From: Alicyclobacillus shizuokensis NBRC 103103
Lineage (GTDB): Bacteria; Bacillota; Bacilli; Alicyclobacillales; Alicyclobacillaceae
Length of the DNA stretch: 64,000 nucleotides
Reading direction: 5' to 3'
NCBI RefSeq assembly: GCF_001552255.1
Contig: NZ_BCQV01000011.1
Span: 1 to 64,000, forward strand
Both the position numbers and the translations under genes were made by a program. Shown one piece after another: positions 1 to 64,000 of the stretch (the stretch's first letter is position 1; the number at the start of each line of letters is the position of its first letter). The notes under the pieces are model-generated. The model saw only the letters and a program-made list of their open reading frames with translations, did no database searches and had not been told where the DNA came from.

Positions 1-384
1 ATACAGCTCCTCTCACCCCCAAATTCTAGTTCATTCAACAACACCAGAACACAAATAAACAATTCTTGACGTGTAGACTATAGCAAATCAACAAGACATT
101 GTCTAGAGTTGAACATCTACAAACACCCAACCACAAGATAATCACTCATGAGGGAGTGCGATGTCATGGGAGTAGAGTGACCATGATTTCAAGATTCGGT
201 TGTAGGCAGGAGAAAGGAACTTCGATCCACGGGTGCCCAGGGGATTTTCTATATCTCTCCGGAACTTGTGGACCGTTACAAAACTTAACTCCCCAAACTT
301 ATATCGCTCCCCGTGCCATGCTCAAAACTTCAGTTCGTCACTCCCCATATATCTTCAAAATCTTCACTGCGCCCATACCCACCG
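1..384. other. no recognisable gene
   Basis: This stretch is less GC-rich than the rest of the window and lies downstream of the alcohol dehydrogenase stop. Short open frames exist, but none has a convincing ribosome binding site or a recognisable protein. It could be a decayed gene or an old insertion scar, but I cannot show either. Confidence 0.4.
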
Positions 385-1407
385 TCACACACTTCCAACT
401 ATCACCTTTATATGTCCACGCCCGGACTCGACCTGCTTGATGGCGTCTCCAAAATCGTCGAGTGAAAATCGATGTGTAATGATGTCACGAACATTCACAA
501 TACCCCGCTGCATGAATTTAATTGCCCGATCAAAACAGTGCGTCTGCGCGAATGAACCAATAATCTTCAGTTCTTTTCGGAACACTTCATACGGACTGAT
601 GACCATTTGGTCCGATTCGTTGCACACGCCGTACACCACGATCTTCGCGCCGTACTTGGCGAACTGTGTGCAGTGCTGGAGGACAGTGACTGCCCCTGTC
701 GCGTCGATAATAACGTCAAATCCTTTCGGGTAACGCCGCTGTAACTCGGCCGTATGCTTGGAATAGTCGGACCTATCCATACGTACTACGTCAGCTGCCG
801 CCAGCCCCGCCACCACTTCCAATTTGCGCTCGTCGGAAGCGACCACCACGAGGTTTCCGGCGCCCGCGTGGCGCAGCAACTGCGCCAGCACGATGCCCGT
901 CGGTCCGGTACCAAACAACAGTACATCGTCCCCAGGGCGTACATCGATCACATCCAATCCGTGCACCGCACATGCTGTCGGCTCAATCATGGCTGCTTCT
1001 TCAAACGTAAGATTGCCAATCGGGAACACCTTGTCATGCCCCGCAGCCACATATTCGGCGAAACCGCCGGGCCCATTACACCCCAGAGAGTAGAATCTTT
1101 CACAAAATAGTGGTTCATTCCGCCGGCAGTAGTAACAGTGACCACACAACACTGTGTTGTCCACCGCCACTCTGTCCCCAGGCCTGAAAGCCTCCACCCC
1201 GCTTCCGACCTTGACAATCTCCCCAGCAAACTCATGCCCAGGTATCAACGGAAACTCCGTCAGAAACTCGCCATGGTGAATGTGCACGTCCGTTTTGCAA
1301 ACGCCACACGTGGCGACTCTAACAAGGACCTGATTTGCCGCAATCTCCGGAACTGGCACATCTTCCACTCGAAACGAACGCGGCGCATCATATACAACCG
1401 CTTTCAC
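385..1407 (-). CDS. zinc-dependent alcohol/polyol dehydrogenase (MDR family)
   Basis: Medium-chain NAD(P)-dependent dehydrogenase of 340 aa, the usual length for the sorbitol/threonine dehydrogenase branch. The catalytic zinc ligands are visible as Cys37 in the CGVCKTD motif and His58-Glu59 in the GHE motif. The structural zinc lobe is complete with Cys88, Cys91, Cys94 and Cys102. A Rossmann nucleotide-binding motif (LLFGTGPTGIVLAQLL) lies at about residues 163-178. Translation starts at a GTG preceded by a GGTGAGGGA ribosome binding site. It is 17 bp downstream of the SIS-domain gene on the same strand, so the two are probably cotranscribed and act on a sugar or polyol. The substrate cannot be named from sequence. 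Confidence 0.85.
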   Translation of the reverse strand: MKAVVYDAPRSFRVEDVPVPEIAANQVLVRVATCGVCKTDVHIHHGEFLTEFPLIPGHEFAGEIVKVGSGVEAFRPGDRVAVDNTVLCGHCYYCRRNEPLFCERFYSLGCNGPGGFAEYVAAGHDKVFPIGNLTFEEAAMIEPTACAVHGLDVIDVRPGDDVLLFGTGPTGIVLAQLLRHAGAGNLVVVASDERKLEVVAGLAAADVVRMDRSDYSKHTAELQRRYPKGFDVIIDATGAVTVLQHCTQFAKYGAKIVVYGVCNESDQMVISPYEVFRKELKIIGSFAQTHCFDRAIKFMQRGIVNVRDIITHRFSLDDFGDAIKQVESGRGHIKVIVGSV

Positions 1408-1424
1408 GATTCCCTCACCTTCTT

Positions 1425-1922
1425 CTATTCCAGGTTAGTGTGCAGCTCGACCATATCCGTCTCTGTCCGGCCAAGCCGCTCTTTTAATCGCATTGCCAGC
1501 ATATCGAGCAGCATGAGCTGCACCTGTTCAAACAACGTCCCCATCGGCTGGACGGACGAAGTGCCATTCCTGTCGTCACGCATTGTCCGCGCTGGAATCA
1601 AGACTGCTTGGTCCACCATTGGAAGTAATGGTGAATCCGTGGCGGCTGTAAAGAAAGCGATCCGAGCCCTGGCCGTCTTCGCAATCTTCATCAACGCCTC
1701 TACAGTCGCAAGATACCCAGCTCCAGAACTGGTCAGAAAAAGATCACCCTCGCCTATGCGTGGTGTCGTAACGTCGCCCACCACGTGAACCGTCAGCCCC
1801 AAATGCATCAGGCGCATCGCAAATGCTTGCAACATCAGTCGTTCGCGACCCAGGCCATACACGAACACCCGCTTAGCTTGGCAGATTTCGTCCAGTAGTT
1901 GTCCCAACTGCTCCTCCTCCAC
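1425..1922 (-). CDS. 6-phospho-3-hexuloisomerase-like SIS protein, 5' end interrupted
   Basis: SIS-domain phosphosugar isomerase resembling 6-phospho-3-hexuloisomerase (HxlB), which makes fructose 6-phosphate in the ribulose monophosphate pathway. Family marks are AFAMRLMHLG near the N-terminus, the GDLFLTSSG strand, SVQPMGTLFEQ and the C-terminal HTNLE. Compared with HxlB, the phosphate-binding GAGRSG is changed to GLGRER and SGSGET to SSGAGY, so the substrate may differ or activity may be reduced. The annotated start is a GTG at 1922, giving 165 aa against about 185 in the family. The missing 25 residues are encoded just upstream in the same frame but are cut off by a TAG stop at 1935-1937. 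The GTG has no good ribosome binding site. No hexulose-phosphate synthase gene is nearby. Confidence 0.7.
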   Translation of the reverse strand: MEEEQLGQLLDEICQAKRVFVYGLGRERLMLQAFAMRLMHLGLTVHVVGDVTTPRIGEGDLFLTSSGAGYLATVEALMKIAKTARARIAFFTAATDSPLLPMVDQAVLIPARTMRDDRNGTSSVQPMGTLFEQVQLMLLDMLAMRLKERLGRTETDMVELHTNLE

Positions 1923-1997
1923 GCGTTGGAAGGCCTAGCGCAATTCTTGCATCATCCGATCCCGCAGTTCGAACGTATCACACTGGCCATTTCCCAT
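1923..1997 (-). other. in-frame 5' extension of the SIS gene broken by TAG
   Basis: Read on the minus strand, an ATG at 1997-1995 opens a frame continuous with the SIS protein. It encodes 20 residues that fit the N-terminal helix of phosphohexuloisomerases, then TAG at 1935-1937, then AFQR and the GTG at 1922. A GGAGGGGG purine run lies about 14 bases upstream of the ATG. This looks like a single nonsense change in the start region of the gene, or a sequencing error. Confidence 0.6.
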
Positions 1998-2348
1998 TTG
2001 TTTACAAACATCCCCCTCCGCGGGATTCATAATGTTTGGTACCTATCCACCTGCAAACCCGGTTGAAATCCCCAGGCGAATCCTCATGTCTCACCATCTT
2101 TCTGAAATACACCAACAAAAATCAACAAATTAATCAGCCGATCTGTTTAGTTTTGATAAAAAGACAGTTCTATTGTGTCTTATCAACCACAACCTTGCAA
2201 GCTCCTAGGATCACGTGAACGTATAAAAAGTGCACACATAAACATGATCAACACAAAATTAACATTTAATGGAAATCGTTCGCCGGAAGGGATGTGAATC
2301 ATAACCTCCCTCCTTTGCACGTCATGGGTGGACACACAGGGGGACCCG
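1998..2348. other. intergenic region between divergent genes
   Basis: AT-richer spacer between the SIS gene (minus) and namA (plus). No protein is recognisable. An imperfect inverted repeat lies at 2153-2186, with arms TTGATA..AGACA and TGTCTTATCAA. It could be an operator or a weak hairpin. The promoter of the SIS/dehydrogenase pair should lie here, but no clear -35/-10 pair stands out. Confidence 0.35.
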
Positions 2349-2377
2349 TTGACTGGCTCCTTGGCTTACAATAAGAT
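2349..2377 (+). promoter_or_regulatory. sigma-A-type promoter for namA
   Basis: TTGACT at 2349-2354 and TAAGAT at 2372-2377 are separated by 17 bp, close to the vegetative consensus. The start codon of the flavin oxidoreductase is about 108 bp downstream, with an AGGAGGAGGG ribosome binding site at 2467-2476. Confidence 0.5.
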
Positions 2378-2485
2378 AGTATCTGCCCCGACCAGAAGGC
2401 GCCGAGATTGGACGCATCTTCCTTTGGAAGGACAAACAGGGCTTCTATGCCCGTTCCAGTCTTGCTAGGAGGAGGGACTGCACAC

Positions 2486-3508
2486 ATGTCGAAGCTCTTT
2501 ACCCCGTTTTCTTATAAAGGTCTTGAACTGAAAAACCGCGTCGTGATGGCGCCGATGTGCCAGTATTCGGTGACCGCCAAGGATGGCAAGCCCAACGATT
2601 GGCACTTTGTCCACTACACCAGCCGCGCCGTGGGCGGGGCCGGTCTGATTATCATCGAAATGACAGATGTCGAACCGGACGGTCGTATCACCGACTACGA
2701 CCTGGGGCTGTGGTCAGATGACCACATCGCTGCCTTCGCGCGCATCATTGATGCCTGCCACCGACACGGCGCCAAGGTCGGAATTCAGATTGCCCACGCC
2801 GGACGTAAAGCCGAGGACGCGGAGGTACCCGTGGCACCCTCTCCCATCCGCTTCGAAGGTCCGGGATACAAGACGCCGCGCGCGTTGAGCACGGACGAAG
2901 TGAAGCAGATGGTGGAAAAGTTCCGCCAAGCGGCCCGGCGGGCGGTGGCTGCGGGCGTGGACGTCATCGAGCTGCACGGGGCGCATGGCTATCTGATTCA
3001 CCAGTTCCACTCTCCGTACACCAATCACCGCGACGACGAATACGGACAGGATTTGGCCCGGTTCGGCCACGAGGTGATTCAGGCGGTAAAAAGCGAAATG
3101 CCGGCCTCGATGCCGCTGTTCATGCGCGTCTCCGCGGTGGAGTATGTGGACGGGGGCTACGATGTAGACCATATTTTGGAAATCGGGAAACGGTACAAGG
3201 ACGCGGGTGTCGACATCTTCCACGTCAGTTCAGGTGGCGAAGGGCCGGCTGGCAAGCGCAGGCCGGGAAATTATCCGGGCTACCAAGTTCCGTTTGCCCG
3301 CGCATTCAAGGAGACGCTGGGGACGCCGGTGATTGCAGTGGGCATGCTGGAGCATCCCGCCCTGGCGGAGGCGGTCGTAGCCAATGGGGACGCCGATTTG
3401 GTGGCGATTGCCCGAGGCCTGCTGCGCGATCCGTATTGGCCGATTCACGCGGCGCAGGCGCTCCAACAGGAGCCTCAGGTGCCAAAGCAGTACATGCGGG
3501 CTTTTTGA
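2486..3508 (+). CDS. namA: NADPH dehydrogenase, Old Yellow Enzyme family (YqjM-like)
   Basis: FMN-dependent ene-reductase of 340 aa that reduces activated C=C bonds of enones and other electrophiles. The start MSKLFTPFSY follows an AGGAGGAGGG ribosome binding site. The YqjM-subfamily Cys (APMCQYS, residue 25) and Tyr27 that tune the flavin are present, as are the substrate-binding pair in ELHGAHGYL, the YTNHRDDEYG loop and the C-terminal phosphate-binding VAIARGLLRDPYW. Length and motifs match the classic thermophilic-like OYE class. It is transcribed alone and ends in a terminator shared with the convergent acyl-CoA ligase gene. Confidence 0.9.
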   Translation: MSKLFTPFSYKGLELKNRVVMAPMCQYSVTAKDGKPNDWHFVHYTSRAVGGAGLIIIEMTDVEPDGRITDYDLGLWSDDHIAAFARIIDACHRHGAKVGIQIAHAGRKAEDAEVPVAPSPIRFEGPGYKTPRALSTDEVKQMVEKFRQAARRAVAAGVDVIELHGAHGYLIHQFHSPYTNHRDDEYGQDLARFGHEVIQAVKSEMPASMPLFMRVSAVEYVDGGYDVDHILEIGKRYKDAGVDIFHVSSGGEGPAGKRRPGNYPGYQVPFARAFKETLGTPVIAVGMLEHPALAEAVVANGDADLVAIARGLLRDPYWPIHAAQALQQEPQVPKQYMRAF

Positions 3509-3610
3509 CAGACGACAACATCCAGACCGCCCGCACGCCCCGGGGCGCGACAGCCGGTAGCCGCCCGGGCGCGTGTCTGGACTCCATACACACAGAAATA
3601 TGCACAGGCC

Positions 3611-3646
3611 CAGACAAACCCGCCAGGTTCCTGGCGGGTTTGTCTG
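3611..3646. terminator. bidirectional intrinsic terminator
   Basis: A perfect 16-bp inverted repeat (arms 3611-3626 and 3631-3646) encloses the 4-base loop GTTC. It lies between the convergent namA and acyl-CoA ligase genes, and the stem ends carry T-rich or A-rich runs, so it can serve both strands. Confidence 0.9.
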
Positions 3647-3668
3647 TTCTTCCGCACCCCATGCGGGG

Positions 3669-5327
3669 TCAAGCGTGGCTCTCTCCGCTCAACTCTGGCG
3701 CTGTCGACGCCACCAGTTTGCCTTCCTGATACCACTGACGCAGCGTCTTCTTCGCAAACTTGCCCACGCTGGTCTTGGGGATTTCCCTGACAAAGACCAC
3801 GTCGTCGGGCAGCCACCACTTCGCGACCTTCGCGCGCAGAAACTCCAGGATGTCCGCCTTCGTCACGCGGCCCTCGGCGCCCTGGGCCGGCACCACGCAG
3901 GCAAGGGGCCGCTCCTGCCACTTTTCGTGCGGGATACCGATGACCGCCGCCTCGGCAACCAGCGGATGCGCCATGATGGTGTTTTCGAGATCGACCGAAG
4001 AAATCCACTCACCGCCGCTCTTAATCAGGTCCTTGGTCCTGTCGACAATCTGCAGATAGCCGTGCTCATCCAACGTGACGATGTCGCCTGTGCGGAACCA
4101 ACCGTCCACAAACGACTGCTCGGTCTGATCTGCATCCTTGTAGTATTCGGCTAACACCCACGGCCCACGCAACCACAACTCGCCCATCTGCTTCCCATCG
4201 TGAGCGACCTCACGTCCGTCTTCGCCGACAACGCGCATCTCCAGGCCAGGCATGATGAGACCCGTTTTTGTCCGCAGCTTCAGCCTCTCGTCTTCGGAGA
4301 GATGGGATAAGGAGCTCTTGGGTTCATTCACGAAGGTCACGGGGGTCGTCTCGGTTTGCCCGTACCCTTGCCACAGACGCACCCCCAGTTCACGCTCAAA
4401 AGCCTGGGTCAGCGACGCCGGCATTGCGGCCCCACCGGACATCAGGAAACGTACACAGCTGAAGTCGTATTGTTGTGGATGGGCCCGGACATGCTGCAGC
4501 ACACCCATCCAGATGGTCGGGACCCCCACCGCGAAGCTCACCCGCTCTGTGTGTATCAACTCGCACAGGTCTTTCGCAGTGGGGCGGCTGCCCGGATAGA
4601 CCTGCTTGGCGCCCATCCAAGTGTCGCAATAGGGACGCCCCCATGCGTTGACATGAAACATCGGCACCACGGGCATGGTGACATCGTACTCACGCGTCCC
4701 CAGCTCACCGGTCAGACTGGTCAAACAGTGCAGATACAGACCACGATGCGTGTAAAGAACCCCTTTCGGATTCCCGGTGGTGGCCGACGTATAGCTCAGA
4801 ATGGCCGGTGTCCATTCGTCAAACTCCGGAAACTCGTAGGTCTCGGGCTGGCCGGCGATGAAATCTTCGTAGTACACGGCACCAGGCAAAGACGTGGTGG
4901 GAGTCCCCCGTTTGTCCGTCATGATGATGTAGTGCTGGACAGTCTTCAACTCCGAGACCATCGACTCGATGAGCGGCACCAAGTCCTCATCGACAAACAG
5001 CGCCTTGTCTTCCGCGTGGTTGATGGTGTACACGATTTGATCCCGGAACAGACGGATGTTTACAGTGTGAAGCACCCGCTGAGAACAGGGGACGGCAAAG
5101 TACAGTTCGAGGTGACGGTGGTGGTTCCAGGCAAACGACGCGACATGCTCTCCCCGTTGCACGCCCAAAGCGTTCAGCGCGTTGGCCAATTGGCACACCC
5201 GCCGGTGCATGTCGGCGTAGGTATAGCGCACGGTTTGTGAGTAATCCCGAGACACAATCTCCTTCTCGGGAAACACCGTAGCGGCACGATACAACACAGA
5301 GCGGAGCAGCAGCGGATAGTTCATCAT
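3669..5327 (-). CDS. fatty-acyl-CoA ligase (AMP-binding enzyme)
   Basis: ANL-superfamily adenylating enzyme of 552 aa that activates a medium- or long-chain carboxylic acid to its CoA thioester by way of an acyl-AMP. Core motifs seen in order are the P-loop TSATTGNPKG (usual form TSGTTG), YGQTETTP, GELWLRGP, the RTGDI hinge strand and the C-terminal PKTSVGKFAKK with the adenylation lysine. It belongs with the DitJ/AlkK-type medium/long-chain ligases. The start is one of two adjacent ATGs at 5327 and 5324. An upstream ATG at 5363 is in frame but adds residues that do not look conserved. A cre-like site lies upstream, suggesting carbon catabolite control. The substrate is unknown. Confidence 0.88.
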   Translation of the reverse strand: MMNYPLLLRSVLYRAATVFPEKEIVSRDYSQTVRYTYADMHRRVCQLANALNALGVQRGEHVASFAWNHHRHLELYFAVPCSQRVLHTVNIRLFRDQIVYTINHAEDKALFVDEDLVPLIESMVSELKTVQHYIIMTDKRGTPTTSLPGAVYYEDFIAGQPETYEFPEFDEWTPAILSYTSATTGNPKGVLYTHRGLYLHCLTSLTGELGTREYDVTMPVVPMFHVNAWGRPYCDTWMGAKQVYPGSRPTAKDLCELIHTERVSFAVGVPTIWMGVLQHVRAHPQQYDFSCVRFLMSGGAAMPASLTQAFERELGVRLWQGYGQTETTPVTFVNEPKSSLSHLSEDERLKLRTKTGLIMPGLEMRVVGEDGREVAHDGKQMGELWLRGPWVLAEYYKDADQTEQSFVDGWFRTGDIVTLDEHGYLQIVDRTKDLIKSGGEWISSVDLENTIMAHPLVAEAAVIGIPHEKWQERPLACVVPAQGAEGRVTKADILEFLRAKVAKWWLPDDVVFVREIPKTSVGKFAKKTLRQWYQEGKLVASTAPELSGESHA

Positions 5328-5520
5328 TGCGAACTTGTTTCCCCCTTTGTCGGACCAGGGCAAGCGCTGCGGATGGACTCCTGGCCAACTGGTTCCTGGC
5401 TCCGTGGCCCAGCATAACTGGGCGGAGCCGCCAAAGGCAAGCGGACGACAGCCACAACCCCCATTCGGATCGACCGTCTCGCAACCCTACCAAACAGTCG
5501 GTCGATAGCAAACACGCTCA

Positions 5521-5534
5521 CGATAGCGCTTTCA
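5521..5534 (-). promoter_or_regulatory. candidate CcpA cre site
   Basis: On the minus strand the sequence TGAAAGCGCTATCG matches the cre consensus TGWAANCGNTNWCA at all but the last position. CcpA represses many lactate-use and fatty-acid activation genes in Bacilli, so control of the flanking genes is plausible. This is a match by eye only. Confidence 0.5.
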
Positions 5535-5561
5535 TTCGTGCAAGGAACGGGTTTTCATGTC

Positions 5562-5572
5562 TGTATCATACA
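5562..5572. promoter_or_regulatory. palindrome TGTATCATACA, candidate GntR-type operator
   Basis: A perfect 5-1-5 palindrome of the form TGTA-N3-TACA, typical of binding sites for GntR/FadR-family regulators. It lies 147 bp upstream of the adjacent lutR-like gene. Assignment to that regulator is inference. Confidence 0.4.
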
Positions 5573-5624
5573 CCTTATCGGCCATTTCCGATAGATGTGG
5601 TGGATGATCTGCCCGCCATTGGGC

Positions 5625-5654
5625 TTGGCAGCAGCCGTCGCTGCATGGTACAGT
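5625..5654 (+). promoter_or_regulatory. candidate promoter of lutR-lutABC
   Basis: TTGGCA (5625-5630) and TACAGT (5649-5654) are spaced by 18 bp. The arrangement leads directly into the palindromic element at 5666-5678 and the TTG start of lutR at 5720. Confidence 0.4.
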
Positions 5655-5665
5655 ATAGCCATGTG

Positions 5666-5678
5666 GTGATCTGATGAC
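5666..5678. promoter_or_regulatory. candidate LutR operator
   Basis: GTGATCTGATGAC is a near-palindrome (GTGATC/GATGAC, 5 of 6 paired positions about a central T). It sits just downstream of the candidate -10 box, where a repressor would block transcription. Confidence 0.35.
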
Positions 5679-5719
5679 TCGGTTATCGACACATTGAACA
5701 CGCTGAAGGAGGAAAACGC

Positions 5720-6454
5720 TTGCCATCGCTCCAACCCATCCGCACGACCAAGACCACCGAAGCCGTGACCGAACGGCTGAAAGAGGCTATCCTGGGGGGC
5801 GTGTTTGCCCCGGGCAGTAGGCTGCCCTCGGTGCGGGAGCTGAGCCAACAGTTTTTGGTCGGACAGGCGGCGGTGCGGGAGGCCCTGTCAGCGCTCAAGG
5901 CGATGCACCTGGTGACGGTGAAACAGGGCGAGGGTACCTTCGTCACGCGCTTTGACGCGTCCGCGCTCGCGCGCCAAGCGACGGCCACCGGGGTGTTGAC
6001 GCGGCAGGAGATGCGCCACCTGCTGGAGCTGCGGCGAGTGGTCGAAGGCGGGGCCGCCCGCCTCGCGGCCGGTCGCCGAACGACAGCTGACATGGAGACA
6101 CTGGCCGGCGCATTGGCCGAAATGGAGGCCGATATCGCCAGTGGATCTGTGGGAGAGGCGGCTGACTGGACGTTCCACCGGGCGGTCGCGGCCGCCTCCG
6201 GGAATCCACTGTTTCCGTCGCTGCTGGATACCATCGCGGAGAAGGTGCAGGCCCAACTGTATGAAAGCCGCCGGCGGCTGTATGAACGACCGGGCGAAGC
6301 GCAGACCCTGCTACGGCAGCACCAGCACATCGCGCAAGCCATCTCTGCAGCCGACGGGGACGGGGCGGAAGCCGCCATGCAGACCCACCTGCTCTATGTC
6401 GAGAGTCGATTGCACCTGGAGCATCCGTCAACACAACCGTCCGAGGAGGTATGA
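5720..6454 (+). CDS. lutR: GntR/FadR-family regulator of lactate use
   Basis: Transcription factor of 244 aa with an N-terminal winged helix (about 10-75; PSVRELSQQFLVGQAAVREALSAL is the helix-turn-helix, followed by the EGTFV wing). A C-terminal FCD ligand domain spans about 90-230. The start is TTG with AAGGAGG seven bases upstream; no better ATG exists. Its stop overlaps the lutA start by four bases, so it is translationally coupled to lutABC. In Bacillus, LutR is also a GntR-family repressor of lutABC, relieved by lactate. Function here rests on that context. Confidence 0.82.
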   Translation: MPSLQPIRTTKTTEAVTERLKEAILGGVFAPGSRLPSVRELSQQFLVGQAAVREALSALKAMHLVTVKQGEGTFVTRFDASALARQATATGVLTRQEMRHLLELRRVVEGGAARLAAGRRTTADMETLAGALAEMEADIASGSVGEAADWTFHRAVAAASGNPLFPSLLDTIAEKVQAQLYESRRRLYERPGEAQTLLRQHQHIAQAISAADGDGAEAAMQTHLLYVESRLHLEHPSTQPSEEV

Positions 6455-7209
6455 GCGTGAAGGTGGCTCTGTTCGTTACGTGTCTGGTCGACAGCCTGTA
6501 CCCGCAGGTCGGTGAAGCGATGGTGCGCCTTTTGCACCGGCTGGGCGTCGACGTCGATTTCCCGGAGCAGCAAACCTGCTGCGGGCAGCCGGCGTTCAAC
6601 AGCGGTTACTGGGACGACGCCCGCGAGGTCGCCCGCACCCTGCTCGACGCGTTCGATCCGTACGATTACGTCGTGTCTCCGTCCGGATCGTGCTGCGGCA
6701 TGATTTACCATTACTACCCTGATTTGTTTGCCGGCGACGCCGAGAGCCGCCGGCGGGCGGCCGCCCTGACCGAGAAGACCTATGAATTCTCCCAGTTTCT
6801 CGTGCGCGTGTTGGAAGTGTCGGATGTCGGCGCCAGCTTCCCGGCGCGGGCCACGTACCATCCGTCTTGCCACGGATCGCGCCTGCTCGGCGTGCGCGAT
6901 GAGCCGCTGGAGTTGCTCCGTCACGTGCGCGGTCTGGAGTTGGTCCCTCTCCCCTACGCGGCCGATTGCTGCGGTTTCGGTGGTACGTTCGCGGTCAAAA
7001 TGGGCGAACTGTCGAGTGCGATGGTGGAGGACAAGGTCCGCCATGTCGAGGAAACACAAGCGCAGGTACTGGTGGGCACGGATATGGGCTGCCTCATGAA
7101 CATCGGCGGCCGCATGGCGCGCGAAGGCCGCCGGGTCCGCGTGATGCACCTGGCGCAGCTGCTGTATGAAGGGACGCAGGCACAGCACAGGAGGGAAATC
7201 GTGGGATGA
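6451..7209 (+). CDS. lutA: L-lactate oxidation iron-sulfur protein LutA
   Basis: Component of the three-protein LutABC complex that oxidises L-lactate to pyruvate. The 252-aa protein carries two cysteine-rich CCG domains. One is the pair QTCCGQPAFNSGY near residue 46 with GSCCGMIYHYYP, the other CHGSR and DCCGFGGTFAVK near residue 172. These bind Fe-S clusters, as in heterodisulfide reductase B and glycolate oxidase GlcF. The start ATG overlaps the lutR stop and follows GGAGG. It is followed by lutB with an ATGA overlap. Confidence 0.92.
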   Translation: MSVKVALFVTCLVDSLYPQVGEAMVRLLHRLGVDVDFPEQQTCCGQPAFNSGYWDDAREVARTLLDAFDPYDYVVSPSGSCCGMIYHYYPDLFAGDAESRRRAAALTEKTYEFSQFLVRVLEVSDVGASFPARATYHPSCHGSRLLGVRDEPLELLRHVRGLELVPLPYAADCCGFGGTFAVKMGELSSAMVEDKVRHVEETQAQVLVGTDMGCLMNIGGRMAREGRRVRVMHLAQLLYEGTQAQHRREIVG

Positions 7210-8684
7210 GCCAAACCGGGATTCGGGAGCGGGCGAAATCGGCGTTGCAGGATCCACTCTTGCAGCAGGCGGTGCAGTTCACGACCGACAGATTGCGCAC
7301 ACGCAAGGCGAATGTCACCGAGACGTTCGGCCGCTGGCAGGAATGGCGGGACCGGGGCCGCGACATCCGCGCCCATACGATTGCCCATCTGGACTTCTAT
7401 CTGCAGCAGTTCGCCGACAACGTCCGATCGGCGGGCGGCCACGTGCACTTTGCGGCCGATGCCGAGGAGGCGGCGCAGGCCATCGTCGACATCGCCAAGA
7501 AGCGGCGGGCCAAGCTCGTGGTCAAGTCCAAGTCGATGGTCTCGGAGGAAATCCACCTCAACCGGCACCTGGAGGACGAGGGAATCCAGGTGGTGGAGAC
7601 GGACCTTGGAGAATACATCATTCAACTGGCCGGGGAAACGCCTTCGCACATCATCATCCCCTCGATTCACAAGACGCGGGAGCAAATCCGGGAGTTGTTC
7701 ACCAAGGCGGGCGGCGAAAACCTGACCACCGACACGAAAGCGCTGACCGGCTTCGCCAGGCGGACGCTGCGGACGCTGTTTCAGAGCGCCGACATCGGCG
7801 TCACCGGGTGCAACTTCGGCATCGCCGAGTCGGGCACGGTGGTCCTGTTCACGAACGAGGGCAACGCAGACATGGTCGCCAACCTGCCGCGGACGCATGT
7901 GGTCATCATGGGCATGGAGCGCATCCTGCCCAGCTTTGCCGACCTGGAGGTGTTTTCGCACCTGCTTCCCAAAAGCGCGACCGGGCAGAACGTCATCACC
8001 TACATGTCGTGCTTCACCGGTCCCAGGCGCGACGGAGAGGCCGATGGCGCCCGCGAACTGCACGTGGTCATCCTCGACAACGGTCGCTCCCGTCAGCTCG
8101 GCGACGCCGACTTTCAGGACATCCTGCATTGCATCCGCTGCGGCGCCTGCCTCAACGTGTGCCCCGTGTACCGGCAGATTGGTGGGCACGCGTACGGATC
8201 GGTCTATCCGGGGCCTGTCGGCGCGGTGCTGACGCCGCTGCTCAACCCGGGACCCGAGTACGCGGACCTGCCGTACGCCTCCAGTCTGTGCGGCGCTTGT
8301 TTCGAAGCCTGCCCGGTCCAGATTCCGCTGCACGACATGCTGGTCAAACTGCGCCGGCGCCACGTGGCCCAGGGGTTGGCCAAGCGCGGCGAACGGGCAG
8401 CTTCCCGCGGCTTCCGGCTTGTCTTTGCCCGTGCCGGGCGGTACCGCGCAATCATCCGAAGCGGACGCCTGGGTCAGGTGCTGGTGGCCCGCCACGGCGG
8501 GATTGACGCGCGCATCGGTCCGCTGCGCGGCTGGACGCAGACGCGGCGCGCCCCGGTCCTCGCCAAGCGGTCGTTCCGGGAAGGCTGGCCCGGACTCAGA
8601 CAGGAACTCCGCCAGGGCAACCGCCCGCCCGCGACAGGGACTGAAGGCGCACCCGCGCATGAGACGGCGGTCAACAAGGAGTGA
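7206..8684 (+). CDS. lutB: lactate utilization iron-sulfur protein LutB
   Basis: The 492-aa central subunit of the LutABC complex. The N-terminal LUD domain spans about 60-290. A ferredoxin-like module carries CIRCGACLNVCPVY at about 312-325 and CGACFEACPVQIPL at about 362-375, two 4Fe-4S sites. The C-terminal tail matches the LutB extension, which usually runs to about 470-480 residues. Start and stop overlap lutA and lie next to lutC, so the complex is made from one message. Confidence 0.93.
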   Translation: MSQTGIRERAKSALQDPLLQQAVQFTTDRLRTRKANVTETFGRWQEWRDRGRDIRAHTIAHLDFYLQQFADNVRSAGGHVHFAADAEEAAQAIVDIAKKRRAKLVVKSKSMVSEEIHLNRHLEDEGIQVVETDLGEYIIQLAGETPSHIIIPSIHKTREQIRELFTKAGGENLTTDTKALTGFARRTLRTLFQSADIGVTGCNFGIAESGTVVLFTNEGNADMVANLPRTHVVIMGMERILPSFADLEVFSHLLPKSATGQNVITYMSCFTGPRRDGEADGARELHVVILDNGRSRQLGDADFQDILHCIRCGACLNVCPVYRQIGGHAYGSVYPGPVGAVLTPLLNPGPEYADLPYASSLCGACFEACPVQIPLHDMLVKLRRRHVAQGLAKRGERAASRGFRLVFARAGRYRAIIRSGRLGQVLVARHGGIDARIGPLRGWTQTRRAPVLAKRSFREGWPGLRQELRQGNRPPATGTEGAPAHETAVNKE

Positions 8685-8689
8685 GGCCC

Positions 8690-9349
8690 ATGGAAGAACA
8701 AGCGTTTCTTGCCCGCATTCGCGAACGATTGGGCCGCCAGGACGGGGCTCCTGTAGCGCCGTACCGACGCGGTGCACCCGAATTTTGGACCGGGCGTTCG
8801 CTGAGCTCGGCGGATAGGGTATCCACTTTCGTCGAGCGGTTTGCCCAGCAGGGCGGTCAGGCGTGGGTCTGCCCGGATCTCACAGACCTGCACAACCGAC
8901 TGGAAGGGTTCCTCCGCGATCTCGCCCCGCCGGCCATTGGGGTGTGGGGCGGCGATACCCTGAAAGAGTTCCAGATTGACGGACTGCTCGCACGGTTTAC
9001 GGTCCTACGCTGGGGAGAGGCGCCGGCGAAATCGTTTGCCGACACCCACGTCGGCATCACCGGCTGCGCCGCGGCAATTGCCGACACTGGGACCTTGATG
9101 ATGGCGGCGGACGCTTGGCGAGGCCGATCCGTCCACCTCCTGCCGACGGTGCACATCGCGTTGCTTCACGCCCGGCAGATCAAGACCCGACTCGGCGAGG
9201 CCCTGCCGAAGCCCGGGGAGCGCGTGCCGTCATCGCTGCACTTTGTCAGCGGGCCCAGCCGGTCTTCGGACATCGAAAACGACCTGAGCATCGGCGTGCA
9301 CGGTCCGGCGGCGGTATACGCCCTGGTCCTGGCTGTGGAGGGGACGTGA
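8690..9349 (+). CDS. lutC: lactate utilization protein LutC
   Basis: LUD-domain protein of 219 aa, third part of LutABC. The LUD signature is seen in GITGCAAAIADTGTLMM and the C-terminal GPSRSSDIENDLSIGVHGP. The ATG at 8690 is chosen because AAGGAG at 8676-8681 is spaced eight bases from it. A GTG at 8681 overlaps the lutB stop but sits inside that ribosome binding site. This is the last gene of the lut operon; the next gene is convergent, 22 bp away, with no strong hairpin between them. Confidence 0.92.
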   Translation: MEEQAFLARIRERLGRQDGAPVAPYRRGAPEFWTGRSLSSADRVSTFVERFAQQGGQAWVCPDLTDLHNRLEGFLRDLAPPAIGVWGGDTLKEFQIDGLLARFTVLRWGEAPAKSFADTHVGITGCAAAIADTGTLMMAADAWRGRSVHLLPTVHIALLHARQIKTRLGEALPKPGERVPSSLHFVSGPSRSSDIENDLSIGVHGPAAVYALVLAVEGT

Positions 9350-9371
9350 TGCGCGTCGGTCGTCGCGTCGG

Positions 9372-10049
9372 TCACAGCACCTCGATTTCCGCGTAGCGGA
9401 CATCGGCAAGAGCGATGAGTCTGCGGTAGGCATCCGGGATCTCCTCGTGGCCGAGGGCGGCCGCGCACGTCAGAAACACCTCGTGCCCGTCCTGAAGGCC
9501 GCGCACGCGCAGGTTTTCCACGTGCATCCCCAGGCCCTCCACCGCCGCCACCACCGCCTCAATCGCGCCTTCGCTGCCGACGACCACGGTGACATGGACC
9601 TCGTCTTCACGCAGTGCGCGCGGGCCCACCCGCTTCATGACAAACGGGATCACCTCGACGCTGATGATGATGAGGGCGAGGCCCATCAGCGATTCCGCAT
9701 AGTAGCCTGCGCCAATGGCGATGCCAAGGCCCGAGGCGGCCCAGACAATGGCCGCGGTGGTCAGTCCAGAGATCACCTCGTTGCTGCGGCGCAGGATGAC
9801 GCCGGCACCGAGGAAACCGATACCGCTGACAATCTGGGCCGCCAATCGCATGGGATCGGCCCGTATCAGCTGCGATTCGCCCCAGGAGGTCACCGCCGAC
9901 TCGATGGAGACAATGGTCAGCAGGCAGCTGGCGACCGAGATGACCAGACAGGTTTTCAGGCCCAAGGGTTTGTGCTTGATCTCCCGCTCCAGGCCGAGGA
10001 CAATCCCGCATAGGGCGGACAGCCCGAGCTTGATTAGGATGACGGCCAC
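9372..10049 (-). CDS. MgtC/SapB-family membrane protein
   Basis: Integral membrane protein of 225 aa. Four or five hydrophobic helices occupy the N-terminal 150 residues. They include the conserved GLEREIKHKPLGLKT segment after the first helix and GIGFLGAGVILR. A soluble ACT-like C-terminal domain (about 150-225) follows. MgtC proteins influence magnesium adaptation and phosphate homeostasis, but the activity of this branch is not settled. The GTG start at 10049 is chosen because GAAGGAGGACAGCAC precedes it. Its first 16 bases overlap the end of the upstream phosphodiesterase gene, so the two are coupled. Confidence 0.82.
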   Translation of the reverse strand: MAVILIKLGLSALCGIVLGLEREIKHKPLGLKTCLVISVASCLLTIVSIESAVTSWGESQLIRADPMRLAAQIVSGIGFLGAGVILRRSNEVISGLTTAAIVWAASGLGIAIGAGYYAESLMGLALIIISVEVIPFVMKRVGPRALREDEVHVTVVVGSEGAIEAVVAAVEGLGMHVENLRVRGLQDGHEVFLTCAAALGHEEIPDAYRRLIALADVRYAEIEVL

Positions 10050-10870
10050 GTGCTGTCCTCCTTCAGCCATTGTCTGCGCACCGTCTCCGCCACGTCCGGA
10101 TGGTTGGAGATCAGCACATCCACGCCCCACCGATACATCTCCGCAATGCGGGCCGGATGGTTCACCGTCCAGGCGGCCACCTGGACGCCCGCCTCATGAC
10201 AGGCGGCCACAGTATCAGGTCGGATGAGAAGGTGTTGCAGATTGACCGATTCGGCACCAAGCCGCCGCGCCCGGCGCCACGGCTGTGCCACCTCGTGATC
10301 GTACAACAGACCGGTGGGGACATCCGGCCAGCGCGACTTCAGATACTCCAGGCAGGTGTGACGAAACGAGGAAAAGCGGACAAGCTGGAAAGGTACCGAC
10401 ATGCGGTGCGCCAATTCCCGCGCAGTCGGCACGACGGCATCCACGAGCGACCGACCGTTCGCCTGATACACCTTGAGCTCGATGTTGACGATGGTATCTT
10501 GGCGCGCCCTCCAAATCGCCGTCAGCGCCTGCTCCAGCGTCGGGATGGGCTGAAACGCCAGGCCCTGCTCAGGGACCTGGCGCATCAGATTGGATGGGCG
10601 GGAACCTGGACGGGTGGACGCTGGCCAATGGGCAGCCGCATTCAACCGCGCCAACTCTCGTGCCGTGAACGAGGCCACCCGGCCATGACCGTCGGTCGTC
10701 CGATCCACCGTCGCATCATGTATCACCACCGGAACCCCATCCGCCGACAGCTGAACGTCCAACTCGATGCCCTCGATGGGTAGATCCAGTGCCCGCTCGT
10801 AGGCCAAGCATGTGTTCTCGGGGTAACGCCCGCTCCATCCTCGGTGCGCCTGGATCTGGGGATGTGCCAT
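10034..10870 (-). CDS. glycerophosphodiester phosphodiesterase
   Basis: GDPD-family enzyme of 278 aa that hydrolyses glycerophosphodiesters to glycerol 3-phosphate and an alcohol. Catalytic residues are seen in AHRGWSGRYPENT (His9-Arg10) and GIELDVQLSADGVPVVIHD (metal-binding Glu and Asp, catalytic His). No signal peptide is present, so it is probably cytosolic. The ribosome binding site GGAG lies rather far (14 bases) from the ATG. It overlaps the MgtC-like gene downstream. Confidence 0.88.
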   Translation of the reverse strand: MAHPQIQAHRGWSGRYPENTCLAYERALDLPIEGIELDVQLSADGVPVVIHDATVDRTTDGHGRVASFTARELARLNAAAHWPASTRPGSRPSNLMRQVPEQGLAFQPIPTLEQALTAIWRARQDTIVNIELKVYQANGRSLVDAVVPTARELAHRMSVPFQLVRFSSFRHTCLEYLKSRWPDVPTGLLYDHEVAQPWRRARRLGAESVNLQHLLIRPDTVAACHEAGVQVAAWTVNHPARIAEMYRWGVDVLISNHPDVAETVRRQWLKEDSTWPSS

Positions 10871-10939
10871 GGGGATGAGATCATCTCCTGTCCATCTTGG
10901 GGTGCCGTGGTCTCCGGTCGGTCCGACGTCAATAGGCTA

Positions 10940-11908
10940 TCACGCCCACCACACCTTATCCAGACGCTCGCGGATGAGCTGCTGCTGTAAAAATTTTACC
11001 GCCTTTTGGAATCCTTCTTCAATCGACATCAGACTGTCTTCATGTTCGATGCTGATGGCACCGTCGTAGCCGACCAGTTGCAGGGCGCTCAAGATCTGCC
11101 GCCAGGTCTCCTCCCCGTGGCCATACCCGACGGTGCGGAAGATCCACGAGCGGTGCAGCTCGTCCGTATACGGCTTGGTGTCCAGAACGCCGTTTTTGGC
11201 CGTGTTCTCGCGGTCGAACGCTGTGTCCTTGGCGTGCACGTGGAACAGCGCACCTGCCGCCGCCAACTCCTTGATGGCAACCACCGGGTCCATAGCCTGC
11301 CAGAAGAGGTGGCTCGGGTCAAAGTTCACGCCGATGGATTCACCGCAGGCTTCGCGCAGCCGCAGCATCGTTTCGGTATTGTATACGACAAAGCTTGGAT
11401 GCGGCTCAATCGCAATCCGCACCCCATGCTCCGCGGCAAACCGGTTCTGCTCGCGCCAGTACGGAATGACCTTTTCATTCCACTGCCACTCAAGCACGGT
11501 CAGGTTGTCGGTCGGCCAGGGGCAGGTCACCCAGACCGGGTACCGGGAGTGCTCCGACTCGCCGGGGCAGCCGGAAAACGTGATGACGTTTTTCACTCCG
11601 AGCCGCTCCGCCAACAGCACCGTGTTGACAAAATCCTCATGCGCCTGCCGCGCCGCGTCGGCGTAAGGATGGAGCGGATTATCGTGACAGCTGAGGGCGC
11701 TGATCTCCAAGCCGCGGCTTTCCACCGCCTGTCGAAACGCCCGCAGCTTGCCCTCGTCGGCGAGCAATTCGGCCGGATTGCAATGCGCTTTCCCAGGGTT
11801 GCCGCCGGTGCCGATTTCGACGGTCTGCAGACCGGCCTCGGCGATGATATCGAGCGCCTCCTCAAACGGTTTCTGGCCAAACAAAACGGCAAACACTCCA
11901 AGCTTCAT
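10940..11908 (-). CDS. sugar phosphate isomerase/epimerase-like TIM barrel (AP-endonuclease-2 fold)
   Basis: Xylose-isomerase-like TIM barrel of 322 aa. Likely divalent-metal ligands are in IAIEPHPSF, GVNFDPSHLFW, FHVHAKD and ISIEHED, all in the usual order. The protein family includes isomerases, epimerases, inosose dehydratase and lyases or hydratases that act on 3-keto sugars, so the fold alone does not fix the reaction. It is the last gene of the long minus-strand sugar operon, next to two Gfo/Idh/MocA dehydrogenases, which suggests it works on their keto products. Confidence 0.82.
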   Translation of the reverse strand: MKLGVFAVLFGQKPFEEALDIIAEAGLQTVEIGTGGNPGKAHCNPAELLADEGKLRAFRQAVESRGLEISALSCHDNPLHPYADAARQAHEDFVNTVLLAERLGVKNVITFSGCPGESEHSRYPVWVTCPWPTDNLTVLEWQWNEKVIPYWREQNRFAAEHGVRIAIEPHPSFVVYNTETMLRLREACGESIGVNFDPSHLFWQAMDPVVAIKELAAAGALFHVHAKDTAFDRENTAKNGVLDTKPYTDELHRSWIFRTVGYGHGEETWRQILSALQLVGYDGAISIEHEDSLMSIEEGFQKAVKFLQQQLIRERLDKVWWA

Positions 11909-12018
11909 GGCAACCTCTCCTCAGAATCCAGGATGGCGTGAACAGATGCATACTTCTCCGTTCAATTTTAAAAGAATCGGGCGTATCGGGACAAGGGAGA
12001 GGTGAAAACGGGCACCCT

Positions 12019-13014
12019 TCAGCGGAGTCTCACCGGGCGGCCAGACTGCGCCGATTCATAGGCAGCCAGGGTCACCTCCAGCGCGCGCAGACCGTCTTCG
12101 CCGGAGATGAACGGCTCCTTGTCTGTTCGCACGCATGCGACAAAGTCGGTCAGTAAGCCGGCGTCCATCGAATCTCCGAAGAACACGTGCTGGTACCTTC
12201 CCTCCTGGTCCTGGTAGACGTTCAGGTGCTGCGCCAACGCGTCGACCCGGGTGATCCCTTCCGTACCCACCACCTCAAGCGTCACATCCCCCCACGTCGG
12301 GTAGGTCTGGGGGCGTGACCAACTAGGGTCATGGGAGGCAAACACCCCGTTGTCAAACTCAAGCATGAGGAGACCGCAATCGTCAGTCTCAATATCGTAG
12401 AAGCGGGTGTCGATCTCGGCGTACACTTCGCGCACCTCGCTGTGCGTCAGCCAACGCATGATGTCTACCACGTGCACGGTGTGGTCCATCACCGCGCCAC
12501 CACCCGACCACTGCCGTTCTACAAACCATCCCCCTGGATTCTGCCCATGGTTGGTACCACGGATGGCCACTATCCGCCCAAGGCGGCCAGCATCCACGGT
12601 CTGCTTGAGCCGGCGTAGGGGTGAACAATAGCGCACGGGAAACGCGATTTGCAGCTTGACGCCGTGCTGACGGCAAGTTTCAATCATCCGCTGTGCGTCC
12701 TCGACGCGTGTGGCCATCGGCTTTTCACACAACACATGCTTATGCGCCTGGGCCGCGGCGATAACCATCTCGGCATGCCGGGAATTTTCCGAACACACGA
12801 TGACGGCTTCGATATCGTCCCGTGTGAGCAGGGCTTGATAGTCCTGGTAGAACGCGCCACCAAACCGTGCTTGGGCGGCTCGTCCGCGTTCTTCGTCGAA
12901 GTCGGCTACCGCTTGAATGCGCACGCTGGGCATGCGACGCAGGATGTCTGCGTACGTGTACGCGTGCATGTGCGCAAAGCTGAGGATGCCAACGCCGAGG
13001 TGGTATTCAGTCAT
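12019..13014 (-). CDS. Gfo/Idh/MocA-family oxidoreductase (1 of 3)
   Basis: NAD(P)-dependent sugar dehydrogenase of 331 aa. An N-terminal Rossmann domain is present although the glycine motif is modified (GILSFAHMHA). The hallmark LCEKPMA (catalytic Lys in EKP) lies near residue 97, and the C-terminal alpha/beta domain has DHTVHVVDIMRWL with the conserved Asp and His. Proteins of this family oxidise or reduce hydroxyls of sugars and inositols. Its ATG overlaps the upstream dehydrogenase gene by eight bases, so the two are made together and may form an oxidise/reduce pair. Confidence 0.88.
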   Translation of the reverse strand: MTEYHLGVGILSFAHMHAYTYADILRRMPSVRIQAVADFDEERGRAAQARFGGAFYQDYQALLTRDDIEAVIVCSENSRHAEMVIAAAQAHKHVLCEKPMATRVEDAQRMIETCRQHGVKLQIAFPVRYCSPLRRLKQTVDAGRLGRIVAIRGTNHGQNPGGWFVERQWSGGGAVMDHTVHVVDIMRWLTHSEVREVYAEIDTRFYDIETDDCGLLMLEFDNGVFASHDPSWSRPQTYPTWGDVTLEVVGTEGITRVDALAQHLNVYQDQEGRYQHVFFGDSMDAGLLTDFVACVRTDKEPFISGEDGLRALEVTLAAYESAQSGRPVRLR

Positions 13015-14062
13015 CCTGATTCCCCCTTGTCAACCGCTCTTGCACTGACGCTGTCGTGTTGGGTGTCTGGGCGAGTCGAACGGGTTTTCCCGCGCGCGCA
13101 CTGGCTAGGGCGGCCAAACTGATTTCCAACGCCTTGCATGCATCCTCCGCCGTCACCAACGGCTGCACGTCCCGGCGAATACACTCCAGAAAGTGTTCGA
13201 GTTCCAACTGGTATGGGCTTTTGACGAGCGGACTCTCGGGCACCTGGACCCCTGCGTGCGCCCGCTCCGACTGCCGAATCTGCGTATGCACAGCAATCGC
13301 GTCCTGACTTCTAAACTCAATCAACCCCTTAGCCCCGGCCATCTCCAGCTCCGTATAAAATCCGCTCGGATACGCCCAGGTGCCCTCAACGTGGGCGATG
13401 ACTCCATTTTGGAAGCGCAGACTGACAAACGCGTGATCCGATTGGACCATGTCGCGGCCCAACTGACTCTTGGCATAGACCCGGTCCACCTCGCCGAAAC
13501 ACCAGCGCAAGAAGTCAAAGTCGTGAATCATTGAATCGACGATGACCGTGCCGCACTTAGCAACATTGGCGTACCAGTCCTCCCAGCCGACGGGAAATGC
13601 GCCCCCGCGCATGGCTCGGACAACGCCCACGCGGCCGACAGCACCATCGCACACCAGATCATGGGCGCGCCGATACTCGGGAAAAAACCGCACCACGTGC
13701 GCGATGTACAGCTTCACCCCAGCCGCTTGGCAGACGCGTATCATCGCCTCGGCGTCGGCTAGGGTGCGGGCAATCGGTTTTTCACAAATAACGTGACACC
13801 CCGCGACCGCCGCCGCTTCCACCACCTGCCGGTGCAAATAGGTCGGTACACAGACATCGACAACGTCCGGCTGCGCCGCCTGGATGAGCGCGTTCAGCGT
13901 CGTGTAGGCCGCGGTTTCCCGGCGGGCAGCCAGACGCTGGGCGGCTTCCGGGCGGATGTCGAGAATGCCGACCAAATCGACGTCCGCCATCTCCCGATAG
14001 GCTTCAGAATGCACCGTCCCCATCGTGCCCGCCCCGACAACAGCCACCTTGAGCCTACTCAT
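13007..14062 (-). CDS. Gfo/Idh/MocA-family oxidoreductase (2 of 3)
   Basis: Sugar dehydrogenase of 351 aa with a canonical VAVVGAGTMGTVHSEAY dinucleotide-binding motif at the N-terminus, VICEKPIA and the catalytic-domain segment IVDSMIHDFDFLRWCFG. The start MSRLKVAVVG at 14062 is chosen for GGAGG eight bases upstream; a longer frame to 14140 adds residues with no similarity to the family. It follows the ABC transporter ATPase gene on the same strand. The substrate is unknown. Confidence 0.88.
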   Translation of the reverse strand: MSRLKVAVVGAGTMGTVHSEAYREMADVDLVGILDIRPEAAQRLAARRETAAYTTLNALIQAAQPDVVDVCVPTYLHRQVVEAAAVAGCHVICEKPIARTLADAEAMIRVCQAAGVKLYIAHVVRFFPEYRRAHDLVCDGAVGRVGVVRAMRGGAFPVGWEDWYANVAKCGTVIVDSMIHDFDFLRWCFGEVDRVYAKSQLGRDMVQSDHAFVSLRFQNGVIAHVEGTWAYPSGFYTELEMAGAKGLIEFRSQDAIAVHTQIRQSERAHAGVQVPESPLVKSPYQLELEHFLECIRRDVQPLVTAEDACKALEISLAALASARAGKPVRLAQTPNTTASVQERLTRGNQDD

Positions 14063-14091
14063 GCGTGTTTCCTCCTTTTCACCCGTGGCTC

Positions 14092-15087
14092 TCACCCAGA
14101 GACGACCTGTGAGGCGTTCATGGTCTCGGCGTGATGACACGCCACCTGGCGGTCACCTATCCACCGCAGCTCGGGCCGCTCACGCCGGCACGTCTCGGAC
14201 GCCAGCGGGCAGCGCGGATGATAGGGGCACCCGGCTACTGTCGATCCGCTTGTTTCCGCAGTCCGTCTCCCAACAGCCCGAAGCGGCGTGACCCCCTGAG
14301 CCGTAAACGCCGGAATAGAGTCGATCAGAGCTTGGGTGTACGGGTGGAGAGGGTGCGCGAAGAGGGCCTCCGAATCGCCAAATTCAATGATGCGCCCCTT
14401 GTACATCACTGCGGTCTGCTCACACATCAGCCGGATCACGGCAAGGTTGTGAGAAATGAATACGTATGTCAACTCCATATCTTCTTTCAACGTCTGTAGC
14501 AGGTTGAGAATCTGCGCTTGAATCGACACATCCAGGCTGGAGACCGCCTCATCGAGCACAATCAACTCGGGCATCAAGGCGAGAGCCCTGGCAATGACAA
14601 CCCGCTGTTGTTGCCCGCCGCTCAACTCACTCGGAAATGAGTTCCATAATTCTGAAGCCAATCCGACTTTCTCCATCAGCGCCAGCGTCGTCTTCCGCCG
14701 CGATTCCTTGTCGCCAACTTTATGAATCCACAACGGCTCGGCAATGTTTTCGGCAACGGTCAGATTCGGCATCAACGCCGACAAAGGGTCCTGGGCTACA
14801 AACTGCACATGCCTCCGAAAAGGTTTCAACCGGTGCTCAGGCAGGTGCGTGACATCATGCCCGTGCAGCCACACCTGTCCAGAAGTCGGCGGTATCAACA
14901 TGAGCAAGATACGCACCAGGGTCGATTTCCCGCTGCCGCTCTCCCCAACCACACCCAAGCTCTGACCTTTGGTCACTGTCAGCGAAATGTCATCACACGC
15001 CACCACCTCACCGCGCTGGGCAGGAAACGTCTTACAGATGTGTTCCAGCTGCGCCAACGGATTGGATGCCAAACTGGCCATCATCAT
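14092..15087 (-). CDS. peptide/glycoside ABC transporter ATPase (OppF/DppF type)
   Basis: ATP-binding subunit of 331 aa. Walker A GESGSGKST lies near residue 49, the Q-loop in FVAQDPLSALMP, signature LSGGQQQRVVIARAL, Walker B LIVLDEAVSSLD, and an H-loop SHN. The C-terminal oligopeptide-transporter domain contains HPYTQAL and a Cys-rich CPYHPRCPLASETC motif that binds an Fe-S cluster in some relatives. Three consecutive ATGs (15087, 15084, 15081) follow GGAGGAGG; the third has the best spacing. It overlaps the end of the partner ATPase gene. Confidence 0.9.
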   Translation of the reverse strand: MMMASLASNPLAQLEHICKTFPAQRGEVVACDDISLTVTKGQSLGVVGESGSGKSTLVRILLMLIPPTSGQVWLHGHDVTHLPEHRLKPFRRHVQFVAQDPLSALMPNLTVAENIAEPLWIHKVGDKESRRKTTLALMEKVGLASELWNSFPSELSGGQQQRVVIARALALMPELIVLDEAVSSLDVSIQAQILNLLQTLKEDMELTYVFISHNLAVIRLMCEQTAVMYKGRIIEFGDSEALFAHPLHPYTQALIDSIPAFTAQGVTPLRAVGRRTAETSGSTVAGCPYHPRCPLASETCRRERPELRWIGDRQVACHHAETMNASQVVSG

Positions 15088-16060
15088 CCTCCTCCATGTC
15101 TACGTAAGGGAGCCAGCACATCACTTCATGCCTGTCGCCGAGCTTCACGAGGGGCGGGCGTTCGCTGCACTGGTTCCGACGGTGGGGACAACGGCTCGCG
15201 AACAGGCACCCGTGCGGCAGCGTTCCGACAGTGTTCACCGGGTTCCCAGCGATGAATGGCAGCTTTTCGCGGCGTCCGTCAATGCGTGGAATCGAGCGCA
15301 GCAGACCACGCAAATACGGGTGCGCTTCGCCCTTCATCAGCTCGTGCGAAGGCAGATGCTCAACGACCATCCCGCCGTACATCACGTACACCTCGTCAGC
15401 CATTTGCGCGGCCACTGCCATGTCGTGCGTCACCAGCACCATCCCCATCCCGTGCTCGGCCTGCAGTTCCTTGAGCAAGGCCAAGATCTCTGCCTGAACG
15501 GTGACGTCCAAAGCGGTCGTGGGCTCGTCGGCAATCAATAGCTTCGGCCCAGCTATCAGGCCCATGGCAATCATCACCCGCTGCAGCATGCCGCCACTGA
15601 ATTCAAACGGATAGCTGGAAAACCGCGCGCGGGCGCTCGCGATGCCCACGCGCTCCAAGAAGTCAAGCGCCTGCTGCTGGGCCTGACGAGGAGTGGCAAG
15701 GTGATGGTAGAGCAGGGGCTCCATTAGCTGTTGACCGATGGTCTTGGTCGGGTTTAGGTAGGCCATGGGATTCTGGAAGACCATCGATATGTGATGCCCG
15801 CGCAATCTTCTCACCTGGCGCGACGAAAGGGAAAGCAGGTCCTGACCGTCAAACCAGATGTGACCAGATACGCGGGCAGTACGGGGCAAAAGCCGCATCA
15901 GGGCGGTCATGGCCGTACTCTTGCCGCTGCCGCTTTCACCCACGATGGCAACTGTGCCTCCGGCTTTGAGCTCCAGGTTGAGACCGTTGACAGCATGCAC
16001 CGTCCCCTCGTCCGTGCCAAATTGCACGTATAAATCCTCTATCCGAAGTAGTACGGACAC
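15032..16060 (-). CDS. peptide/glycoside ABC transporter ATPase (OppD/DppD type)
   Basis: ATP-binding subunit of 342 aa that pairs with the OppF-type protein encoded next. Walker A GESGSGKST lies near residue 41, Q-loop VFQNPMAYLNP, signature FSGGMLQRVMIAMGL, Walker B LLIADEPTTALD and H-loop THD. The C-terminus holds HPYLRGLL and a CLFASRCPHRRNQC cysteine motif. Oligopeptide-type systems also carry plant and microbial oligosaccharides; the surrounding sugar genes make that the likelier cargo here. Confidence 0.9.
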   Translation of the reverse strand: MSVLLRIEDLYVQFGTDEGTVHAVNGLNLELKAGGTVAIVGESGSGKSTAMTALMRLLPRTARVSGHIWFDGQDLLSLSSRQVRRLRGHHISMVFQNPMAYLNPTKTIGQQLMEPLLYHHLATPRQAQQQALDFLERVGIASARARFSSYPFEFSGGMLQRVMIAMGLIAGPKLLIADEPTTALDVTVQAEILALLKELQAEHGMGMVLVTHDMAVAAQMADEVYVMYGGMVVEHLPSHELMKGEAHPYLRGLLRSIPRIDGRREKLPFIAGNPVNTVGTLPHGCLFASRCPHRRNQCSERPPLVKLGDRHEVMCWLPYVDMEEDDDGQFGIQSVGAAGTHL

Positions 16061-16084
16061 AAGTTCCCCCTCCTCATCGGCAGG

Positions 16085-16981
16085 CTAGCGCCGCTGCTTG
16101 GTATCAAACGCATCACGCAGCCCGTCGCCGACGAACGTGAACGCCAGCAGGGCCACAGCAAACACCAGTGCCGGGGCGAGCAGAAGGTACGGGTAGGAGA
16201 ACAGGGACGACTGCCCTTCTATGATCATCTGCCCTAGATCCGGTGTGGGCGGCTCAATGCCCAGCCCAACCACGGACAAGCCCGCCTCGGTCATCATATT
16301 GGCGGGGATGCCAAAGGTCACTGCGACCAAGATAGGCCCCAAGGCATTCGGAATCACATAACGCCGTATCGCCCGCCACCACCCGGCCCCCAGGCTGCGC
16401 GCACTCTCGATGTATCCAGACTGACGAATGGCTAGCACCTGGCTGCGCACCACCCGCGCCATGCCGACCCAGCTGGTGGCCGAAACGGCAATCAACACGG
16501 CCCAAATGTTGTGCCCCAGCAAGACGACGAGGATGATGCTGAACAAGAAACTGGGGAACGCATAGACAATATCGACGATGCGCATCAACACGTTGTCGAC
16601 AACTCCGCCCATGTAACCGGCGATGGCACCCAACAGAAGTCCGAGTGTCAACTCCACGACCTCCGCGCCAAAACCTACAATGCAGGCGCTGCGCAACCCC
16701 CATAGCACGCGGCTGAATACGTCCCGTCCCAGGGAATCAGTACCCAGCCAATGCCGGACACTCGGTGCTTGGTACGTAGCCGTGAAGTCAGACTTGAAAT
16801 AGGAGTACGGGGAGAGAACCGGCGCCAGAATGGCCAACAACACGAGCAACGCCACCACCCCGAGCCCTACAACCGCCACTTTGTTACGGCAAAAGCGATG
16901 CCACCGCATGTGCAGAACGGATCGACGCCGGACACCTTGCAGCAAACTGTCAGACCGTCCGATTTCAATCGCCATCTGCAC
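16085..16981 (-). CDS. ABC transporter permease (DppC/OppC type)
   Basis: Membrane permease of 298 aa. An N-terminal cytosolic stretch is followed by a first helix (VVGLGVVALLVLLAILAPVLS), the OppC N-terminal periplasmic region with WLGTDSLGRDVFSRVLWG, and five further helices. The EAA-type loop SARSLGAGWWRAIRRYVIPN, which contacts the ATPases, lies near residue 205. It is 49 bp downstream of the DppB-type permease and belongs to the same transporter. Confidence 0.9.
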   Translation of the reverse strand: MQMAIEIGRSDSLLQGVRRRSVLHMRWHRFCRNKVAVVGLGVVALLVLLAILAPVLSPYSYFKSDFTATYQAPSVRHWLGTDSLGRDVFSRVLWGLRSACIVGFGAEVVELTLGLLLGAIAGYMGGVVDNVLMRIVDIVYAFPSFLFSIILVVLLGHNIWAVLIAVSATSWVGMARVVRSQVLAIRQSGYIESARSLGAGWWRAIRRYVIPNALGPILVAVTFGIPANMMTEAGLSVVGLGIEPPTPDLGQMIIEGQSSLFSYPYLLLAPALVFAVALLAFTFVGDGLRDAFDTKQRR

Positions 16982-17030
16982 GCCTCCTCACAAGTGCATA
17001 AAACACCACTGTTTGCATCATGAAACGAGG

Positions 17031-17996
17031 TCACCCCGTATATCCGAACTTTCGAATACGCGGGTCAAGCACGCTGTAGACCAGGTCCACAATCAGGTTC
17101 ATGACCATAATCACCACCGAGTACAACAGAGTCGAATCCATGATGAGCGGGTAATCGCGCGTTGAGGCCGCGTCGGTAAAGATGTGGGCCAACCCCGGCA
17201 GACCGAACAATTGCTCAATGAAGACGGTCCCCATCATCAGGGCCGCCAAGTGCGGTCCGACCACCGTGACGAACGGTAGCAGCGAATTGCGCAGGGCATG
17301 TCCAAACGCCGCCTGCCATAGCCCCCCGCCCTTGGCAAATACGGTGACGATATATTCAGAATGAAGGCTCTCCATCAAACTGTTGCGCATGTAACGCGAC
17401 ATGGAGCCTATCATGGGTATGGCCAGTGAAAGGACGGGCAAGACAAAATACCGGGGTCCTTGGTAACCGAGTACAGGAAGCAGGTGGAACCAAACGCCAA
17501 ATACGAGCATGAGAAAGACGGCCACGACATACGATGGCACAGCCGTACCGACCATGGCGACGAACATCGTGGTGCCGTCCATCCAAGTGTTCTCGCGGAT
17601 GGCCGCCAAGGTGCCAGCAGCAATCGACAGCACCACCGCTACGGCAATTGAAGTGAATGCCAGACCGAGCGATAGAGGAAAGGTCTGGCGAATCAACGTC
17701 ACCGTGTCCGTATTGGGGAATTCAAACGAGTATCCCATATGAAACGTGATGAAATGCCAGACGTAGTACCAGTATTGAACGTACCAAGGGTCATTCAAGT
17801 GGTACTCCTTGGCCAGTTCCTGGGCGACCACATTGTCCAAGCCCATACTGGTGGCAGCCGCCGCAATGTTTCCGACATATTGATTCAGTTGTAGAAAACT
17901 CCCAGGCGCCGCTTTCATTAAAAAGAACGTCACCAGGCTGACGATGAAGAACGCCACAATGATGTACAGGACACGCCTGACGAGATACTTAAGCAA
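17031..17996 (-). CDS. ABC transporter permease (DppB/OppB type)
   Basis: Permease of 321 aa. The typical N-terminus LKYLVRRVLYIIVAFFIVSLVTFFLM precedes a periplasmic domain and five helices, with the ATPase-contact loop near YIVTVFAKGGGLWQAAFGHALRN. The start is taken as TTG at 17996 because GAGAGGTGG lies just upstream and this gives the family N-terminus. An open frame continues to 18080 but would read through the intergenic hairpin. The latter lies immediately ahead and may set the lower expression of permease relative to binding protein. Confidence 0.87.
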   Translation of the reverse strand: MLKYLVRRVLYIIVAFFIVSLVTFFLMKAAPGSFLQLNQYVGNIAAAATSMGLDNVVAQELAKEYHLNDPWYVQYWYYVWHFITFHMGYSFEFPNTDTVTLIRQTFPLSLGLAFTSIAVAVVLSIAAGTLAAIRENTWMDGTTMFVAMVGTAVPSYVVAVFLMLVFGVWFHLLPVLGYQGPRYFVLPVLSLAIPMIGSMSRYMRNSLMESLHSEYIVTVFAKGGGLWQAAFGHALRNSLLPFVTVVGPHLAALMMGTVFIEQLFGLPGLAHIFTDAASTRDYPLIMDSTLLYSVVIMVMNLIVDLVYSVLDPRIRKFGYTG

Positions 17997-18013
17997 CCCC
18001 GTCCACCTCTCAC

Positions 18014-18040
18014 CGCCCAGGGGGACGTGGCCCCTGGGCG
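18014..18040 (-). terminator. intercistronic hairpin after the binding-protein gene
   Basis: A perfect 10-bp GC-rich inverted repeat (arms 18014-18023 and 18031-18040, CGCCCAGGGG and CCCCTGGGCG) with a 7-base loop lies between the binding-protein stop and the permease start. There is no T-run after it, so it is more likely an mRNA-stabilising or partial attenuating structure than a full terminator. Confidence 0.65.
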
Positions 18041-18048
18041 TGAATCGT

Positions 18049-19833
18049 TTAGTTGGACCCGCCTGCCGCATGAATGTCATTGAACCAATACGGTGGATTG
18101 GTCAAAATGAAGTTGTTGGGCGTGTAACCAGTAAAGGTAGACCGCAGCAGGACAGGGTTTTTGGGTGTGTACACCGGGATGTCGTAGGCCCGCTGCTCAC
18201 GCGTCACGTAAAACTGTTTCAACAGGTTCTCGTCCTGAGTCTGATACGCCTTCACACCTGTCTTCACGTAATCAATATATTGCTTTGGTAGGTATTTTTC
18301 ATAGATGGCCACCTCTTCCGACTCTTTCTTAGTCGGATTGAGGCTCGTATCACTGTCAATCTGATACCAGCGTTGATACACGTCCGGCGGCAGAAACTGA
18401 CTGTGCAAGCCACCGTTGCTGTACAGCCAATCCCCCAAATCCTGCGGCAATTTGAGTTCGGGGTAAGAACCTTGCTGAGAATTGTTCACCCAGCCCACTT
18501 CGTTGGCGGGCAACTGCTTTTTCATGTCTGTCAGGTACTGCCCCCACTCTTCGCCCTTGAAAACCACCTTCACCCCGAGTGTCTGCTGCCACATCTGTTG
18601 AATCGCTTCTGCTACGTGGTCTGTGGTCGATCCGACCAGCAACACAACTGTGGGAAAGCCCTTCCCGCCTGGGTATCCGGCCTTGGCCATCAGTTGTTTG
18701 GCCTTTTCCGGGTTGTACGAGATGCCTGTGTCCTTGACCCACGGCTCCTGCCACTGCATGAGGAACGGATCATAAGCCGGGATGGCAGTGCCATTGAGGA
18801 CGCTCTTGCATATCGCCTCTTTATCAATCGCCATTTCGAATGCCTTGCGCACGTCCTCGTTCTGCAAGGCCTTGTTCTTAGAAGGCATGACCTCCAGCGT
18901 GTATTGCGCCTGTGTGTTCCAATAGTGCAGCTGGCTTTTCAGGGTCGGATCGGCATTGACCGCGGCGACGTCCTGGGAGCTGAGCAGTGCACAGTCCAAG
19001 GTTCCGTTTTTGAACGCCAGCAACTGGTTGATGTTCGATGAAAATTGCACAGTAATCTTCTTTAAATTGACTCTGCCCCAGTAGTAAGGGTTGGGCACCA
19101 AGGTCGCGGATGTCTTGTTTTGAAAAGAGGCAAGCTTGTATGGGCCGTTGCCGACCACCTTGCTGGGATTGGACCAATCGTCCGGCTTCATGTTCTCGAT
19201 GACCTTCTTATCCACCGGCACAATCCAAGCCGACGTATTCAACGTCATATCCCGTAGCAGGTGATTGTCTTTTTGGCTTAGCTTCATCTGCAGAGTGTGG
19301 TCATCGAGGGCTTTGACCCCCAAAGCGCTCATCGGCTTTTGCCCGGTGCGGCACTGGACAATGTTTTGAATCGGCACGTCGGTAATCGGCACGGGACCGT
19401 GCTTGGTCTCCTGAGCGGTCTGCAAACTGACGGCGCGCTGAATCGAGTAGACAAAATCCTCTGCGGTCACCGGGTCGCCATTGGAAAACTTGGCGTTTTT
19501 GCGCAAGTGAAACGTCCAGACCGTGTAGTCGCTGTTGTGCTCGATTTTGTCAGCAACCCCCAGCTCGTACTTGCCGTCCGGTCCACCATGCACAAGCCCC
19601 TCAAAGATTCCCGCCGAATCCAGGAACATCTGGAACGTCCACAGCGCTGGGTCAAAGCCGCTGCTGCCGTCGTTCCAGTACAACGAAAACGTGTCCGCCG
19701 CCTGCTTTGGTGTCGATTTCGTCGGCGCAGTCGCCTGGTTTTGCCCGACGTTGCCGCCCGCACAGCCGGCGACCAGTCCGGCTGCTGTCAGCACGGCTAG
19801 CGCATGCGCCCCCATCCGTTTCCCTCGCTTCAC
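18049..19833 (-). CDS. ABC transporter substrate-binding lipoprotein (SBP family 5)
   Basis: Extracellular solute-binding protein of 594 aa. A short basic N-terminus and hydrophobic stretch end in the lipobox LVAGC with the lipidated cysteine at 24. The mature part has the DppA/OppA architecture, with FSNGDPVTAEDFVYSIQRAV near residue 115 and FEMAIDKEAI near residue 336. Most relatives bind peptides, but several bind oligosaccharides or glycosides. Four transporter subunits follow in order, giving a complete importer. Its ATG at 19833 overlaps the end of the preceding TIM-barrel gene. Confidence 0.92.
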   Translation of the reverse strand: MKRGKRMGAHALAVLTAAGLVAGCAGGNVGQNQATAPTKSTPKQAADTFSLYWNDGSSGFDPALWTFQMFLDSAGIFEGLVHGGPDGKYELGVADKIEHNSDYTVWTFHLRKNAKFSNGDPVTAEDFVYSIQRAVSLQTAQETKHGPVPITDVPIQNIVQCRTGQKPMSALGVKALDDHTLQMKLSQKDNHLLRDMTLNTSAWIVPVDKKVIENMKPDDWSNPSKVVGNGPYKLASFQNKTSATLVPNPYYWGRVNLKKITVQFSSNINQLLAFKNGTLDCALLSSQDVAAVNADPTLKSQLHYWNTQAQYTLEVMPSKNKALQNEDVRKAFEMAIDKEAICKSVLNGTAIPAYDPFLMQWQEPWVKDTGISYNPEKAKQLMAKAGYPGGKGFPTVVLLVGSTTDHVAEAIQQMWQQTLGVKVVFKGEEWGQYLTDMKKQLPANEVGWVNNSQQGSYPELKLPQDLGDWLYSNGGLHSQFLPPDVYQRWYQIDSDTSLNPTKKESEEVAIYEKYLPKQYIDYVKTGVKAYQTQDENLLKQFYVTREQRAYDIPVYTPKNPVLLRSTFTGYTPNNFILTNPPYWFNDIHAAGGSN

Positions 19834-20690
19834 ATCAGACTCCCCCTTTGGTCTTCGTCTCCGGCAGCACTAATCCAGCGATCCAGCGCCTGCAAACTTT
19901 CCAACACGCCGGCCGCCTCGTCTCCGCCGCCTTCGTATTCCAGCGAGATACACCCGCTGTACCCGTATTCCTGGAGCCGCGTTAAGATGGGCCCGAGCGG
20001 AATCACCCCCTTCCCGCAGATGACCGACTGATAGCGAGTCCCGTCGATGGCCGGATACCCCTCATCACCCGCGGTCCGACGAAAGTCTTTTACGTGTACG
20101 TGAACTATCCTGGGCAGCAATTCATCCAACGCTGCCAGTGAAGACTGCCCGACCAAGATGAAATTGCCAGTGTCAAATGCAGCTTCCAGGGCGGGACTAC
20201 CCACCTCGTCGAGAATCCGCTGCACCTGCTCGCCGCGTCCGGCCAACTGCCCGTGATTCTCCAGCGCGAGTGTAAGGCCGCATCGCGCTGCCGCTTGTGC
20301 CGCCGCCCGCAATCCGCTGACGATATACTGCAGCCCGACGTCAAAATCGCATTCTGGCTTCGCATCGCCCGCAAACACCCGCACCACTTTGGTGCCCAGA
20401 GCTTCTGCTACCGGCAGACCGGTAAGAATAGCCTGAAGGGCCTGGTCTCGCCCCGCTCGGTCCGTTTGCACAAAGTCGTTAGTCACTGCATAGGCGCCGA
20501 CCTGCATTTCGTGCTCACGCAAGAACTGCTGCACTGCGGCCAGTTCCCGTTCGATGTCGCGCCAAAACACGTCCAACAGCTCGACGCAGTCAATGCCATT
20601 CTTCGCGCAGAAGTTCAGGAAATCCATGACGCTCCAACCCTGGTCGTAGAACTTGCGGTGCATGCTCCACATGCTCACGCACAACCTCAT
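19830..20690 (-). CDS. sugar phosphate isomerase/epimerase-like TIM barrel
   Basis: Second xylose-isomerase-like TIM barrel of the locus, 286 aa. Metal-site segments are LALENHGQ, AAFDTGNF, VHVHVKDFR and ISLEYEG. The start MRLCVSMWSMHRKF at 20690 is preceded by a GGGGG run; a longer frame to 20852 overlaps the preceding gene and has no family similarity. It overlaps the binding-protein gene by four bases and follows a Gfo/Idh/MocA gene with a 40-bp gap, the same pairing as at 10940-14062. Confidence 0.82.
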   Translation of the reverse strand: MRLCVSMWSMHRKFYDQGWSVMDFLNFCAKNGIDCVELLDVFWRDIERELAAVQQFLREHEMQVGAYAVTNDFVQTDRAGRDQALQAILTGLPVAEALGTKVVRVFAGDAKPECDFDVGLQYIVSGLRAAAQAAARCGLTLALENHGQLAGRGEQVQRILDEVGSPALEAAFDTGNFILVGQSSLAALDELLPRIVHVHVKDFRRTAGDEGYPAIDGTRYQSVICGKGVIPLGPILTRLQEYGYSGCISLEYEGGGDEAAGVLESLQALDRWISAAGDEDQRGSLM

Positions 20691-20730
20691 GTCTATACCC
20701 CCGTCCCGCGAAATTGGGCCGCTTGCACTC

Positions 20731-21783
20731 TCAGAGGCGCACCTCCCGCCCTGTCTCAGCCGAACGCACGATGGCCAGCAGCATCTGGACCACCTTTTGC
20801 CCCTGCTGGACCGTGCACAGCGGCTGTTGGCGCCGCTGAACACAATCGACAAAGTGATAGATTTCGTCCCGGTAGAAGTCGTTGCCTTCCACCGACAGTC
20901 TGGACTCGGTCAACACCCGGTTGTGTTCACCGTAGAACACGGGCGGATCGAGCGTTATCCCACCACGGTCGCCAAACACATCGACCTTCAGCGCGTCATC
21001 TTGGGGGCCGTTGACCGCCCAGCTGACCTCCAACTGCATGACCAGACCGCCAGCAAAGCGCAGGTACGCTGTCGCAAAGTCCTCCACGTCAAACACCTGG
21101 TTCTCCTGGTTGGCCGCATCGGAGGACTGCCAGCGCGAAGCCATCAAGGTCTGGTAGCGCCCGATGCCCTGTACCAATTGCCCGGAGACGCTGACCAAAT
21201 CCGGCATTCCGACCATCCACCAGGCTAAATCGAGAGCGTGCACACCGATATCCATAAGACACCCGCCGCCGGATTTGGACTTATCCGTAAACCACCCGGC
21301 CGGCGTTCCGCGCCGACGCAGGATATGCGCCCGCACGTAATACAACCGGCCCAAGTCGCCCGCGTCGAGAAACCGTTTGACCGCCTGCACGTCACTGCGA
21401 AAGCGGTGTGTCATACCGACCATGCAGATGCGCCCGGCACCCTCTGCCGCCGCCACCAATCGTTCGGCATCCTCAGCATCGGAACACAAGGGCTTTTCCA
21501 CCAGCACATCCACCCCATGTGCAAACGCCGTCTGCACCAATTCAGCGTGCGTTCGGTTGGGTGTACAGATGCTGACCGCATCCAACCGCTCCTGCTTGAA
21601 CATGGCTTGAGCGTCTGTATAGACAGCCTTGGCGCCAAACTCGTCTGCCAATTTGCGGGCGCGGAGGGCATCCAAATCGGCCAACGCAGCCAGTTCCACG
21701 TCCGGGTGGCTCTGATAGTGCGGCAAGTGCGCCACCCGCGCGATAGTGCCGGCGCCAATCACTCCGACTCGCAGCCGTTCCAC
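20731..21783 (-). CDS. Gfo/Idh/MocA-family oxidoreductase (3 of 3)
   Basis: Sugar dehydrogenase of 350 aa with VGVIGAGTIARVAHLPHY as the Rossmann glycine motif, DVLVEKPLC for the catalytic lysine near residue 97, and GGGCLMDIGVHALDLAWWMVG containing the conserved Asp and His of the active site. The C-terminal domain is complete. It sits between the ROK kinase gene (27 bp) and a TIM-barrel gene. It probably oxidises or reduces a hydroxyl of the imported sugar. Confidence 0.89.
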   Translation of the reverse strand: MERLRVGVIGAGTIARVAHLPHYQSHPDVELAALADLDALRARKLADEFGAKAVYTDAQAMFKQERLDAVSICTPNRTHAELVQTAFAHGVDVLVEKPLCSDAEDAERLVAAAEGAGRICMVGMTHRFRSDVQAVKRFLDAGDLGRLYYVRAHILRRRGTPAGWFTDKSKSGGGCLMDIGVHALDLAWWMVGMPDLVSVSGQLVQGIGRYQTLMASRWQSSDAANQENQVFDVEDFATAYLRFAGGLVMQLEVSWAVNGPQDDALKVDVFGDRGGITLDPPVFYGEHNRVLTESRLSVEGNDFYRDEIYHFVDCVQRRQQPLCTVQQGQKVVQMLLAIVRSAETGREVRL

Positions 21784-21810
21784 TGAAACTCACTCCCTTA
21801 ACTTCGTGAT

Positions 21811-22791
21811 TTATCCCCCGCATTGCCACCAAATCAGTGAGGCGGCACCAATCACACCCGCCCTGGCGCCCAACTGTGCCGGCACAATAGGCACCGGCTG
21901 CACCAGAGACGACATCCCGAGCCCCCGCACACGCGCGGCCAACTGCGAGACGAAAGCAGGGTTGGCGGCAACCACGCCACCGCCTACCACAACCACTGTG
22001 GGGTTGAAGGTGTGAATCAGGCTTACCACCGCATGCGCCAACGCAGCCAGCGCGTCATCCAGCGTCTCTCGGGCCAATGCATCGCCCGCCTCCGCCCACT
22101 GAAACACCATCGCCGTCGTCACACCGTCCAACCCGTGGCTGGACAGATACTCGCGAGCAACTGGCGAGACATCGGCCGGTTGCGCAGCCAAGCGTTCCTG
22201 CAACCGCTCCACCAAACCATGTCCGGAGGCGTAGGCTTCGACGCACCCGGTCGATCCGCACGTACACCGCGGCCCCCGGAAGTTCACGCATAGATGCCCA
22301 AGCTCGGCAGCTCCGCCCCAGGCTCCATGCAAAATGCGGCCGCCCGTCACAACCCCGCCTCCGATGCCAGTGCCGATAGTCAGGCCCACCGCGTCGCCGT
22401 GACCCTTGGCAGCTCCGGCCCACACCTCGGCCAGCAGGGCGGCATTGCCGTCGTTGTCGACGCGCACGGGCAGTCTGGTGGCCTGACCAATCCTCTCCGC
22501 AAGCGGCACCTGACTCCATTCGCGCAGGTTGGCCGTCGCCGAGCGTACGATGCCCTGCTCTGCATCGACTTGACCCGCCGTGCCCACCCCGATGCCGCGG
22601 ATGTGTATCGCGTGTCGCTGTGCCCGCGCCGCGAGATAATGCAACAGGTCGAAGACCGCCTTGAGCACCGCCTCGCCGCCCATTTCCGGCGTCGGCACGG
22701 TCAGCGCGCCCCGCAGACCGCCGGTCTCATCAACTAGGCCGGCGGCGACCTTCGTCGCACCGATGTCGACTCCGACGACACACTCAGACAC
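21811..22791 (-). CDS. ROK-family sugar kinase
   Basis: Cytosolic sugar or N-acylmannosamine kinase of 326 aa. The ATP phosphate motif GVDIGATKVAAGL is at the N-terminus. The active site VDNDGNAALLAE has the catalytic Asp. The structural zinc is bound through HLCVNFRGPRCTCGSTGC (His plus CxCGxxGC), and the ROK signature glycines are in GLTIGTGIGGGVV. The GTG start at 22791 overlaps the nanE stop by eight bases. Coupling to nanE suggests an N-acetylmannosamine kinase (NanK), but glucokinases look alike, so substrate remains inference. Confidence 0.87.
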   Translation of the reverse strand: MSECVVGVDIGATKVAAGLVDETGGLRGALTVPTPEMGGEAVLKAVFDLLHYLAARAQRHAIHIRGIGVGTAGQVDAEQGIVRSATANLREWSQVPLAERIGQATRLPVRVDNDGNAALLAEVWAGAAKGHGDAVGLTIGTGIGGGVVTGGRILHGAWGGAAELGHLCVNFRGPRCTCGSTGCVEAYASGHGLVERLQERLAAQPADVSPVAREYLSSHGLDGVTTAMVFQWAEAGDALARETLDDALAALAHAVVSLIHTFNPTVVVVGGGVVAANPAFVSQLAARVRGLGMSSLVQPVPIVPAQLGARAGVIGAASLIWWQCGG

Positions 22792-23512
22792 GCTGCTCAC
22801 CCTCCGCCGTCTGCTCCTGCAGACACCGGTGCAAAGACTCGACAAACGACTGCGTAATCTCCTGCGGCCGGGTGATTGCTGAACCGACAACCACCGCCCA
22901 GGCTCCCAAGCGCAGACACTGCGCCGCCTGCCGCGGCGTACGGATGCGCCCTTCCGCCACCACCGGTATGCTCAGGGACTCGCTGAGCGCTCCGATGAGA
23001 GGGAAGTCAGGCTCTTGTAAGGGAAATGTGTATTCCGTATAGCCAGACAATGTGGAGGCCACAACATCTGCTCCTGCCTGCGCCGCGAGAACCCCCTCGT
23101 GATACGTGGACACATCCGCCACCACCACAACTTCTGGAAAGCGTTGTTTCACCAGAGCCACGAATTCGCTGCCAAGCTGGCCGCCCGGACGTGGTCGCTG
23201 AGTCGCATCCACGGCCACGATATCTGCGCCCGCTCTCAACACCTCCTCCACGTCCTCCAGCGTTGGTGTGATGTACACGTCACTCCCGTGGCACTTGCGT
23301 TTCAGAATGCCAATCACGGGTAGAGTCGTGACCGATTTGATCTGTCGAATGTCGTTCGCTCCGTTTGCGCGAATCCCAACCGCTCCCCCACTTTCCGCTG
23401 CTATCGCCATGCGTGCCATGATGTCCGCGCCGTAGAGCGGCTCGTTTTCCAGCGCCTGACATGAAACGATGAGCCCTCCTCGGATTTTCTGCAGTATCGA
23501 TTCTTCTGTCAT
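22784..23512 (-). CDS. nanE: N-acylglucosamine-6-phosphate 2-epimerase
   Basis: TIM-barrel epimerase of 242 aa interconverting N-acetylmannosamine 6-phosphate and N-acetylglucosamine 6-phosphate. Family motifs are GLIVSCQALENEPLY near residue 12, the catalytic-lysine region GILKRK, SDVYITPTLEDVEEV, VAVDATQRPRPG and the phosphate-binding VVAEGRIRTPRQA followed by AWAVVVGSAITRP. It is the first gene of the minus-strand sugar operon. No sialic acid lyase (nanA) or nagA/nagB is in the window, so a route other than sialic acid may feed it. Confidence 0.9.
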   Translation of the reverse strand: MTEESILQKIRGGLIVSCQALENEPLYGADIMARMAIAAESGGAVGIRANGANDIRQIKSVTTLPVIGILKRKCHGSDVYITPTLEDVEEVLRAGADIVAVDATQRPRPGGQLGSEFVALVKQRFPEVVVVADVSTYHEGVLAAQAGADVVASTLSGYTEYTFPLQEPDFPLIGALSESLSIPVVAEGRIRTPRQAAQCLRLGAWAVVVGSAITRPQEITQSFVESLHRCLQEQTAEGEQRV

Positions 23513-23666
23513 TTCTTCCCACCCAGTCGCGGATTCCCTATTCTGTGCTGCCCTTGATTCTAGCTATTCTTCGCTGAAGAGAAATATCCTCCTTAAATTT
23601 TTTATTTGACGGATTGATTTTTCATGACAGATAGAGATACCATTCAGATAAAGTGAGGTGAGGCGC
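23513..23666. promoter_or_regulatory. divergent promoter region of the sugar locus
   Basis: AT-rich spacer between nanE (minus) and the metallophosphoesterase (plus). It carries GAAATATCC at 23581-23589, which recurs as GGAAATATCC at 27207-27216 upstream of the RpiR regulator gene, so it may be a common operator. Exact -35/-10 boxes are unclear; TTGACG at 23608-23613 is a possible plus-strand -35. Confidence 0.35.
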
Positions 23667-24503
23667 ATGCACGGCCCTGATTTATCGTTTGCCGTCCTGT
23701 CGGACCTACACTTCATGGCGTGGAAAGATACGCTGGCACCTGTCGAATGGGTGCCTCAGGTCATCGACAGTCTGGAAGATGCGGTTTGTCAACAACCCGA
23801 CTTTGTTGTCCTCAATGGAGACCTGACCAACGGCAAGCGGCGGGACTATGACCTGGCGTTCCAAGCGATTCGCCAAGTAGTGCCCTGCCCCGTGTACTGC
23901 ACCATGGGAAATCATGAGTATTACGGCTTCTATGAACCCGAGGACTACGCACCGCACCCCTTCAGCCCCGAGCGCGCCCAGCGTCGGTTTCTGGACTACA
24001 CGGGGCTCAAAAACATCTATTACCAAGTTCAGACCCGGATGGGAACCTTCTTGTTTCTCTCCTGCGAGTCCTACTCGCCAGACTTGAAGGACGCCGGATG
24101 GCTGTCCGACCGCCAGCTCGAGTGGCTGTCCAAGCGACTGACCTCTGCGCCTGCGGGCCCGGTATTCACCTTTGTCCATCAACCGGTCAACCGCACTGTG
24201 GCAAAGTCTGAATACACCCTGGTCCAATCCGAGGTGCTGCGCAACATCCTCAAGACTCGTCCCAACACCATCCTGTTCAGCGGCCACACCCACTGCAGAA
24301 TGGATCGCGTCGACCAACTGGTTCGTCAGAACGGAACCTGGTTTGTCGGTGGCGGCTGCCCCCACGGTGACTACCCTCAGTTCCGCTTCGTGCAGGTGTA
24401 CACAGACCGTGTTGCCCTGCGTCTGCGCGATTGCAGTCAGAAACGATGGCATGAGGAGTACCAATACGTGCTGTCGCTGCCCGACCTAAACCTTGGGTCC
24501 TAA
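23667..24503 (+). CDS. calcineurin-like metallophosphoesterase
   Basis: Dimetal phosphoesterase of 278 aa. All five family blocks are present: VLSDLHF, LNGDLTNGK, MGNHEYY, FVHQPV and FSGHTHCRMD. No signal peptide is visible, so it is probably cytosolic. The ATG at 23667 follows GAGGTGAGG; a GTG three codons earlier is less likely. It is divergent from nanE and cotranscribed with the secreted DUF4855 gene 26 bp downstream. It could act on a phosphorylated sugar, nucleotide or phosphodiester, but the substrate cannot be told from sequence. Confidence 0.85.
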   Translation: MHGPDLSFAVLSDLHFMAWKDTLAPVEWVPQVIDSLEDAVCQQPDFVVLNGDLTNGKRRDYDLAFQAIRQVVPCPVYCTMGNHEYYGFYEPEDYAPHPFSPERAQRRFLDYTGLKNIYYQVQTRMGTFLFLSCESYSPDLKDAGWLSDRQLEWLSKRLTSAPAGPVFTFVHQPVNRTVAKSEYTLVQSEVLRNILKTRPNTILFSGHTHCRMDRVDQLVRQNGTWFVGGGCPHGDYPQFRFVQVYTDRVALRLRDCSQKRWHEEYQYVLSLPDLNLGS

Positions 24504-24529
24504 TTCTGCTTGCTGAAAGGAGACGTTGT

Positions 24530-26230
24530 ATGAACACAGGCAAGTGGTCCAGGCTCGGCGCATCCACCATCGCGGGTGCCGGGATGATGGCGCTGTTGTC
24601 CGCCCCGACTGCCGCGAGTCCAACCCCAAGCGACGTCGATTTGGCTCTGCATCGCCCTTATCAAGTCTCCACGTCGGTCATCGACGACGTCTACCACGCG
24701 TCCGAAACAGTCAACTTTCCCGACGACGGAAGCAAGCTGACCGATGGTGTGGTCGGCCCCGCGAGTTGGAGCGCACACGGTCCGTGGGTCGGCTACCTGC
24801 GCCAAGATCGGCACAATGTGACGGTGGACCTGGGAAAGTCACAGACCCTGCATAAGTTGGACGCCTGGCTCTTGCAGGACACAGCTTCTGGCATCTATTT
24901 TCCACGTCATATGAAATTTTCCGTCTCTTTGGACGGAAAGCACTGGTCCTGTGTCGGCACAGCCAAACCCTCGATTCCTATCAGCCAGAAGGGGGTATTC
25001 ACTCAGGCGTATACCGTCTCCCACCTGAACGTCATCGCCCGCTATGTGCGTTACACGTTCTATGACGACGTGTTCGTGTTTCTGAGTGAGGTCGAAGCGT
25101 TTGGCCTGCCAGGAATCCAACCGGGCGCGGTGCGCCCACGGCCCACGCCCTCCCGGCCCGATGGTGATGCAGGTTTTCCTCGGGCGGGATCCGTCGCAAC
25201 ATCAGGCCGCCGGGCTGAGGTATTGATTCCCAGCGGATACTATTCGAGTCAGCCTGAACTCGGCGTCTGGCACTTGAACGAACTGCTGCCTTACGTCGCC
25301 TATCTAAACACCCGCCAGCAGATCCGTGGACGCATGTTTGACAGCTTCTTGTTCACACCCTTTGATACCGGTCCCAGCGGGGGCAGTTACGGCACGGGCA
25401 CCGCCACGCAAGCAGATTGGAAATACTTCGCCGACCAACTGTTCCAGAGTGGACTGCAGCTGGACGCCTTGGACCAGGCAGTCGCCCAAACCGACCAAGC
25501 CCTGCATCAAAAGAACTGGAAAGCCAAGGTGGTCATCGGCATCCCGTTTCCAGGCCTGAACAGCAACTGGGGAGATGGACTGGATTTTAACCCAGACCAC
25601 GTTGGCCAAGCACAGTCGCTGGCCAACCGTGAGGCGGCGGTGCGCTGGTATGTCTCCTATGTCAAGCGCAAATTCGCCTCCGCTGGCTTCCGGCACCTGG
25701 AACTCACCGGATTCTATTGGCAAAACGAGAGTGTTTACTTACAATGGACACCCAACGATGAAAAGCTCATTCGCGACACCGGACGCTTCGTTCACTCACT
25801 CGGCCACTACACATTTGACTGGATTCCCTACAACGAAGCTACCGGCTTTCGCGATTGGCGTTGGATGGGATTTGACACCGCCCTGATGCAGCCGAACTAC
25901 GCATTCACCACTGGCGCCACCGTGCAGCGCCTGCAATCCACCGCCCAGTTGGCGAGACACTACGGATTGGGCATCGAAATGGAGATGCACTGGGACATTA
26001 CCCGCACCGACAGCCTGGGGACTTGGGCGCGACAGAACTACCAAGACTATTTGAGCGCGGCGTACACATATCACTACCAAAACAGCTTTTTGGCGTGGTA
26101 TCAAAACACCACAACTCTGCTCGACTGCGAGACCAGCCAAACCCCGGCGATTCGCCAGGTCTACGACGAAACGTATCAGTTCATCCACGGTCAATATCAG
26201 CCCGTCAATCGGCCCGGCGGTGTCAGCTGA
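24530..26230 (+). CDS. secreted DUF4855 protein with discoidin-like N-terminal domain
   Basis: Exported protein of 566 aa. A signal peptide covers about residues 1-29 (GASTIAGAGMMALLSAPTAASP). Residues 35-195 look like an F5/8 type C carbohydrate-binding domain (KLTDGVVG, VTVDLGKSQTLHKLDAW, YVRYTFYDDVFVFLSEVEAFG). Residues 220-555 match DUF4855 (VLIPSGYYSSQPELGVWHLN; FDSFLFTPFDTGPSGGSY), a TIM-barrel-like family of unproven activity often found with glycan genes. Acidic residues in TGFYWQNESV and GIEMEMHWDI are candidate catalytic positions by analogy. It starts 26 bp after the phosphoesterase gene behind AAAGGAG. Role in releasing the transported glycan outside the cell is inference. Confidence 0.78.
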   Translation: MNTGKWSRLGASTIAGAGMMALLSAPTAASPTPSDVDLALHRPYQVSTSVIDDVYHASETVNFPDDGSKLTDGVVGPASWSAHGPWVGYLRQDRHNVTVDLGKSQTLHKLDAWLLQDTASGIYFPRHMKFSVSLDGKHWSCVGTAKPSIPISQKGVFTQAYTVSHLNVIARYVRYTFYDDVFVFLSEVEAFGLPGIQPGAVRPRPTPSRPDGDAGFPRAGSVATSGRRAEVLIPSGYYSSQPELGVWHLNELLPYVAYLNTRQQIRGRMFDSFLFTPFDTGPSGGSYGTGTATQADWKYFADQLFQSGLQLDALDQAVAQTDQALHQKNWKAKVVIGIPFPGLNSNWGDGLDFNPDHVGQAQSLANREAAVRWYVSYVKRKFASAGFRHLELTGFYWQNESVYLQWTPNDEKLIRDTGRFVHSLGHYTFDWIPYNEATGFRDWRWMGFDTALMQPNYAFTTGATVQRLQSTAQLARHYGLGIEMEMHWDITRTDSLGTWARQNYQDYLSAAYTYHYQNSFLAWYQNTTTLLDCETSQTPAIRQVYDETYQFIHGQYQPVNRPGGVS

Positions 26231-26297
26231 TCCACAAGTGTTCCGGAGCATCCGCACCGGCCCGCCCACGCGCGCGCAGCTTGGACGGGCAATTTCC

Positions 26298-27158
26298 TCA
26301 ATACAGCTTATCAAGCACGGATTTCGCCGTGGTGTTCAAGGAACGGAATGCGGACTCTCGATGGCGCATGGCGACCACCGTGGACAGGATGTCGAGTACG
26401 TGGATCTGTGCCAGCTTGGAAGAAAACGCTCCTCCCTGTAGCGGTGTTTCCTTTGCCGCCCCCAAAAGGATGGCGTCCGCATACTGAGTGATGGGGGAAC
26501 GGGCGTGATTGGTGATGCAGATGACATAGGCCCCGTTTTGCTTGGACATCTTCACCGCGTCAACCAGGTCCTTGGTGCTCCCAGACGTCGTAATGCCGAC
26601 CACCACGTCCTCAGGTGTAACCATAGACGCGTTCATTGCAATCACATGCGCATCGGACGCGCAATCCGCATGAAATCCTAGCCTCATGAACCGATACTTG
26701 GCGTCCGCCGCAGTGATTCCGGAGGAACCCACACCGAAAAACATCACGCGCTGGCAGCGAGCCAATGCCGAGCATGCCTTTTCCAACTCGGCTTCCTGCA
26801 AGAGGCTGTGCGTATCCTGCAGGGTTTGTGTGTTATGCGCCGTGATCTTCTCGGCCATGGTCGGGACGTCATCCGAGTCTTCGATACGTCCGTGCACGTG
26901 CTGACTCGGAGAGACAAGGTCTTGGGCCACCGCCAGTTTAAACTCCTGAAAACCGCGATACCCGAGCTTACGGCAGAAGCGGATGACGGTAGTCTCGCCC
27001 ACACCGGCTTTTTCGGCTAAATCGGTGACCGAAGAATATACCGTAGTCTCCGCATCGGCCAGGACCGCATCGGCCACCTTTTGCTCAGCCTTGGACAGAG
27101 ACGGATATACGCTGCTAATCATCGTCAAAGACCGTTGACCGGTGCCTGCTTTGTTCAT
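26298..27158 (-). CDS. MurR/RpiR-family transcriptional regulator
   Basis: Regulator of 286 aa. An N-terminal HTH_6 domain (about 1-77; AEKAGVGETTVIRFCRKLGYRGFQEFKL) is followed by a C-terminal SIS domain (about 125-260; GVGSSGITAADAKYRFMRLG, GITTSGSTKDLVDAV) that binds a phosphosugar effector. MurR relatives respond to N-acetylmuramic acid 6-phosphate or other aminosugar phosphates, which fits nanE nearby. It probably controls the surrounding operons, perhaps through the GGATATTTCC-type element found upstream of itself and of nanE. Confidence 0.88.
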   Translation of the reverse strand: MNKAGTGQRSLTMISSVYPSLSKAEQKVADAVLADAETTVYSSVTDLAEKAGVGETTVIRFCRKLGYRGFQEFKLAVAQDLVSPSQHVHGRIEDSDDVPTMAEKITAHNTQTLQDTHSLLQEAELEKACSALARCQRVMFFGVGSSGITAADAKYRFMRLGFHADCASDAHVIAMNASMVTPEDVVVGITTSGSTKDLVDAVKMSKQNGAYVICITNHARSPITQYADAILLGAAKETPLQGGAFSSKLAQIHVLDILSTVVAMRHRESAFRSLNTTAKSVLDKLY

Positions 27159-27206
27159 ACACCCATCTCCACAGGGAATGTTATCTCCACAATTCTATCA
27201 TACGTC

Positions 27207-27216
27207 GGAAATATCC
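27207..27216. promoter_or_regulatory. candidate RpiR operator upstream of its own gene
   Basis: GGAAATATCC, part of the palindrome CGGA-N4-TCCG on the minus strand. It lies just upstream of a possible -10 TATGAT for the RpiR gene. A related nonamer GAAATATCC occurs between nanE and the phosphoesterase gene. Weak, pattern-based. Confidence 0.3.
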
Positions 27217-27322
27217 GCCGCAAGTCCAAAAGAGGAGTCACATTCACTCCCGGACATGGCCTTATTGCGACTCGGAACCGCATAGGTTCCTCTGATAACC
27301 AGCCCGTTCGTGAAAACAGGAT

Positions 27323-28144
27323 TTATCCGCCCAGAATGCAGCGCAGTTGGCGGACCACATCGTCAGCAATTTGCGAGCTGAAGTGGCGATAAGGGGTATA
27401 CTCGGCTGTCAGATAATCGTCGTAGCCGATGCTTTGGAGCGCCTGCAGCACGGCAGGCCAAGCCACGTCCCCCGACAAGAGCGGCACGAAGCCGTGAATA
27501 TTGCCTACCGCTCCAGCGAAGTCCTTGACATGCACCTTGAGGATATGATCCCCCAGTATGCGAATCCACTGCTCGGGATACCCAAAGGCAAGGACGTTGC
27601 CGACATCAAAATACACCCCTATCCAGGAAGAACCGACCGATTCCACGTAACGCTTCATCTCCAAAGGGGAGAGCAAAAACTTGTTCCACACATTTTCAAT
27701 CCCGATTTTCACCCCGAAGCTCCGCGCGTCTTCCACCAGCGCCGCTAATTCCGCCAGGCTGCGCTCATAGCATTCGTCGTAGGACACTTCAGGCGTCACC
27801 ACGCCCGGGACAACCAAAACGGCGTCCATCTCAAGCCACGACGCAATCTCCAACTGCTTGCGAACAATACTGCGAGCCATTGTGCGGACCTGGGCATCTG
27901 GAGAAGAGAGTGGAAAATCCCACAACAGCCCCGTGGCCAAACTTTTCAGTTCCAGCCCGACCGCCTTCGCCTGCTTGTCTATCGCCCGCACGTCGGCCGG
28001 GGAACTGTCAAGCGTCAACCCCTGCACCCCGGATGGCTGCAGGTTCAACTCCACGCCGTCCACCCCCGCTCTCGCGCACGCCTCAAACACCAAGTTAAGA
28101 GGTGCTCCTTCGCCAAAACACCACTGGTTCAACCCAATCTTCAC
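27323..28144 (-). CDS. sugar phosphate isomerase/epimerase-like TIM barrel
   Basis: Third xylose-isomerase-like TIM barrel, 273 aa from a GTG at 28144 that follows a GGGGG run and gives the natural N-terminus VKIGLNQWCFG. Metal-site segments are KIGIENVWNKF, GVYFDVGNVL, LKVHVKDF and TAEYTPY. The open frame runs on without stop to 28522 through the decayed transporter fragment upstream, so a longer fusion product is formally possible but unlikely. Together with the RpiR gene it flanks the sugar locus and probably belongs to it. Confidence 0.8.
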   Translation of the reverse strand: MKIGLNQWCFGEGAPLNLVFEACARAGVDGVELNLQPSGVQGLTLDSSPADVRAIDKQAKAVGLELKSLATGLLWDFPLSSPDAQVRTMARSIVRKQLEIASWLEMDAVLVVPGVVTPEVSYDECYERSLAELAALVEDARSFGVKIGIENVWNKFLLSPLEMKRYVESVGSSWIGVYFDVGNVLAFGYPEQWIRILGDHILKVHVKDFAGAVGNIHGFVPLLSGDVAWPAVLQALQSIGYDDYLTAEYTPYRHFSSQIADDVVRQLRCILGG

Positions 28145-28189
28145 ATGTTTCCCCCACTTCCCTGGACCACGCGGCGAGCGATTACGCCT

Positions 28190-28455
28190 GCACCCGCGCT
28201 CCTTTATGCACCCGACGATGGTCAACAACACAGTCGCCACAGCCGTGAATGGCAGCCAGGCTACCTTGTAAACACGGTACACTTGTTCGGCACATGCGAC
28301 AATCAGCGCAACACGTCCCCCAACTGCTGACCATCGAGCCCGTGCAGTCCGAGATACAAATTGAAGTACGGTCCAAACACCGCGACCGTACCGTAGACGA
28401 AAAAGTAGCCACATGACATGCGCACGTAGTCTGTTCTCGACATGTTGTTCCCCAT
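28190..28455 (-). pseudogene. remnant of an MFS transporter with internal deletion
   Basis: A proper start (ATG at 28455 after AGGTGG) opens a 50-codon frame ending at a TGA at 28303-28305. Its product has a typical MFS first helix and loop (GYFFVYGTVAVFGPYFNLYL, then GLDGQQLG). One frame over, from about 28312 to 28193, a sequence like the last helix and tail of such a transporter follows (VAWLPFTAVATVLLTIVGC, KERG). The roughly 350 residues in between are missing. It is 17 bp behind the ABC exporter genes and was probably once the third gene of that operon. Confidence 0.6.
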
Positions 28456-28472
28456 CGTGCCCACCACCTGCA

Positions 28473-30278
28473 TCACGCCAAAAACCGGTACTGGGCCTCG
28501 ACCAGATGGTAGTAGTGGCCACGTTCCGCCATCAGCTCTGTGTGCGTGCCACGCTCGACAATCTGGCCGTGATCAAACACCAGGATCTGGTCCGCCTCGC
28601 GAATGGTTGACAGACGGTGCGCCACGACAAACGCGGTGCGACCGGAGAGGAGCACCTCCAGCGCCTTTTGGATGAGATGTTCCGTATACGTGTCAATGCT
28701 GGCGGTGGCCTCATCCAGTATCAGGATTTTGGGATCCGCGAGGATGGCGCGGGCGAACGAGATCAACTGCCGTTGGCCCATCGACAGCCGGCTGCCGCGC
28801 TCGCGCACCTCCGTGTGATAGCCGTTCTCCATCTGACGGATGAACTCATCCGCATACACGGCGCAGGCGGCGGCTATCACATCCTCGTCGCTGGCGGACG
28901 GATTTCCGTAGCGGATGTTGTCCATGATGGTGCCCGAGAAGATGAACGTGTCCTGCAGCACAATGCCAATCTGCTGACGCAGGCTGTCGGTCTGAACCGT
29001 GCGGATGTCCTGGCCGTCAATGCGGATGACGCCGGCAGTCGGATCGTAAAAGCGGGAGAGCAGATTGATGACTGTGCTCTTGCCGGCGCCGGTGTGGCCG
29101 ACCAAAGCCACCGTCTCGCCCGGCTCCACACGGAAACTGACGCCATCCAGCGCCTTGCGGCCAGGTTCATACTCGAATTCCACGTCGACGAACTCGACCC
29201 GCCCCTCAATCGCCGGCAACGCGGGGGCGTCCACAGCGTCTTGTACGATGGGTTGGGTATCCAGATACTGAAATATTCGTTCGGACGATGCGGAGGCCAC
29301 CAACAACTGATTGTAGACCTGGCCAAGCTGGGCAATTGGCGTCCAGAAATTTCCCAGGTAATTGGCAAACGAGACCAACAGACCGACCGTGACTTCCCCC
29401 GCGGTCAGCAGGTGAACGCCATAGCCGAACAGCAACGCGCTACCGACCGCTCCGGTCAGGTCCACCAACGGACTAAACACGATGCTGCGCCGTTGGGCGC
29501 GCAGAAACATGCGCATGTAGTCCCGGTTCATGTCCTCGAAGAAGGCCTGATTCTCGTCCTGCCGCGCGTACGCCTCGGTCACGCGCATGCCCTGAATGCT
29601 CTCCGCCAGGTGCGCGTTCATCTTCGACGTGCGCAGCCGCACCTGCTGCCAAGCCCGGCGGATGTTGACGGTCAGTCGCAGGGACAGCAGGAACATGAAC
29701 GGCACCACGACCATCGTCACCAGCGCCAGCCTGGCGTTCAGGCTGAACATGATGACGATGATGCCGACCAGCGTAAACATGTTGGTGATGGAATTGATGA
29801 CCCCGTTCGTGAACAGGTCCTGCAACGAGTTCACGTCGTTCATGATGCGCACCAACACCGATCCGGCCGGTCGATTATCAAAAAACGTCAACGACAGTTT
29901 CTGCACATGGCTGAACAGCTGCCGGCGCAAATCGCGAATGACGTTCTGTCCTAACAGGTTGGTGTAGTAAATACGCCGGTTGCTGGCATAAAAGTTGACA
30001 GCATAGAGCGCCAACAGAACGCCACAGTAGGTGATGAGCCGGCCGGTGTGACCGGTGGCGATGGCCGAGTCAATCACGCGCCCAACCACATACGGTGCGG
30101 CCAGCGTGACCAAGGCCGTCGCACAGGTGGCGGTGAAGGCGAAGACAATCACCTTCGGATACGCCAGCATATACCCGAGCAGCCGGCGGATCTGCCCCCA
30201 ATCAAACTTCTCAATCCGCTCGTCTTCACGGTAAACAAACGGAGCCCGCAGGTCTGCCTGAACGTCCGACTTACACAT
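28473..30278 (-). CDS. ABC exporter half-transporter, catalytic-site partner
   Basis: Fused membrane/ATPase protein of 601 aa. Six transmembrane helices span about 40-330, then the ATPase domain carries Walker A GHTGAGKST, Q-loop VLQDTFIFSGT, signature LSMGQRQLISFARA (Met in place of the second Gly of LSGGQ), Walker B ILILDEATASID with the catalytic Glu, and H-loop AHRLST. It pairs with the gene just upstream; start and stop overlap. The altered signature faces the partner's Asp-type Walker B, so one ATP site should be degenerate, as in heterodimeric exporters such as TM287/288 and BmrCD. Likely multidrug or lipid export. Confidence 0.88.
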   Translation of the reverse strand: MCKSDVQADLRAPFVYREDERIEKFDWGQIRRLLGYMLAYPKVIVFAFTATCATALVTLAAPYVVGRVIDSAIATGHTGRLITYCGVLLALYAVNFYASNRRIYYTNLLGQNVIRDLRRQLFSHVQKLSLTFFDNRPAGSVLVRIMNDVNSLQDLFTNGVINSITNMFTLVGIIVIMFSLNARLALVTMVVVPFMFLLSLRLTVNIRRAWQQVRLRTSKMNAHLAESIQGMRVTEAYARQDENQAFFEDMNRDYMRMFLRAQRRSIVFSPLVDLTGAVGSALLFGYGVHLLTAGEVTVGLLVSFANYLGNFWTPIAQLGQVYNQLLVASASSERIFQYLDTQPIVQDAVDAPALPAIEGRVEFVDVEFEYEPGRKALDGVSFRVEPGETVALVGHTGAGKSTVINLLSRFYDPTAGVIRIDGQDIRTVQTDSLRQQIGIVLQDTFIFSGTIMDNIRYGNPSASDEDVIAAACAVYADEFIRQMENGYHTEVRERGSRLSMGQRQLISFARAILADPKILILDEATASIDTYTEHLIQKALEVLLSGRTAFVVAHRLSTIREADQILVFDHGQIVERGTHTELMAERGHYYHLVEAQYRFLA

Positions 30279-32052
30279 GATGGCCTCCCTTTGGCGGCGA
30301 GAATCCACCAGCCACCGCAGCCAGGTGAGTGTCGTAATCGCGGAACTGCATGTCGAAGATGCGCCGATACAGCCCCTGCCGCGCCAGCAGCTCCTTATGG
30401 GTTCCCCGCTCGACAATCCGGCCGTGGTCAATCACCAGGATCTTATCCGCTCGTTTCAGCGTCGAGATGCGGTGCGCGATGATGAATGTGGTGCGCCCGC
30501 GCATGACCTCCTGCAGCGCCTGCTGAATCTGATACTCCGTCTCCATATCGACCGCGCTGGTCGCGTCATCCAGGATGAGGATGGACGGGTCCTGCAGGAT
30601 GGCCCGGGCCAAGGCGATGCGCTGCTTCTGGCCGCCGGAGAGCCCCATGCCGCGCTCACCGACAATCGTCGCATAGCCATCGGGCAACTGCTCAATGAAC
30701 TCGGCCGCGTCCGCCATTCGCGCTGCCCGCCTGACCTCCTCCAAGGTCGCGTCCGGGCGGCCGTAGGCAATGTTGGAGAAAATGGTGGTGGAGAACAGGA
30801 ACGGCTCCTGGAACACGACCGCCACGTTGCGTCGCAGCGCCTCGAGATCCCACTGGCGGACATCCATGCCGTCCACCAGCACACGGCCGGAGCTGACGTC
30901 ATAGAACCGGGGCAGCAGATTGACCAGCGTCGACTTTCCCGATCCGGTCAAACCCATCAGAGCCACGGTCTCGCCGGGAGCCACCTCCAGGTTGATGTCC
31001 TCCAGCACCCGGTTCTCCCCGTAGTCGACATTCACGTGCTCCAGACACACGCAGCCACGCATCGGCGAGCGATGGACGCCGTTTTGCGTGGTGATGTCCA
31101 CCGGCGCCTCAAGGATTTCGAGCAGCCGTCCCCCGGCGGCGCGCGCCTGCGTCCAGTTGTTCAGATAGAACCCAAGATCCGCCAGAGGCCACAGGATGTA
31201 CCACAGTACACTCAGAAACGCGACCAGGTCGCCCAGCTCCATGTGCTGATGCATGACCAACCAGCCGCCCACGAGCAGAATCAGCACGATGCCGACATTT
31301 CCGGTGATGCCCACCACGGGGAAAAACCACTTCCAGATATTGCTGGCGCTCAGGTTCGAATCGAAGTAGTCGTCATTGCGGTGGGTGAACTTGTCGAGCT
31401 CGAAGTCTTCCTTGGCGAACGACTTGACCGTACGGATGCCCATGATGGTTTCCTGCACACCCGAGTTCAGCGTCCCGAGACTTTGGCGGATACGGCGAAA
31501 GGCTTTGTGCAGCCGACGGTCGAAGAACACCCCGGCGAAGCCAAGAACCGGCATCAGGCAGAGCATGACCAGCGCCGGCCAGCCGTTCATCCACCACATC
31601 ATCGCCATGCTGAAGCCGACAATCAGCCCCAGATTGACCAGGTTGTTGATGCCGAACGCAAGAAACATCCGGAACGCGTCCAGGTCCGCCGTCAAGCGAG
31701 ACATCAGATCCCCGGTGTGGATTTCGTCATACCAGCTGAATGGCTGCCGGTTGAGTTTATGGTACAGTGCGTTGCGCAAGTCGTAGGCGGTGCGGCTGCC
31801 AAATAACTGGCCGGTGTACTGCTGCCCGAAGTTGAACACGCCTTTCACCAGGGCAGCGGCCAAAATTGCCGCAATCAACCAGGGTAAGTCCCCGTACGCA
31901 TGGCCGATGATGACCCGATTGACAATCAACTTTAATAAGTAAGGATAAACCAGTCCCAGTACGGTCGTGACCACCAACAGGCCCATGCTCAGGTACATCC
32001 AGGGTAGATAGGGACGGTAAAAGTCGGACAATCGTCGAAACTCTCCCGCCAA
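30271..32052 (-). CDS. ABC exporter half-transporter, degenerate-site partner
   Basis: Fused membrane/ATPase protein of about 593 aa. Six helices span about 25-310. The ATPase domain has Walker A GLTGSGKST, Q-loop VFQEPFLFSTT, a canonical signature LSGGQKQRIALARA, Walker B ILILDDATSAVD (Asp replacing the catalytic Glu) and H-loop AHRIST. The start is taken as TTG at 32052, six bases after GGAGGG, giving the usual N-terminal length; the frame is open to 32157. It is the first gene of the exporter operon, downstream of the AraC-type regulator gene. Confidence 0.85.
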   Translation of the reverse strand: MAGEFRRLSDFYRPYLPWMYLSMGLLVVTTVLGLVYPYLLKLIVNRVIIGHAYGDLPWLIAAILAAALVKGVFNFGQQYTGQLFGSRTAYDLRNALYHKLNRQPFSWYDEIHTGDLMSRLTADLDAFRMFLAFGINNLVNLGLIVGFSMAMMWWMNGWPALVMLCLMPVLGFAGVFFDRRLHKAFRRIRQSLGTLNSGVQETIMGIRTVKSFAKEDFELDKFTHRNDDYFDSNLSASNIWKWFFPVVGITGNVGIVLILLVGGWLVMHQHMELGDLVAFLSVLWYILWPLADLGFYLNNWTQARAAGGRLLEILEAPVDITTQNGVHRSPMRGCVCLEHVNVDYGENRVLEDINLEVAPGETVALMGLTGSGKSTLVNLLPRFYDVSSGRVLVDGMDVRQWDLEALRRNVAVVFQEPFLFSTTIFSNIAYGRPDATLEEVRRAARMADAAEFIEQLPDGYATIVGERGMGLSGGQKQRIALARAILQDPSILILDDATSAVDMETEYQIQQALQEVMRGRTTFIIAHRISTLKRADKILVIDHGRIVERGTHKELLARQGLYRRIFDMQFRDYDTHLAAVAGGFSPPKGGHHV

Positions 32053-32228
32053 GCAAAGCCCTCCCCATGCATCTGCGCCCTGAGTGACCAGGGCGGTTTT
32101 CCTCTCCGCACTCTGATGTGACGGAGAATTGACAACGTAGTTGAGATTTAACCACAAACGGGGAGGGTTGAGAATGACGTATCTGGTTGCATACTTTTCA
32201 GATCTGGCTATGTTTCGCCATTCGTCGC

Positions 32229-33041
32229 TTACTGCATCTGCTGGCGGTACTGTTTCGGAGAGACACCGTAACGATCCCGAAACACCCGGTAGAAATAGGA
32301 ATAACTGCGAAACCCGGCCGACTCTGCCGCCTGCTCCAGTGTCATGGCGCTGAAGCGGATGCGGTCAGACGCCAGTTTCAGCCGCACATCCACGATGTAC
32401 TGAACGATGGTGCAGCCAAACGTCTCCTTGAACAGATGAACCGCCCGCGATACGCTCAGGCCGACCTCGTCTGCGACATCCTGCAACGTGAGTTCGTCGC
32501 CGATATTCTGCTCAATAAACCGTTTCATACGGTGGGCTGCCAACGACTCCGGACTGACCACGCGGGTCTGCCATTCGTCCAGACTGCGGTCGATGAACAG
32601 GCACAGCACGCGCAGCAGGTAGTCGCTGATACGCTCATCGGTGCGGCCAATTCGCCGTTTCTCCCAGGCCACCTGACGCCACAAGGAGAGCATCGCGTCA
32701 TCCAAGGGAATCGTCGCCAGACGCGGCCGGCAACGATTCCGCCACCACGCGTCCAGCCAAGGCCCGTCGCAGAAGATGTAATAGTCCGCGCTGCGCACCG
32801 GTGTCTGGTATGCGGACGGATCGCCGATGCGCAGCTCGTACGGCTGTTTCGGAGCCAGCAACAGGAGGTCCCCAACCCCAAGCGGGACGCGCCGGCCGTC
32901 AATCACGGTCTCCGCCTGACCCTCCACCTGCAGGCGCAGCAAATAGGTCGTAAAACCTTCCCGCTTCACCGAATAATACGGACGGTCGTGATAGCCGTAT
33001 CCAGCCACCCGCACATACGTCCCCAATGTATCGTCGCTCAC
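32229..33041 (-). CDS. AraC-family transcriptional regulator
   Basis: Regulator of 270 aa. An N-terminal cupin-like ligand domain (about 10-150; GDLLLLAPKQPYEL) is followed by a C-terminal double helix-turn-helix (about 168-268) with LTLQDVADEVGLSVSRAVHLFKETFG and the family signature SYSYFYRVFRDRYGVSPKQYRQ. AraC proteins of this type usually sense a sugar. It is on the same strand as the exporter genes but separated from them by about 175 bp. A role in the sugar locus or exporter control is possible. Confidence 0.87.
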   Translation of the reverse strand: MSDDTLGTYVRVAGYGYHDRPYYSVKREGFTTYLLRLQVEGQAETVIDGRRVPLGVGDLLLLAPKQPYELRIGDPSAYQTPVRSADYYIFCDGPWLDAWWRNRCRPRLATIPLDDAMLSLWRQVAWEKRRIGRTDERISDYLLRVLCLFIDRSLDEWQTRVVSPESLAAHRMKRFIEQNIGDELTLQDVADEVGLSVSRAVHLFKETFGCTIVQYIVDVRLKLASDRIRFSAMTLEQAAESAGFRSYSYFYRVFRDRYGVSPKQYRQQMQ

Positions 33042-33171
33042 GTGCCGCCGTCACCTCCACGCCAGTTTACACTCCCTTGTTCATCGGGTCTAGGTGCAAC
33101 TTCAGCGTTTTCATGAGGTTTTTGCCCGAGTCGAAGCGCATGGGGGAAGAGATGACAGCAGCCAGGCCCAT

Positions 33172-33399
33172 TTACCGGCGCCCGTTTCGCCAGGCACGGA
33201 TCCACGCCTGGTAGAATTGCTGCCACTCGGCCGAGACCCCGTCAGGAAGGCGGACATCCGGGGTTTCCTCATCCGCCGAGCGTGTCTTTGACCGCGCTTT
33301 CGTCCGCTTGGGGGCGTCTGACCCTGAGTGGGCCGCGCCGAGACCACGGCCACGCGCAACGGTGTCGGGCTCGGACGGGTGTCTTTGCCGATGGTTCAT
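33172..33399 (-). CDS. small hypothetical protein
   Basis: Short basic ORF of 75 aa behind a consensus AGGAGG (33409-33414) nine bases before the ATG, which is the main reason for calling it. The product is rich in Arg, Lys and Ser in its first half and ends in an amphipathic segment (SAEWQQFYQAWIRAWRNG). I do not recognise the family. The region between the AraC gene and the MFS gene has no other candidate. Confidence 0.5.
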   Translation of the reverse strand: MNHRQRHPSEPDTVARGRGLGAAHSGSDAPKRTKARSKTRSADEETPDVRLPDGVSAEWQQFYQAWIRAWRNGRR

Positions 33400-33457
33400 C
33401 ACAGCAAGCCTCCTCTCTGCCAGCGGACGTGCCGATTGCGTACAGACTGTCCGGCTG

Positions 33458-34819
33458 CTAGGATTGAATATCCTCGGCAGCGGGCCCCGTCAACCGACCG
33501 GAACCGTACTCCATCGGATCCAAATCGGTCAACAGGAAGACGTAGCTGAGAATGCCGACCACCAGAATGAGAGCGGCGAGCAAGAAGGCGTACATGAACG
33601 ATCCGGTGGCCTGCACAATAAATCCCGTAACAATCGGGGCCACGATGGCCATCGCATTGTTGCCAAAGGTCAGAATTCCAATCAGCGAGCCCACCATACC
33701 TTTGGGCGCGATAAAGGTCGGGATACTGTACGCGATCGACGAGGTGATGACCAGCGAGCCCAGCGCGATGGAGATGAAGGTGACCGCCACAATCGGTTTA
33801 TGGGTGAGCGCCGCGCCGATGACCGATAGCCCAAGCAACATGCAGATGACGAGAATGGTCTTGCGCACGCGCAGGGAATCATGCCCTTGGTTCACCAGCT
33901 TGTCCACCAGCCAGCCGCCAATCAACAACTCCGAAATCGTCCCGACGAGCCACGGTATCGCCGAATACCACCCGGTCTTGAGAATGGACATATGCAGCGA
34001 CGTTTCCAGGTAACCGGGCAGCCACGTTAAAAAGAGCCACCAGGAGTAGCCGTACGCAGCGAAACCGATGAAGACGCCCCAAACTTTCCGCTGCGTCAGC
34101 AGAAACTGGATGTTGTCCCATACGCCACCGGGCGCTTCTCCTTCGGATTGGGACCCGCCTTCCACGATGTAGGCATACTCGGCCTTCGACAAACGCTTGT
34201 CTTCGTGTGGATCGCGGTAGCTCACCCAGAAGAGAACCACATACAATACACTCAGCGCCGCTGTGAACCAAAAACCGCCACGCCAACCCCAGTGAGTGAC
34301 AACCAGAGCGAGCAAGGGAGCGCCGATGGCGTTCGAAAACTTGGATTGCGCATCGAACAGGGAGACGGCGCGTCCCCGCTCATGGCGAGGGAACCAATAG
34401 CCCGTCGCCTTCGTGGAGGCAGGGAAATACGGGGCTTCCCCGATGCCCAGCAGAACGCGCGAGAGGATGACCAAGCCTTGCCCGGTCGCTATCGCGGTGA
34501 GGACGCAGGCTATCGTCCACACCATCGTACCCATCCGCGTCACCCATTTGACACCAATCCTGTCGAGCAAGGTCCCGGCGGGAATCTGCAACAATGCGTA
34601 GGACCACGCAAAGGCAGACAACAAGATGCCCATCTGTCCCGCTGTGAGATGAAATTCCTGGGTGATGGGCTGCGTAGCGATGGACATGTTCGTACGGTCG
34701 AAATAATTGATGATGACACCCACAGAAAGCAGCAGTGCAATCCACCAACGCCGACGTTTCGCCAATACCAACACTCCAATCTCGTTCTTCAAGCCGTGAA
34801 TCGATGTCAGGCCGGTCAT
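33458..34819 (-). CDS. MFS transporter, anion:cation symporter (hexuronate type)
   Basis: Major facilitator of 453 aa with twelve predicted helices. The first helix and loop (IALLLSVGVIINYFDRTNMSIA) and the RTN motif, followed by LLSAFAWSYALLQIPAGTLLDRIGVKW, are typical of the ACS family that includes ExuT/GudP-type uronate and aldarate transporters. The ATG at 34819 follows GGGAG. It ends about 60 bp before the small ORF. With the uronate catabolic genes 6 kb away, uptake of a hexuronate or aldonate is the best guess, but the gene is not in that operon. Confidence 0.85.
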   Translation of the reverse strand: MTGLTSIHGLKNEIGVLVLAKRRRWWIALLLSVGVIINYFDRTNMSIATQPITQEFHLTAGQMGILLSAFAWSYALLQIPAGTLLDRIGVKWVTRMGTMVWTIACVLTAIATGQGLVILSRVLLGIGEAPYFPASTKATGYWFPRHERGRAVSLFDAQSKFSNAIGAPLLALVVTHWGWRGGFWFTAALSVLYVVLFWVSYRDPHEDKRLSKAEYAYIVEGGSQSEGEAPGGVWDNIQFLLTQRKVWGVFIGFAAYGYSWWLFLTWLPGYLETSLHMSILKTGWYSAIPWLVGTISELLIGGWLVDKLVNQGHDSLRVRKTILVICMLLGLSVIGAALTHKPIVAVTFISIALGSLVITSSIAYSIPTFIAPKGMVGSLIGILTFGNNAMAIVAPIVTGFIVQATGSFMYAFLLAALILVVGILSYVFLLTDLDPMEYGSGRLTGPAAEDIQS

Positions 34820-34899
34820 AATCTCCCGACCATCACAACAGCGCCTTGCCCGGCGGAGAGAGCCTCCGACCTGTCCGCCGGCGCAAGCTTCGGGCCATC

Positions 34900-37773
34900 T
34901 CATTCGCCGACCCATTCCCTCCTGAGACTGAACAGCTCTTTCAGCTCTTCATTGGACAGCTCGGTCAACCACTGCTCCCCGGCACCGACAATCCGCTCGG
35001 ACAATGCCGTCTTCTCCAACAGCATCTGGTCAATGCGCTCCTCCAATGTCCCCATCGAGACAAACTTGTGCACCTGCACGTGCCGCTGCTGTCCAATTCG
35101 GTAGGCGCGGTCTGTCGCCTGCTCTTCGACAGCTGGGTTCCACCAGCGGTCAAAGTGAAACACGTGGTTGGCCGCCGTCAGGTTCAGTCCGACGCCTCCC
35201 GCCCGCAGCGAAAGGACGAAGACCCCAGCCGGATGGGTCGGATCCTGAAACTGGGCAACCATCTCTTCCCGATCCGCCTGCGGCACCGCTCCATGCAGAA
35301 ACAACACGGGTTCTTTCAGCCGCTGGCCAAGCACCTGCTGGATCATCGTCCCCACCTCCAGGAACTGCGTGAAGATGAGGCACTGGTCGCCTTCCAGCCG
35401 CAGTTCCTCCACCATCTCGAGCAGCCGGTCGAACTTGTTGGAACGACCCTTGTAACGCCGTCCCCGCTCGTTCAGATAGACGGCGGGATGGTCGCAGACG
35501 AGCTTCAACCGTGTCAAAGCGGCGAGAATCAAGCCCCGGCGTTGCATCGCCGGAAGCCCGTCCATGGTGGTCAGCAGTTCATCCAACACGGTCTGATATA
35601 GGGCTGCCTGTTCGGAAGTCAGGTGGACATACTCGCGGGTTTCCGTCTTATCCGGCAGGTCCAGTTTAATCGAGGGATCCGTCTTCATCCGGCGCAGCAA
35701 AAACGGCTGCACCAACCGCTGCAATTGGCGCGTGCGTGCCTCATCCTGATGCCGCTCAATCGGGGTGACGAAACGCTCGGTGAAGCTTTTCAAGCTCCCC
35801 AGGTAGCCGGGATTCAGGAAAGCAAACAACGACCATAATTCGCTCAGGCGGTTTTCGACCGGTGTGCCGGTAAGCGCAATGCGGTGTCTCGCCTGAAGCC
35901 GGCGCACAGCCTGCGCCTGCTTGGTCGCAGGGTTCTTGATGTTCTGCGCCTCGTCCAGACAGACCGTACCAAAGCGAATCCGCTCCAAGTCCTTCCTGTC
36001 CAAGTGGGCCACCGTGTACGTGGTCACGATGACGTCCGCCTGCTCCACCGCTGCGGCCAGCGCATCACCGCGCATTCGGTTGCTGCTGTAATGGACATAG
36101 GCGCGCAATTCGGGTGCGAACTGACGCAGCTCCCTCTGCCAGTTGCCGAGCACCGAGGTCGGACAGACAATCAATGCCGGGCCATCCTGGCGGTCGCAGG
36201 CCAACAGATAGGCGATGAGTTGGACGGTCTTGCCCAGACCCATGTCATCCGCCAGGCAGGCCCCTAAACCCAATTCCCGCAGCCAACAGAGCCAGCGAAA
36301 CCCCAACTCCTGATAGGGGCGCAACCGGCCCCGAAAACTGGCGGGAACCTCGCGCTGCGGAACCCCCTCGACATGGGCGAGGCCGCGCAGAGTCTTCTGC
36401 ATAGCCGCCGGGAATACAAATTGCACAGCGCCGTCCACCTCGTCCGCGCCCCCGCCAATGTCGGGCTGAACGGCCGCGTCCTGGCCATTCGCGCCCTCCA
36501 GCAGCGCGTGCTGCAGGACGTCCATCATCGTCAGACCGCGTCGGCGCATGGAATCCAAGCGCCGACGCAAGCGCCGAAGATAGTCTGGGTGCAGCACCAG
36601 CCACTGGCCGTCGAGGTTGATGAGACGCTGGTTTCTGTCCACCAGGCGCCAGAATTCCCGCTCGTCCAATTCCGCCCCGCCAAGCGCCACCTTCCAGTCA
36701 AAGGCCAGGGTCTCGGCCAGTCCTACCCATGTGCGACCGCCCCGTGGAAGCTGGATATGGGCGCGCACCTGCGGCTTTATCGCCTTATCCAATCCCCACC
36801 AGGCGGGGACCATGACCTCACAGCCGGCTTGGCTCAGGCGCGGACTGGACTCGGTGAGGAACCGCCACGCCCCGGCAGCATCCAAGGAAGCGATGCCGTC
36901 CCGCCAGTCAAGGTCCAGCAGCCACGGGTCTTCCCTCAACCAACGCTGGGCGCGCTGCTGCGCCGCTTCCAGGTCCGCCAGCCATTCTCCCGGAAACGAC
37001 GCGTCCGCCCGCGCCTCGGCCGCGGTCCACAACCGCCCTGGCTCCGCGTCCGCCTTGAACACCAGGCGTAACAGCCAAGGTTGTTCGGCGACGGGCGGAT
37101 CGACCAGTTGCAGGGCGGGCTGTACGGGAGAAACATAGGCGTCCCAGCCGATAGACGCCAGCCACTCCTCACCCTCCATCCAAGACGGCAGCTTGCGCGC
37201 TGTCAACAGCGGCCGCGTCGCAAGCACCTCTTCCCACGCCTGCTGTACCTCGGGGTGAGCGGCTACCTCCTCCCAGATCACCGCGCTGCCCCACGCCTCC
37301 AGCGTCGCCCGCAGTGGCTGGGGAGGGGTCGAATCCTGCGGCCACAAGATGCGCCAGGTCAGGTTGGGCGCCTGCGGGTGAGCGGCCGGCGCCGAAGCCC
37401 ATTCACTGTCCTCCGCGCTCGACTGCGGTGGTTGGCGCCGAAGCGCCGGCTCAAAGCGGCCCTCGTCCAAAGCCTGGGCCAGTACAGGCGCCCAGGTAAA
37501 CGCCTCTTGACAGGAATCGGACCAGCGCCAGTCGGTGTGACGGTGATAGTGGGGACGCCGGAAATAGCGCAGCGCATGCGCCGGGGACAGACGAAAGCCG
37601 ATGCGTCCGTCGCAGGTCTCCGTTTCGACCCAGGTCCCGTACACAGAATCAGGATCCCACGCGAACACCCGCAGCGCCAGTTCGTCTGTCGACATGGGTG
37701 CGCTCAGCTCAGCCGGACCTAACCACACCGCGCCGTCCGCTAGACGCTTCAGGTCCATCTGGATGGTGGTCAT
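34900..37773 (-). CDS. SNF2-family DNA/RNA helicase-like ATPase
   Basis: Swi2/Snf2 ATPase of 957 aa. The N-terminal half (1-460) resembles the bacterial SNF2 helicase-associated domain. The motor begins at about 490 with LRPYQELGFRWLCWL. It carries Walker A ADDMGLGKT, motif II LDEAQNIKN, motif III ALTGTPVEN, and the C-terminal RecA lobe with ILFTQF-like LIFTQFLEVG, LSLRAGGVGLNLTAANHV and DRAYRIGQQRHVQVHKF. Such ATPases remodel protein-nucleic acid complexes. Its ATG overlaps the stop of the SWIM-domain gene (ATGA), matching the conserved ywqB-ywqA pairing of Bacillus. Confidence 0.92.
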   Translation of the reverse strand: MTTIQMDLKRLADGAVWLGPAELSAPMSTDELALRVFAWDPDSVYGTWVETETCDGRIGFRLSPAHALRYFRRPHYHRHTDWRWSDSCQEAFTWAPVLAQALDEGRFEPALRRQPPQSSAEDSEWASAPAAHPQAPNLTWRILWPQDSTPPQPLRATLEAWGSAVIWEEVAAHPEVQQAWEEVLATRPLLTARKLPSWMEGEEWLASIGWDAYVSPVQPALQLVDPPVAEQPWLLRLVFKADAEPGRLWTAAEARADASFPGEWLADLEAAQQRAQRWLREDPWLLDLDWRDGIASLDAAGAWRFLTESSPRLSQAGCEVMVPAWWGLDKAIKPQVRAHIQLPRGGRTWVGLAETLAFDWKVALGGAELDEREFWRLVDRNQRLINLDGQWLVLHPDYLRRLRRRLDSMRRRGLTMMDVLQHALLEGANGQDAAVQPDIGGGADEVDGAVQFVFPAAMQKTLRGLAHVEGVPQREVPASFRGRLRPYQELGFRWLCWLRELGLGACLADDMGLGKTVQLIAYLLACDRQDGPALIVCPTSVLGNWQRELRQFAPELRAYVHYSSNRMRGDALAAAVEQADVIVTTYTVAHLDRKDLERIRFGTVCLDEAQNIKNPATKQAQAVRRLQARHRIALTGTPVENRLSELWSLFAFLNPGYLGSLKSFTERFVTPIERHQDEARTRQLQRLVQPFLLRRMKTDPSIKLDLPDKTETREYVHLTSEQAALYQTVLDELLTTMDGLPAMQRRGLILAALTRLKLVCDHPAVYLNERGRRYKGRSNKFDRLLEMVEELRLEGDQCLIFTQFLEVGTMIQQVLGQRLKEPVLFLHGAVPQADREEMVAQFQDPTHPAGVFVLSLRAGGVGLNLTAANHVFHFDRWWNPAVEEQATDRAYRIGQQRHVQVHKFVSMGTLEERIDQMLLEKTALSERIVGAGEQWLTELSNEELKELFSLRREWVGE

Positions 37774-39356
37774 TGCGGCATCACCTTGGCTTTTTCCATC
37801 TCTTCCATCAACGCCCGCAGGCGCCGGTGGCGGGCCGTGAACCGCCCAATGTACGCCTCCCAGACATCCGTTTGTTTCAGCTTGCGATAATGTTTGCGCA
37901 ATTGCTTGAGGCGCCGGCAGGCCAGGCGGTAATGCTCGCGGGTGCGCTGTTCAACCAGGCGATGGACCTGCTGATGCAGGATGGGCAGCAGCACCTCCGG
38001 CGCCCTTTGCTCCACCCATTTGCGCTCGTCGCTCGACACCGCATCGAGCCCCCCGGCCGTCATGACGTAGTCCGCCCAGTCGACAAAAGCGGCATGCTGC
38101 AGCAGGTAGTAACGATACTGGGTGGCGGTGGTCGGAAGATGCGCGCGAAGAAAATCGCGACACGCCCTCTGCGCGCTCTCCACGTGGTGCGCCAACGCCA
38201 TCCAATGCTCCGCAAACACACCCGCCCATGCCTCGCCCTGCCGCAGTAAGGCGCTGACATCCCTGAGTGTGCGCCCGCACAGATCCCATCGGCCGCGTTG
38301 TTCCAGCGCCACCAACACGCGCACAGTCCCATCGAGATCGGCCGCCTCCAGCTCGCCCAGCTGTTGGAGGCCCGTATCCTCCTCACCGGCGAGGATTTGC
38401 AACAGCGCCTGCATCCGACGGACGCAGACCCACTCTTCACTGGCGGTGAATCCCCGCACGTGCAGGCGCCGCGCCTGCTGCTCCAGGTACACCCGCTCTT
38501 GTTTCAACAACTCCGGATACCGGTGCAGCCAGTGCAGCCACATCCACTCGAGCGCCGCCGCAGACGCCGGGAGCTCCCCTAGTTGATCGAAGAAGCGCTC
38601 GTGCAGCCAGTTTATCCAATCTCCCACCTGTCGTTCATCCAGGAGATGTAAGTCGTCCCCGATGGCCGCGAGCTGGCGCAGGTTCTCCTCCAATTTCCGA
38701 ACCTCGTTGGCCGCAGAGCGAACCCAATAGGACAAGGAGATCGGGGTTTGCCCGCCCTGTCCCAGTTCCAACCGCTTCGCCAACGCCACCACGCGCACGA
38801 CCACCGCGGCCAACTGCCGTTGGCTGGGAGACCACGACTTCGTCTGCTGGAGCAGGCCTTCACAGACCTGTTCCAGCTCGTAACCGTGGTAATACCCAAA
38901 GGAAGATAGGCTGTCGATCTGCGATTCCACGAACAGTGCCCAGTCGGTCAAGGCCGCGTTTGGGCGGAAGTCGCCCGCCGGAGCCACCTCATCGGATACC
39001 TTTAGGTGTCGGGCCACGCTGTCCAAGCCCTGCAGTCTCGATCCATGGACCAAGTCGTTCAGGGCGTCGAATGTGACCCCGGCCTCTTCCAACACCTGCA
39101 GGGCGACGGCCGCCAGGTGCTTGCACAGGTCCCCATACGGACAGGTGCACACGCTATGCTTTGGAAACGCGTCCACATCCAATTGGACGCTGTAGGATTC
39201 GGTCCCCTCCACGGTGGCGGTGACCAGGGTGCCCTCCATGGCCAGAGCCGTAACGCGGTTGTCCGCCAGGTACTGGAGCCCTCGCGCCAAGATGTGGGGC
39301 TGAATTTCGCTCTTGATGGACTCCGCCAGGTGCAGCCAGGTCAATAAGGAAACCAT
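37770..39356 (-). CDS. SWIM zinc-finger protein
   Basis: Protein of 528 aa with a SWIM zinc finger at about residues 57-75 (VCTCPYGDLCKHLAAVAL, CxCx..CxH). The rest is a long helical, Trp- and Leu-rich region without enzyme motifs. The start MVSLLTWLHLA at 39356 follows TGGAGG; a longer open frame to 39959 is high-GC noise. It is coupled to the SNF2 ATPase gene and probably acts as its partner, targeting it to DNA. The pair is conserved in Bacillota, its task unclear. Confidence 0.85.
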   Translation of the reverse strand: MVSLLTWLHLAESIKSEIQPHILARGLQYLADNRVTALAMEGTLVTATVEGTESYSVQLDVDAFPKHSVCTCPYGDLCKHLAAVALQVLEEAGVTFDALNDLVHGSRLQGLDSVARHLKVSDEVAPAGDFRPNAALTDWALFVESQIDSLSSFGYYHGYELEQVCEGLLQQTKSWSPSQRQLAAVVVRVVALAKRLELGQGGQTPISLSYWVRSAANEVRKLEENLRQLAAIGDDLHLLDERQVGDWINWLHERFFDQLGELPASAAALEWMWLHWLHRYPELLKQERVYLEQQARRLHVRGFTASEEWVCVRRMQALLQILAGEEDTGLQQLGELEAADLDGTVRVLVALEQRGRWDLCGRTLRDVSALLRQGEAWAGVFAEHWMALAHHVESAQRACRDFLRAHLPTTATQYRYYLLQHAAFVDWADYVMTAGGLDAVSSDERKWVEQRAPEVLLPILHQQVHRLVEQRTREHYRLACRRLKQLRKHYRKLKQTDVWEAYIGRFTARHRRLRALMEEMEKAKVMPQ

Positions 39357-39583
39357 GTCCAACCTCCACCCCATCCGTCTCTCACCTGCACAGGGTAACC
39401 TATTCGCCCTGATGGGGCAACGGACCTGCCTGGACACACACCATACGGAAAGACGGGCCATTCGCAGGAGTTCCCGAAGAGGAGTACACTTCAAAGGGGA
39501 GGTTTGCTGCAGGCGGCCGACCCACGGCAAAAACAAGCCATCGCGGCCTTCTCGACCACGATTTTCAGTCAGGGGCGATGCAG
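39357..39583. other. divergent spacer
   Basis: About 230 bp between the SWIM gene (minus) and the flavin enzyme gene (plus). I see no gene or clear promoter boxes. Confidence 0.3.
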
Positions 39584-40585
39584 ATGAAGCTGAGCGTACT
39601 CGACCAATCTCCCATTGGACCGGGCGTGACCCCACGGGCGGCGTTGCAGGAGACGGTGCACCTGGCGCAGGCGGTGGAGCAACTGGGGTATCACCGGTTT
39701 TGGGTGTCAGAGCACCACAACACCGAACGACTGGCCGGCACCACTCCAGAGGTGCTGCTGGCCCATCTGGGCGCCAAGACCCAGCGTATTCGGATAGGAT
39801 CCGGCGGCGTCCTGCTTCCTTATTACAGCTCACTGAAGGTGGCGGAAAACTTTCGCATGCTGCACGCTCTCTACCCAGACAGGGTGGACCTGGGACTCGG
39901 GCGGGCGCCGGGGGGCGACATGCGCACCATGCGGGCGATGCAGGACCGAGGCAAAGCATCCATCGACGACTACCCGGAGCAGGTGCAGACTCTCATCCAC
40001 TTCCTGCATGACGATGTCCCAGCGGATCACAGATACCACGGCGTTCACGCCATGCCTGTGGGCTCTGGAGCGCCCGAGGTGTGGCTGCTTGGGTCCAGCG
40101 ACGCCAGCGCCTACTACGCGGCCACGCTCGGCACTCGCTTCTCGTTCGCACAGTTCATCAACGGCTACGGCGGTCCTGAGGTGGTGCGGATGTATAAAGA
40201 GGCGTTTCGCCCCTCCCCGTACCTGGATCACCCCGAGGCCAACGCCGCCATCTTCGCGCTCTGCGCCGAGACCGAAGAGCAGGCCCGGCAGTTGGCGGCC
40301 ATCATGGACCTGCGGCTGCTGTGGCTGGAGCAGGGCCGCGGCGGCGAGATTCCGACCGCCGAGGTCGCCGCATCGTATTCGTACACACCGTGGGAGCGCC
40401 GGCGCGTGGAAAACAACCGGGCACGGATGGTGTTCGGGACCCCGGCTCAGGTGCGCGAACAGTTGACCGCCTTGGCCCAGGCCTACGGCATTGATGAGTG
40501 GATCCTCGTGACCATCACCGACAGTTTCGAGTCGCGCTTGCGCTCGTACGAACTGATTGCCGAGGCGTTTGGCATCGCGCCGTAA
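39584..40585 (+). CDS. LLM-class flavin-dependent oxidoreductase (luciferase-like)
   Basis: Bacterial luciferase-like monooxygenase of 333 aa in the subgroup defined by the N-terminal LSVLDQSPIGPG motif and WVSEHHNTERLAGTTPEVL. The SGGVLLPYYSSLKVAENFRML segment and the GLGRAPGGD loop are also typical. Such enzymes use reduced FMN and oxygen; substrates of this subgroup are unknown. The ATG at 39584 is preferred because AGGGG is eight bases upstream. It is a single gene, convergent with uxuA. Confidence 0.88.
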   Translation: MKLSVLDQSPIGPGVTPRAALQETVHLAQAVEQLGYHRFWVSEHHNTERLAGTTPEVLLAHLGAKTQRIRIGSGGVLLPYYSSLKVAENFRMLHALYPDRVDLGLGRAPGGDMRTMRAMQDRGKASIDDYPEQVQTLIHFLHDDVPADHRYHGVHAMPVGSGAPEVWLLGSSDASAYYAATLGTRFSFAQFINGYGGPEVVRMYKEAFRPSPYLDHPEANAAIFALCAETEEQARQLAAIMDLRLLWLEQGRGGEIPTAEVAASYSYTPWERRRVENNRARMVFGTPAQVREQLTALAQAYGIDEWILVTITDSFESRLRSYELIAEAFGIAP

Positions 40586-40618
40586 CCCCGGACTGGTCCA
40601 CCACCCCGGCGTGTGCGT

Positions 40619-41671
40619 TCAGGCGCCTGTGCGCTGGCGGCGGACCGCCTCCCACAGCCCGTTCAGGTAGGCCGCCCCCAACGCCCGGTCGTATAACCCG
40701 TAGCCGGGGCGGCCCTGTTCCCCCCATATCATGCGCCCGTGGTCCGGCCGAATCGGCCCATCATAGTGGAATTCGGCCAAGGCCGTCATCACCTCGTACA
40801 TATCGACCGATCCGTCCGCGCTTTGGTGCCCGCTCTCGTGAAACCGTCTGGGCCCGGTCACGCGCACGTTGCGCGCGTGCACGAAGTGAACGCGCCCCCG
40901 CGCCAGAAACTCCCGCAGCAGCGACGGAACATCGTTATCCGGGCTGGCGCCGAGAGACCCGGTGCAGACGCACAACCCGTTGCTGGCGACATCGCACAGG
41001 TCGAGCACCCGACGCAGGCCCGGGCCGTCGCAGAGGATGCGGGGCAGGCCGAACACAGACCAGGGTGGATCATCCGGGTGCACCGCGAGCTTCACCCCCG
41101 CCTCCTGGGCCGCCGGGGCCACCGCCCGGATGAAGTACGCCAGGTTGCTCCACAGCGCCTCGGCGTCGACCTCCCGGTACGCCCGCATCAGGCCCTCCAA
41201 CTCGTCGTCGCCGTAGCTGGCGTCCCATCCCGGCAGCTTCCACTCCCCACCGAGCGGGTTCATGCGCGCGACCTCTTCCTCGTCGTACGCCAACGTCAAC
41301 GATCCGTCCGGCAATCGATAGTCCAGGCGGGACCGGGTCCAATCGAAGACCGGCATAAAGTTGTAGCAGACCGTCCGGATGCCGGCTTGTCCTAGCCGGC
41401 GCACAGTCTCAATGAAGTTCTCGATGTAACGGTCGCGGGTCGGCCGCCCCAGCTTGATGTCCTCGTGCACAGGCACGCTCTCAATCACCGTCAACTCCAG
41501 CCCCTGCTCGGCGATCTCCCGTTTCAGGGCGGTGATGTGTTCCACCGGCCACACCTCACCGACCGGGACCGTGTAGAGTGCGCTGACGACGCCCACCATG
41601 CCGGGGATTTGGCGGATCTGCCAGAGGCGGACCGGATCTTCCTGACCGTACCACCGGAACGACATTTTCAT
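40619..41671 (-). CDS. uxuA: mannonate dehydratase
   Basis: Dehydrates D-mannonate to 2-keto-3-deoxygluconate. The 350-aa protein has the UxuA features SFRWYGQEDPVRLWQIRQIPG at the N-terminus, VIESVPVHEDIKLG, VCYNFMPVFDWTRS, KLAVHPDDPPW and VHARNVRV with HESGHQSADGS, which supply metal and substrate ligands. Its start overlaps the eda stop by four bases. It is the last gene of the uronate operon. Confidence 0.95.
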   Translation of the reverse strand: MKMSFRWYGQEDPVRLWQIRQIPGMVGVVSALYTVPVGEVWPVEHITALKREIAEQGLELTVIESVPVHEDIKLGRPTRDRYIENFIETVRRLGQAGIRTVCYNFMPVFDWTRSRLDYRLPDGSLTLAYDEEEVARMNPLGGEWKLPGWDASYGDDELEGLMRAYREVDAEALWSNLAYFIRAVAPAAQEAGVKLAVHPDDPPWSVFGLPRILCDGPGLRRVLDLCDVASNGLCVCTGSLGASPDNDVPSLLREFLARGRVHFVHARNVRVTGPRRFHESGHQSADGSVDMYEVMTALAEFHYDGPIRPDHGRMIWGEQGRPGYGLYDRALGAAYLNGLWEAVRRQRTGA

Positions 41672-42324
41672 CCCCGGCGCGCCTCCTCCACCTGCCTGGC
41701 GACTGTGGCCGCCAGTTCCCGCACGCGGGCAAAGTCCCCTGCGGCCACCGCGTCTTGGGGGGTCAGAGCGCTGCCGACGCCCACCGCCAGGGCGCCGGCA
41801 GCCAGGTAAGCCCCCACCTCATCCGGCCGGATACCGCCGGTGGGCACAAACAGCGTACCGCGAAACGGTCCCAGCAGGTCTTTCAGGTACCCTGGACCGA
41901 GCGGTCCTGCAGGGAACAGTTTCAGCACCTCCGCCCCCGTCCGCAGCGCGCTGGCCGCCTCGCTGGCCGTAAGGATGCCCGGTATGTACAAGTGACCCTG
42001 TTCCCGCGCCGTCTGCACCAACGTCGGATCAAAATGCGGGCCGACGAGAAAGTCCGCCCCGGCCGCCATCGCCTCTTGCACCTGCCCTGTCGTCATCACC
42101 GTTCCCGCACCGAGCAGCAGTTCCCCGCCCAGGCGATCCCGGAGGGCGGCTATCACCTCGGCCGCAGCCGGTGTATCCATCGTCAATTCGACCGCCTTCA
42201 CGCCCCCTTCCAACAACGCCTCCACAACCCCGTGCACGGCGTCGCTGGGCAGTCGGCGCAGCACAGCGATGACGCCCACCTGGCCGATCCGCTCAACCAA
42301 TCGCCCCGTCGTTTGGCTCCTCAT
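41668..42324 (-). CDS. eda: KDPG/KHG aldolase
   Basis: Class I aldolase of 218 aa cleaving 2-keto-3-deoxy-6-phosphogluconate to pyruvate and glyceraldehyde 3-phosphate. The catalytic Glu lies in VKAVELTMDTP, the Schiff-base Lys in LKLFPAGPLG, and the phosphate site is in VPTGGIRPDEV. The second of two ATGs (42324) is chosen: it overlaps the kdgK stop as ATGA and AAAGGGG is seven bases upstream. The other ATG is at 42330. Confidence 0.93.
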   Translation of the reverse strand: MRSQTTGRLVERIGQVGVIAVLRRLPSDAVHGVVEALLEGGVKAVELTMDTPAAAEVIAALRDRLGGELLLGAGTVMTTGQVQEAMAAGADFLVGPHFDPTLVQTAREQGHLYIPGILTASEAASALRTGAEVLKLFPAGPLGPGYLKDLLGPFRGTLFVPTGGIRPDEVGAYLAAGALAVGVGSALTPQDAVAAGDFARVRELAATVARQVEEARRG

Positions 42325-43292
42325 CTCCATACCCCTTTCGTTCCTTCCAGCTCCGCCAACGCCTCGGCGCGGGATGGATAGCCGGTATGGTCGCCGACCC
42401 GGGTGACCGCGTAGGCGCCGACCACCGCTCCCAGGCGCGCCGCCTGCTCGGTGGGCCAGCCTTCCATCAGGCCGGCGATAAAGCCGGCGTTAAAGCCATC
42501 CCCGGCCCCGACCGTGTCGACCACACGCGGCACCGGACAGGGGGGGACCTGGGTCAGGCACCCGCCTTCGCTCACCTGGGCACCCTGGGCCCCACATTTG
42601 ACCACAACCCCTCGGCCCAAAAATCCAAGCCCACGTGCCGCCTCCTCCACGGCGTCCGCCGTGGCGGTGCCAAACAGGGCCATCGCCTCCTCATCGCCGA
42701 GGAAAAACCAGTCCAACCAGGGCAGGACGTGATCCACCAAGCTTCTCCAGGACGGCTCGTCGGCCAGCTTGTAGCGGATGTTGACGTCAAACGACACGGT
42801 GCACCCTCCAGTCCTGGCCGCGCCCAGCAGGTCATCGGCCGCCGCCTTGGCCTGGGCGCCGAGCATCCAAGTGATGCCGGTCGCGTGCACCCAGCGGTAA
42901 CGCCCGGCCGCCACTTCCCGGGCGAGCGGGCGCACGTCCCAGAGTCCCTGCGCCATCGGAGACGTGGAACGGTAATAGTACACCGAGGTCGCCTGTTGAA
43001 GCCCGCTCCACTGTTTGAACAACAAAGCGGTCGGAGCCTCCGACTCCTGCACCCAGCGCACGTCGATGCCTTCCGCCCGGGCCTGGCGAATCAGCAGTTG
43101 GCCGAACGGGTCTCGGCCGACGGCCGCGGCGAACGCCGCTTCGACGCCCAACCGGACCAAACCCACAGCCGTGTTCAGCTCCGCCCCGGCCGCGTACGGA
43201 GTGAGCGGCGACCCTTCGCTGTAGGCGCCGGGTTGACTGGGGACCATCGCCACCAGCGGTTCTCCAAATGTCAATACGCGCCGCGCTGTCAC
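42321..43292 (-). CDS. kdgK: 2-keto-3-deoxygluconate kinase
   Basis: PfkB/ribokinase-family kinase of 323 aa. N-terminal GEPLVAMVPSQPG and the substrate-binding GAELNTAVGLVRLG are followed by the C-terminal signature DTVGAGDGFNAGFIAGL with the catalytic Asp and anion hole. It phosphorylates 2-keto-3-deoxygluconate to the substrate of the adjacent aldolase. The GTG start overlaps the uxaB stop (GTGA) and follows AAGGGAGG. Confidence 0.92.
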   Translation of the reverse strand: MTARRVLTFGEPLVAMVPSQPGAYSEGSPLTPYAAGAELNTAVGLVRLGVEAAFAAAVGRDPFGQLLIRQARAEGIDVRWVQESEAPTALLFKQWSGLQQATSVYYYRSTSPMAQGLWDVRPLAREVAAGRYRWVHATGITWMLGAQAKAAADDLLGAARTGGCTVSFDVNIRYKLADEPSWRSLVDHVLPWLDWFFLGDEEAMALFGTATADAVEEAARGLGFLGRGVVVKCGAQGAQVSEGGCLTQVPPCPVPRVVDTVGAGDGFNAGFIAGLMEGWPTEQAARLGAVVGAYAVTRVGDHTGYPSRAEALAELEGTKGVWR

Positions 43293-44818
43293 CGTGTCTG
43301 AAACCTCCCTTGATCATATCCAGCCGCGAACACCTGTACCGCGCGGCGCACCGCCGTCTCCGCCCCCTCCGATTGAATCGCTCGGATGTTTTCGGCGACG
43401 GCAGGGGCCAAGCCCGACAGATTCCGCAGGTTCACTCCCCACAGCTCCTCCCGCGCCAAGAGCGCCTCAACGACAGCCAGGAGCCCCACTTCCGGTTCCT
43501 TCTCCCAGGCGTCGAGCAAAACCTGCACCTGCCGCTCATCGTCCCGAATCGGCCAACCTTCGACCCGAGCCCGCGGGTAATACATCAACAGCGCGGCCAA
43601 AGCGCAGACCAAGCGCGGAGGCAGCGCGCCGTAACGGCTGACATATGCGGTCAGCGTCGGCACCAGGCGCACCCGCGTCTTGGCGATGGTATTGAGGGTG
43701 ATGCTCAACAGCTCGTGCTTCAGATACGGGTTTTGAAAGCGCTCGAACACCTGGGCGGCAAACGACTGCAAGACGGACGACGGGAGTGATTCCCCATCGA
43801 GAGCCGGGATGATTTCCGCTTCGGCCAGCCCTTTGACGAACTGCGAGAAATCCGCGTCGGCCATCACCTCACCCACCGTCTGTCGGCCGGCCAGCAGCGC
43901 CAGAGCCGACATGGCTGTATGCAGTCCGTTGAGGATGCGCACCTTCTGCAGCCGGAACGGGCTTACATCGTCCACCATATGGACGTTGAAACCCAGACTG
44001 GCGAACGGCCAGCGGGAGGGCAGCCGCTCGTCGCCGCTGATGGCCCACAGGTGATAGGGCTCGCCAACGGTCAACAGCTCATCCCGATAACCCATCCGGG
44101 CAAATAAGCCCTCCGCCTCCGTCGCGTTCGGATAACCCGGTAGGATGCGATCCACCAGCGTGTTGCAGAAGCGATTGGCCCGCTCCACCCAATCCGAAAA
44201 CGCCTGCGGCAGCCCCCACTCCCGGGCGTGTCGCAGCACCAAACGGCGCAGCTCATCCCCATTGTCGTCAATCAGCTCACAGGGGATGAGCGTCATCCCA
44301 GCCTGCTCGTCGCCGGCAAAGTGTTGATAGCGGTGATAGAGGTACGCCGTCACCTTGGCGGGGAACGACTCGGGCGGCCGCCCCGGATGGTGCGCCTCGC
44401 TTTCGTATACCAGCCCGCGCTCGGTGGTGTTCGAGATCAGGATATCGATTTCTGGCGCTTCGGCCAAGCGTAAGATTTGCCGCCAATCGGTGTACGGATT
44501 GAGGGCGCGGCTGACTGACGTGACGACGCGCGCCTCATCCACCCGCCGACCGTTCTCCAGCCCGCGCAGCCAGACCGTGTACAGCCCGTCCTGAGCATTG
44601 AGCCGGCGCACATTGTCGGCCCCGCTGCGGCGCGGCGCCACCACGACAATGCGGCCGCCAAAGTGTCCGCGCTCGTTCAGCTCGTCCACCAACCAGTCGA
44701 CAAACCCGCGCAGGAAGTTGCCTTCGCCAAACTGGATGATGCGCTCCGGCCAACTCTTCACCCGTTCATACCGATCCGGCTGGTGTTGCTTCAACCACTG
44801 CATCGACAAACGCTCCAC
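43289..44818 (-). CDS. uxaB: tagaturonate reductase (altronate oxidoreductase)
   Basis: Long-chain polyol dehydrogenase of 509 aa in the mannitol dehydrogenase family. IIQFGEGNFLRGFVDWLVD at the N-terminus is the nucleotide-binding region. KVRILNGLHTAMSALALLAG near residue 298 contains the catalytic Lys, Asn and His. It reduces D-tagaturonate to D-altronate with NADH. The family also includes fructuronate reductase UxuB, but the N-terminal form fits UxaB better. GTG start with AAAGGAGG upstream. Confidence 0.9.
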   Translation of the reverse strand: MERLSMQWLKQHQPDRYERVKSWPERIIQFGEGNFLRGFVDWLVDELNERGHFGGRIVVVAPRRSGADNVRRLNAQDGLYTVWLRGLENGRRVDEARVVTSVSRALNPYTDWRQILRLAEAPEIDILISNTTERGLVYESEAHHPGRPPESFPAKVTAYLYHRYQHFAGDEQAGMTLIPCELIDDNGDELRRLVLRHAREWGLPQAFSDWVERANRFCNTLVDRILPGYPNATEAEGLFARMGYRDELLTVGEPYHLWAISGDERLPSRWPFASLGFNVHMVDDVSPFRLQKVRILNGLHTAMSALALLAGRQTVGEVMADADFSQFVKGLAEAEIIPALDGESLPSSVLQSFAAQVFERFQNPYLKHELLSITLNTIAKTRVRLVPTLTAYVSRYGALPPRLVCALAALLMYYPRARVEGWPIRDDERQVQVLLDAWEKEPEVGLLAVVEALLAREELWGVNLRNLSGLAPAVAENIRAIQSEGAETAVRRAVQVFAAGYDQGRFQTR

Positions 44819-44883
44819 CGAGCGACCTCCTTTCCATGTCGCGACGGCACTTTGCTCTGACGGGTAACACGTTGTGCCGTCCG

Positions 44884-45687
44884 TCAGGCATTGTGGACCC
44901 AGGCGTGGTCCGGATCGTCATGCGGAATCATGACGCGGTCGATGTCGCCGGCCATGACCCACAGGTAATACAGCTCGTAACCGGCTGCCGCGCACACCGG
45001 GTGGTACCCACGCGGTATCAAGAACACGTCTCCGTGCTCCACCCGGTGCACTTCGTCCAAGGAGCGGTCCTTCGTGTAAATCGCCTGCAGTCCGAAGCCC
45101 TGCCGCGGTTTCAGGCGGTAGTAGTACACCTCTTCCATACACGCCTCGACGCCGGGTTGGTAATCGTCGTGCTTGTGCGGTGGATAGCTCGACCAGTTGC
45201 CCGGCAGGTTGAAGGTTTCGCCGACGATGATGCGTTGGACCTTGCCCTCCGCCTCCTTGACCACCACGTCATGCACGTAGCGGCTGTAGTTATCCCGGCC
45301 GACCAGGCGCGGTTTGACCTCCTCCGGCCGAACCACAAACGGTGTATGCTCCTCGCTGGCGGGAGCCTGGCAGACCGCGACCTCAAGTGGCCCGGGCCCA
45401 GTGTTGGAAACGGTGAAGGATGCGCGCACGGGCACGTAGACCGCGGTTGCCCGCTCCGCGAACACGTCACTGCGCTGGAGGCTGCGGTAGGTTGCACCTC
45501 CCACCTCGACCTCGCACTGGCCGGACAAGAGCAGCAACACCGTCTCCACATCGGCAAACTGGCCTTGATGCCGCTCGCCCGGGCCCAGACGCAGGACGCC
45601 GAAGCGCAGGAGGCGCAGTCCGCCTGGGTTCGTGCTCCCGACCAACTCCCGGTACCCGGTGAACTCCTGAGACTTGACCAACAGCAT
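44884..45687 (-). CDS. iolB: IolB/KduI-family cupin isomerase
   Basis: Bicupin of 267 aa resembling 5-deoxyglucuronate isomerase IolB; the hallmark NWSSYPPHKHD with metal-binding His residues and the later MEEVYYYR Glu are present. The start MLLVKSQEFTGYRE follows GGAGGG; a longer frame to 45759 is not conserved. No other inositol gene is present. In this operon it may isomerise a uronate instead, standing in for the absent uxaC; that is inference. It lies between uxaA and uxaB. An 8-bp inverted repeat (44843-44850/44874-44881) sits in the gap before uxaB. Confidence 0.82.
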   Translation of the reverse strand: MLLVKSQEFTGYRELVGSTNPGGLRLLRFGVLRLGPGERHQGQFADVETVLLLLSGQCEVEVGGATYRSLQRSDVFAERATAVYVPVRASFTVSNTGPGPLEVAVCQAPASEEHTPFVVRPEEVKPRLVGRDNYSRYVHDVVVKEAEGKVQRIIVGETFNLPGNWSSYPPHKHDDYQPGVEACMEEVYYYRLKPRQGFGLQAIYTKDRSLDEVHRVEHGDVFLIPRGYHPVCAAAGYELYYLWVMAGDIDRVMIPHDDPDHAWVHNA

Positions 45688-45810
45688 GTTGCCATCCCTC
45701 CATTTCTGCTGCGGCCGCGCCGTGACCCGCGCGGCCTGAACGTGCCCCGTTCTCGCCACCTGGGCGTAGCGGTGGACTTTTGGCCTCGGCTCCGCTTGCA
45801 GCCTTGATGG

Positions 45811-47334
45811 CTACAGCGTCACCCCGTCTTTGAAAATCGCGATTTCACGGTACCCGAACCGCTCATTCTGGGTCTGCGACAAGCCCGAGGCCACATCGAC
45901 GACCTGCCGATACAAGGCGGCCGCCAGCTCAATCATCGACGCCCCGCTGACGAGGCGACCGGCATCAAAGTCCATCCAGTGACGCTTGCGCGCGTACAGG
46001 TCGCTGTTGGTGGCAATTTTGAGTGTGGGCACAGGGCCGCCGAACGGGGTGCCGCGCCCGGTGGTGAACAGCACCAACTGCGCTCCGGCCAGGGCCAAGG
46101 CGGTGACGGAAACCAAGTCATTCCCCGGCGCCTGCACCAGCTGCACCCCCCCACCGTGGGCCGGTTCCCCGTACGCGTGCACGGCGGTCACGGGGCTGTG
46201 CCCGCCCTTTTGCACACAGCCCAGCGATTTTTCCTCCAGCGTCGTGATGCCGCCGTCCTTGTTGCCGGGAGAAGGGTTTTCGTAAATAACCTGGTTGTGC
46301 CGAATGTAGTAGTCCTTGAAATCGTTGATGAGTTGCACGATGTCAGCAAACGTCCGTTCGTCCTGCGCGCGGTTCATGAGCATCGTCTCCGCGCCGAACA
46401 TCTCCGGAACCTCGGTCAACAGCGCCGCAGCCCCGCGATTTGTAAACAGATCAGCCACCTTGCCCACGAGCGGATTGGCCGTGATGCCCGAAAATCCGTC
46501 GGATCCCCCGCACTTGAGCCCAATGCGCAACTTGGCCACCGGAACCCAGGTGCGGCGAAACTGGCGGGCGTAGCCGGCCAGCTCGCGCAGGTGCGCAAGG
46601 CCCGCCTCGAACTCATCCTGCACGCTCTGCAGCGCCATGTAATGGACCTTGGCTGTCGGGACATCGCCAAGCTGGGCCTTCAACAGGTCTATCTGGTTAT
46701 TTTCACAACCCAATCCGACCACCAGCACCCCAGCGGCGTTGGGGTGGCGGACGAGCCCGGCAATCGCCTTTTGCGTATAACCGAGATCATCCCCCAGCTG
46801 CGAGCAGCCGTACGGGTGGGGGAAGGCATAGACGCCGTCAATCCCAGATCCGGACAACTCGGCATGCGCCGCCTGTGCCAGACGCTCCACCATTTTGTTG
46901 ACACAACCGACGGTGGGCAGCACCCAGATCTCGTTGCGAATGCCCACATCGCCGTTCTCGCGCACGTAGCCCTCAAACACGTCCGGCAAGGCCTCCAGAT
47001 TCTCTTCCATGCGGCCCTGGGAAAGGCTCGGCGTATACTGATAGGACAACTTGTCTCCCAATTTCGTTTGCACGTTGTGCGTATGCACCCAGGCACCGCG
47101 GCGAATCGGCTGTGTGGCCCGCCCTATGGGGTGGCCATACTTGATGATGTCCTGCCCGGCCGCCACATCGCTGAGCGCAATCTTGTGGCCGCGCGGGATA
47201 TCTTCAAGGGCCGTCAGTTGTCCTTCCGCCAGCTCCACCGCATCACCTTTCGCAACCGCTTCCAAGACCACGGCGACGTTATCCTCCGCGTGAATCCGCA
47301 GGGCCCGCCGCGCGGCCGCCTCCATCACCGGCAT
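45811..47334 (-). CDS. uxaA: altronate dehydratase
   Basis: Iron-dependent dehydratase of 507 aa converting D-altronate to 2-keto-3-deoxygluconate. The N-terminal SAF domain (about 15-100; HAEDNVAVVLEAV, GHKIALSDVAAGQDIIKYG) and the large C-terminal domain (GYVRENGDVGIRNEIWVLPTVGC, GLGCENNQID, CGGSDGFSGITANP) are both in one chain, as in UxaA. MPVMEAAARR at 47334 is chosen for GGGAGG seven bases upstream. It opens the second half of the uronate operon behind its own extended -10 promoter. Confidence 0.93.
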   Translation of the reverse strand: MPVMEAAARRALRIHAEDNVAVVLEAVAKGDAVELAEGQLTALEDIPRGHKIALSDVAAGQDIIKYGHPIGRATQPIRRGAWVHTHNVQTKLGDKLSYQYTPSLSQGRMEENLEALPDVFEGYVRENGDVGIRNEIWVLPTVGCVNKMVERLAQAAHAELSGSGIDGVYAFPHPYGCSQLGDDLGYTQKAIAGLVRHPNAAGVLVVGLGCENNQIDLLKAQLGDVPTAKVHYMALQSVQDEFEAGLAHLRELAGYARQFRRTWVPVAKLRIGLKCGGSDGFSGITANPLVGKVADLFTNRGAAALLTEVPEMFGAETMLMNRAQDERTFADIVQLINDFKDYYIRHNQVIYENPSPGNKDGGITTLEEKSLGCVQKGGHSPVTAVHAYGEPAHGGGVQLVQAPGNDLVSVTALALAGAQLVLFTTGRGTPFGGPVPTLKIATNSDLYARKRHWMDFDAGRLVSGASMIELAAALYRQVVDVASGLSQTQNERFGYREIAIFKDGVTL

Positions 47335-47438
47335 CCACTCGCCTCCCTGGCCCATGCGCACAGATGCCGCCTGCCAGGCTCTTGGGTGCGCGCCCAAAGC
47401 GCGGCAGCGGCTCTCTGTTGCTTTGTGGCATCATGTTG

Positions 47439-47455
47439 GATTATACCACATAATC
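47439..47455 (-). promoter_or_regulatory. extended -10 promoter with overlapping palindromic operator for uxaA
   Basis: On the minus strand TGGTATAAT (47440-47448) is a perfect extended -10. It sits inside a perfect palindrome GATTAT-N5-ATAATC (47439-47455). A regulator bound there would cover the -10, so this is a good candidate repressor site. A clear -35 is not visible. Confidence 0.6.
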
Positions 47456-47467
47456 TCTCAACCGGTT

Positions 47468-48541
47468 CTACGCATTTTTCACCAATATCCACGGCCTCGT
47501 CAACGTGACCTGGTCCCCCTGCACCTCTGTCTGTGGGTAGTGATGCGTGCCCGTCAACCATTCACGGCCGGATTCGCTGACCAGAAAGGTGTCTTCGACT
47601 TTCGCCCCGGCCACCGAGGGATTCCAGGCGACAGCCGCGAGGCGGGGCACGGGCAGCGATTGTCCGAGGTCGGCACGCACCTCGCGCGATTGGAACCCAA
47701 TCAGTCCGCCCTGGTGATGCTCCATCCAGGCGTCGGCAAATCCCTGCGCCGCGTACGCGGCCTGCGCCTCGCGCACGACGTCGGCCAGCGGCACGCCGGG
47801 ACCCGTCGCCGCCAGCATCCTGGCCTCCACGCGCAGCACAGCTTCATATCGGCGGGCCAGCTCTTCCGGCAGCCCGGCAAAGGCGACGGTCCGCGTCGTC
47901 GCGGCCACCAGGCCGCCGCCTCGGGCACACAGCGACACGATAGCGTACCGCCCCAGCCGCTCGGGTGTCGGCAGCGGATGGCGATACAGGCCTGCCCGGC
48001 GCTCGCCGGCGGCTAAGAGCACCACCGCGTCCAACCCCTGGGAAGCACAGAGAGCAGCCACGCGGGCCGCCAAATCAGCCTCCGTGTCCTCCGCGCGGGC
48101 CAAACGGCACGCCTCCTCCACCGCCCAGGAGGTCCGTCGTCCCAACTGACGATATACCTCCACCTGCTCCTGGTCCAACTGGATGCGCATACGCCGCATC
48201 GCTTCCGCCACCTCAGTGTCGGTCACGACCCGGCGCCCGTCACGCCACCTGCGCACAATCCCTTGCCGCGCCGCCTCGTCGTACCATGGGTAGACATGGA
48301 CCGAATCGGCGGACAGGCCTTCCTCCGCCGTGAGCCGGGCCTGCTCAATGTTGCTGACAGCGCTTTCTATCCGCTCCTGGCTGATGAACACCGCCGCCAA
48401 CCCCTGTTCGGTCGCCACATTGACGTGGAATCTTCCGCCAAACAGCCAGGCCAAATTGATCGCCCGCTGGATGATCAATCCGTCCCAACCCTGCTCCTCA
48501 AGCATCGACCGGACCCGCTCCACCCTGTCCGAATACGCCAT
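47468..48541 (-). CDS. M24 (creatinase/aminopeptidase P) fold protein lacking metal ligands
   Basis: Pita-bread-fold protein of 357 aa: an N-terminal creatinase domain (1-130) and a C-terminal M24 domain (140-350). The two metal-binding Asp residues are gone (SLCARGGGLVAATTRTVAF), and the first Glu of the usual EPG region is Asn (VAWNPSVAGAKVEDTFLV). His residues remain in MEHHQGGLIGF. Thus it is probably not a metallopeptidase. Metal-free relatives such as creatinase hydrolyse small C-N compounds. It sits three bases after the DeoR regulator and upstream of uxaA. Confidence 0.8.
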   Translation of the reverse strand: MAYSDRVERVRSMLEEQGWDGLIIQRAINLAWLFGGRFHVNVATEQGLAAVFISQERIESAVSNIEQARLTAEEGLSADSVHVYPWYDEAARQGIVRRWRDGRRVVTDTEVAEAMRRMRIQLDQEQVEVYRQLGRRTSWAVEEACRLARAEDTEADLAARVAALCASQGLDAVVLLAAGERRAGLYRHPLPTPERLGRYAIVSLCARGGGLVAATTRTVAFAGLPEELARRYEAVLRVEARMLAATGPGVPLADVVREAQAAYAAQGFADAWMEHHQGGLIGFQSREVRADLGQSLPVPRLAAVAWNPSVAGAKVEDTFLVSESGREWLTGTHHYPQTEVQGDQVTLTRPWILVKNA

Positions 48542-48544
48542 GCG

Positions 48545-49330
48545 TCAGCCCCCTCTCTCGGTCTCTGCCGTTTCCGCCAGAATCACCTGTGCTCCTTGCC
48601 GCCTAAACGGATCCACGGCCTCGTCCGGGACCGACGCGTTCATCACGATGCCGTCCACTTCGTCCACGCGCGCGTACGACACCAAGGCCGCTCGCCCCAA
48701 CTTGCTCGCATCCACCACGCAGTAGACCGCATCCCCGGCCTGCATCATGGCCCGTTTGATCTGCCGCTCCGCGCTGGAAGCCGTGGTCAGGCCTTGGCTG
48801 ACGGACACCCCGCCCGCCCCGAGAAACACCACGTCCACGTGGTAACGCCCAATCATCTCCACGCATTCCGGACCGACGACGCAGGGAGTGCCGCGCTGAT
48901 GAGTGCCGCCCAGCATGACCAATTGCACATGGACCGACGTGGACAGCTCCGCGGCAATGATCAGGTCGTTGGTCACCACCGTCACCGGCCGCGCCGCCAG
49001 CCGCCGCGCAATTTCCAGCGTGGTCGTGCCGCTGTCCAGCATCACCGTGCTGCCGTCGCGGATGAAGTCGACCGCTCGCTCAGCCACCGCCGCTTTTTCT
49101 GGCACGTTCTGATGCATGCGCTGCTGCGCCGGCGGCACCACATGCACCGGCTCCGCCAGCATCGCACCGCCGTGGGTACGCCTCGCCAGTCCCTCCGACT
49201 CCAGCTTGCGCAGGTCGCGGCGCACCGTCTCTTCCGACACCCCAAACCGACTCTTGAGATCCGAAATGCGTACGGATCCTTCCCTTAGCAAAATCTCCTT
49301 CAGTTTCCGCTGGCGCATCTCCCCTAGCAC
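48545..49330 (-). CDS. DeoR-family transcriptional regulator
   Basis: Sugar-operon repressor of about 261 aa. The N-terminal HTH (RISDLKSRFGVSEETVRRDLRKLESEGLARRTHGGA) is followed by a DeoR ligand domain with MLDSGTTTLEIARRL, VVTNDLIIAAEL, MLGGTHQRGT, FLGAGGVS and VDASKLGRAALV. The GTG at 49330 gives the family start MLGEMRQRK; TTG at 49336 is an alternative. It is coupled to the M24 gene and is the likely regulator of the uronate operon, responding to a phosphorylated intermediate. Confidence 0.87.
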   Translation of the reverse strand: MLGEMRQRKLKEILLREGSVRISDLKSRFGVSEETVRRDLRKLESEGLARRTHGGAMLAEPVHVVPPAQQRMHQNVPEKAAVAERAVDFIRDGSTVMLDSGTTTLEIARRLAARPVTVVTNDLIIAAELSTSVHVQLVMLGGTHQRGTPCVVGPECVEMIGRYHVDVVFLGAGGVSVSQGLTTASSAERQIKRAMMQAGDAVYCVVDASKLGRAALVSYARVDEVDGIVMNASVPDEAVDPFRRQGAQVILAETAETERGG

Positions 49331-49424
49331 GGTCAATCTTCCTTTCCTGAACCCAGCAGCCTGCCCTTCAAGAAAACCTCACTATCCCGCAAAAGTCAAC
49401 ATGAATTATCGAATCCCCGCAGCC

Positions 49425-50969
49425 TCACGGGTGGTCCTTGGACACGTCGCCGTCAACTCCGGCGCCCTCGTCCCGCATCGTCTGCTGACGGTAAGCGTCC
49501 AAACGCGGCCAGACTGTCCGCATGCCGGCCGCAAACGCTTGATAGGCGGCGAACCCGGCCCTGTACACCTCCTGCTCCCGCGAATCCGGAACATACTCCT
49601 CCTGCACGGGGTTGACGCATCGCATCTCCTCTTCGGTCACCCAGCCCAGGGCCCGGGCGGCCAATAAAAAAGCGCCGTAGGCGGCGGCGTGCCGGATCCT
49701 CGGTTGGTGCACAGGCACCCCGTAGAAGGAGGCCTTCATGCGGTTCCAGGCCTGGTTCCCCGCCATCCCGCCGACAACGCGCACCGCCTGGACGGGCTCC
49801 ACATACTGACGCATCCGCTCCAACACGGCCCGCAGTTCATAGCCAATCGACTCCAATGCGGCCCGCACCAGGTGTTCGGGCTGGTGCCCCAGCGTCAAGC
49901 CGCCGATAACCCCGGTGGCGCCGGCGGTCACAGAACTCCCTTTGCGCCCCATGAACCACGGCAGCATCAGAACACCGGCAGACCCGGGCCGCACCGACTG
50001 CAGAACACACTCAAGATGCTGCACATCGGGCGTGGATGCCCCAAGCAAACCCGTCAGCCACTCCAGCACAGCCCCGGATGCGGAAATCCCTTGCTCCAGA
50101 ATCCACCTGCCGTCCAACACGTGCGGAGTGCAGCTCAGGCATTCCTCTTGGACAATGCGTTCCACTTCGCAGGACATGTTGCTGGTGGTTCCGGACGACT
50201 CCATGATTTCCCGCGGCCGCACTCCGGATCCCAGCACTTCACATGGCCTGTCCCCGCCGCCAATCAGGACGGGGATGCCGGGCGACAGGCCCAGTTGTTC
50301 AGCCGCTGCGCGTGACAGTCGGCCGACTGTCTCCTGCGGCGAGTGCACCGGTGGTAGTTGGTGCAAACCCACTTCGCAGGCCTCGAGCAGTTCCGGCCGC
50401 CACGCCAGCCGGTGGATATCGAACAGCAGGGTACGGGCAGCCAGGGTCCAGTCGGTGGCCACCTCTCCCGACAACCAATATAAGATGTAGTCTTTCGGCT
50501 GCATGTACCAGCGGGCTTTCGAGAACACATCCGGGCACCGGCGGCGCAACCAGAGGATTTTGCCGGCCGAATACGCGGCTCCTGGGGCGAGCCCAGTCCA
50601 CTCCCGCACTCGGCCTTGGAAGGCGTCCTGCAGGGCGTCGGCCTCGGCCGTTCCGCGTCCGTCCAGCCACAGCAGAGCGGGCGCGAGCGGACGCATGTCC
50701 TCTCCCACCGGCACCACCGTCTCTCGCTGGGACGTCAGGGCAATCATCCGCACAGCTGCGGGCGGAGCCTCGCCAAGAAGTCGGGAGACCGCCTGTTGCA
50801 GGGTGCGTATCCAATCGTCGGGTGACTGACATGCCTCCCCGTCGGGCGTGACCTGTCGGGGGTACGGGACGGTCACTTCGTACAGTGGGTCAAGACCTGC
50901 GCCAAACAGCATGGCCTTGCAGGCGGATGTGCCCAAATCTATGGTTAATACCGCTTCCTGCGCACGCAC
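49425..50969 (-). CDS. FGGY-family carbohydrate kinase
   Basis: Sugar kinase of 514 aa. The FGGY N-terminal domain has LTIDLGTSACKAMLFG and WLDGRGTAEAD. The C-terminal domain has GGGDRPCEVLGSG, MESSGTTSNM and VVGGMAGNQAWNRMKASFYGVPV, the ATP site. The subfamily is xylulokinase/gluconokinase-like, but the exact sugar cannot be named. The GTG at 50969 gives the family N-terminus, with GGGGGTG upstream. It begins the uronate gene cluster, 94 bp upstream of the DeoR gene. Confidence 0.85.
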   Translation of the reverse strand: MRAQEAVLTIDLGTSACKAMLFGAGLDPLYEVTVPYPRQVTPDGEACQSPDDWIRTLQQAVSRLLGEAPPAAVRMIALTSQRETVVPVGEDMRPLAPALLWLDGRGTAEADALQDAFQGRVREWTGLAPGAAYSAGKILWLRRRCPDVFSKARWYMQPKDYILYWLSGEVATDWTLAARTLLFDIHRLAWRPELLEACEVGLHQLPPVHSPQETVGRLSRAAAEQLGLSPGIPVLIGGGDRPCEVLGSGVRPREIMESSGTTSNMSCEVERIVQEECLSCTPHVLDGRWILEQGISASGAVLEWLTGLLGASTPDVQHLECVLQSVRPGSAGVLMLPWFMGRKGSSVTAGATGVIGGLTLGHQPEHLVRAALESIGYELRAVLERMRQYVEPVQAVRVVGGMAGNQAWNRMKASFYGVPVHQPRIRHAAAYGAFLLAARALGWVTEEEMRCVNPVQEEYVPDSREQEVYRAGFAAYQAFAAGMRTVWPRLDAYRQQTMRDEGAGVDGDVSKDHP

Positions 50970-51283
50970 GCGTCTGCACCCCCACAACGAAGTCTGGCTG
51001 GCACCGGGCAGGATGGTGCCATGCGCATGAAGCGCCGCGACCCATCGGCCAGTTCGCTTCCATTATACGAACAGGGCGCCGCCATGAGAAACACCGCCGT
51101 GGGGTGCTCCCCCAGCGGTCTCCGATCCGCCAGTTTCCAAGCTCGTCTTGGTTCCCGCTGATGCTCCTATCATCTGCCACCACCAAACTCGCATACTCGC
51201 ATAAGAGAAGGTGTTCGCCACGGTCGAGGGGGTGACATCAGCGGCCACCAAAAATGATGAAGCAATGTGGCCAGCGAATCTCC
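50970..51283. other. intergenic spacer upstream of the FGGY kinase
   Basis: The spacer separates the MFS gene stop from the kinase start, both on the minus strand. It contains the kinase promoter but no recognised gene. A GC-rich inverted repeat near 51096-51120 could be a weak terminator of the preceding operon. Confidence 0.35.
51062..51090 (-). promoter_or_regulatory. sigma-A-type promoter for FGGY kinase operon
   Basis: On the minus strand TTCTCA (51085-51090) and a perfect TATAAT (51062-51067) are separated by 17 bp. About 93 bases of leader precede the GTG start. Confidence 0.6.
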
Positions 51284-52627
51284 TTAATCTGGCAGTGGTC
51301 TTCCTTTCGTCTCCACACAGAAAATTGCGCACACAAATCCCAGTACGTAAATCAAGCCAATGATAGTCGCTGCCAGGCTGTATCCACCAAAGATGGTGAT
51401 CAAGTAGCCCGAGCATAACGGCCCCAGAAAAGCGACAAACCGGGCGGCATTGAAAACAAACGAAACACCCGTGGCCCGGATACTTGTGGGAAAAAACTCC
51501 GGCAACCATACGGGCATCCACGAGTACTGGCCAAGGGTGAAAACCCCGTTGATCGCGGTGAGAATCAGGAGCCAACTCAGGTTGTGCACCCATAGGAACA
51601 GCACAGGTGTCAAAATAAGTGAAAGGCCAAAGTACATCAGCGTCGTCTTCTTCCGGCCCCAGGCATCAGCCATGAAGCCAAGCATAACATACCCCAGGAT
51701 GGCGCCGACATTGTAGATCATGCCACTGAGGCTCGACCAATGCGTGGTGGACAGCCCATGCGTCGCAGCGACCGCTCCGATGTATGCCGGCACCCAGGAC
51801 GAGATGGCCCACCAACCAACCGTGGTCGTGAGCGACATCAGCAGGCCCAATAGGGCCCCCTTTCTTAAATTCTTGCTTGAGAAAAGCGCTTTCATCGTGA
51901 ACAAAGCGTAGGTCTTTTCTTCGTCGGAAACAGCCGCGCCGCTCTCCACCTTTCTGCGCACATGGTTGCGCAGGGCGTTAGCTTGCTCCCACCTGATGGA
52001 TTCGTCCACGTTCCGGCGCAGCCACAACAGCACGAGCGCCGGCAACACACCGATCAAATACATGATCCGCCATGCGTTTGGCCCCATATTGCCAACGAAG
52101 AACCAGATCAGGGAAGCCACGAAAAAACCAATCCCCAAACCTGACTGCATAATTCCTGCCGCTTTTGCCCGTGTTTTCGCCGGAAACACCTCGGCCACCA
52201 TGGAAGTTCCTGTGCCCCACTCCGATCCGATGCACAACCCAACCAAAAAGCGGAGGAAAATGAAAGATGGCCACGACCAAGCGATGGCACTGATGCCGGT
52301 CATTACGGCATAGGACAGAATGGACAACATCATGACGCGCTTGCGTCCGATGTAATCGGCGAGTATGCCCCCGACGATGCCCCCTAGGCCCCATCCCAAC
52401 AGCGTCAGGCCAATGGTGGTCCCGGCGTACAATGGAACCGAATTCGTCTGTACGGCAGGAAGCAGTTGCTTCAACGCGACTCCAATCGTCAAGATCAAGG
52501 CATACGTCTCATATCCGTCAAACATCCAGCCTAAATTGGACGCCATCAGCACATACCATTGCTTGGAGCTTATCGACCTGTACCACGGGACCGCATCGGT
52601 GGCCAGTGTGGCACTCATTTGACTCAT
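51284..52627 (-). CDS. MFS transporter (metabolite:H+ symporter type)
   Basis: Twelve-helix transporter of 447 aa. Family features are LMASNLGWMFDGYETYAL at helix 1, LLGWGLGGIVGGILADYIGRKRVM between helices 2 and 3, GSEWGTGTSMVAEVFPAKTRAKAAG, and RATGVSFVFNAARF in the second half. These resemble aromatic-acid and sialic-acid type symporters. The ATG at 52627 follows AGGAGGG. It is the last gene of the molybdenum hydroxylase operon, 155 bp after it, so it probably imports that operon's substrate. Confidence 0.86.
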   Translation of the reverse strand: MSQMSATLATDAVPWYRSISSKQWYVLMASNLGWMFDGYETYALILTIGVALKQLLPAVQTNSVPLYAGTTIGLTLLGWGLGGIVGGILADYIGRKRVMMLSILSYAVMTGISAIAWSWPSFIFLRFLVGLCIGSEWGTGTSMVAEVFPAKTRAKAAGIMQSGLGIGFFVASLIWFFVGNMGPNAWRIMYLIGVLPALVLLWLRRNVDESIRWEQANALRNHVRRKVESGAAVSDEEKTYALFTMKALFSSKNLRKGALLGLLMSLTTTVGWWAISSWVPAYIGAVAATHGLSTTHWSSLSGMIYNVGAILGYVMLGFMADAWGRKKTTLMYFGLSLILTPVLFLWVHNLSWLLILTAINGVFTLGQYSWMPVWLPEFFPTSIRATGVSFVFNAARFVAFLGPLCSGYLITIFGGYSLAATIIGLIYVLGFVCAIFCVETKGRPLPD

Positions 52628-52781
52628 GGCTGTACCCTCCTGATTCCATATTTTCTTGCCTAATACTCGAACATTCCGTCTCTTTCTGTTCTGAACGGTG
52701 TGTCGCAATGCCGCTTAGCTGCAACCGTCGCCTGTACGACTCGTCTACAAGCGGCGAGTCGTACAGGGAACACGTCTTGGC

Positions 52782-53306
52782 CTAGCGCTGCGCCATGATA
52801 GCAGTCGCTGGAGTATTTCCAGCCGCTGTCTGGGCGCGCAGCTTCTCCGCCGCCCGATGCACAGCGGCAATGATCTCCGGGTACGCCGCGCAGCGGCAGA
52901 GGTTTCCGGACATGTAGTGCTTGATCTCCTCATCCGTCGGGTCCGGATTCTCCTGCAGCAACTGCGTCGCCATCATGATCATGCCAGGGGTGCAGAACCC
53001 GCACTGAAACCCTTCGCACTCCACGAACGCCTCCTGCACGGGCGACAATTGATTGAGCGTCCCCAGTCCCTCGACCGTCTGGACGTCGCAGCCGTCCACC
53101 AACACCGCCAGATATAGACAGCCCGAAACGGCCCGGCCGTCCACATTCACGGTGCAGCACCCACACAATCCCTGGCCGCAGCTTTCGCGTACACTGTACA
53201 TCTGGAACCCGCGGCGCAGAGCCTCCACCAGGGTCTCGTACGGCTGCACCGCCAATTCCACCGGCCGTCCGTTCAACCGAAAGCGAATCGTCTGCAGTTC
53301 GGCCAT
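52782..53306 (-). CDS. molybdenum hydroxylase iron-sulfur subunit
   Basis: Small (2Fe-2S)2 subunit of 174 aa. The plant-type cluster is bound by CGQGLCGCCTVNVDGRAVSGC (residues 42-62); the second cluster by CGFCTPGM and CRC in GNLCRCAAYP. It passes electrons from the Mo centre to the FAD subunit. The ATG at 53306 is one base after the large-subunit stop, so translation is coupled. An in-frame ATG at 53315 is an alternative but overlaps the ribosome binding site. Confidence 0.93.
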   Translation of the reverse strand: MAELQTIRFRLNGRPVELAVQPYETLVEALRRGFQMYSVRESCGQGLCGCCTVNVDGRAVSGCLYLAVLVDGCDVQTVEGLGTLNQLSPVQEAFVECEGFQCGFCTPGMIMMATQLLQENPDPTDEEIKHYMSGNLCRCAAYPEIIAAVHRAAEKLRAQTAAGNTPATAIMAQR

Positions 53307-53307
53307 C

Positions 53308-55671
53308 TCACGCATCCCCCCATACCCTGCCTTGCTGTTCTCGAAGCGCCCGGAGCACCCGTTCCGGTGTGAGCGGGGTTTCATAGATGCGCACCCCGAC
53401 GGCGTCATACACCGCATTCGCCACGGCTGGCGACAGGCCTAGTGAACCAGTCTCGCCGATGCCCTTGGCGCCAAAGGGGCCATTGCGGTGCGGAACCTCC
53501 ACGATGCTGACCTCGTTCTGCTCCGGCAGGTCCCAAAAGCCTGGGATCTTGTAGTCGGCCATGCTGGCGTTGACGACCTGCCCCTCATCGAACACCATCT
53601 CTTCAAAGAGGGTGAAACCCATCTGCATAAAGGAGGCACCCGAAAGCTGACGCTTCACAATGCCGGGATTGATGGCCTTGCCGCAGTCCCCCACCGTCAC
53701 CAGCCGCACAATGCGCACCTTGCCGGTCTCTGTGTCAACTTCCACTTCGACCCCACTGCCGCCGACCATCCAGTACGGGGTGATGTGGTCCGACATTCCA
53801 GTGGTGGCATCCGGCTTTTTGTAGTAGGGGAAATAGGAGCCGACCCCGAGCACGTTGCCCGCTTGCATGCCAAACCGTCTCGCCAAAATGTCCCCGTAAG
53901 TGAAGAACGATCCGTCGGGCGCTGCCACCCCGCCGTCTTGCACAGCCAGGGCTTCAGGGGCAAACCCGGTCTGCTCAGCGCACAGGGCCACCATCTGTCT
54001 TTTCGCGTCCTCGGCCGCCAAACGAACCGCGTTGCCCATGTGGAACGTGGATCGCGATCCGAGAGTGGCCATGTCGTAGGGCGTCACTTCCGTATCCGGG
54101 TGAATCACCCGCACGGACTCGGCTTCAAGGCCTAGGACGTCCGCCGCTATCTGCGCCATCGCAGTGTCCGAGCCTTGCCCCATGTCCACCGTGCCGCAAT
54201 ACACTCCGCAGCTTCCGTCACTGTACAGATTGACAAACGCCACCGAGGTGGTGGGTGATACGGCCGCCTTGATGCCGATGGCGAGACCGCGGCCGCGGCG
54301 AATGGGTCCGGATCCGTGATCAAACGGTTCATCCCACCTCATCTTACGGGCGAGTTCCTCTAGCACCTCGACCGTCCCCACGTCCTCCATCACCGTACCA
54401 GTGGCGTGCGGGCGGCCGTTGCGCAGGATGTTTTTGCGCCGGAACTCCAACGGATCGATTCCGAGTTCGCGCGCGATGATGTCCGCTTGGCTCTCGTACG
54501 CCCACACCAGCTGCGGAATCCCGAAGCCGCGCAGGGCGCCGGCCGGAGGCAGGTTGGTGTAGACGGCGTAGGAGTCCAGGCTTACCGCTTCGATGTCATA
54601 CGGGCCTGCGGCCGTGAACCCGGACTTCTGCGTCACGCGGGGCCCAATGTCGGCATACGCCCCGCCGTTCCACCATGTCTTGCAGTCGCGGGCGACAATG
54701 CGCCCGTCGTTCGTGACCCCGGTGCGGATGGTCACCGTCGCCGCGTGGCGGGTGATAGTGTAGAACTGCTCCTCCATGGTCAGGCTGAGGCGCACGGGGC
54801 GCTGCGTGATGAGGGCCAGCGCCGCCACCAAGGCCTCCAGCTTGATGTACAGCTTGGCACCGAATCCACCGCCGAGATAAGCCGTACGGACGCGCACCTT
54901 GTTCTCCGGCCAGCCAAGCAGCCGCGCCACCTCGATGCGCACGAACGAAGGGCTCTGCGAAGCGGTATGGATAAGCAGGTTGCCGGTGTCCGTCAGTTGC
55001 GCGAGGGTCACTATCGGTTCCAGTGGCAGGTGGCTGACCTGCTGGCTGCGGAAAGTATGTTCAAACACGCGGTCCGCCTTCGCAAACGCTGCGTCTAAGT
55101 CCCCGTTGCGCAGGTGGTACTCCATCGACACGTTCGTCTTGGCCCGCGGTTGGAGCGTCTTTAGGTCAGCGAACGTCCCGGCCGGCCGAATCACGTCGTG
55201 AACGAAGGTCGTTTCGGATTTCGCGGACTCGACCTCGTGAAAGAGGGGCTCAAGCTCCTCATAGTCAATCTCCACCAAATCAGTCGCCCTATCTGCCACA
55301 TGCACGTCCGTCGCCAGCACCACCGCCACCGGCTCGCCGACATGGCGCACCTTGTCCAGGGCGAGGATGGGCTGGTCGTGAAATGCCGGTCCATAGTACG
55401 GATCGGGAATCACCTTGAGGATGTCCTCGCCGGTGATGACGTCGTACACGCCCGGCAACTCTTTGGCCTCCTGGGTGTCGATGCCGCGGATGCGCGCGTG
55501 GGCGATGGTGCTGCGGACCACCTTGGCATGCAGCATCCCGGGGACCTCCAGGTTGTGGATGTACTCCGCCCGGCCTGTCACCTTCGCTTGGCTCTCCAGC
55601 CGCTTGACCGCACGGCCCACCTGTCCTTGCTCCGTGCCCGCCGGGACGCCAGACTCCAGCACCTTACTCAT
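53308..55671 (-). CDS. molybdenum hydroxylase large (molybdopterin) subunit
   Basis: Catalytic subunit of 787 aa, xanthine dehydrogenase family. The small domain (about 20-140) starts at VKRLESQAKVTGRAEYIHNLE. The Mo-binding part contains GGGFGAKLYIKLEALVAAL, the AGALRGFGIPQ loop, VDMGQGSDTAMAQIAADVLG and the catalytic-Glu motif GIGETGSLG near the C-terminus. The CO dehydrogenase loop AYxCSFR is absent, so it hydroxylates an organic, probably aromatic or N-heterocyclic, substrate. The ATG at 55671 follows GGAGGGG; it overlaps the FAD-subunit gene. Confidence 0.93.
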   Translation of the reverse strand: MSKVLESGVPAGTEQGQVGRAVKRLESQAKVTGRAEYIHNLEVPGMLHAKVVRSTIAHARIRGIDTQEAKELPGVYDVITGEDILKVIPDPYYGPAFHDQPILALDKVRHVGEPVAVVLATDVHVADRATDLVEIDYEELEPLFHEVESAKSETTFVHDVIRPAGTFADLKTLQPRAKTNVSMEYHLRNGDLDAAFAKADRVFEHTFRSQQVSHLPLEPIVTLAQLTDTGNLLIHTASQSPSFVRIEVARLLGWPENKVRVRTAYLGGGFGAKLYIKLEALVAALALITQRPVRLSLTMEEQFYTITRHAATVTIRTGVTNDGRIVARDCKTWWNGGAYADIGPRVTQKSGFTAAGPYDIEAVSLDSYAVYTNLPPAGALRGFGIPQLVWAYESQADIIARELGIDPLEFRRKNILRNGRPHATGTVMEDVGTVEVLEELARKMRWDEPFDHGSGPIRRGRGLAIGIKAAVSPTTSVAFVNLYSDGSCGVYCGTVDMGQGSDTAMAQIAADVLGLEAESVRVIHPDTEVTPYDMATLGSRSTFHMGNAVRLAAEDAKRQMVALCAEQTGFAPEALAVQDGGVAAPDGSFFTYGDILARRFGMQAGNVLGVGSYFPYYKKPDATTGMSDHITPYWMVGGSGVEVEVDTETGKVRIVRLVTVGDCGKAINPGIVKRQLSGASFMQMGFTLFEEMVFDEGQVVNASMADYKIPGFWDLPEQNEVSIVEVPHRNGPFGAKGIGETGSLGLSPAVANAVYDAVGVRIYETPLTPERVLRALREQQGRVWGDA

Positions 55672-56554
55672 GCGCCACCCCTCCGTTCCTGGTGCGCGCC
55701 GCAAGTGCCTGTTCCAGGGCACGGCGCACACACACCTTGACGATTTCACGTTTGTACCCGGACGAACCCCGAATGTCCGCAAGTGGGTGAACGCCTGCCG
55801 CAGCCAGCTCGGCCGCTTCTTCGAACGCCTCCGCGGCAGGGCGCCGCCCACGCAGAAACGACTCCACCCCAGTCAGCCGCACCGGTCTCTCGGTGGCGGC
55901 GCTGACCGCCACCCGCGCCTCGGCGACAACCCCGCCTTGCATCCGGACAAACGCGGCGACACCGCACATCGGCCAGTCGTCGGCCGACAACGCCGTGTAT
56001 TTCAGATACGTTCCGCTCAACCCGTTCGGCAAAGCGGGCACCACCACGTCAGTGATCAGTTCACTCGGGTTAAGCACGGTGGTGTAATATCCGGTGAGAA
56101 ACTCAGGCAGCGCCACCTCACGTTCGCCTGCCTGGCCCGAAATTCGCACACGGGCGTCCAACGCCATCAAAATGGGCGGCAGATCCATGTGCGGGTCCCC
56201 GTGCGCCAGGTGCCCGCCAACGGTCGCCACGTTTCGCACACGCACATTGGACAGCGTTTGCATCGCCTGGGTGATGACCGGAGTAAACTCGGCCACCACG
56301 GGTGAGCGCTCGACGTCGCGCAAGGATGCCAGAGGCCCCAGGTGCAGGTCGCCTGCGTCGTCCAGCCGGATGCCGCTGAGCGACGGCTTCAGCCGCTGCA
56401 AGCTGACCAGTGTATGGGGAGTGAACACTTTTGACTTCATCATTAGCATCAGGGCCGTGCCGCCGGCCACCGGTCGCACGGACGGATCGTCCGTGTTCAA
56501 CAGCGACAAGGCCTCCTCCAGCGTCTCGGGCTGTAGCAGTTGAAACGGATTCAT
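55664..56554 (-). CDS. molybdenum hydroxylase FAD subunit
   Basis: Medium subunit of 296 aa with the FAD-binding PCMH fold. PVAGGTALMLMMK near residue 28, and TLSNVRVRNVATVGGHLAHGDPHMDLPPILMALD (about 100-133) carry the FAD contacts. The C-terminal CO_deh_flav_C domain is present. It accepts electrons from the Fe-S subunit. Its start overlaps the CoxG-like gene stop as ATGA. Confidence 0.92.
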   Translation of the reverse strand: MNPFQLLQPETLEEALSLLNTDDPSVRPVAGGTALMLMMKSKVFTPHTLVSLQRLKPSLSGIRLDDAGDLHLGPLASLRDVERSPVVAEFTPVITQAMQTLSNVRVRNVATVGGHLAHGDPHMDLPPILMALDARVRISGQAGEREVALPEFLTGYYTTVLNPSELITDVVVPALPNGLSGTYLKYTALSADDWPMCGVAAFVRMQGGVVAEARVAVSAATERPVRLTGVESFLRGRRPAAEAFEEAAELAAAGVHPLADIRGSSGYKREIVKVCVRRALEQALAARTRNGGVAHE

Positions 56555-57015
56555 GACCGTGCCTCCTGAGGGTGTGTGAGCGCGGTCCTCAGATTTTCGG
56601 CAAACAGGTTCCCCATTTCTTCACATTTAGCACGAAAGACGGACTGCCCGATGCCGCCCAGCTTGCCGGTGATGGTCTGATCCAGCACGTAGTCAATGCG
56701 TGTGGTCTGGTCATCCACGGCAGACACCATCAATTCGACATTGCCGGTGAGTTTGCCGGCCAGAGCCTTCGGCTTGCCGTCCACCACGGCCTTCAAGGAG
56801 GTGGGTTCGTTCACCTCAGTCAGTCGGACCATGACGTCAAATTTCATCTTCAAAAAAGCGACTTCCACCTCAAGAATGGCACTGTACCTGCCATCGCCCA
56901 GGTCGGTGAGTCGGCTGCAGCCAGGAATGCACTGAGCCAACCGCTCTGGGGTGCTGACAAAGGCGAACACCTCGTTCTGGGGGCAGGCTACGTCAAACTG
57001 ATTAGATACCTGCAT
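56551..57015 (-). CDS. CoxG-like SRPBCC protein
   Basis: SRPBCC-fold protein of 154 aa, CO dehydrogenase subunit G family (PVDVFAFVSTPERLAQCIPGC-like N-terminus; GKLTGNVELMVS). CoxG proteins accompany molybdenum hydroxylases and are thought to help membrane attachment or assembly; the role here is taken from that. It overlaps the cyclase gene by 28 bases. Confidence 0.86.
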   Translation of the reverse strand: MQVSNQFDVACPQNEVFAFVSTPERLAQCIPGCSRLTDLGDGRYSAILEVEVAFLKMKFDVMVRLTEVNEPTSLKAVVDGKPKALAGKLTGNVELMVSAVDDQTTRIDYVLDQTITGKLGGIGQSVFRAKCEEMGNLFAENLRTALTHPQEARS

Positions 57016-57728
57016 GTTTCAAGGTCCTCCTCTTCCAACAGAATGGCAGCGGCGCGAGTTGGTCCGGCGGTACCGCCGGTGATTTTCAGCGGCAGGCCCA
57101 TGTACCAGAACTGGCGCCCGGCTACCTGGCTCAGGTCGCCCAAGTTCTCGGTGTTGAGAATGCCGCGCTCGCGACAAACCGTGTGCGCAGGCTTCCACTC
57201 GTCTCCCTTGTGGGGTTCGACGTCGACACTGGCGCAGTCGATACCGATGTTGATGACGCCCCTGTCCGCCAGCCACTCTGTCGCAGCCCGGTCCAGCCCC
57301 GGATGAGCGTGGCCGTAGGCGGGCTTGGGAAACGTGCGGCCGTAGTGGCCCGTATAGAGCAAAACCACCTTGGGCGAGAACGGCCCAGAAAACTCGACTC
57401 GCGCTCGTTCCGCCGCCTCCTCCAACATGGCAACGGTGATGAATTCCGCTGGTTTGGCCACGCTCACGTCCAGGCACACCGCCAAACCCTGGAACATCTC
57501 GAGTGGCAGCTCGTGAATCGCCTTCGCCTTTGGGCTAGGGTCCATGTGTTGGAAGGAGTCCGTGTGCGTCGCACAATGATCGGACAGGAACAGCGCGTTG
57601 ATGGCGAATGTCCACTGCCCATTCGGGAGTTGCTGCACAGATTTCAAACGGTGCACCACTGTCGGTTGATGCCCCCGGTACACGGGGGATCCGCTGAATA
57701 TTTCCTGAGATAAATCGATGATAAGCAC
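56988..57728 (-). CDS. cyclase-family metal hydrolase (kynurenine-formamidase-like)
   Basis: Cyclase-superfamily hydrolase of 246 aa. The metal motif is HCATHTDSFQHMDP (HxxTHxDxxxH), followed by YTGHYGRTF and GIDCASVD. Related enzymes hydrolyse N-formylkynurenine or other amides and esters, including isatin. The GTG at 57728 follows GGGGGG. Placed between the RraA-like gene and the hydroxylase subunits, it probably opens or hydrolyses the hydroxylated product. Confidence 0.84.
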   Translation of the reverse strand: MLIIDLSQEIFSGSPVYRGHQPTVVHRLKSVQQLPNGQWTFAINALFLSDHCATHTDSFQHMDPSPKAKAIHELPLEMFQGLAVCLDVSVAKPAEFITVAMLEEAAERARVEFSGPFSPKVVLLYTGHYGRTFPKPAYGHAHPGLDRAATEWLADRGVINIGIDCASVDVEPHKGDEWKPAHTVCRERGILNTENLGDLSQVAGRQFWYMGLPLKITGGTAGPTRAAAILLEEEDLETCRYLISLT

Positions 57729-57794
57729 TCGTATCCCCCCTTCGACCAACTCAGGCTCCGAGTACAGTCGACACAAGCGACCCGACTCGGGGGC

Positions 57795-58487
57795 TCACTT
57801 GGAGCCCAGGATGTGCGCCTCCTCCTCAATCAGCTCTCGCAACCGGCGATCCACCTCACGCAGGACGTCCGCGGGGACAAAGCAGATGCCGCTGTCGTCG
57901 GCAACGACGATGTCTCCGGGAAGCACCTGCACATCGTGCAGGCGGATGGGCACGTTGATACCGACTCCCTGCAGCCGAGCCCGCCCGGTCGTCGGCGTGA
58001 CGCCACGCGACCACACCGGAAACCGCAGGTCCGCCAGCTGGTCCACGTCACGGACAGCCCCGTCTACAATGATTCCGGCAATACCGCACTCCACCGCGCG
58101 ATGGGCAGCAAGACCGCCGAAAACGGAGTATTGACCAATCCCGTCGCCTGCGATGACCAACACGTCTCCCGAAGACGTCAGCTCCATCGCCGACTTGTGA
58201 ATGAGCCCATCACCCGCCAGCTCGTGCGACCGGCGTTCCGGCAAATACTGCAGGGTGACAGCCCGACCCACCACACGGGATCCCGGCAGCCGTGACGGGA
58301 TGCAGGTGGCCGGGACGGAAAGTCTGTAGCCCAACTCGTCCAGTATGTCGGACACGTTGGACGACAGCCCAGGAATGTTGCGCCACCCCGCCGCCACACT
58401 CCAATCTACTGACGGAAGCTCACCCACCTGCGCCGGCCTGGACTTGCCAATCGCCGCCCGCGGTTGTCTGTCATGTTGTGTCATCAT
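57795..58487 (-). CDS. RraA-like aldolase/decarboxylase
   Basis: RraA/HMG-CHA aldolase-family protein of 230 aa. The metal-site motif GGLAAHRAVECGIAGIIVDG with AVRDVDQL carries the G...RD..D pattern of 4-carboxy-4-hydroxy-2-oxoadipate aldolase and oxaloacetate decarboxylase relatives. ATGs at 58487 and 58484 follow GGGAGG. It is the first gene of the molybdenum hydroxylase operon. Confidence 0.84.
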   Translation of the reverse strand: MMTQHDRQPRAAIGKSRPAQVGELPSVDWSVAAGWRNIPGLSSNVSDILDELGYRLSVPATCIPSRLPGSRVVGRAVTLQYLPERRSHELAGDGLIHKSAMELTSSGDVLVIAGDGIGQYSVFGGLAAHRAVECGIAGIIVDGAVRDVDQLADLRFPVWSRGVTPTTGRARLQGVGINVPIRLHDVQVLPGDIVVADDSGICFVPADVLREVDRRLRELIEEEAHILGSK

Positions 58488-58662
58488 GTGTCCCTCCCGC
58501 AGATGGAAATTCTTGTACAAATCTTCAAGGCGACCCACGGCATTCCCGTCACAGCCTTGACTGTGGCGCTCACTGAAAAAACGTGGGTGGCCCTAGCATC
58601 GTCACCCCCGACTCATCACAACGAATTTGTTGTTACATAGTTGGTGCAACTAAGTTACATAC
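58488..58662 (-). promoter_or_regulatory. structured leader of the hydroxylase operon, candidate attenuator
   Basis: On the minus strand a GGGTG/CACCC hairpin (58585-58608) is directly followed by a run of six T (58576-58581), as in a short intrinsic terminator. Its 3' arm overlaps ACCCACG (58582-58588), which can pair instead with CGTGGGT at 58533-58539. A further 5-bp stem (58550-58554/58561-58565) lies inside. The two pairings exclude each other, as in attenuators. The stem is only 5 bp. Confidence 0.4.
58638..58652. promoter_or_regulatory. palindromic operator TAGTTG-N3-CAACTA
   Basis: Perfect 6-3-6 palindrome just downstream of the candidate -10 of the hydroxylase operon, flanked by direct repeats TTACATA at 58633-58639 and 58655-58661. 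Likely a repressor site. The cognate regulator is not in the immediate neighbourhood. Confidence 0.5.
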
Positions 58663-58692
58663 ATATTAACAACCATGAATCGGATAAATCAA
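58663..58692 (-). promoter_or_regulatory. candidate promoter of the hydroxylase operon
   Basis: On the minus strand TTGATT (58687-58692) and TAATAT (58663-58668) are spaced by 18 bp, next to the palindromic operator. Leader length would be about 165 bases. Confidence 0.45.
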
Positions 58693-58821
58693 CAGAGTTT
58701 TTTTCGTTGGCAGAGGGTTTGTGGAAAGGAATGAGTTCACGAGGGCATGCCTAGCAGCAATAGCGTGGAAACAATGGGAGAGATCATAAAGACAATTGAA
58801 GTGGTCTATGAAGACACAAAA

Positions 58822-58885
58822 CGGGCCCGAGCGCCGGGGACAAGGATGCGTGCCCTCCCTTCCCCATGGCCGCGCTGCGGGCCCG
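58822..58885 (-). terminator. groEL terminator
   Basis: Outer arms CGGGCCCG at 58878-58885 and 58822-58829, then AGCGC/GCGCT and GGGG/CCCC further in, form a long GC-rich hairpin on the minus strand 23 bp after the groEL stop. TTTT at 58818-58821 follows. Confidence 0.7.
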
Positions 58886-58908
58886 CTTCCACACTACCGT
58901 TGGATGGG

Positions 58909-60591
<1,683 letters not shown>

Positions 60592-60900
60592 TTACGCCTG
60601 GACAATCGCGAGAATGTCGCTCTCGCGCAGGATGAGAAGTTCTTCGCCGTCCACCTTCACCTCGGTGCCGGCGTACTTGGAATACAGCACCCGGTCCCCG
60701 ACCTTGACGTCCAACTCCACTCGTTTGCCATCCTCCAAACGTCCGGGACCCACCGCAATCACCTCGGCCTCCTGGGGCTTCTCCTTGGCCGTGTCCGGGA
60801 GCACAATGCCGCTGGCCGTCTTTTCCTCCCGTTCCACCGGGCGCACCACAACCCGGTCGGCAAGCGGGCGAAGCGAGTGCTTGGTGACTGTTGCGCTCAT
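60592..60900 (-). CDS. groES: co-chaperonin GroES
   Basis: Heptameric lid of GroEL, 102 aa. The N-terminal [27 protein letters not shown] contains the mobile loop, and [35 protein letters not shown] the C-terminal barrel. The ATG at 60900 follows TTGGAGGTTGGGGT. A few extra residues (SATVTKHS) precede the usual start, so the protein is a little longer than the normal 94-97. Confidence 0.97.
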
Positions 60901-60926
60901 ACCCCAACCTCCAATTCCAACGTTTA

Positions 60927-60953
60927 TTAGCACTCTGTACACTTGAGTGCTAA
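60927..60953. promoter_or_regulatory. CIRCE element (HrcA operator)
   Basis: Perfect match to TTAGCACTC-N9-GAGTGCTAA, 26 bases upstream of groES. The heat-shock repressor HrcA binds this element in Bacillota. Confidence 0.97.
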
Positions 60954-60964
60954 ACCCAACTTAC

Positions 60965-60994
60965 ATCATAGGGATAACGGCACAGCGGATGCAA
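60965..60994 (-). promoter_or_regulatory. groESL promoter
   Basis: On the minus strand TTGCAT (60989-60994) and TATGAT (60965-60970), 18-bp spacing, immediately upstream of CIRCE. Confidence 0.6.
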
Positions 60995-61092
60995 GCCGCG
61001 CGCGGAGAAGTTTGAGCCCGCGCGACCAGGGTTGCACCCGCTTGATGGAGTTTATTGCGATTATTGCGTCTATCCGCCGCTTCTTGCCGAAA

Positions 61093-61148
61093 AACCGGAG
61101 TCCTTTCACAGGGCATGAGCATACACCTGGAAGACGTTTTCTCCGGTT
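61093..61148 (-). terminator. candidate terminator of the meta-cleavage operon
   Basis: Perfect 8-bp arms AACCGGAG (minus strand, 61141-61148) and CTCCGGTT (61093-61100) with a 40-base loop; the 3' arm continues into a T-rich run. It begins at the base after the stop codon of the decarboxylase gene. The large loop makes this less certain. Confidence 0.45.
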
Positions 61149-62147
61149 TCATTCCCGTGTGCGAAGCTGTCGGTGGGCGAGCCCGAGAAAAGCGGCCGCG
61201 TCGGCCTGGGCAGCCGCCGGCGGCCACGCGCACAGGTCAAAGGGAAAATCGGAGCCGGGCAACACGCGCTCGGCCCCCGCCACTTCCAGCAGCAACCGAG
61301 CGGACCGCGGATCCCACAGGACATTGTCGTAATAGAACCTGCGCAAGTAGTCGGACGGCCGCATCGACATCTCGGCCCGCACACCGGGCCAGACCTGCCA
61401 GCCTTGCTCCAAGCGGCCCATCTGGTACGGCAGGTAGCCGCCGCCATGCGCCAGCAGCCAACGGATACGCGGGTACCTGTCGAGAGTGCCGCTGAGCACC
61501 AAGTCGACCGCGCAGACGGTCGTCTCCCAGGGCACCCCAATCAGGTTGGGCATGCGCCGACGCTGAATGCGCGGGTCCGTGTTGAGCAGCGGATGGACAA
61601 ACAACACGGCCCCGTGCGCATCGGCCGCTTCCAACAGGGGCCGAAACGCCTCGTCACCGAGCAGCCTCTCCCCACACCCAGGCCCGATGATGGCCCCCAG
61701 CAATCCGCAGCCCATCGCCCGCTCCAGTTCCTCAGCCGCCCACTCGGGGCGGTTGAGGGGCACCGTGGCCAGGGCGCTGAGCGCCTGTGGGTGCTCGCGC
61801 ACCCAGGCGGCCAGGGCGTCGTTGTACACCCGCGCTCCCTCCGCTGTCACCTCAGGCTCCGACTCGTACAAAAACAACTGCGGCACCGGCGACACGAGCG
61901 AATGCACAACCCCGGCGGCGCGCTGCGCGTCCAGATAGACGCCGGGGTCGACAAACTCCGGTTTCAATTCGAACGCCCACTTGCCGTTGACGGTGAGAAA
62001 CGGCGCCTTGCCTGGCGTGCGCTGTTCCCACTGCGCCTCTACACGACGCTCCGCACGCAGCCACTCCATTTCCGCTGCCGGGATGAAATGGGTATGTACG
62101 TCGTATGGCGCACGGTCGGCCGAGCTACCCAGTCCTCCCGTACTCAC
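61149..62147 (-). CDS. amidohydrolase of the ACMS decarboxylase family
   Basis: Amidohydrolase-2 protein of 332 aa. Metal ligands are in YDVHTHFIP (HxH), VHPLLNTD, LAHGGGYLPY and PGSDFPFD (Asp). The closest named relatives are 2-amino-3-carboxymuconate 6-semialdehyde decarboxylase and related decarboxylases of aromatic ring-cleavage routes. GTG start at 62147 overlaps the tautomerase stop. With 4-oxalocrotonate genes upstream it fits the 3-hydroxyanthranilate or 2-aminophenol type meta pathway; the actual substrate is inference. Confidence 0.82.
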   Translation of the reverse strand: MSTGGLGSSADRAPYDVHTHFIPAAEMEWLRAERRVEAQWEQRTPGKAPFLTVNGKWAFELKPEFVDPGVYLDAQRAAGVVHSLVSPVPQLFLYESEPEVTAEGARVYNDALAAWVREHPQALSALATVPLNRPEWAAEELERAMGCGLLGAIIGPGCGERLLGDEAFRPLLEAADAHGAVLFVHPLLNTDPRIQRRRMPNLIGVPWETTVCAVDLVLSGTLDRYPRIRWLLAHGGGYLPYQMGRLEQGWQVWPGVRAEMSMRPSDYLRRFYYDNVLWDPRSARLLLEVAGAERVLPGSDFPFDLCAWPPAAAQADAAAFLGLAHRQLRTRE

Positions 62148-62335
62148 GGCTCTCGCTCCGACAGCGGTTTGCCGCCAACCGCCCAGTGTTGTTTCGGCAG
62201 CTCATGGAGCAGCACCCGAATCGATTCGCGCGGACTACCCAAAGCCCGGTGCACCGCCTCGGTCACCTCGGTGATCAGTTGGCGCTTGACAGCTTCGGAT
62301 CGACCCTCGACAATGTGCAGCTGGATGAGCGGCAT
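62144..62335 (-). CDS. 4-oxalocrotonate tautomerase
   Basis: Small tautomerase of 63 aa with the catalytic Pro right after the start Met (MPLIQLHIVEGR), then the Arg-containing EAVHRALGSPRESIRVLL and HELPKQHWAVGG, the usual 4-OT length and pattern. The ATG follows GGAGG. It interconverts enol and keto forms of 4-oxalocrotonate in the meta-cleavage route. Confidence 0.9.
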   Translation of the reverse strand: MPLIQLHIVEGRSEAVKRQLITEVTEAVHRALGSPRESIRVLLHELPKQHWAVGGKPLSEREP

Positions 62336-62363
62336 GCGACTTCCTCCTCGCTTCACAATGGTT

Positions 62364-63137
62364 TCAGTCGTAGACATTCAGGCGCAGCTCGCCCAGGCCG
62401 TCAAAATCCACAACCACCTCGTCGCCACGGTGCAGGTGAATCGCTTCGGTGATGCCTCCGGTCAGCACCACCATCCCCGGTTCAACCGCTTGCCCGACTT
62501 GGGCCAGCATGCGTGCCAACTGCACGACCGCCCGCACGGGGTGGCCAAGCACCGCTGCTCCCGCGCCGGTCTGCTTGACCTCACCGTTCTGGCGCACCGC
62601 CACACCGACCTCGTCCCACGCGCAGTGATACGGAGAATACGCCCGATCCGCCAACAAAAAGCGGGCAAACGAGGCGTTGTCCGCCACCACGTCGACCAAC
62701 GTGAAGGAGAAATCGCGGTAGCGGCTGTCGATGATTTCCACCGCCGGCATCACGCACTCGGTCGCCAACCACACATCCCGGGCGGTCACCTGCGGACCGG
62801 CGAGACGGTGTTTGAACACGAACGCCAGCTCTGGCTCCACCCGCGGGTGGATGAGACCGGTCAGCGACAGCTTGCCGTCGGTCATCTCCCGGGAACCAAA
62901 CAGCCGGCCGTATATCGGTTCTTCAACCCCGACCGACAGCTGCTTGGCGCGGCTGGTCAGTCCCATCTTCCAGCCCGCCAGGACGTCGCCCTCAGACACG
63001 GCTCTCTCCGCATTCAAACGCTGTATTTCGTACGCGTCAGCGACCGTCAGTCCGGAGTACCGCTGCGTCAATTTTTCCATCTCGGCGGCATTGGCTTGGT
63101 GCCGCCACACTTCTTCGGCAATCGCCCGCAAGTCCAT
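62364..63137 (-). CDS. 4-oxalocrotonate decarboxylase / 2-keto-4-pentenoate hydratase family protein
   Basis: Fumarylacetoacetase-fold enzyme of 257 aa. GWKMGLTSRAKQLSVGVEEPIYG near residue 55 is closest to the decarboxylase (DmpH) form; the metal ligands are in RVEPELAFVF and the EIIDSRY segment. The hydratase (DmpE) looks similar, so the assignment is a preference. GGGAGGGAG precedes the ATG. Confidence 0.82.
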   Translation of the reverse strand: MDLRAIAEEVWRHQANAAEMEKLTQRYSGLTVADAYEIQRLNAERAVSEGDVLAGWKMGLTSRAKQLSVGVEEPIYGRLFGSREMTDGKLSLTGLIHPRVEPELAFVFKHRLAGPQVTARDVWLATECVMPAVEIIDSRYRDFSFTLVDVVADNASFARFLLADRAYSPYHCAWDEVGVAVRQNGEVKQTGAGAAVLGHPVRAVVQLARMLAQVGQAVEPGMVVLTGGITEAIHLHRGDEVVVDFDGLGELRLNVYD

Positions 63138-63238
63138 CGTCCGCTCCCTCCCTTACCTATGATGGATTCGCGCTCAGCGCCGGCAAGCGCTTCGGCCCAA
63201 CCGGCCGCTTCGCCCCCGGACGGAGCGCGTGGATGGAC

Positions 63239-64000
63239 TCACTTGTGTGCGGCCAGTTCCACCGCCACGTCCACAATCATGTCCTCCTGGCCGCCGACTA
63301 CCTTGCGCTTGCCCAATTCCACCAAGATGTCGCGCGCGTCAACGCCAAACCGCTGAGCGGCGCGCTCCGCGTGCAGCAAAAAGCTCGAATAGACGCCCGC
63401 GTAGCCCAAAGTCAGGCTGGCCCTGTCGGTGCGCACCGGCCGGCTGATGCGCGGCCCCAGCACGTCCTCGGCCGCGTCCATGGCGGCGTACAGGTTGACT
63501 CCGGTCTCGATGCCCGACTTTTCACAGGCCGCGATGAACACCTCCAGCGGCGTGTTACCCGCGCCCGCTCCCAGCCCGGCGAGACTGGCGTCGATGCGCA
63601 CCGCCCCGGCGCGAATGGCGGCCAAGGTGTTGGCCACGGAGCAGCCCAGGTTGTTATGCGCGTGGAATCCGACCTGCACCTCGCTTGGCAGGGCGTCGCG
63701 AAGAGCCGACACCTTTTCCGTCACCTCGTCCATCAACATCGCGCCCGCCGAGTCGACGATATAGACGCAGTGCGCGCCGTAGCTGGCCATCTTCTTCGCT
63801 TCCTCCACCAAGACCGGCGTCTCGGTCATGTGCGAGAGCATCAAGAACCCGACCACATCCAGCCCCAGCGATCGCGCCTCCCGGATGTGCTGTTCCGAGA
63901 TATCCGCCTCTGTCGAGTGGGTGGCTACGCGCACCGCGCGAATGCCACAGGCGACGGCGCGCTTGAGGTGTTCGACCGTGCCAATCCCCGGCAGGAGCAG
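63239..64000 (-). CDS. 4-hydroxy-2-oxovalerate aldolase, partial (5' end beyond window)
   Basis: HMGL-like TIM barrel open to the window edge, about 253 codons visible of about 340. The visible part contains [32 protein letters not shown], the metal-binding [19 protein letters not shown] and the [18 protein letters not shown] motif, all typical of DmpG/MhpE aldolases. They make pyruvate and acetaldehyde and are usually paired with an acylating acetaldehyde dehydrogenase (DmpF), which probably lies just outside the window. Confidence 0.92.

Follow-up and report, generated by a model that had tools for sequence, protein, structure and literature searches.

Which enzyme opens the pathway of a uronate operon that carries no classical uronate isomerase gene? 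The operon in question lies on contig C11 of the Alicyclobacillus shizuokensis genome (3.63 Mb, 99.68% complete), in a stretch of 64,000 nucleotides called here the window. Open reading frames of the window and profile searches placed the operon at 40619-50987, on the minus strand throughout and with tightly packed genes, in the order FGGY kinase, DeoR regulator, M24-like protein, uxaA, IolB-like cupin, uxaB, kdgK, eda and uxuA. An earlier note, made from the sequence, had described a cluster of uxaB, uxaA, uxuA, kdgK and eda with an IolB/KduI-type cupin between uxaA and uxaB and no inositol genes. The Pfam and NCBIfam matches, all on the minus strand, agreed with this description, and the profile searches of the window found no UxaC, UxuB or inositol genes inside the cluster.

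The uxaA gene (45811..47397, start uncertain) encodes an altronate dehydratase, which matched PF20629 (GD_AH_C) with 320 bits as well as PF04295 and SAF. Among PDB entries its product matched the galactarate dehydratase 6u7l (248 bits) and also the altronate hydrolase 3k3s. The tagaturonate reductase gene uxaB (43289..44818) reached 600 bits with NF002969, for a cut-off of 359. UxaB and UxaA thus occur together with kdgK and eda in the window, the combination that defines an operon of the altronate pathway. The last four genes of the operon overlap end to end: uxaB is followed by a kdgK-like PfkB sugar kinase (42321..43292; PF00294, 156.6 bits), by the KDPG/KHG aldolase gene eda (41668..42330; TIGR01182, 194 bits for a cut-off of 156; Pfam, 155.8 bits), and by the mannonate dehydratase gene uxuA (40619..41671; PF03786, 479.7 bits; NF003027, 468 bits). 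The best NCBIfam model for the kinase was NF040938, KDG/KDGal kinase, with 119 bits, under the cut-off of 400.

Three genes of the operon had been passed over by the earlier note. The FGGY carbohydrate kinase (49425..50987; PF00370/PF02782) has no assigned substrate, its 276 bits with TIGR01312 (XylB) lying under the cut-off of 380. The DeoR-family regulator (48545..49336) matched PF00455 with 162 bits and PF08220 with 62 bits. The M24 protein, of the creatinase/prolidase fold (47468..48541; PF00557, 48.7 bits), has lost most of its metal ligands, as seen in an alignment to 1wn1 and in an alignment of 23 sequences, and its gene is a recurrent neighbour of the IolB-like gene in the neighbourhoods of relatives. 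Upstream of the operon, an MFS transporter gene on the same strand (51284..52708; PF07690/PF00083) belongs perhaps to the uronate operon, or to the molybdenum-hydroxylase genes beyond it.

The IolB-like cupin (44884..45687) is the proposed galacturonate (hexuronate) isomerase. Its reading frame is open from a GTG at 45759 (291 aa, to which the residue numbers below refer), but the likely start is the ATG at 45687, giving 267 aa, since the homologues begin at the ATG and a GGAGG site precedes it. The protein is a member of the PF04962 family (280.4 bits for a gathering threshold of 23.9, with positions 2-262 of the 262 in the profile covered). With TIGR04378, the IolB equivalog model, it scored 242.8 bits and the true IolB of the same genome 333, both above the cut-off of 205, so that this threshold does not separate the operon type from true IolB. 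The KduI equivalog model NF002091 gave no match to the window cupin, compared with 422 bits for the true KduI of another genome (G021), and neither did the UxaC model PF02614. Residues H195, H197, E210 and H253 were invariant across the aligned operon-type and IolB sequences; we take them, as in KduI, to be the cupin metal ligands (His-x-His...Glu...His). Two other positions set the operon type apart: position 226 is Arg in all 13 IolB and all 4 KduI sequences and Ser, Ala, Leu or Val in the operon type, and position 267, Asn in IolB, is Trp in 43 of 43 operon-type sequences. In a tree of 69 sequences the window cupin fell outside the IolB clade (SH-aLRT 97); the operon-type clade of the family had a value of 98 and the wider operon-type clade only 86. 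At the level of sequence, the IolB-like protein belongs to a subfamily of its own, which is akin to the IolB of the inositol pathway but stands apart from it. The AlphaFold model (mean pLDDT 79.6, weak around the catalytic loop 193-203) retrieved PDB 2qjv as its first Foldseek hit (E 9.5e-23), followed by KduI structures. The closest relative considered, the IolB-like protein of Alicyclobacillus kakegawensis, is 94% identical.

The earlier note had described UxaC and UxuB as absent from the window. This was correct, and also genome-wide for classical UxaC (PF02614), which had no match anywhere in the genome while control genomes did match; it did not extend to other enzymes of the same kind. 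Contig C60 carries a second uronate operon, composed of a GntR regulator, a sugar-porter MFS transporter, a 455-aa protein, a reductase of the mannitol-dehydrogenase family and a second UxuA. The 455-aa protein had no Pfam and no NCBIfam match, and the PDB sequence search gave 439 bits to 2qee/2q08, the Bh0493 structures titled "uronate isomerase". As a group, the Bh0493-type uronate isomerases escape both Pfam and NCBIfam. A second copy of this type is present on contig C12, where its neighbours encode an ABC transporter and an oxidoreductase of the Gfo/Idh type. The absence of UxaC was consequently rejected as sole proof of another isomerase, these genes having been found by the PDB sequence search. 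The C60 reductase scored 103 bits with the fructuronate reductase model (cut-off 603), and the label UxuB-like therefore rests on its position. No uxaC gene was found elsewhere under the regulator of the window operon, the Bh0493-type gene of C60 standing beside a GntR gene and the window operon having a DeoR gene. The C60 operon probably handles glucuronate in A. shizuokensis. Fructuronate and mannonate could be made through it; the external mannonate that the earlier note had invoked for the mannonate branch is unnecessary given the C60 pair of UxuB-like reductase and second UxuA. Finally, contig C30 holds a full inositol cluster with IolD and its own IolB, which is 35% identical to the window cupin.

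The distribution of the subfamily was examined in 41 genomes of the family. The operon-type gene was present in 24 and UxaC in seven, without any overlap. In 23 of the 24 carriers the IolB-like gene adjoined uxaB, the exception being a genome (G028) with uxaB on another contig, and the seven UxaC genomes all possessed uxaA-uxaB-uxaC operons without an IolB-like gene. Several Alicyclobacillus species showed an operon reduced to LacI, uxaA, the iolB-like gene, uxaB and a sugar-porter MFS transporter, where no other gene could make tagaturonate. Nine of the 24 carriers had neither UxaC nor a Bh0493-type gene. IolD occurred in ten family genomes, exactly the ten with a true IolB, and was lacking in 17 of the 24 carriers, which means that no inositol pathway could supply the substrate of IolB there; it is very unlikely that in these carriers the protein serves inositol breakdown. 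In the UxaB tree the UxaC operons were nested among the IolB-like ones, and only about two swaps of UxaC for the IolB-like gene were needed in the family. A pair test independent of the phylogeny was not significant, the independent swaps being too few.

The class Bacilli was covered by a sample of 398 genomes. With the A1 profile, the operon type scored at least 294 bits (35 genomes) and true IolB at most 226 bits (82 genomes). UxaB was present in 34 of the 35 operon-type carriers; the IolB-like gene lay within 12 kb of uxaB in 30 of them, against none of the 82 genomes for true IolB. The 91 UxaB-positive genomes were divided into 28 with the IolB-like gene without UxaC, 50 with UxaC without the IolB-like gene, six with both and seven with neither. 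This avoidance gave a Fisher p of 2e-11, a value inflated by the fact that relatedness is ignored, and the control with true IolB showed no avoidance of UxaC in the class sample. The association is clean but rests on few events. In 15 of the 91 genomes the IolB-like gene was present with neither UxaC nor a Bh0493-type enzyme; six had none of the three isomerases, and absence alone accordingly proves little.

Other genes were also seen in the slot next to uxaB. In one genome (L182) uxaB is followed by a Bh0493-type gene, which takes the isomerase slot. In another (L181) no isomerase is encoded in the uxaAB operon, which contains a zinc alcohol dehydrogenase that possibly makes tagaturonate from L-galactonate, its presumed substrate. 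That other tagaturonate-producing enzymes can take the same place was counted in favour of the isomerase role. UxaC and the IolB-like gene were found in one locus in a third genome (L168). Outside the family, the neighbours of the IolB-like gene include TRAP transporters and LacI regulators, and the linkage to uxaA and uxaB was also observed in Brevibacillus thermoruber (L100) and in a Selenomonadales MAG (L102). In a genome without UxaB (L172) the gene accompanies a GH2 glycosidase, kdgK and eda, a context which suggests that some members of the subfamily may handle glucuronate.

We infer the reaction and its substrate from what was observed of gene content and linkage, of distribution and phylogeny, and of the metal site, which is conserved. 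We consider it quite likely that the operon encodes a D-galacturonate isomerase pathway with the IolB-like cupin replacing UxaC as the first-step enzyme. In this model the cupin would convert D-galacturonate into D-tagaturonate, and possibly also D-glucuronate into D-fructuronate, by a metal-dependent isomerisation of the aldose-ketose type, by analogy with KduI and IolB. UxaB would reduce tagaturonate to altronate, which UxaA would dehydrate to KDG; the remaining steps of the route would fall to the PfkB kinase and Eda. The subfamily would have taken over the role of uronate isomerase by a non-orthologous replacement of UxaC. An isomerase role for this protein had already been suggested in the earlier note; the comparative genomics of the family and of the class speaks strongly for it, while the missing-gene argument used there fails for this genome. 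The two Bh0493-type isomerases of A. shizuokensis could in principle feed UxaB, and the six carriers of the class sample that also have UxaC are a second counterpoint. In E. coli, the overexpression of KduI, a protein of the same Pfam family, made extracts consume galacturonate and glucuronate faster, and a conversion of both by KduI was proposed; the authors put the isomerisation forward as hypothetical and allowed for indirect effects (PMC3578941).

Other readings of the cupin gene can be weighed against these observations. An accessory uronate enzyme, either a mutarotase/anomerase or a tagaturonate-fructuronate epimerase similar to UxaE, would agree with the locus shared with UxaC in L168 and with the six carriers of both genes. 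UxaE itself was rejected as a candidate, being absent from all 41 family genomes, an absence that makes an unrelated epimerase possible. We think this unlikely, as the 15 UxaB-positive genomes cited above would then be left without an entry isomerase, a minimal operon in which UxaA and UxaB were the sole pathway enzymes would lack any source of tagaturonate, and the related KduI and IolB are both ketol-isomerases. A lower probability still is given to an enzyme of the KduI type acting on the 5-keto-4-deoxyuronate released by pectin lyases and joining the pathway at KDG through KduD. The cupin has its Pfam family and its metal site in common with KduI, and KduI and KduD likewise feed kdgK and eda (PMC6353982), but NF002091 does not recognise the window cupin, true KduI is a separate protein in relatives such as G021, which also possesses the operon type, and the linkage is to uxaA and uxaB, not needed by such a route. 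It is highly improbable that one of the two intact Bh0493-type genes encodes the isomerase of the operon in A. shizuokensis and that the IolB-like gene is a remnant which this strain could do without: a Bh0493-type gene does stand beside uxaB in L182, but here both copies belong to other clusters, and the IolB-like gene keeps its place in the operon and the close identity to its nearest relative. The function of a true 5-deoxyglucuronate isomerase, the label that NCBIfam would give to the cupin from its TIGR04378 score, was rejected on the distribution of IolD and has hardly any probability in view of the IolB encoded in the C30 inositol cluster, the separate clade and the substitutions at otherwise invariant residues.

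The galacturonate isomerase reading has consequences beyond this operon. The cupin probably represents, as judged from sequence comparison, a third and unrelated kind of uronate isomerase that is misannotated as IolB. It is likely that this structurally unrelated cupin-fold family, at present named IolB, is the galacturonate entry enzyme in most Alicyclobacillaceae, in parts of other Bacilli and in a Selenomonadales MAG, and that in many lineages it stands beside a creatinase-fold protein without a metal site, which may be a functional partner. If so, the gap of a missing enzyme would be filled in no fewer than nine genomes of the family, which have the gene in a uronate cluster but possess no known isomerase, and galacturonate, a major plant sugar acid, would gain a third unrelated enzyme for the first step of its catabolism. 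A systematic misannotation would be put right, TIGR04378 giving such proteins the label of inositol enzymes, and the activity on hexuronates that has long been suspected in the KduI/IolB family would become directly testable. A possible source of a thermo-acidophile isomerase for the conversion of pectin waste would also be at hand. In the literature searched on IolB as uronate isomerase, on Alicyclobacillus galacturonate genes and on Bh0493 (most subscription journals being outside its scope), no assignment of a uronate isomerase function to the IolB-like subfamily was found.

Four known systems may be compared with the operon-type cupin. It shares with IolB (TIGR04378; PDB 2qjv, an IolB-like protein of Salmonella) the bicupin fold, the metal-site residues, 32-37% identity and a score above the cut-off; it differs by its location in a uronate and not an inositol operon, its separate clade, its presence in genomes without IolD and the replacements at positions 226 and 267. 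KduI, the 5-keto-4-deoxyuronate isomerase (NF002091), belongs to the same Pfam family, has the same fold and acts on a uronate, whereas the operon-type cupin is very distant in sequence and has uxaA and uxaB as partners. UxaC (PF02614) is alike in its operon slot and in the inferred reaction, but has the fold of the amidohydrolase superfamily instead of a cupin fold, and the two do not co-occur in the 41 family genomes. The Bh0493-type isomerase (PDB 2q08, 2qee) would catalyse the same reaction and shares the slot in L182, whereas its fold is unrelated and in A. shizuokensis it is linked on C60 to the UxuB-like reductase and UxuA rather than to uxaB.

The IolB-like cupins of the uronate operons scored about 242-256 bits against the NCBIfam IolB equivalog model TIGR04378, above its cut-off of 205 bits. 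These above-cut-off calls are a systematic misannotation of the uronate-operon subfamily as IolB. The uronate isomerases of the Bh0493 type (resembling PDB 2qee/2q08) were invisible to the Pfam models. The two proteins searched against Pfam (L046:7084-8451 and L180:9576-10817) gave zero matches; for the isomerase of this type encoded on another A. shizuokensis contig, C60, NCBIfam gave zero matches as well. Genome surveys of uronate isomerases based on the UxaC family PF02614 therefore overlook these enzymes. In genome G018, the uronate operon with the IolB-like gene was intact, whereas the Bh0493-type gene (L129, G018:C1:4627296-4628558) contained an in-frame TGA.

Other arrangements were observed. 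In the uxaA-uxaB operon of L181, the place of the isomerase was taken by a zinc alcohol dehydrogenase gene (7197-8237, minus strand), which is perhaps an entry point for L-galactonate or L-gulonate. Two tandem IolB-like genes in L178 (414-3991, minus strand) adjoined a split transketolase and ABC transporter genes, with no uxaA or uxaB within the stretch examined; they represent a further IolB-like subgroup.

The window's uronate operon includes an FGGY kinase (49425-50987, minus strand), also present in several relatives' clusters, including the UxaC-type cluster of L077. The uronate pathway offers no obvious step for it. Next to the operon, a cluster on the minus strand (52782-58538) encodes the 2Fe-2S, MoCo-binding and FAD subunits of a molybdenum hydroxylase, a putative cyclase and an RraA-like aldolase. 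This is probably a separate catabolic operon, to which the MFS gene at 51284-52708 may belong.

An M24-fold protein (47468-48541 in the window, minus strand) was a repeated neighbour: the neighbourhood comparison placed its gene beside the IolB-like gene or uxaB at about 20 loci across Bacilli. The M24-like and IolB-like genes adjoined convergently in L174 (6216-9045) and L176 (6371-8414), which suggests that their products form a functional pair. Both gene pairs lay next to genes for ABC sugar transporters and for a Gfo/Idh oxidoreductase. The L174 stretch examined contained no uxaA or uxaB; in L176 these genes were located approximately 6 kb from the pair.

Alignment of the window protein to the prolidase 1wn1 showed that four of the five metal ligands were substituted (Ser203, Ala214, Gly279 and Asn307). 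Across 23 aligned M24-like sequences, the near-invariant residues were Arg187, His188, His275, His276, Gln277, Arg286, Glu287, Asn307, Lys314 and Glu316, a set different from the prolidase metal ligands. Judged from their sequences, the M24-like proteins encoded beside IolB-like or uxaB genes constitute a metal-free, creatinase-like clade.
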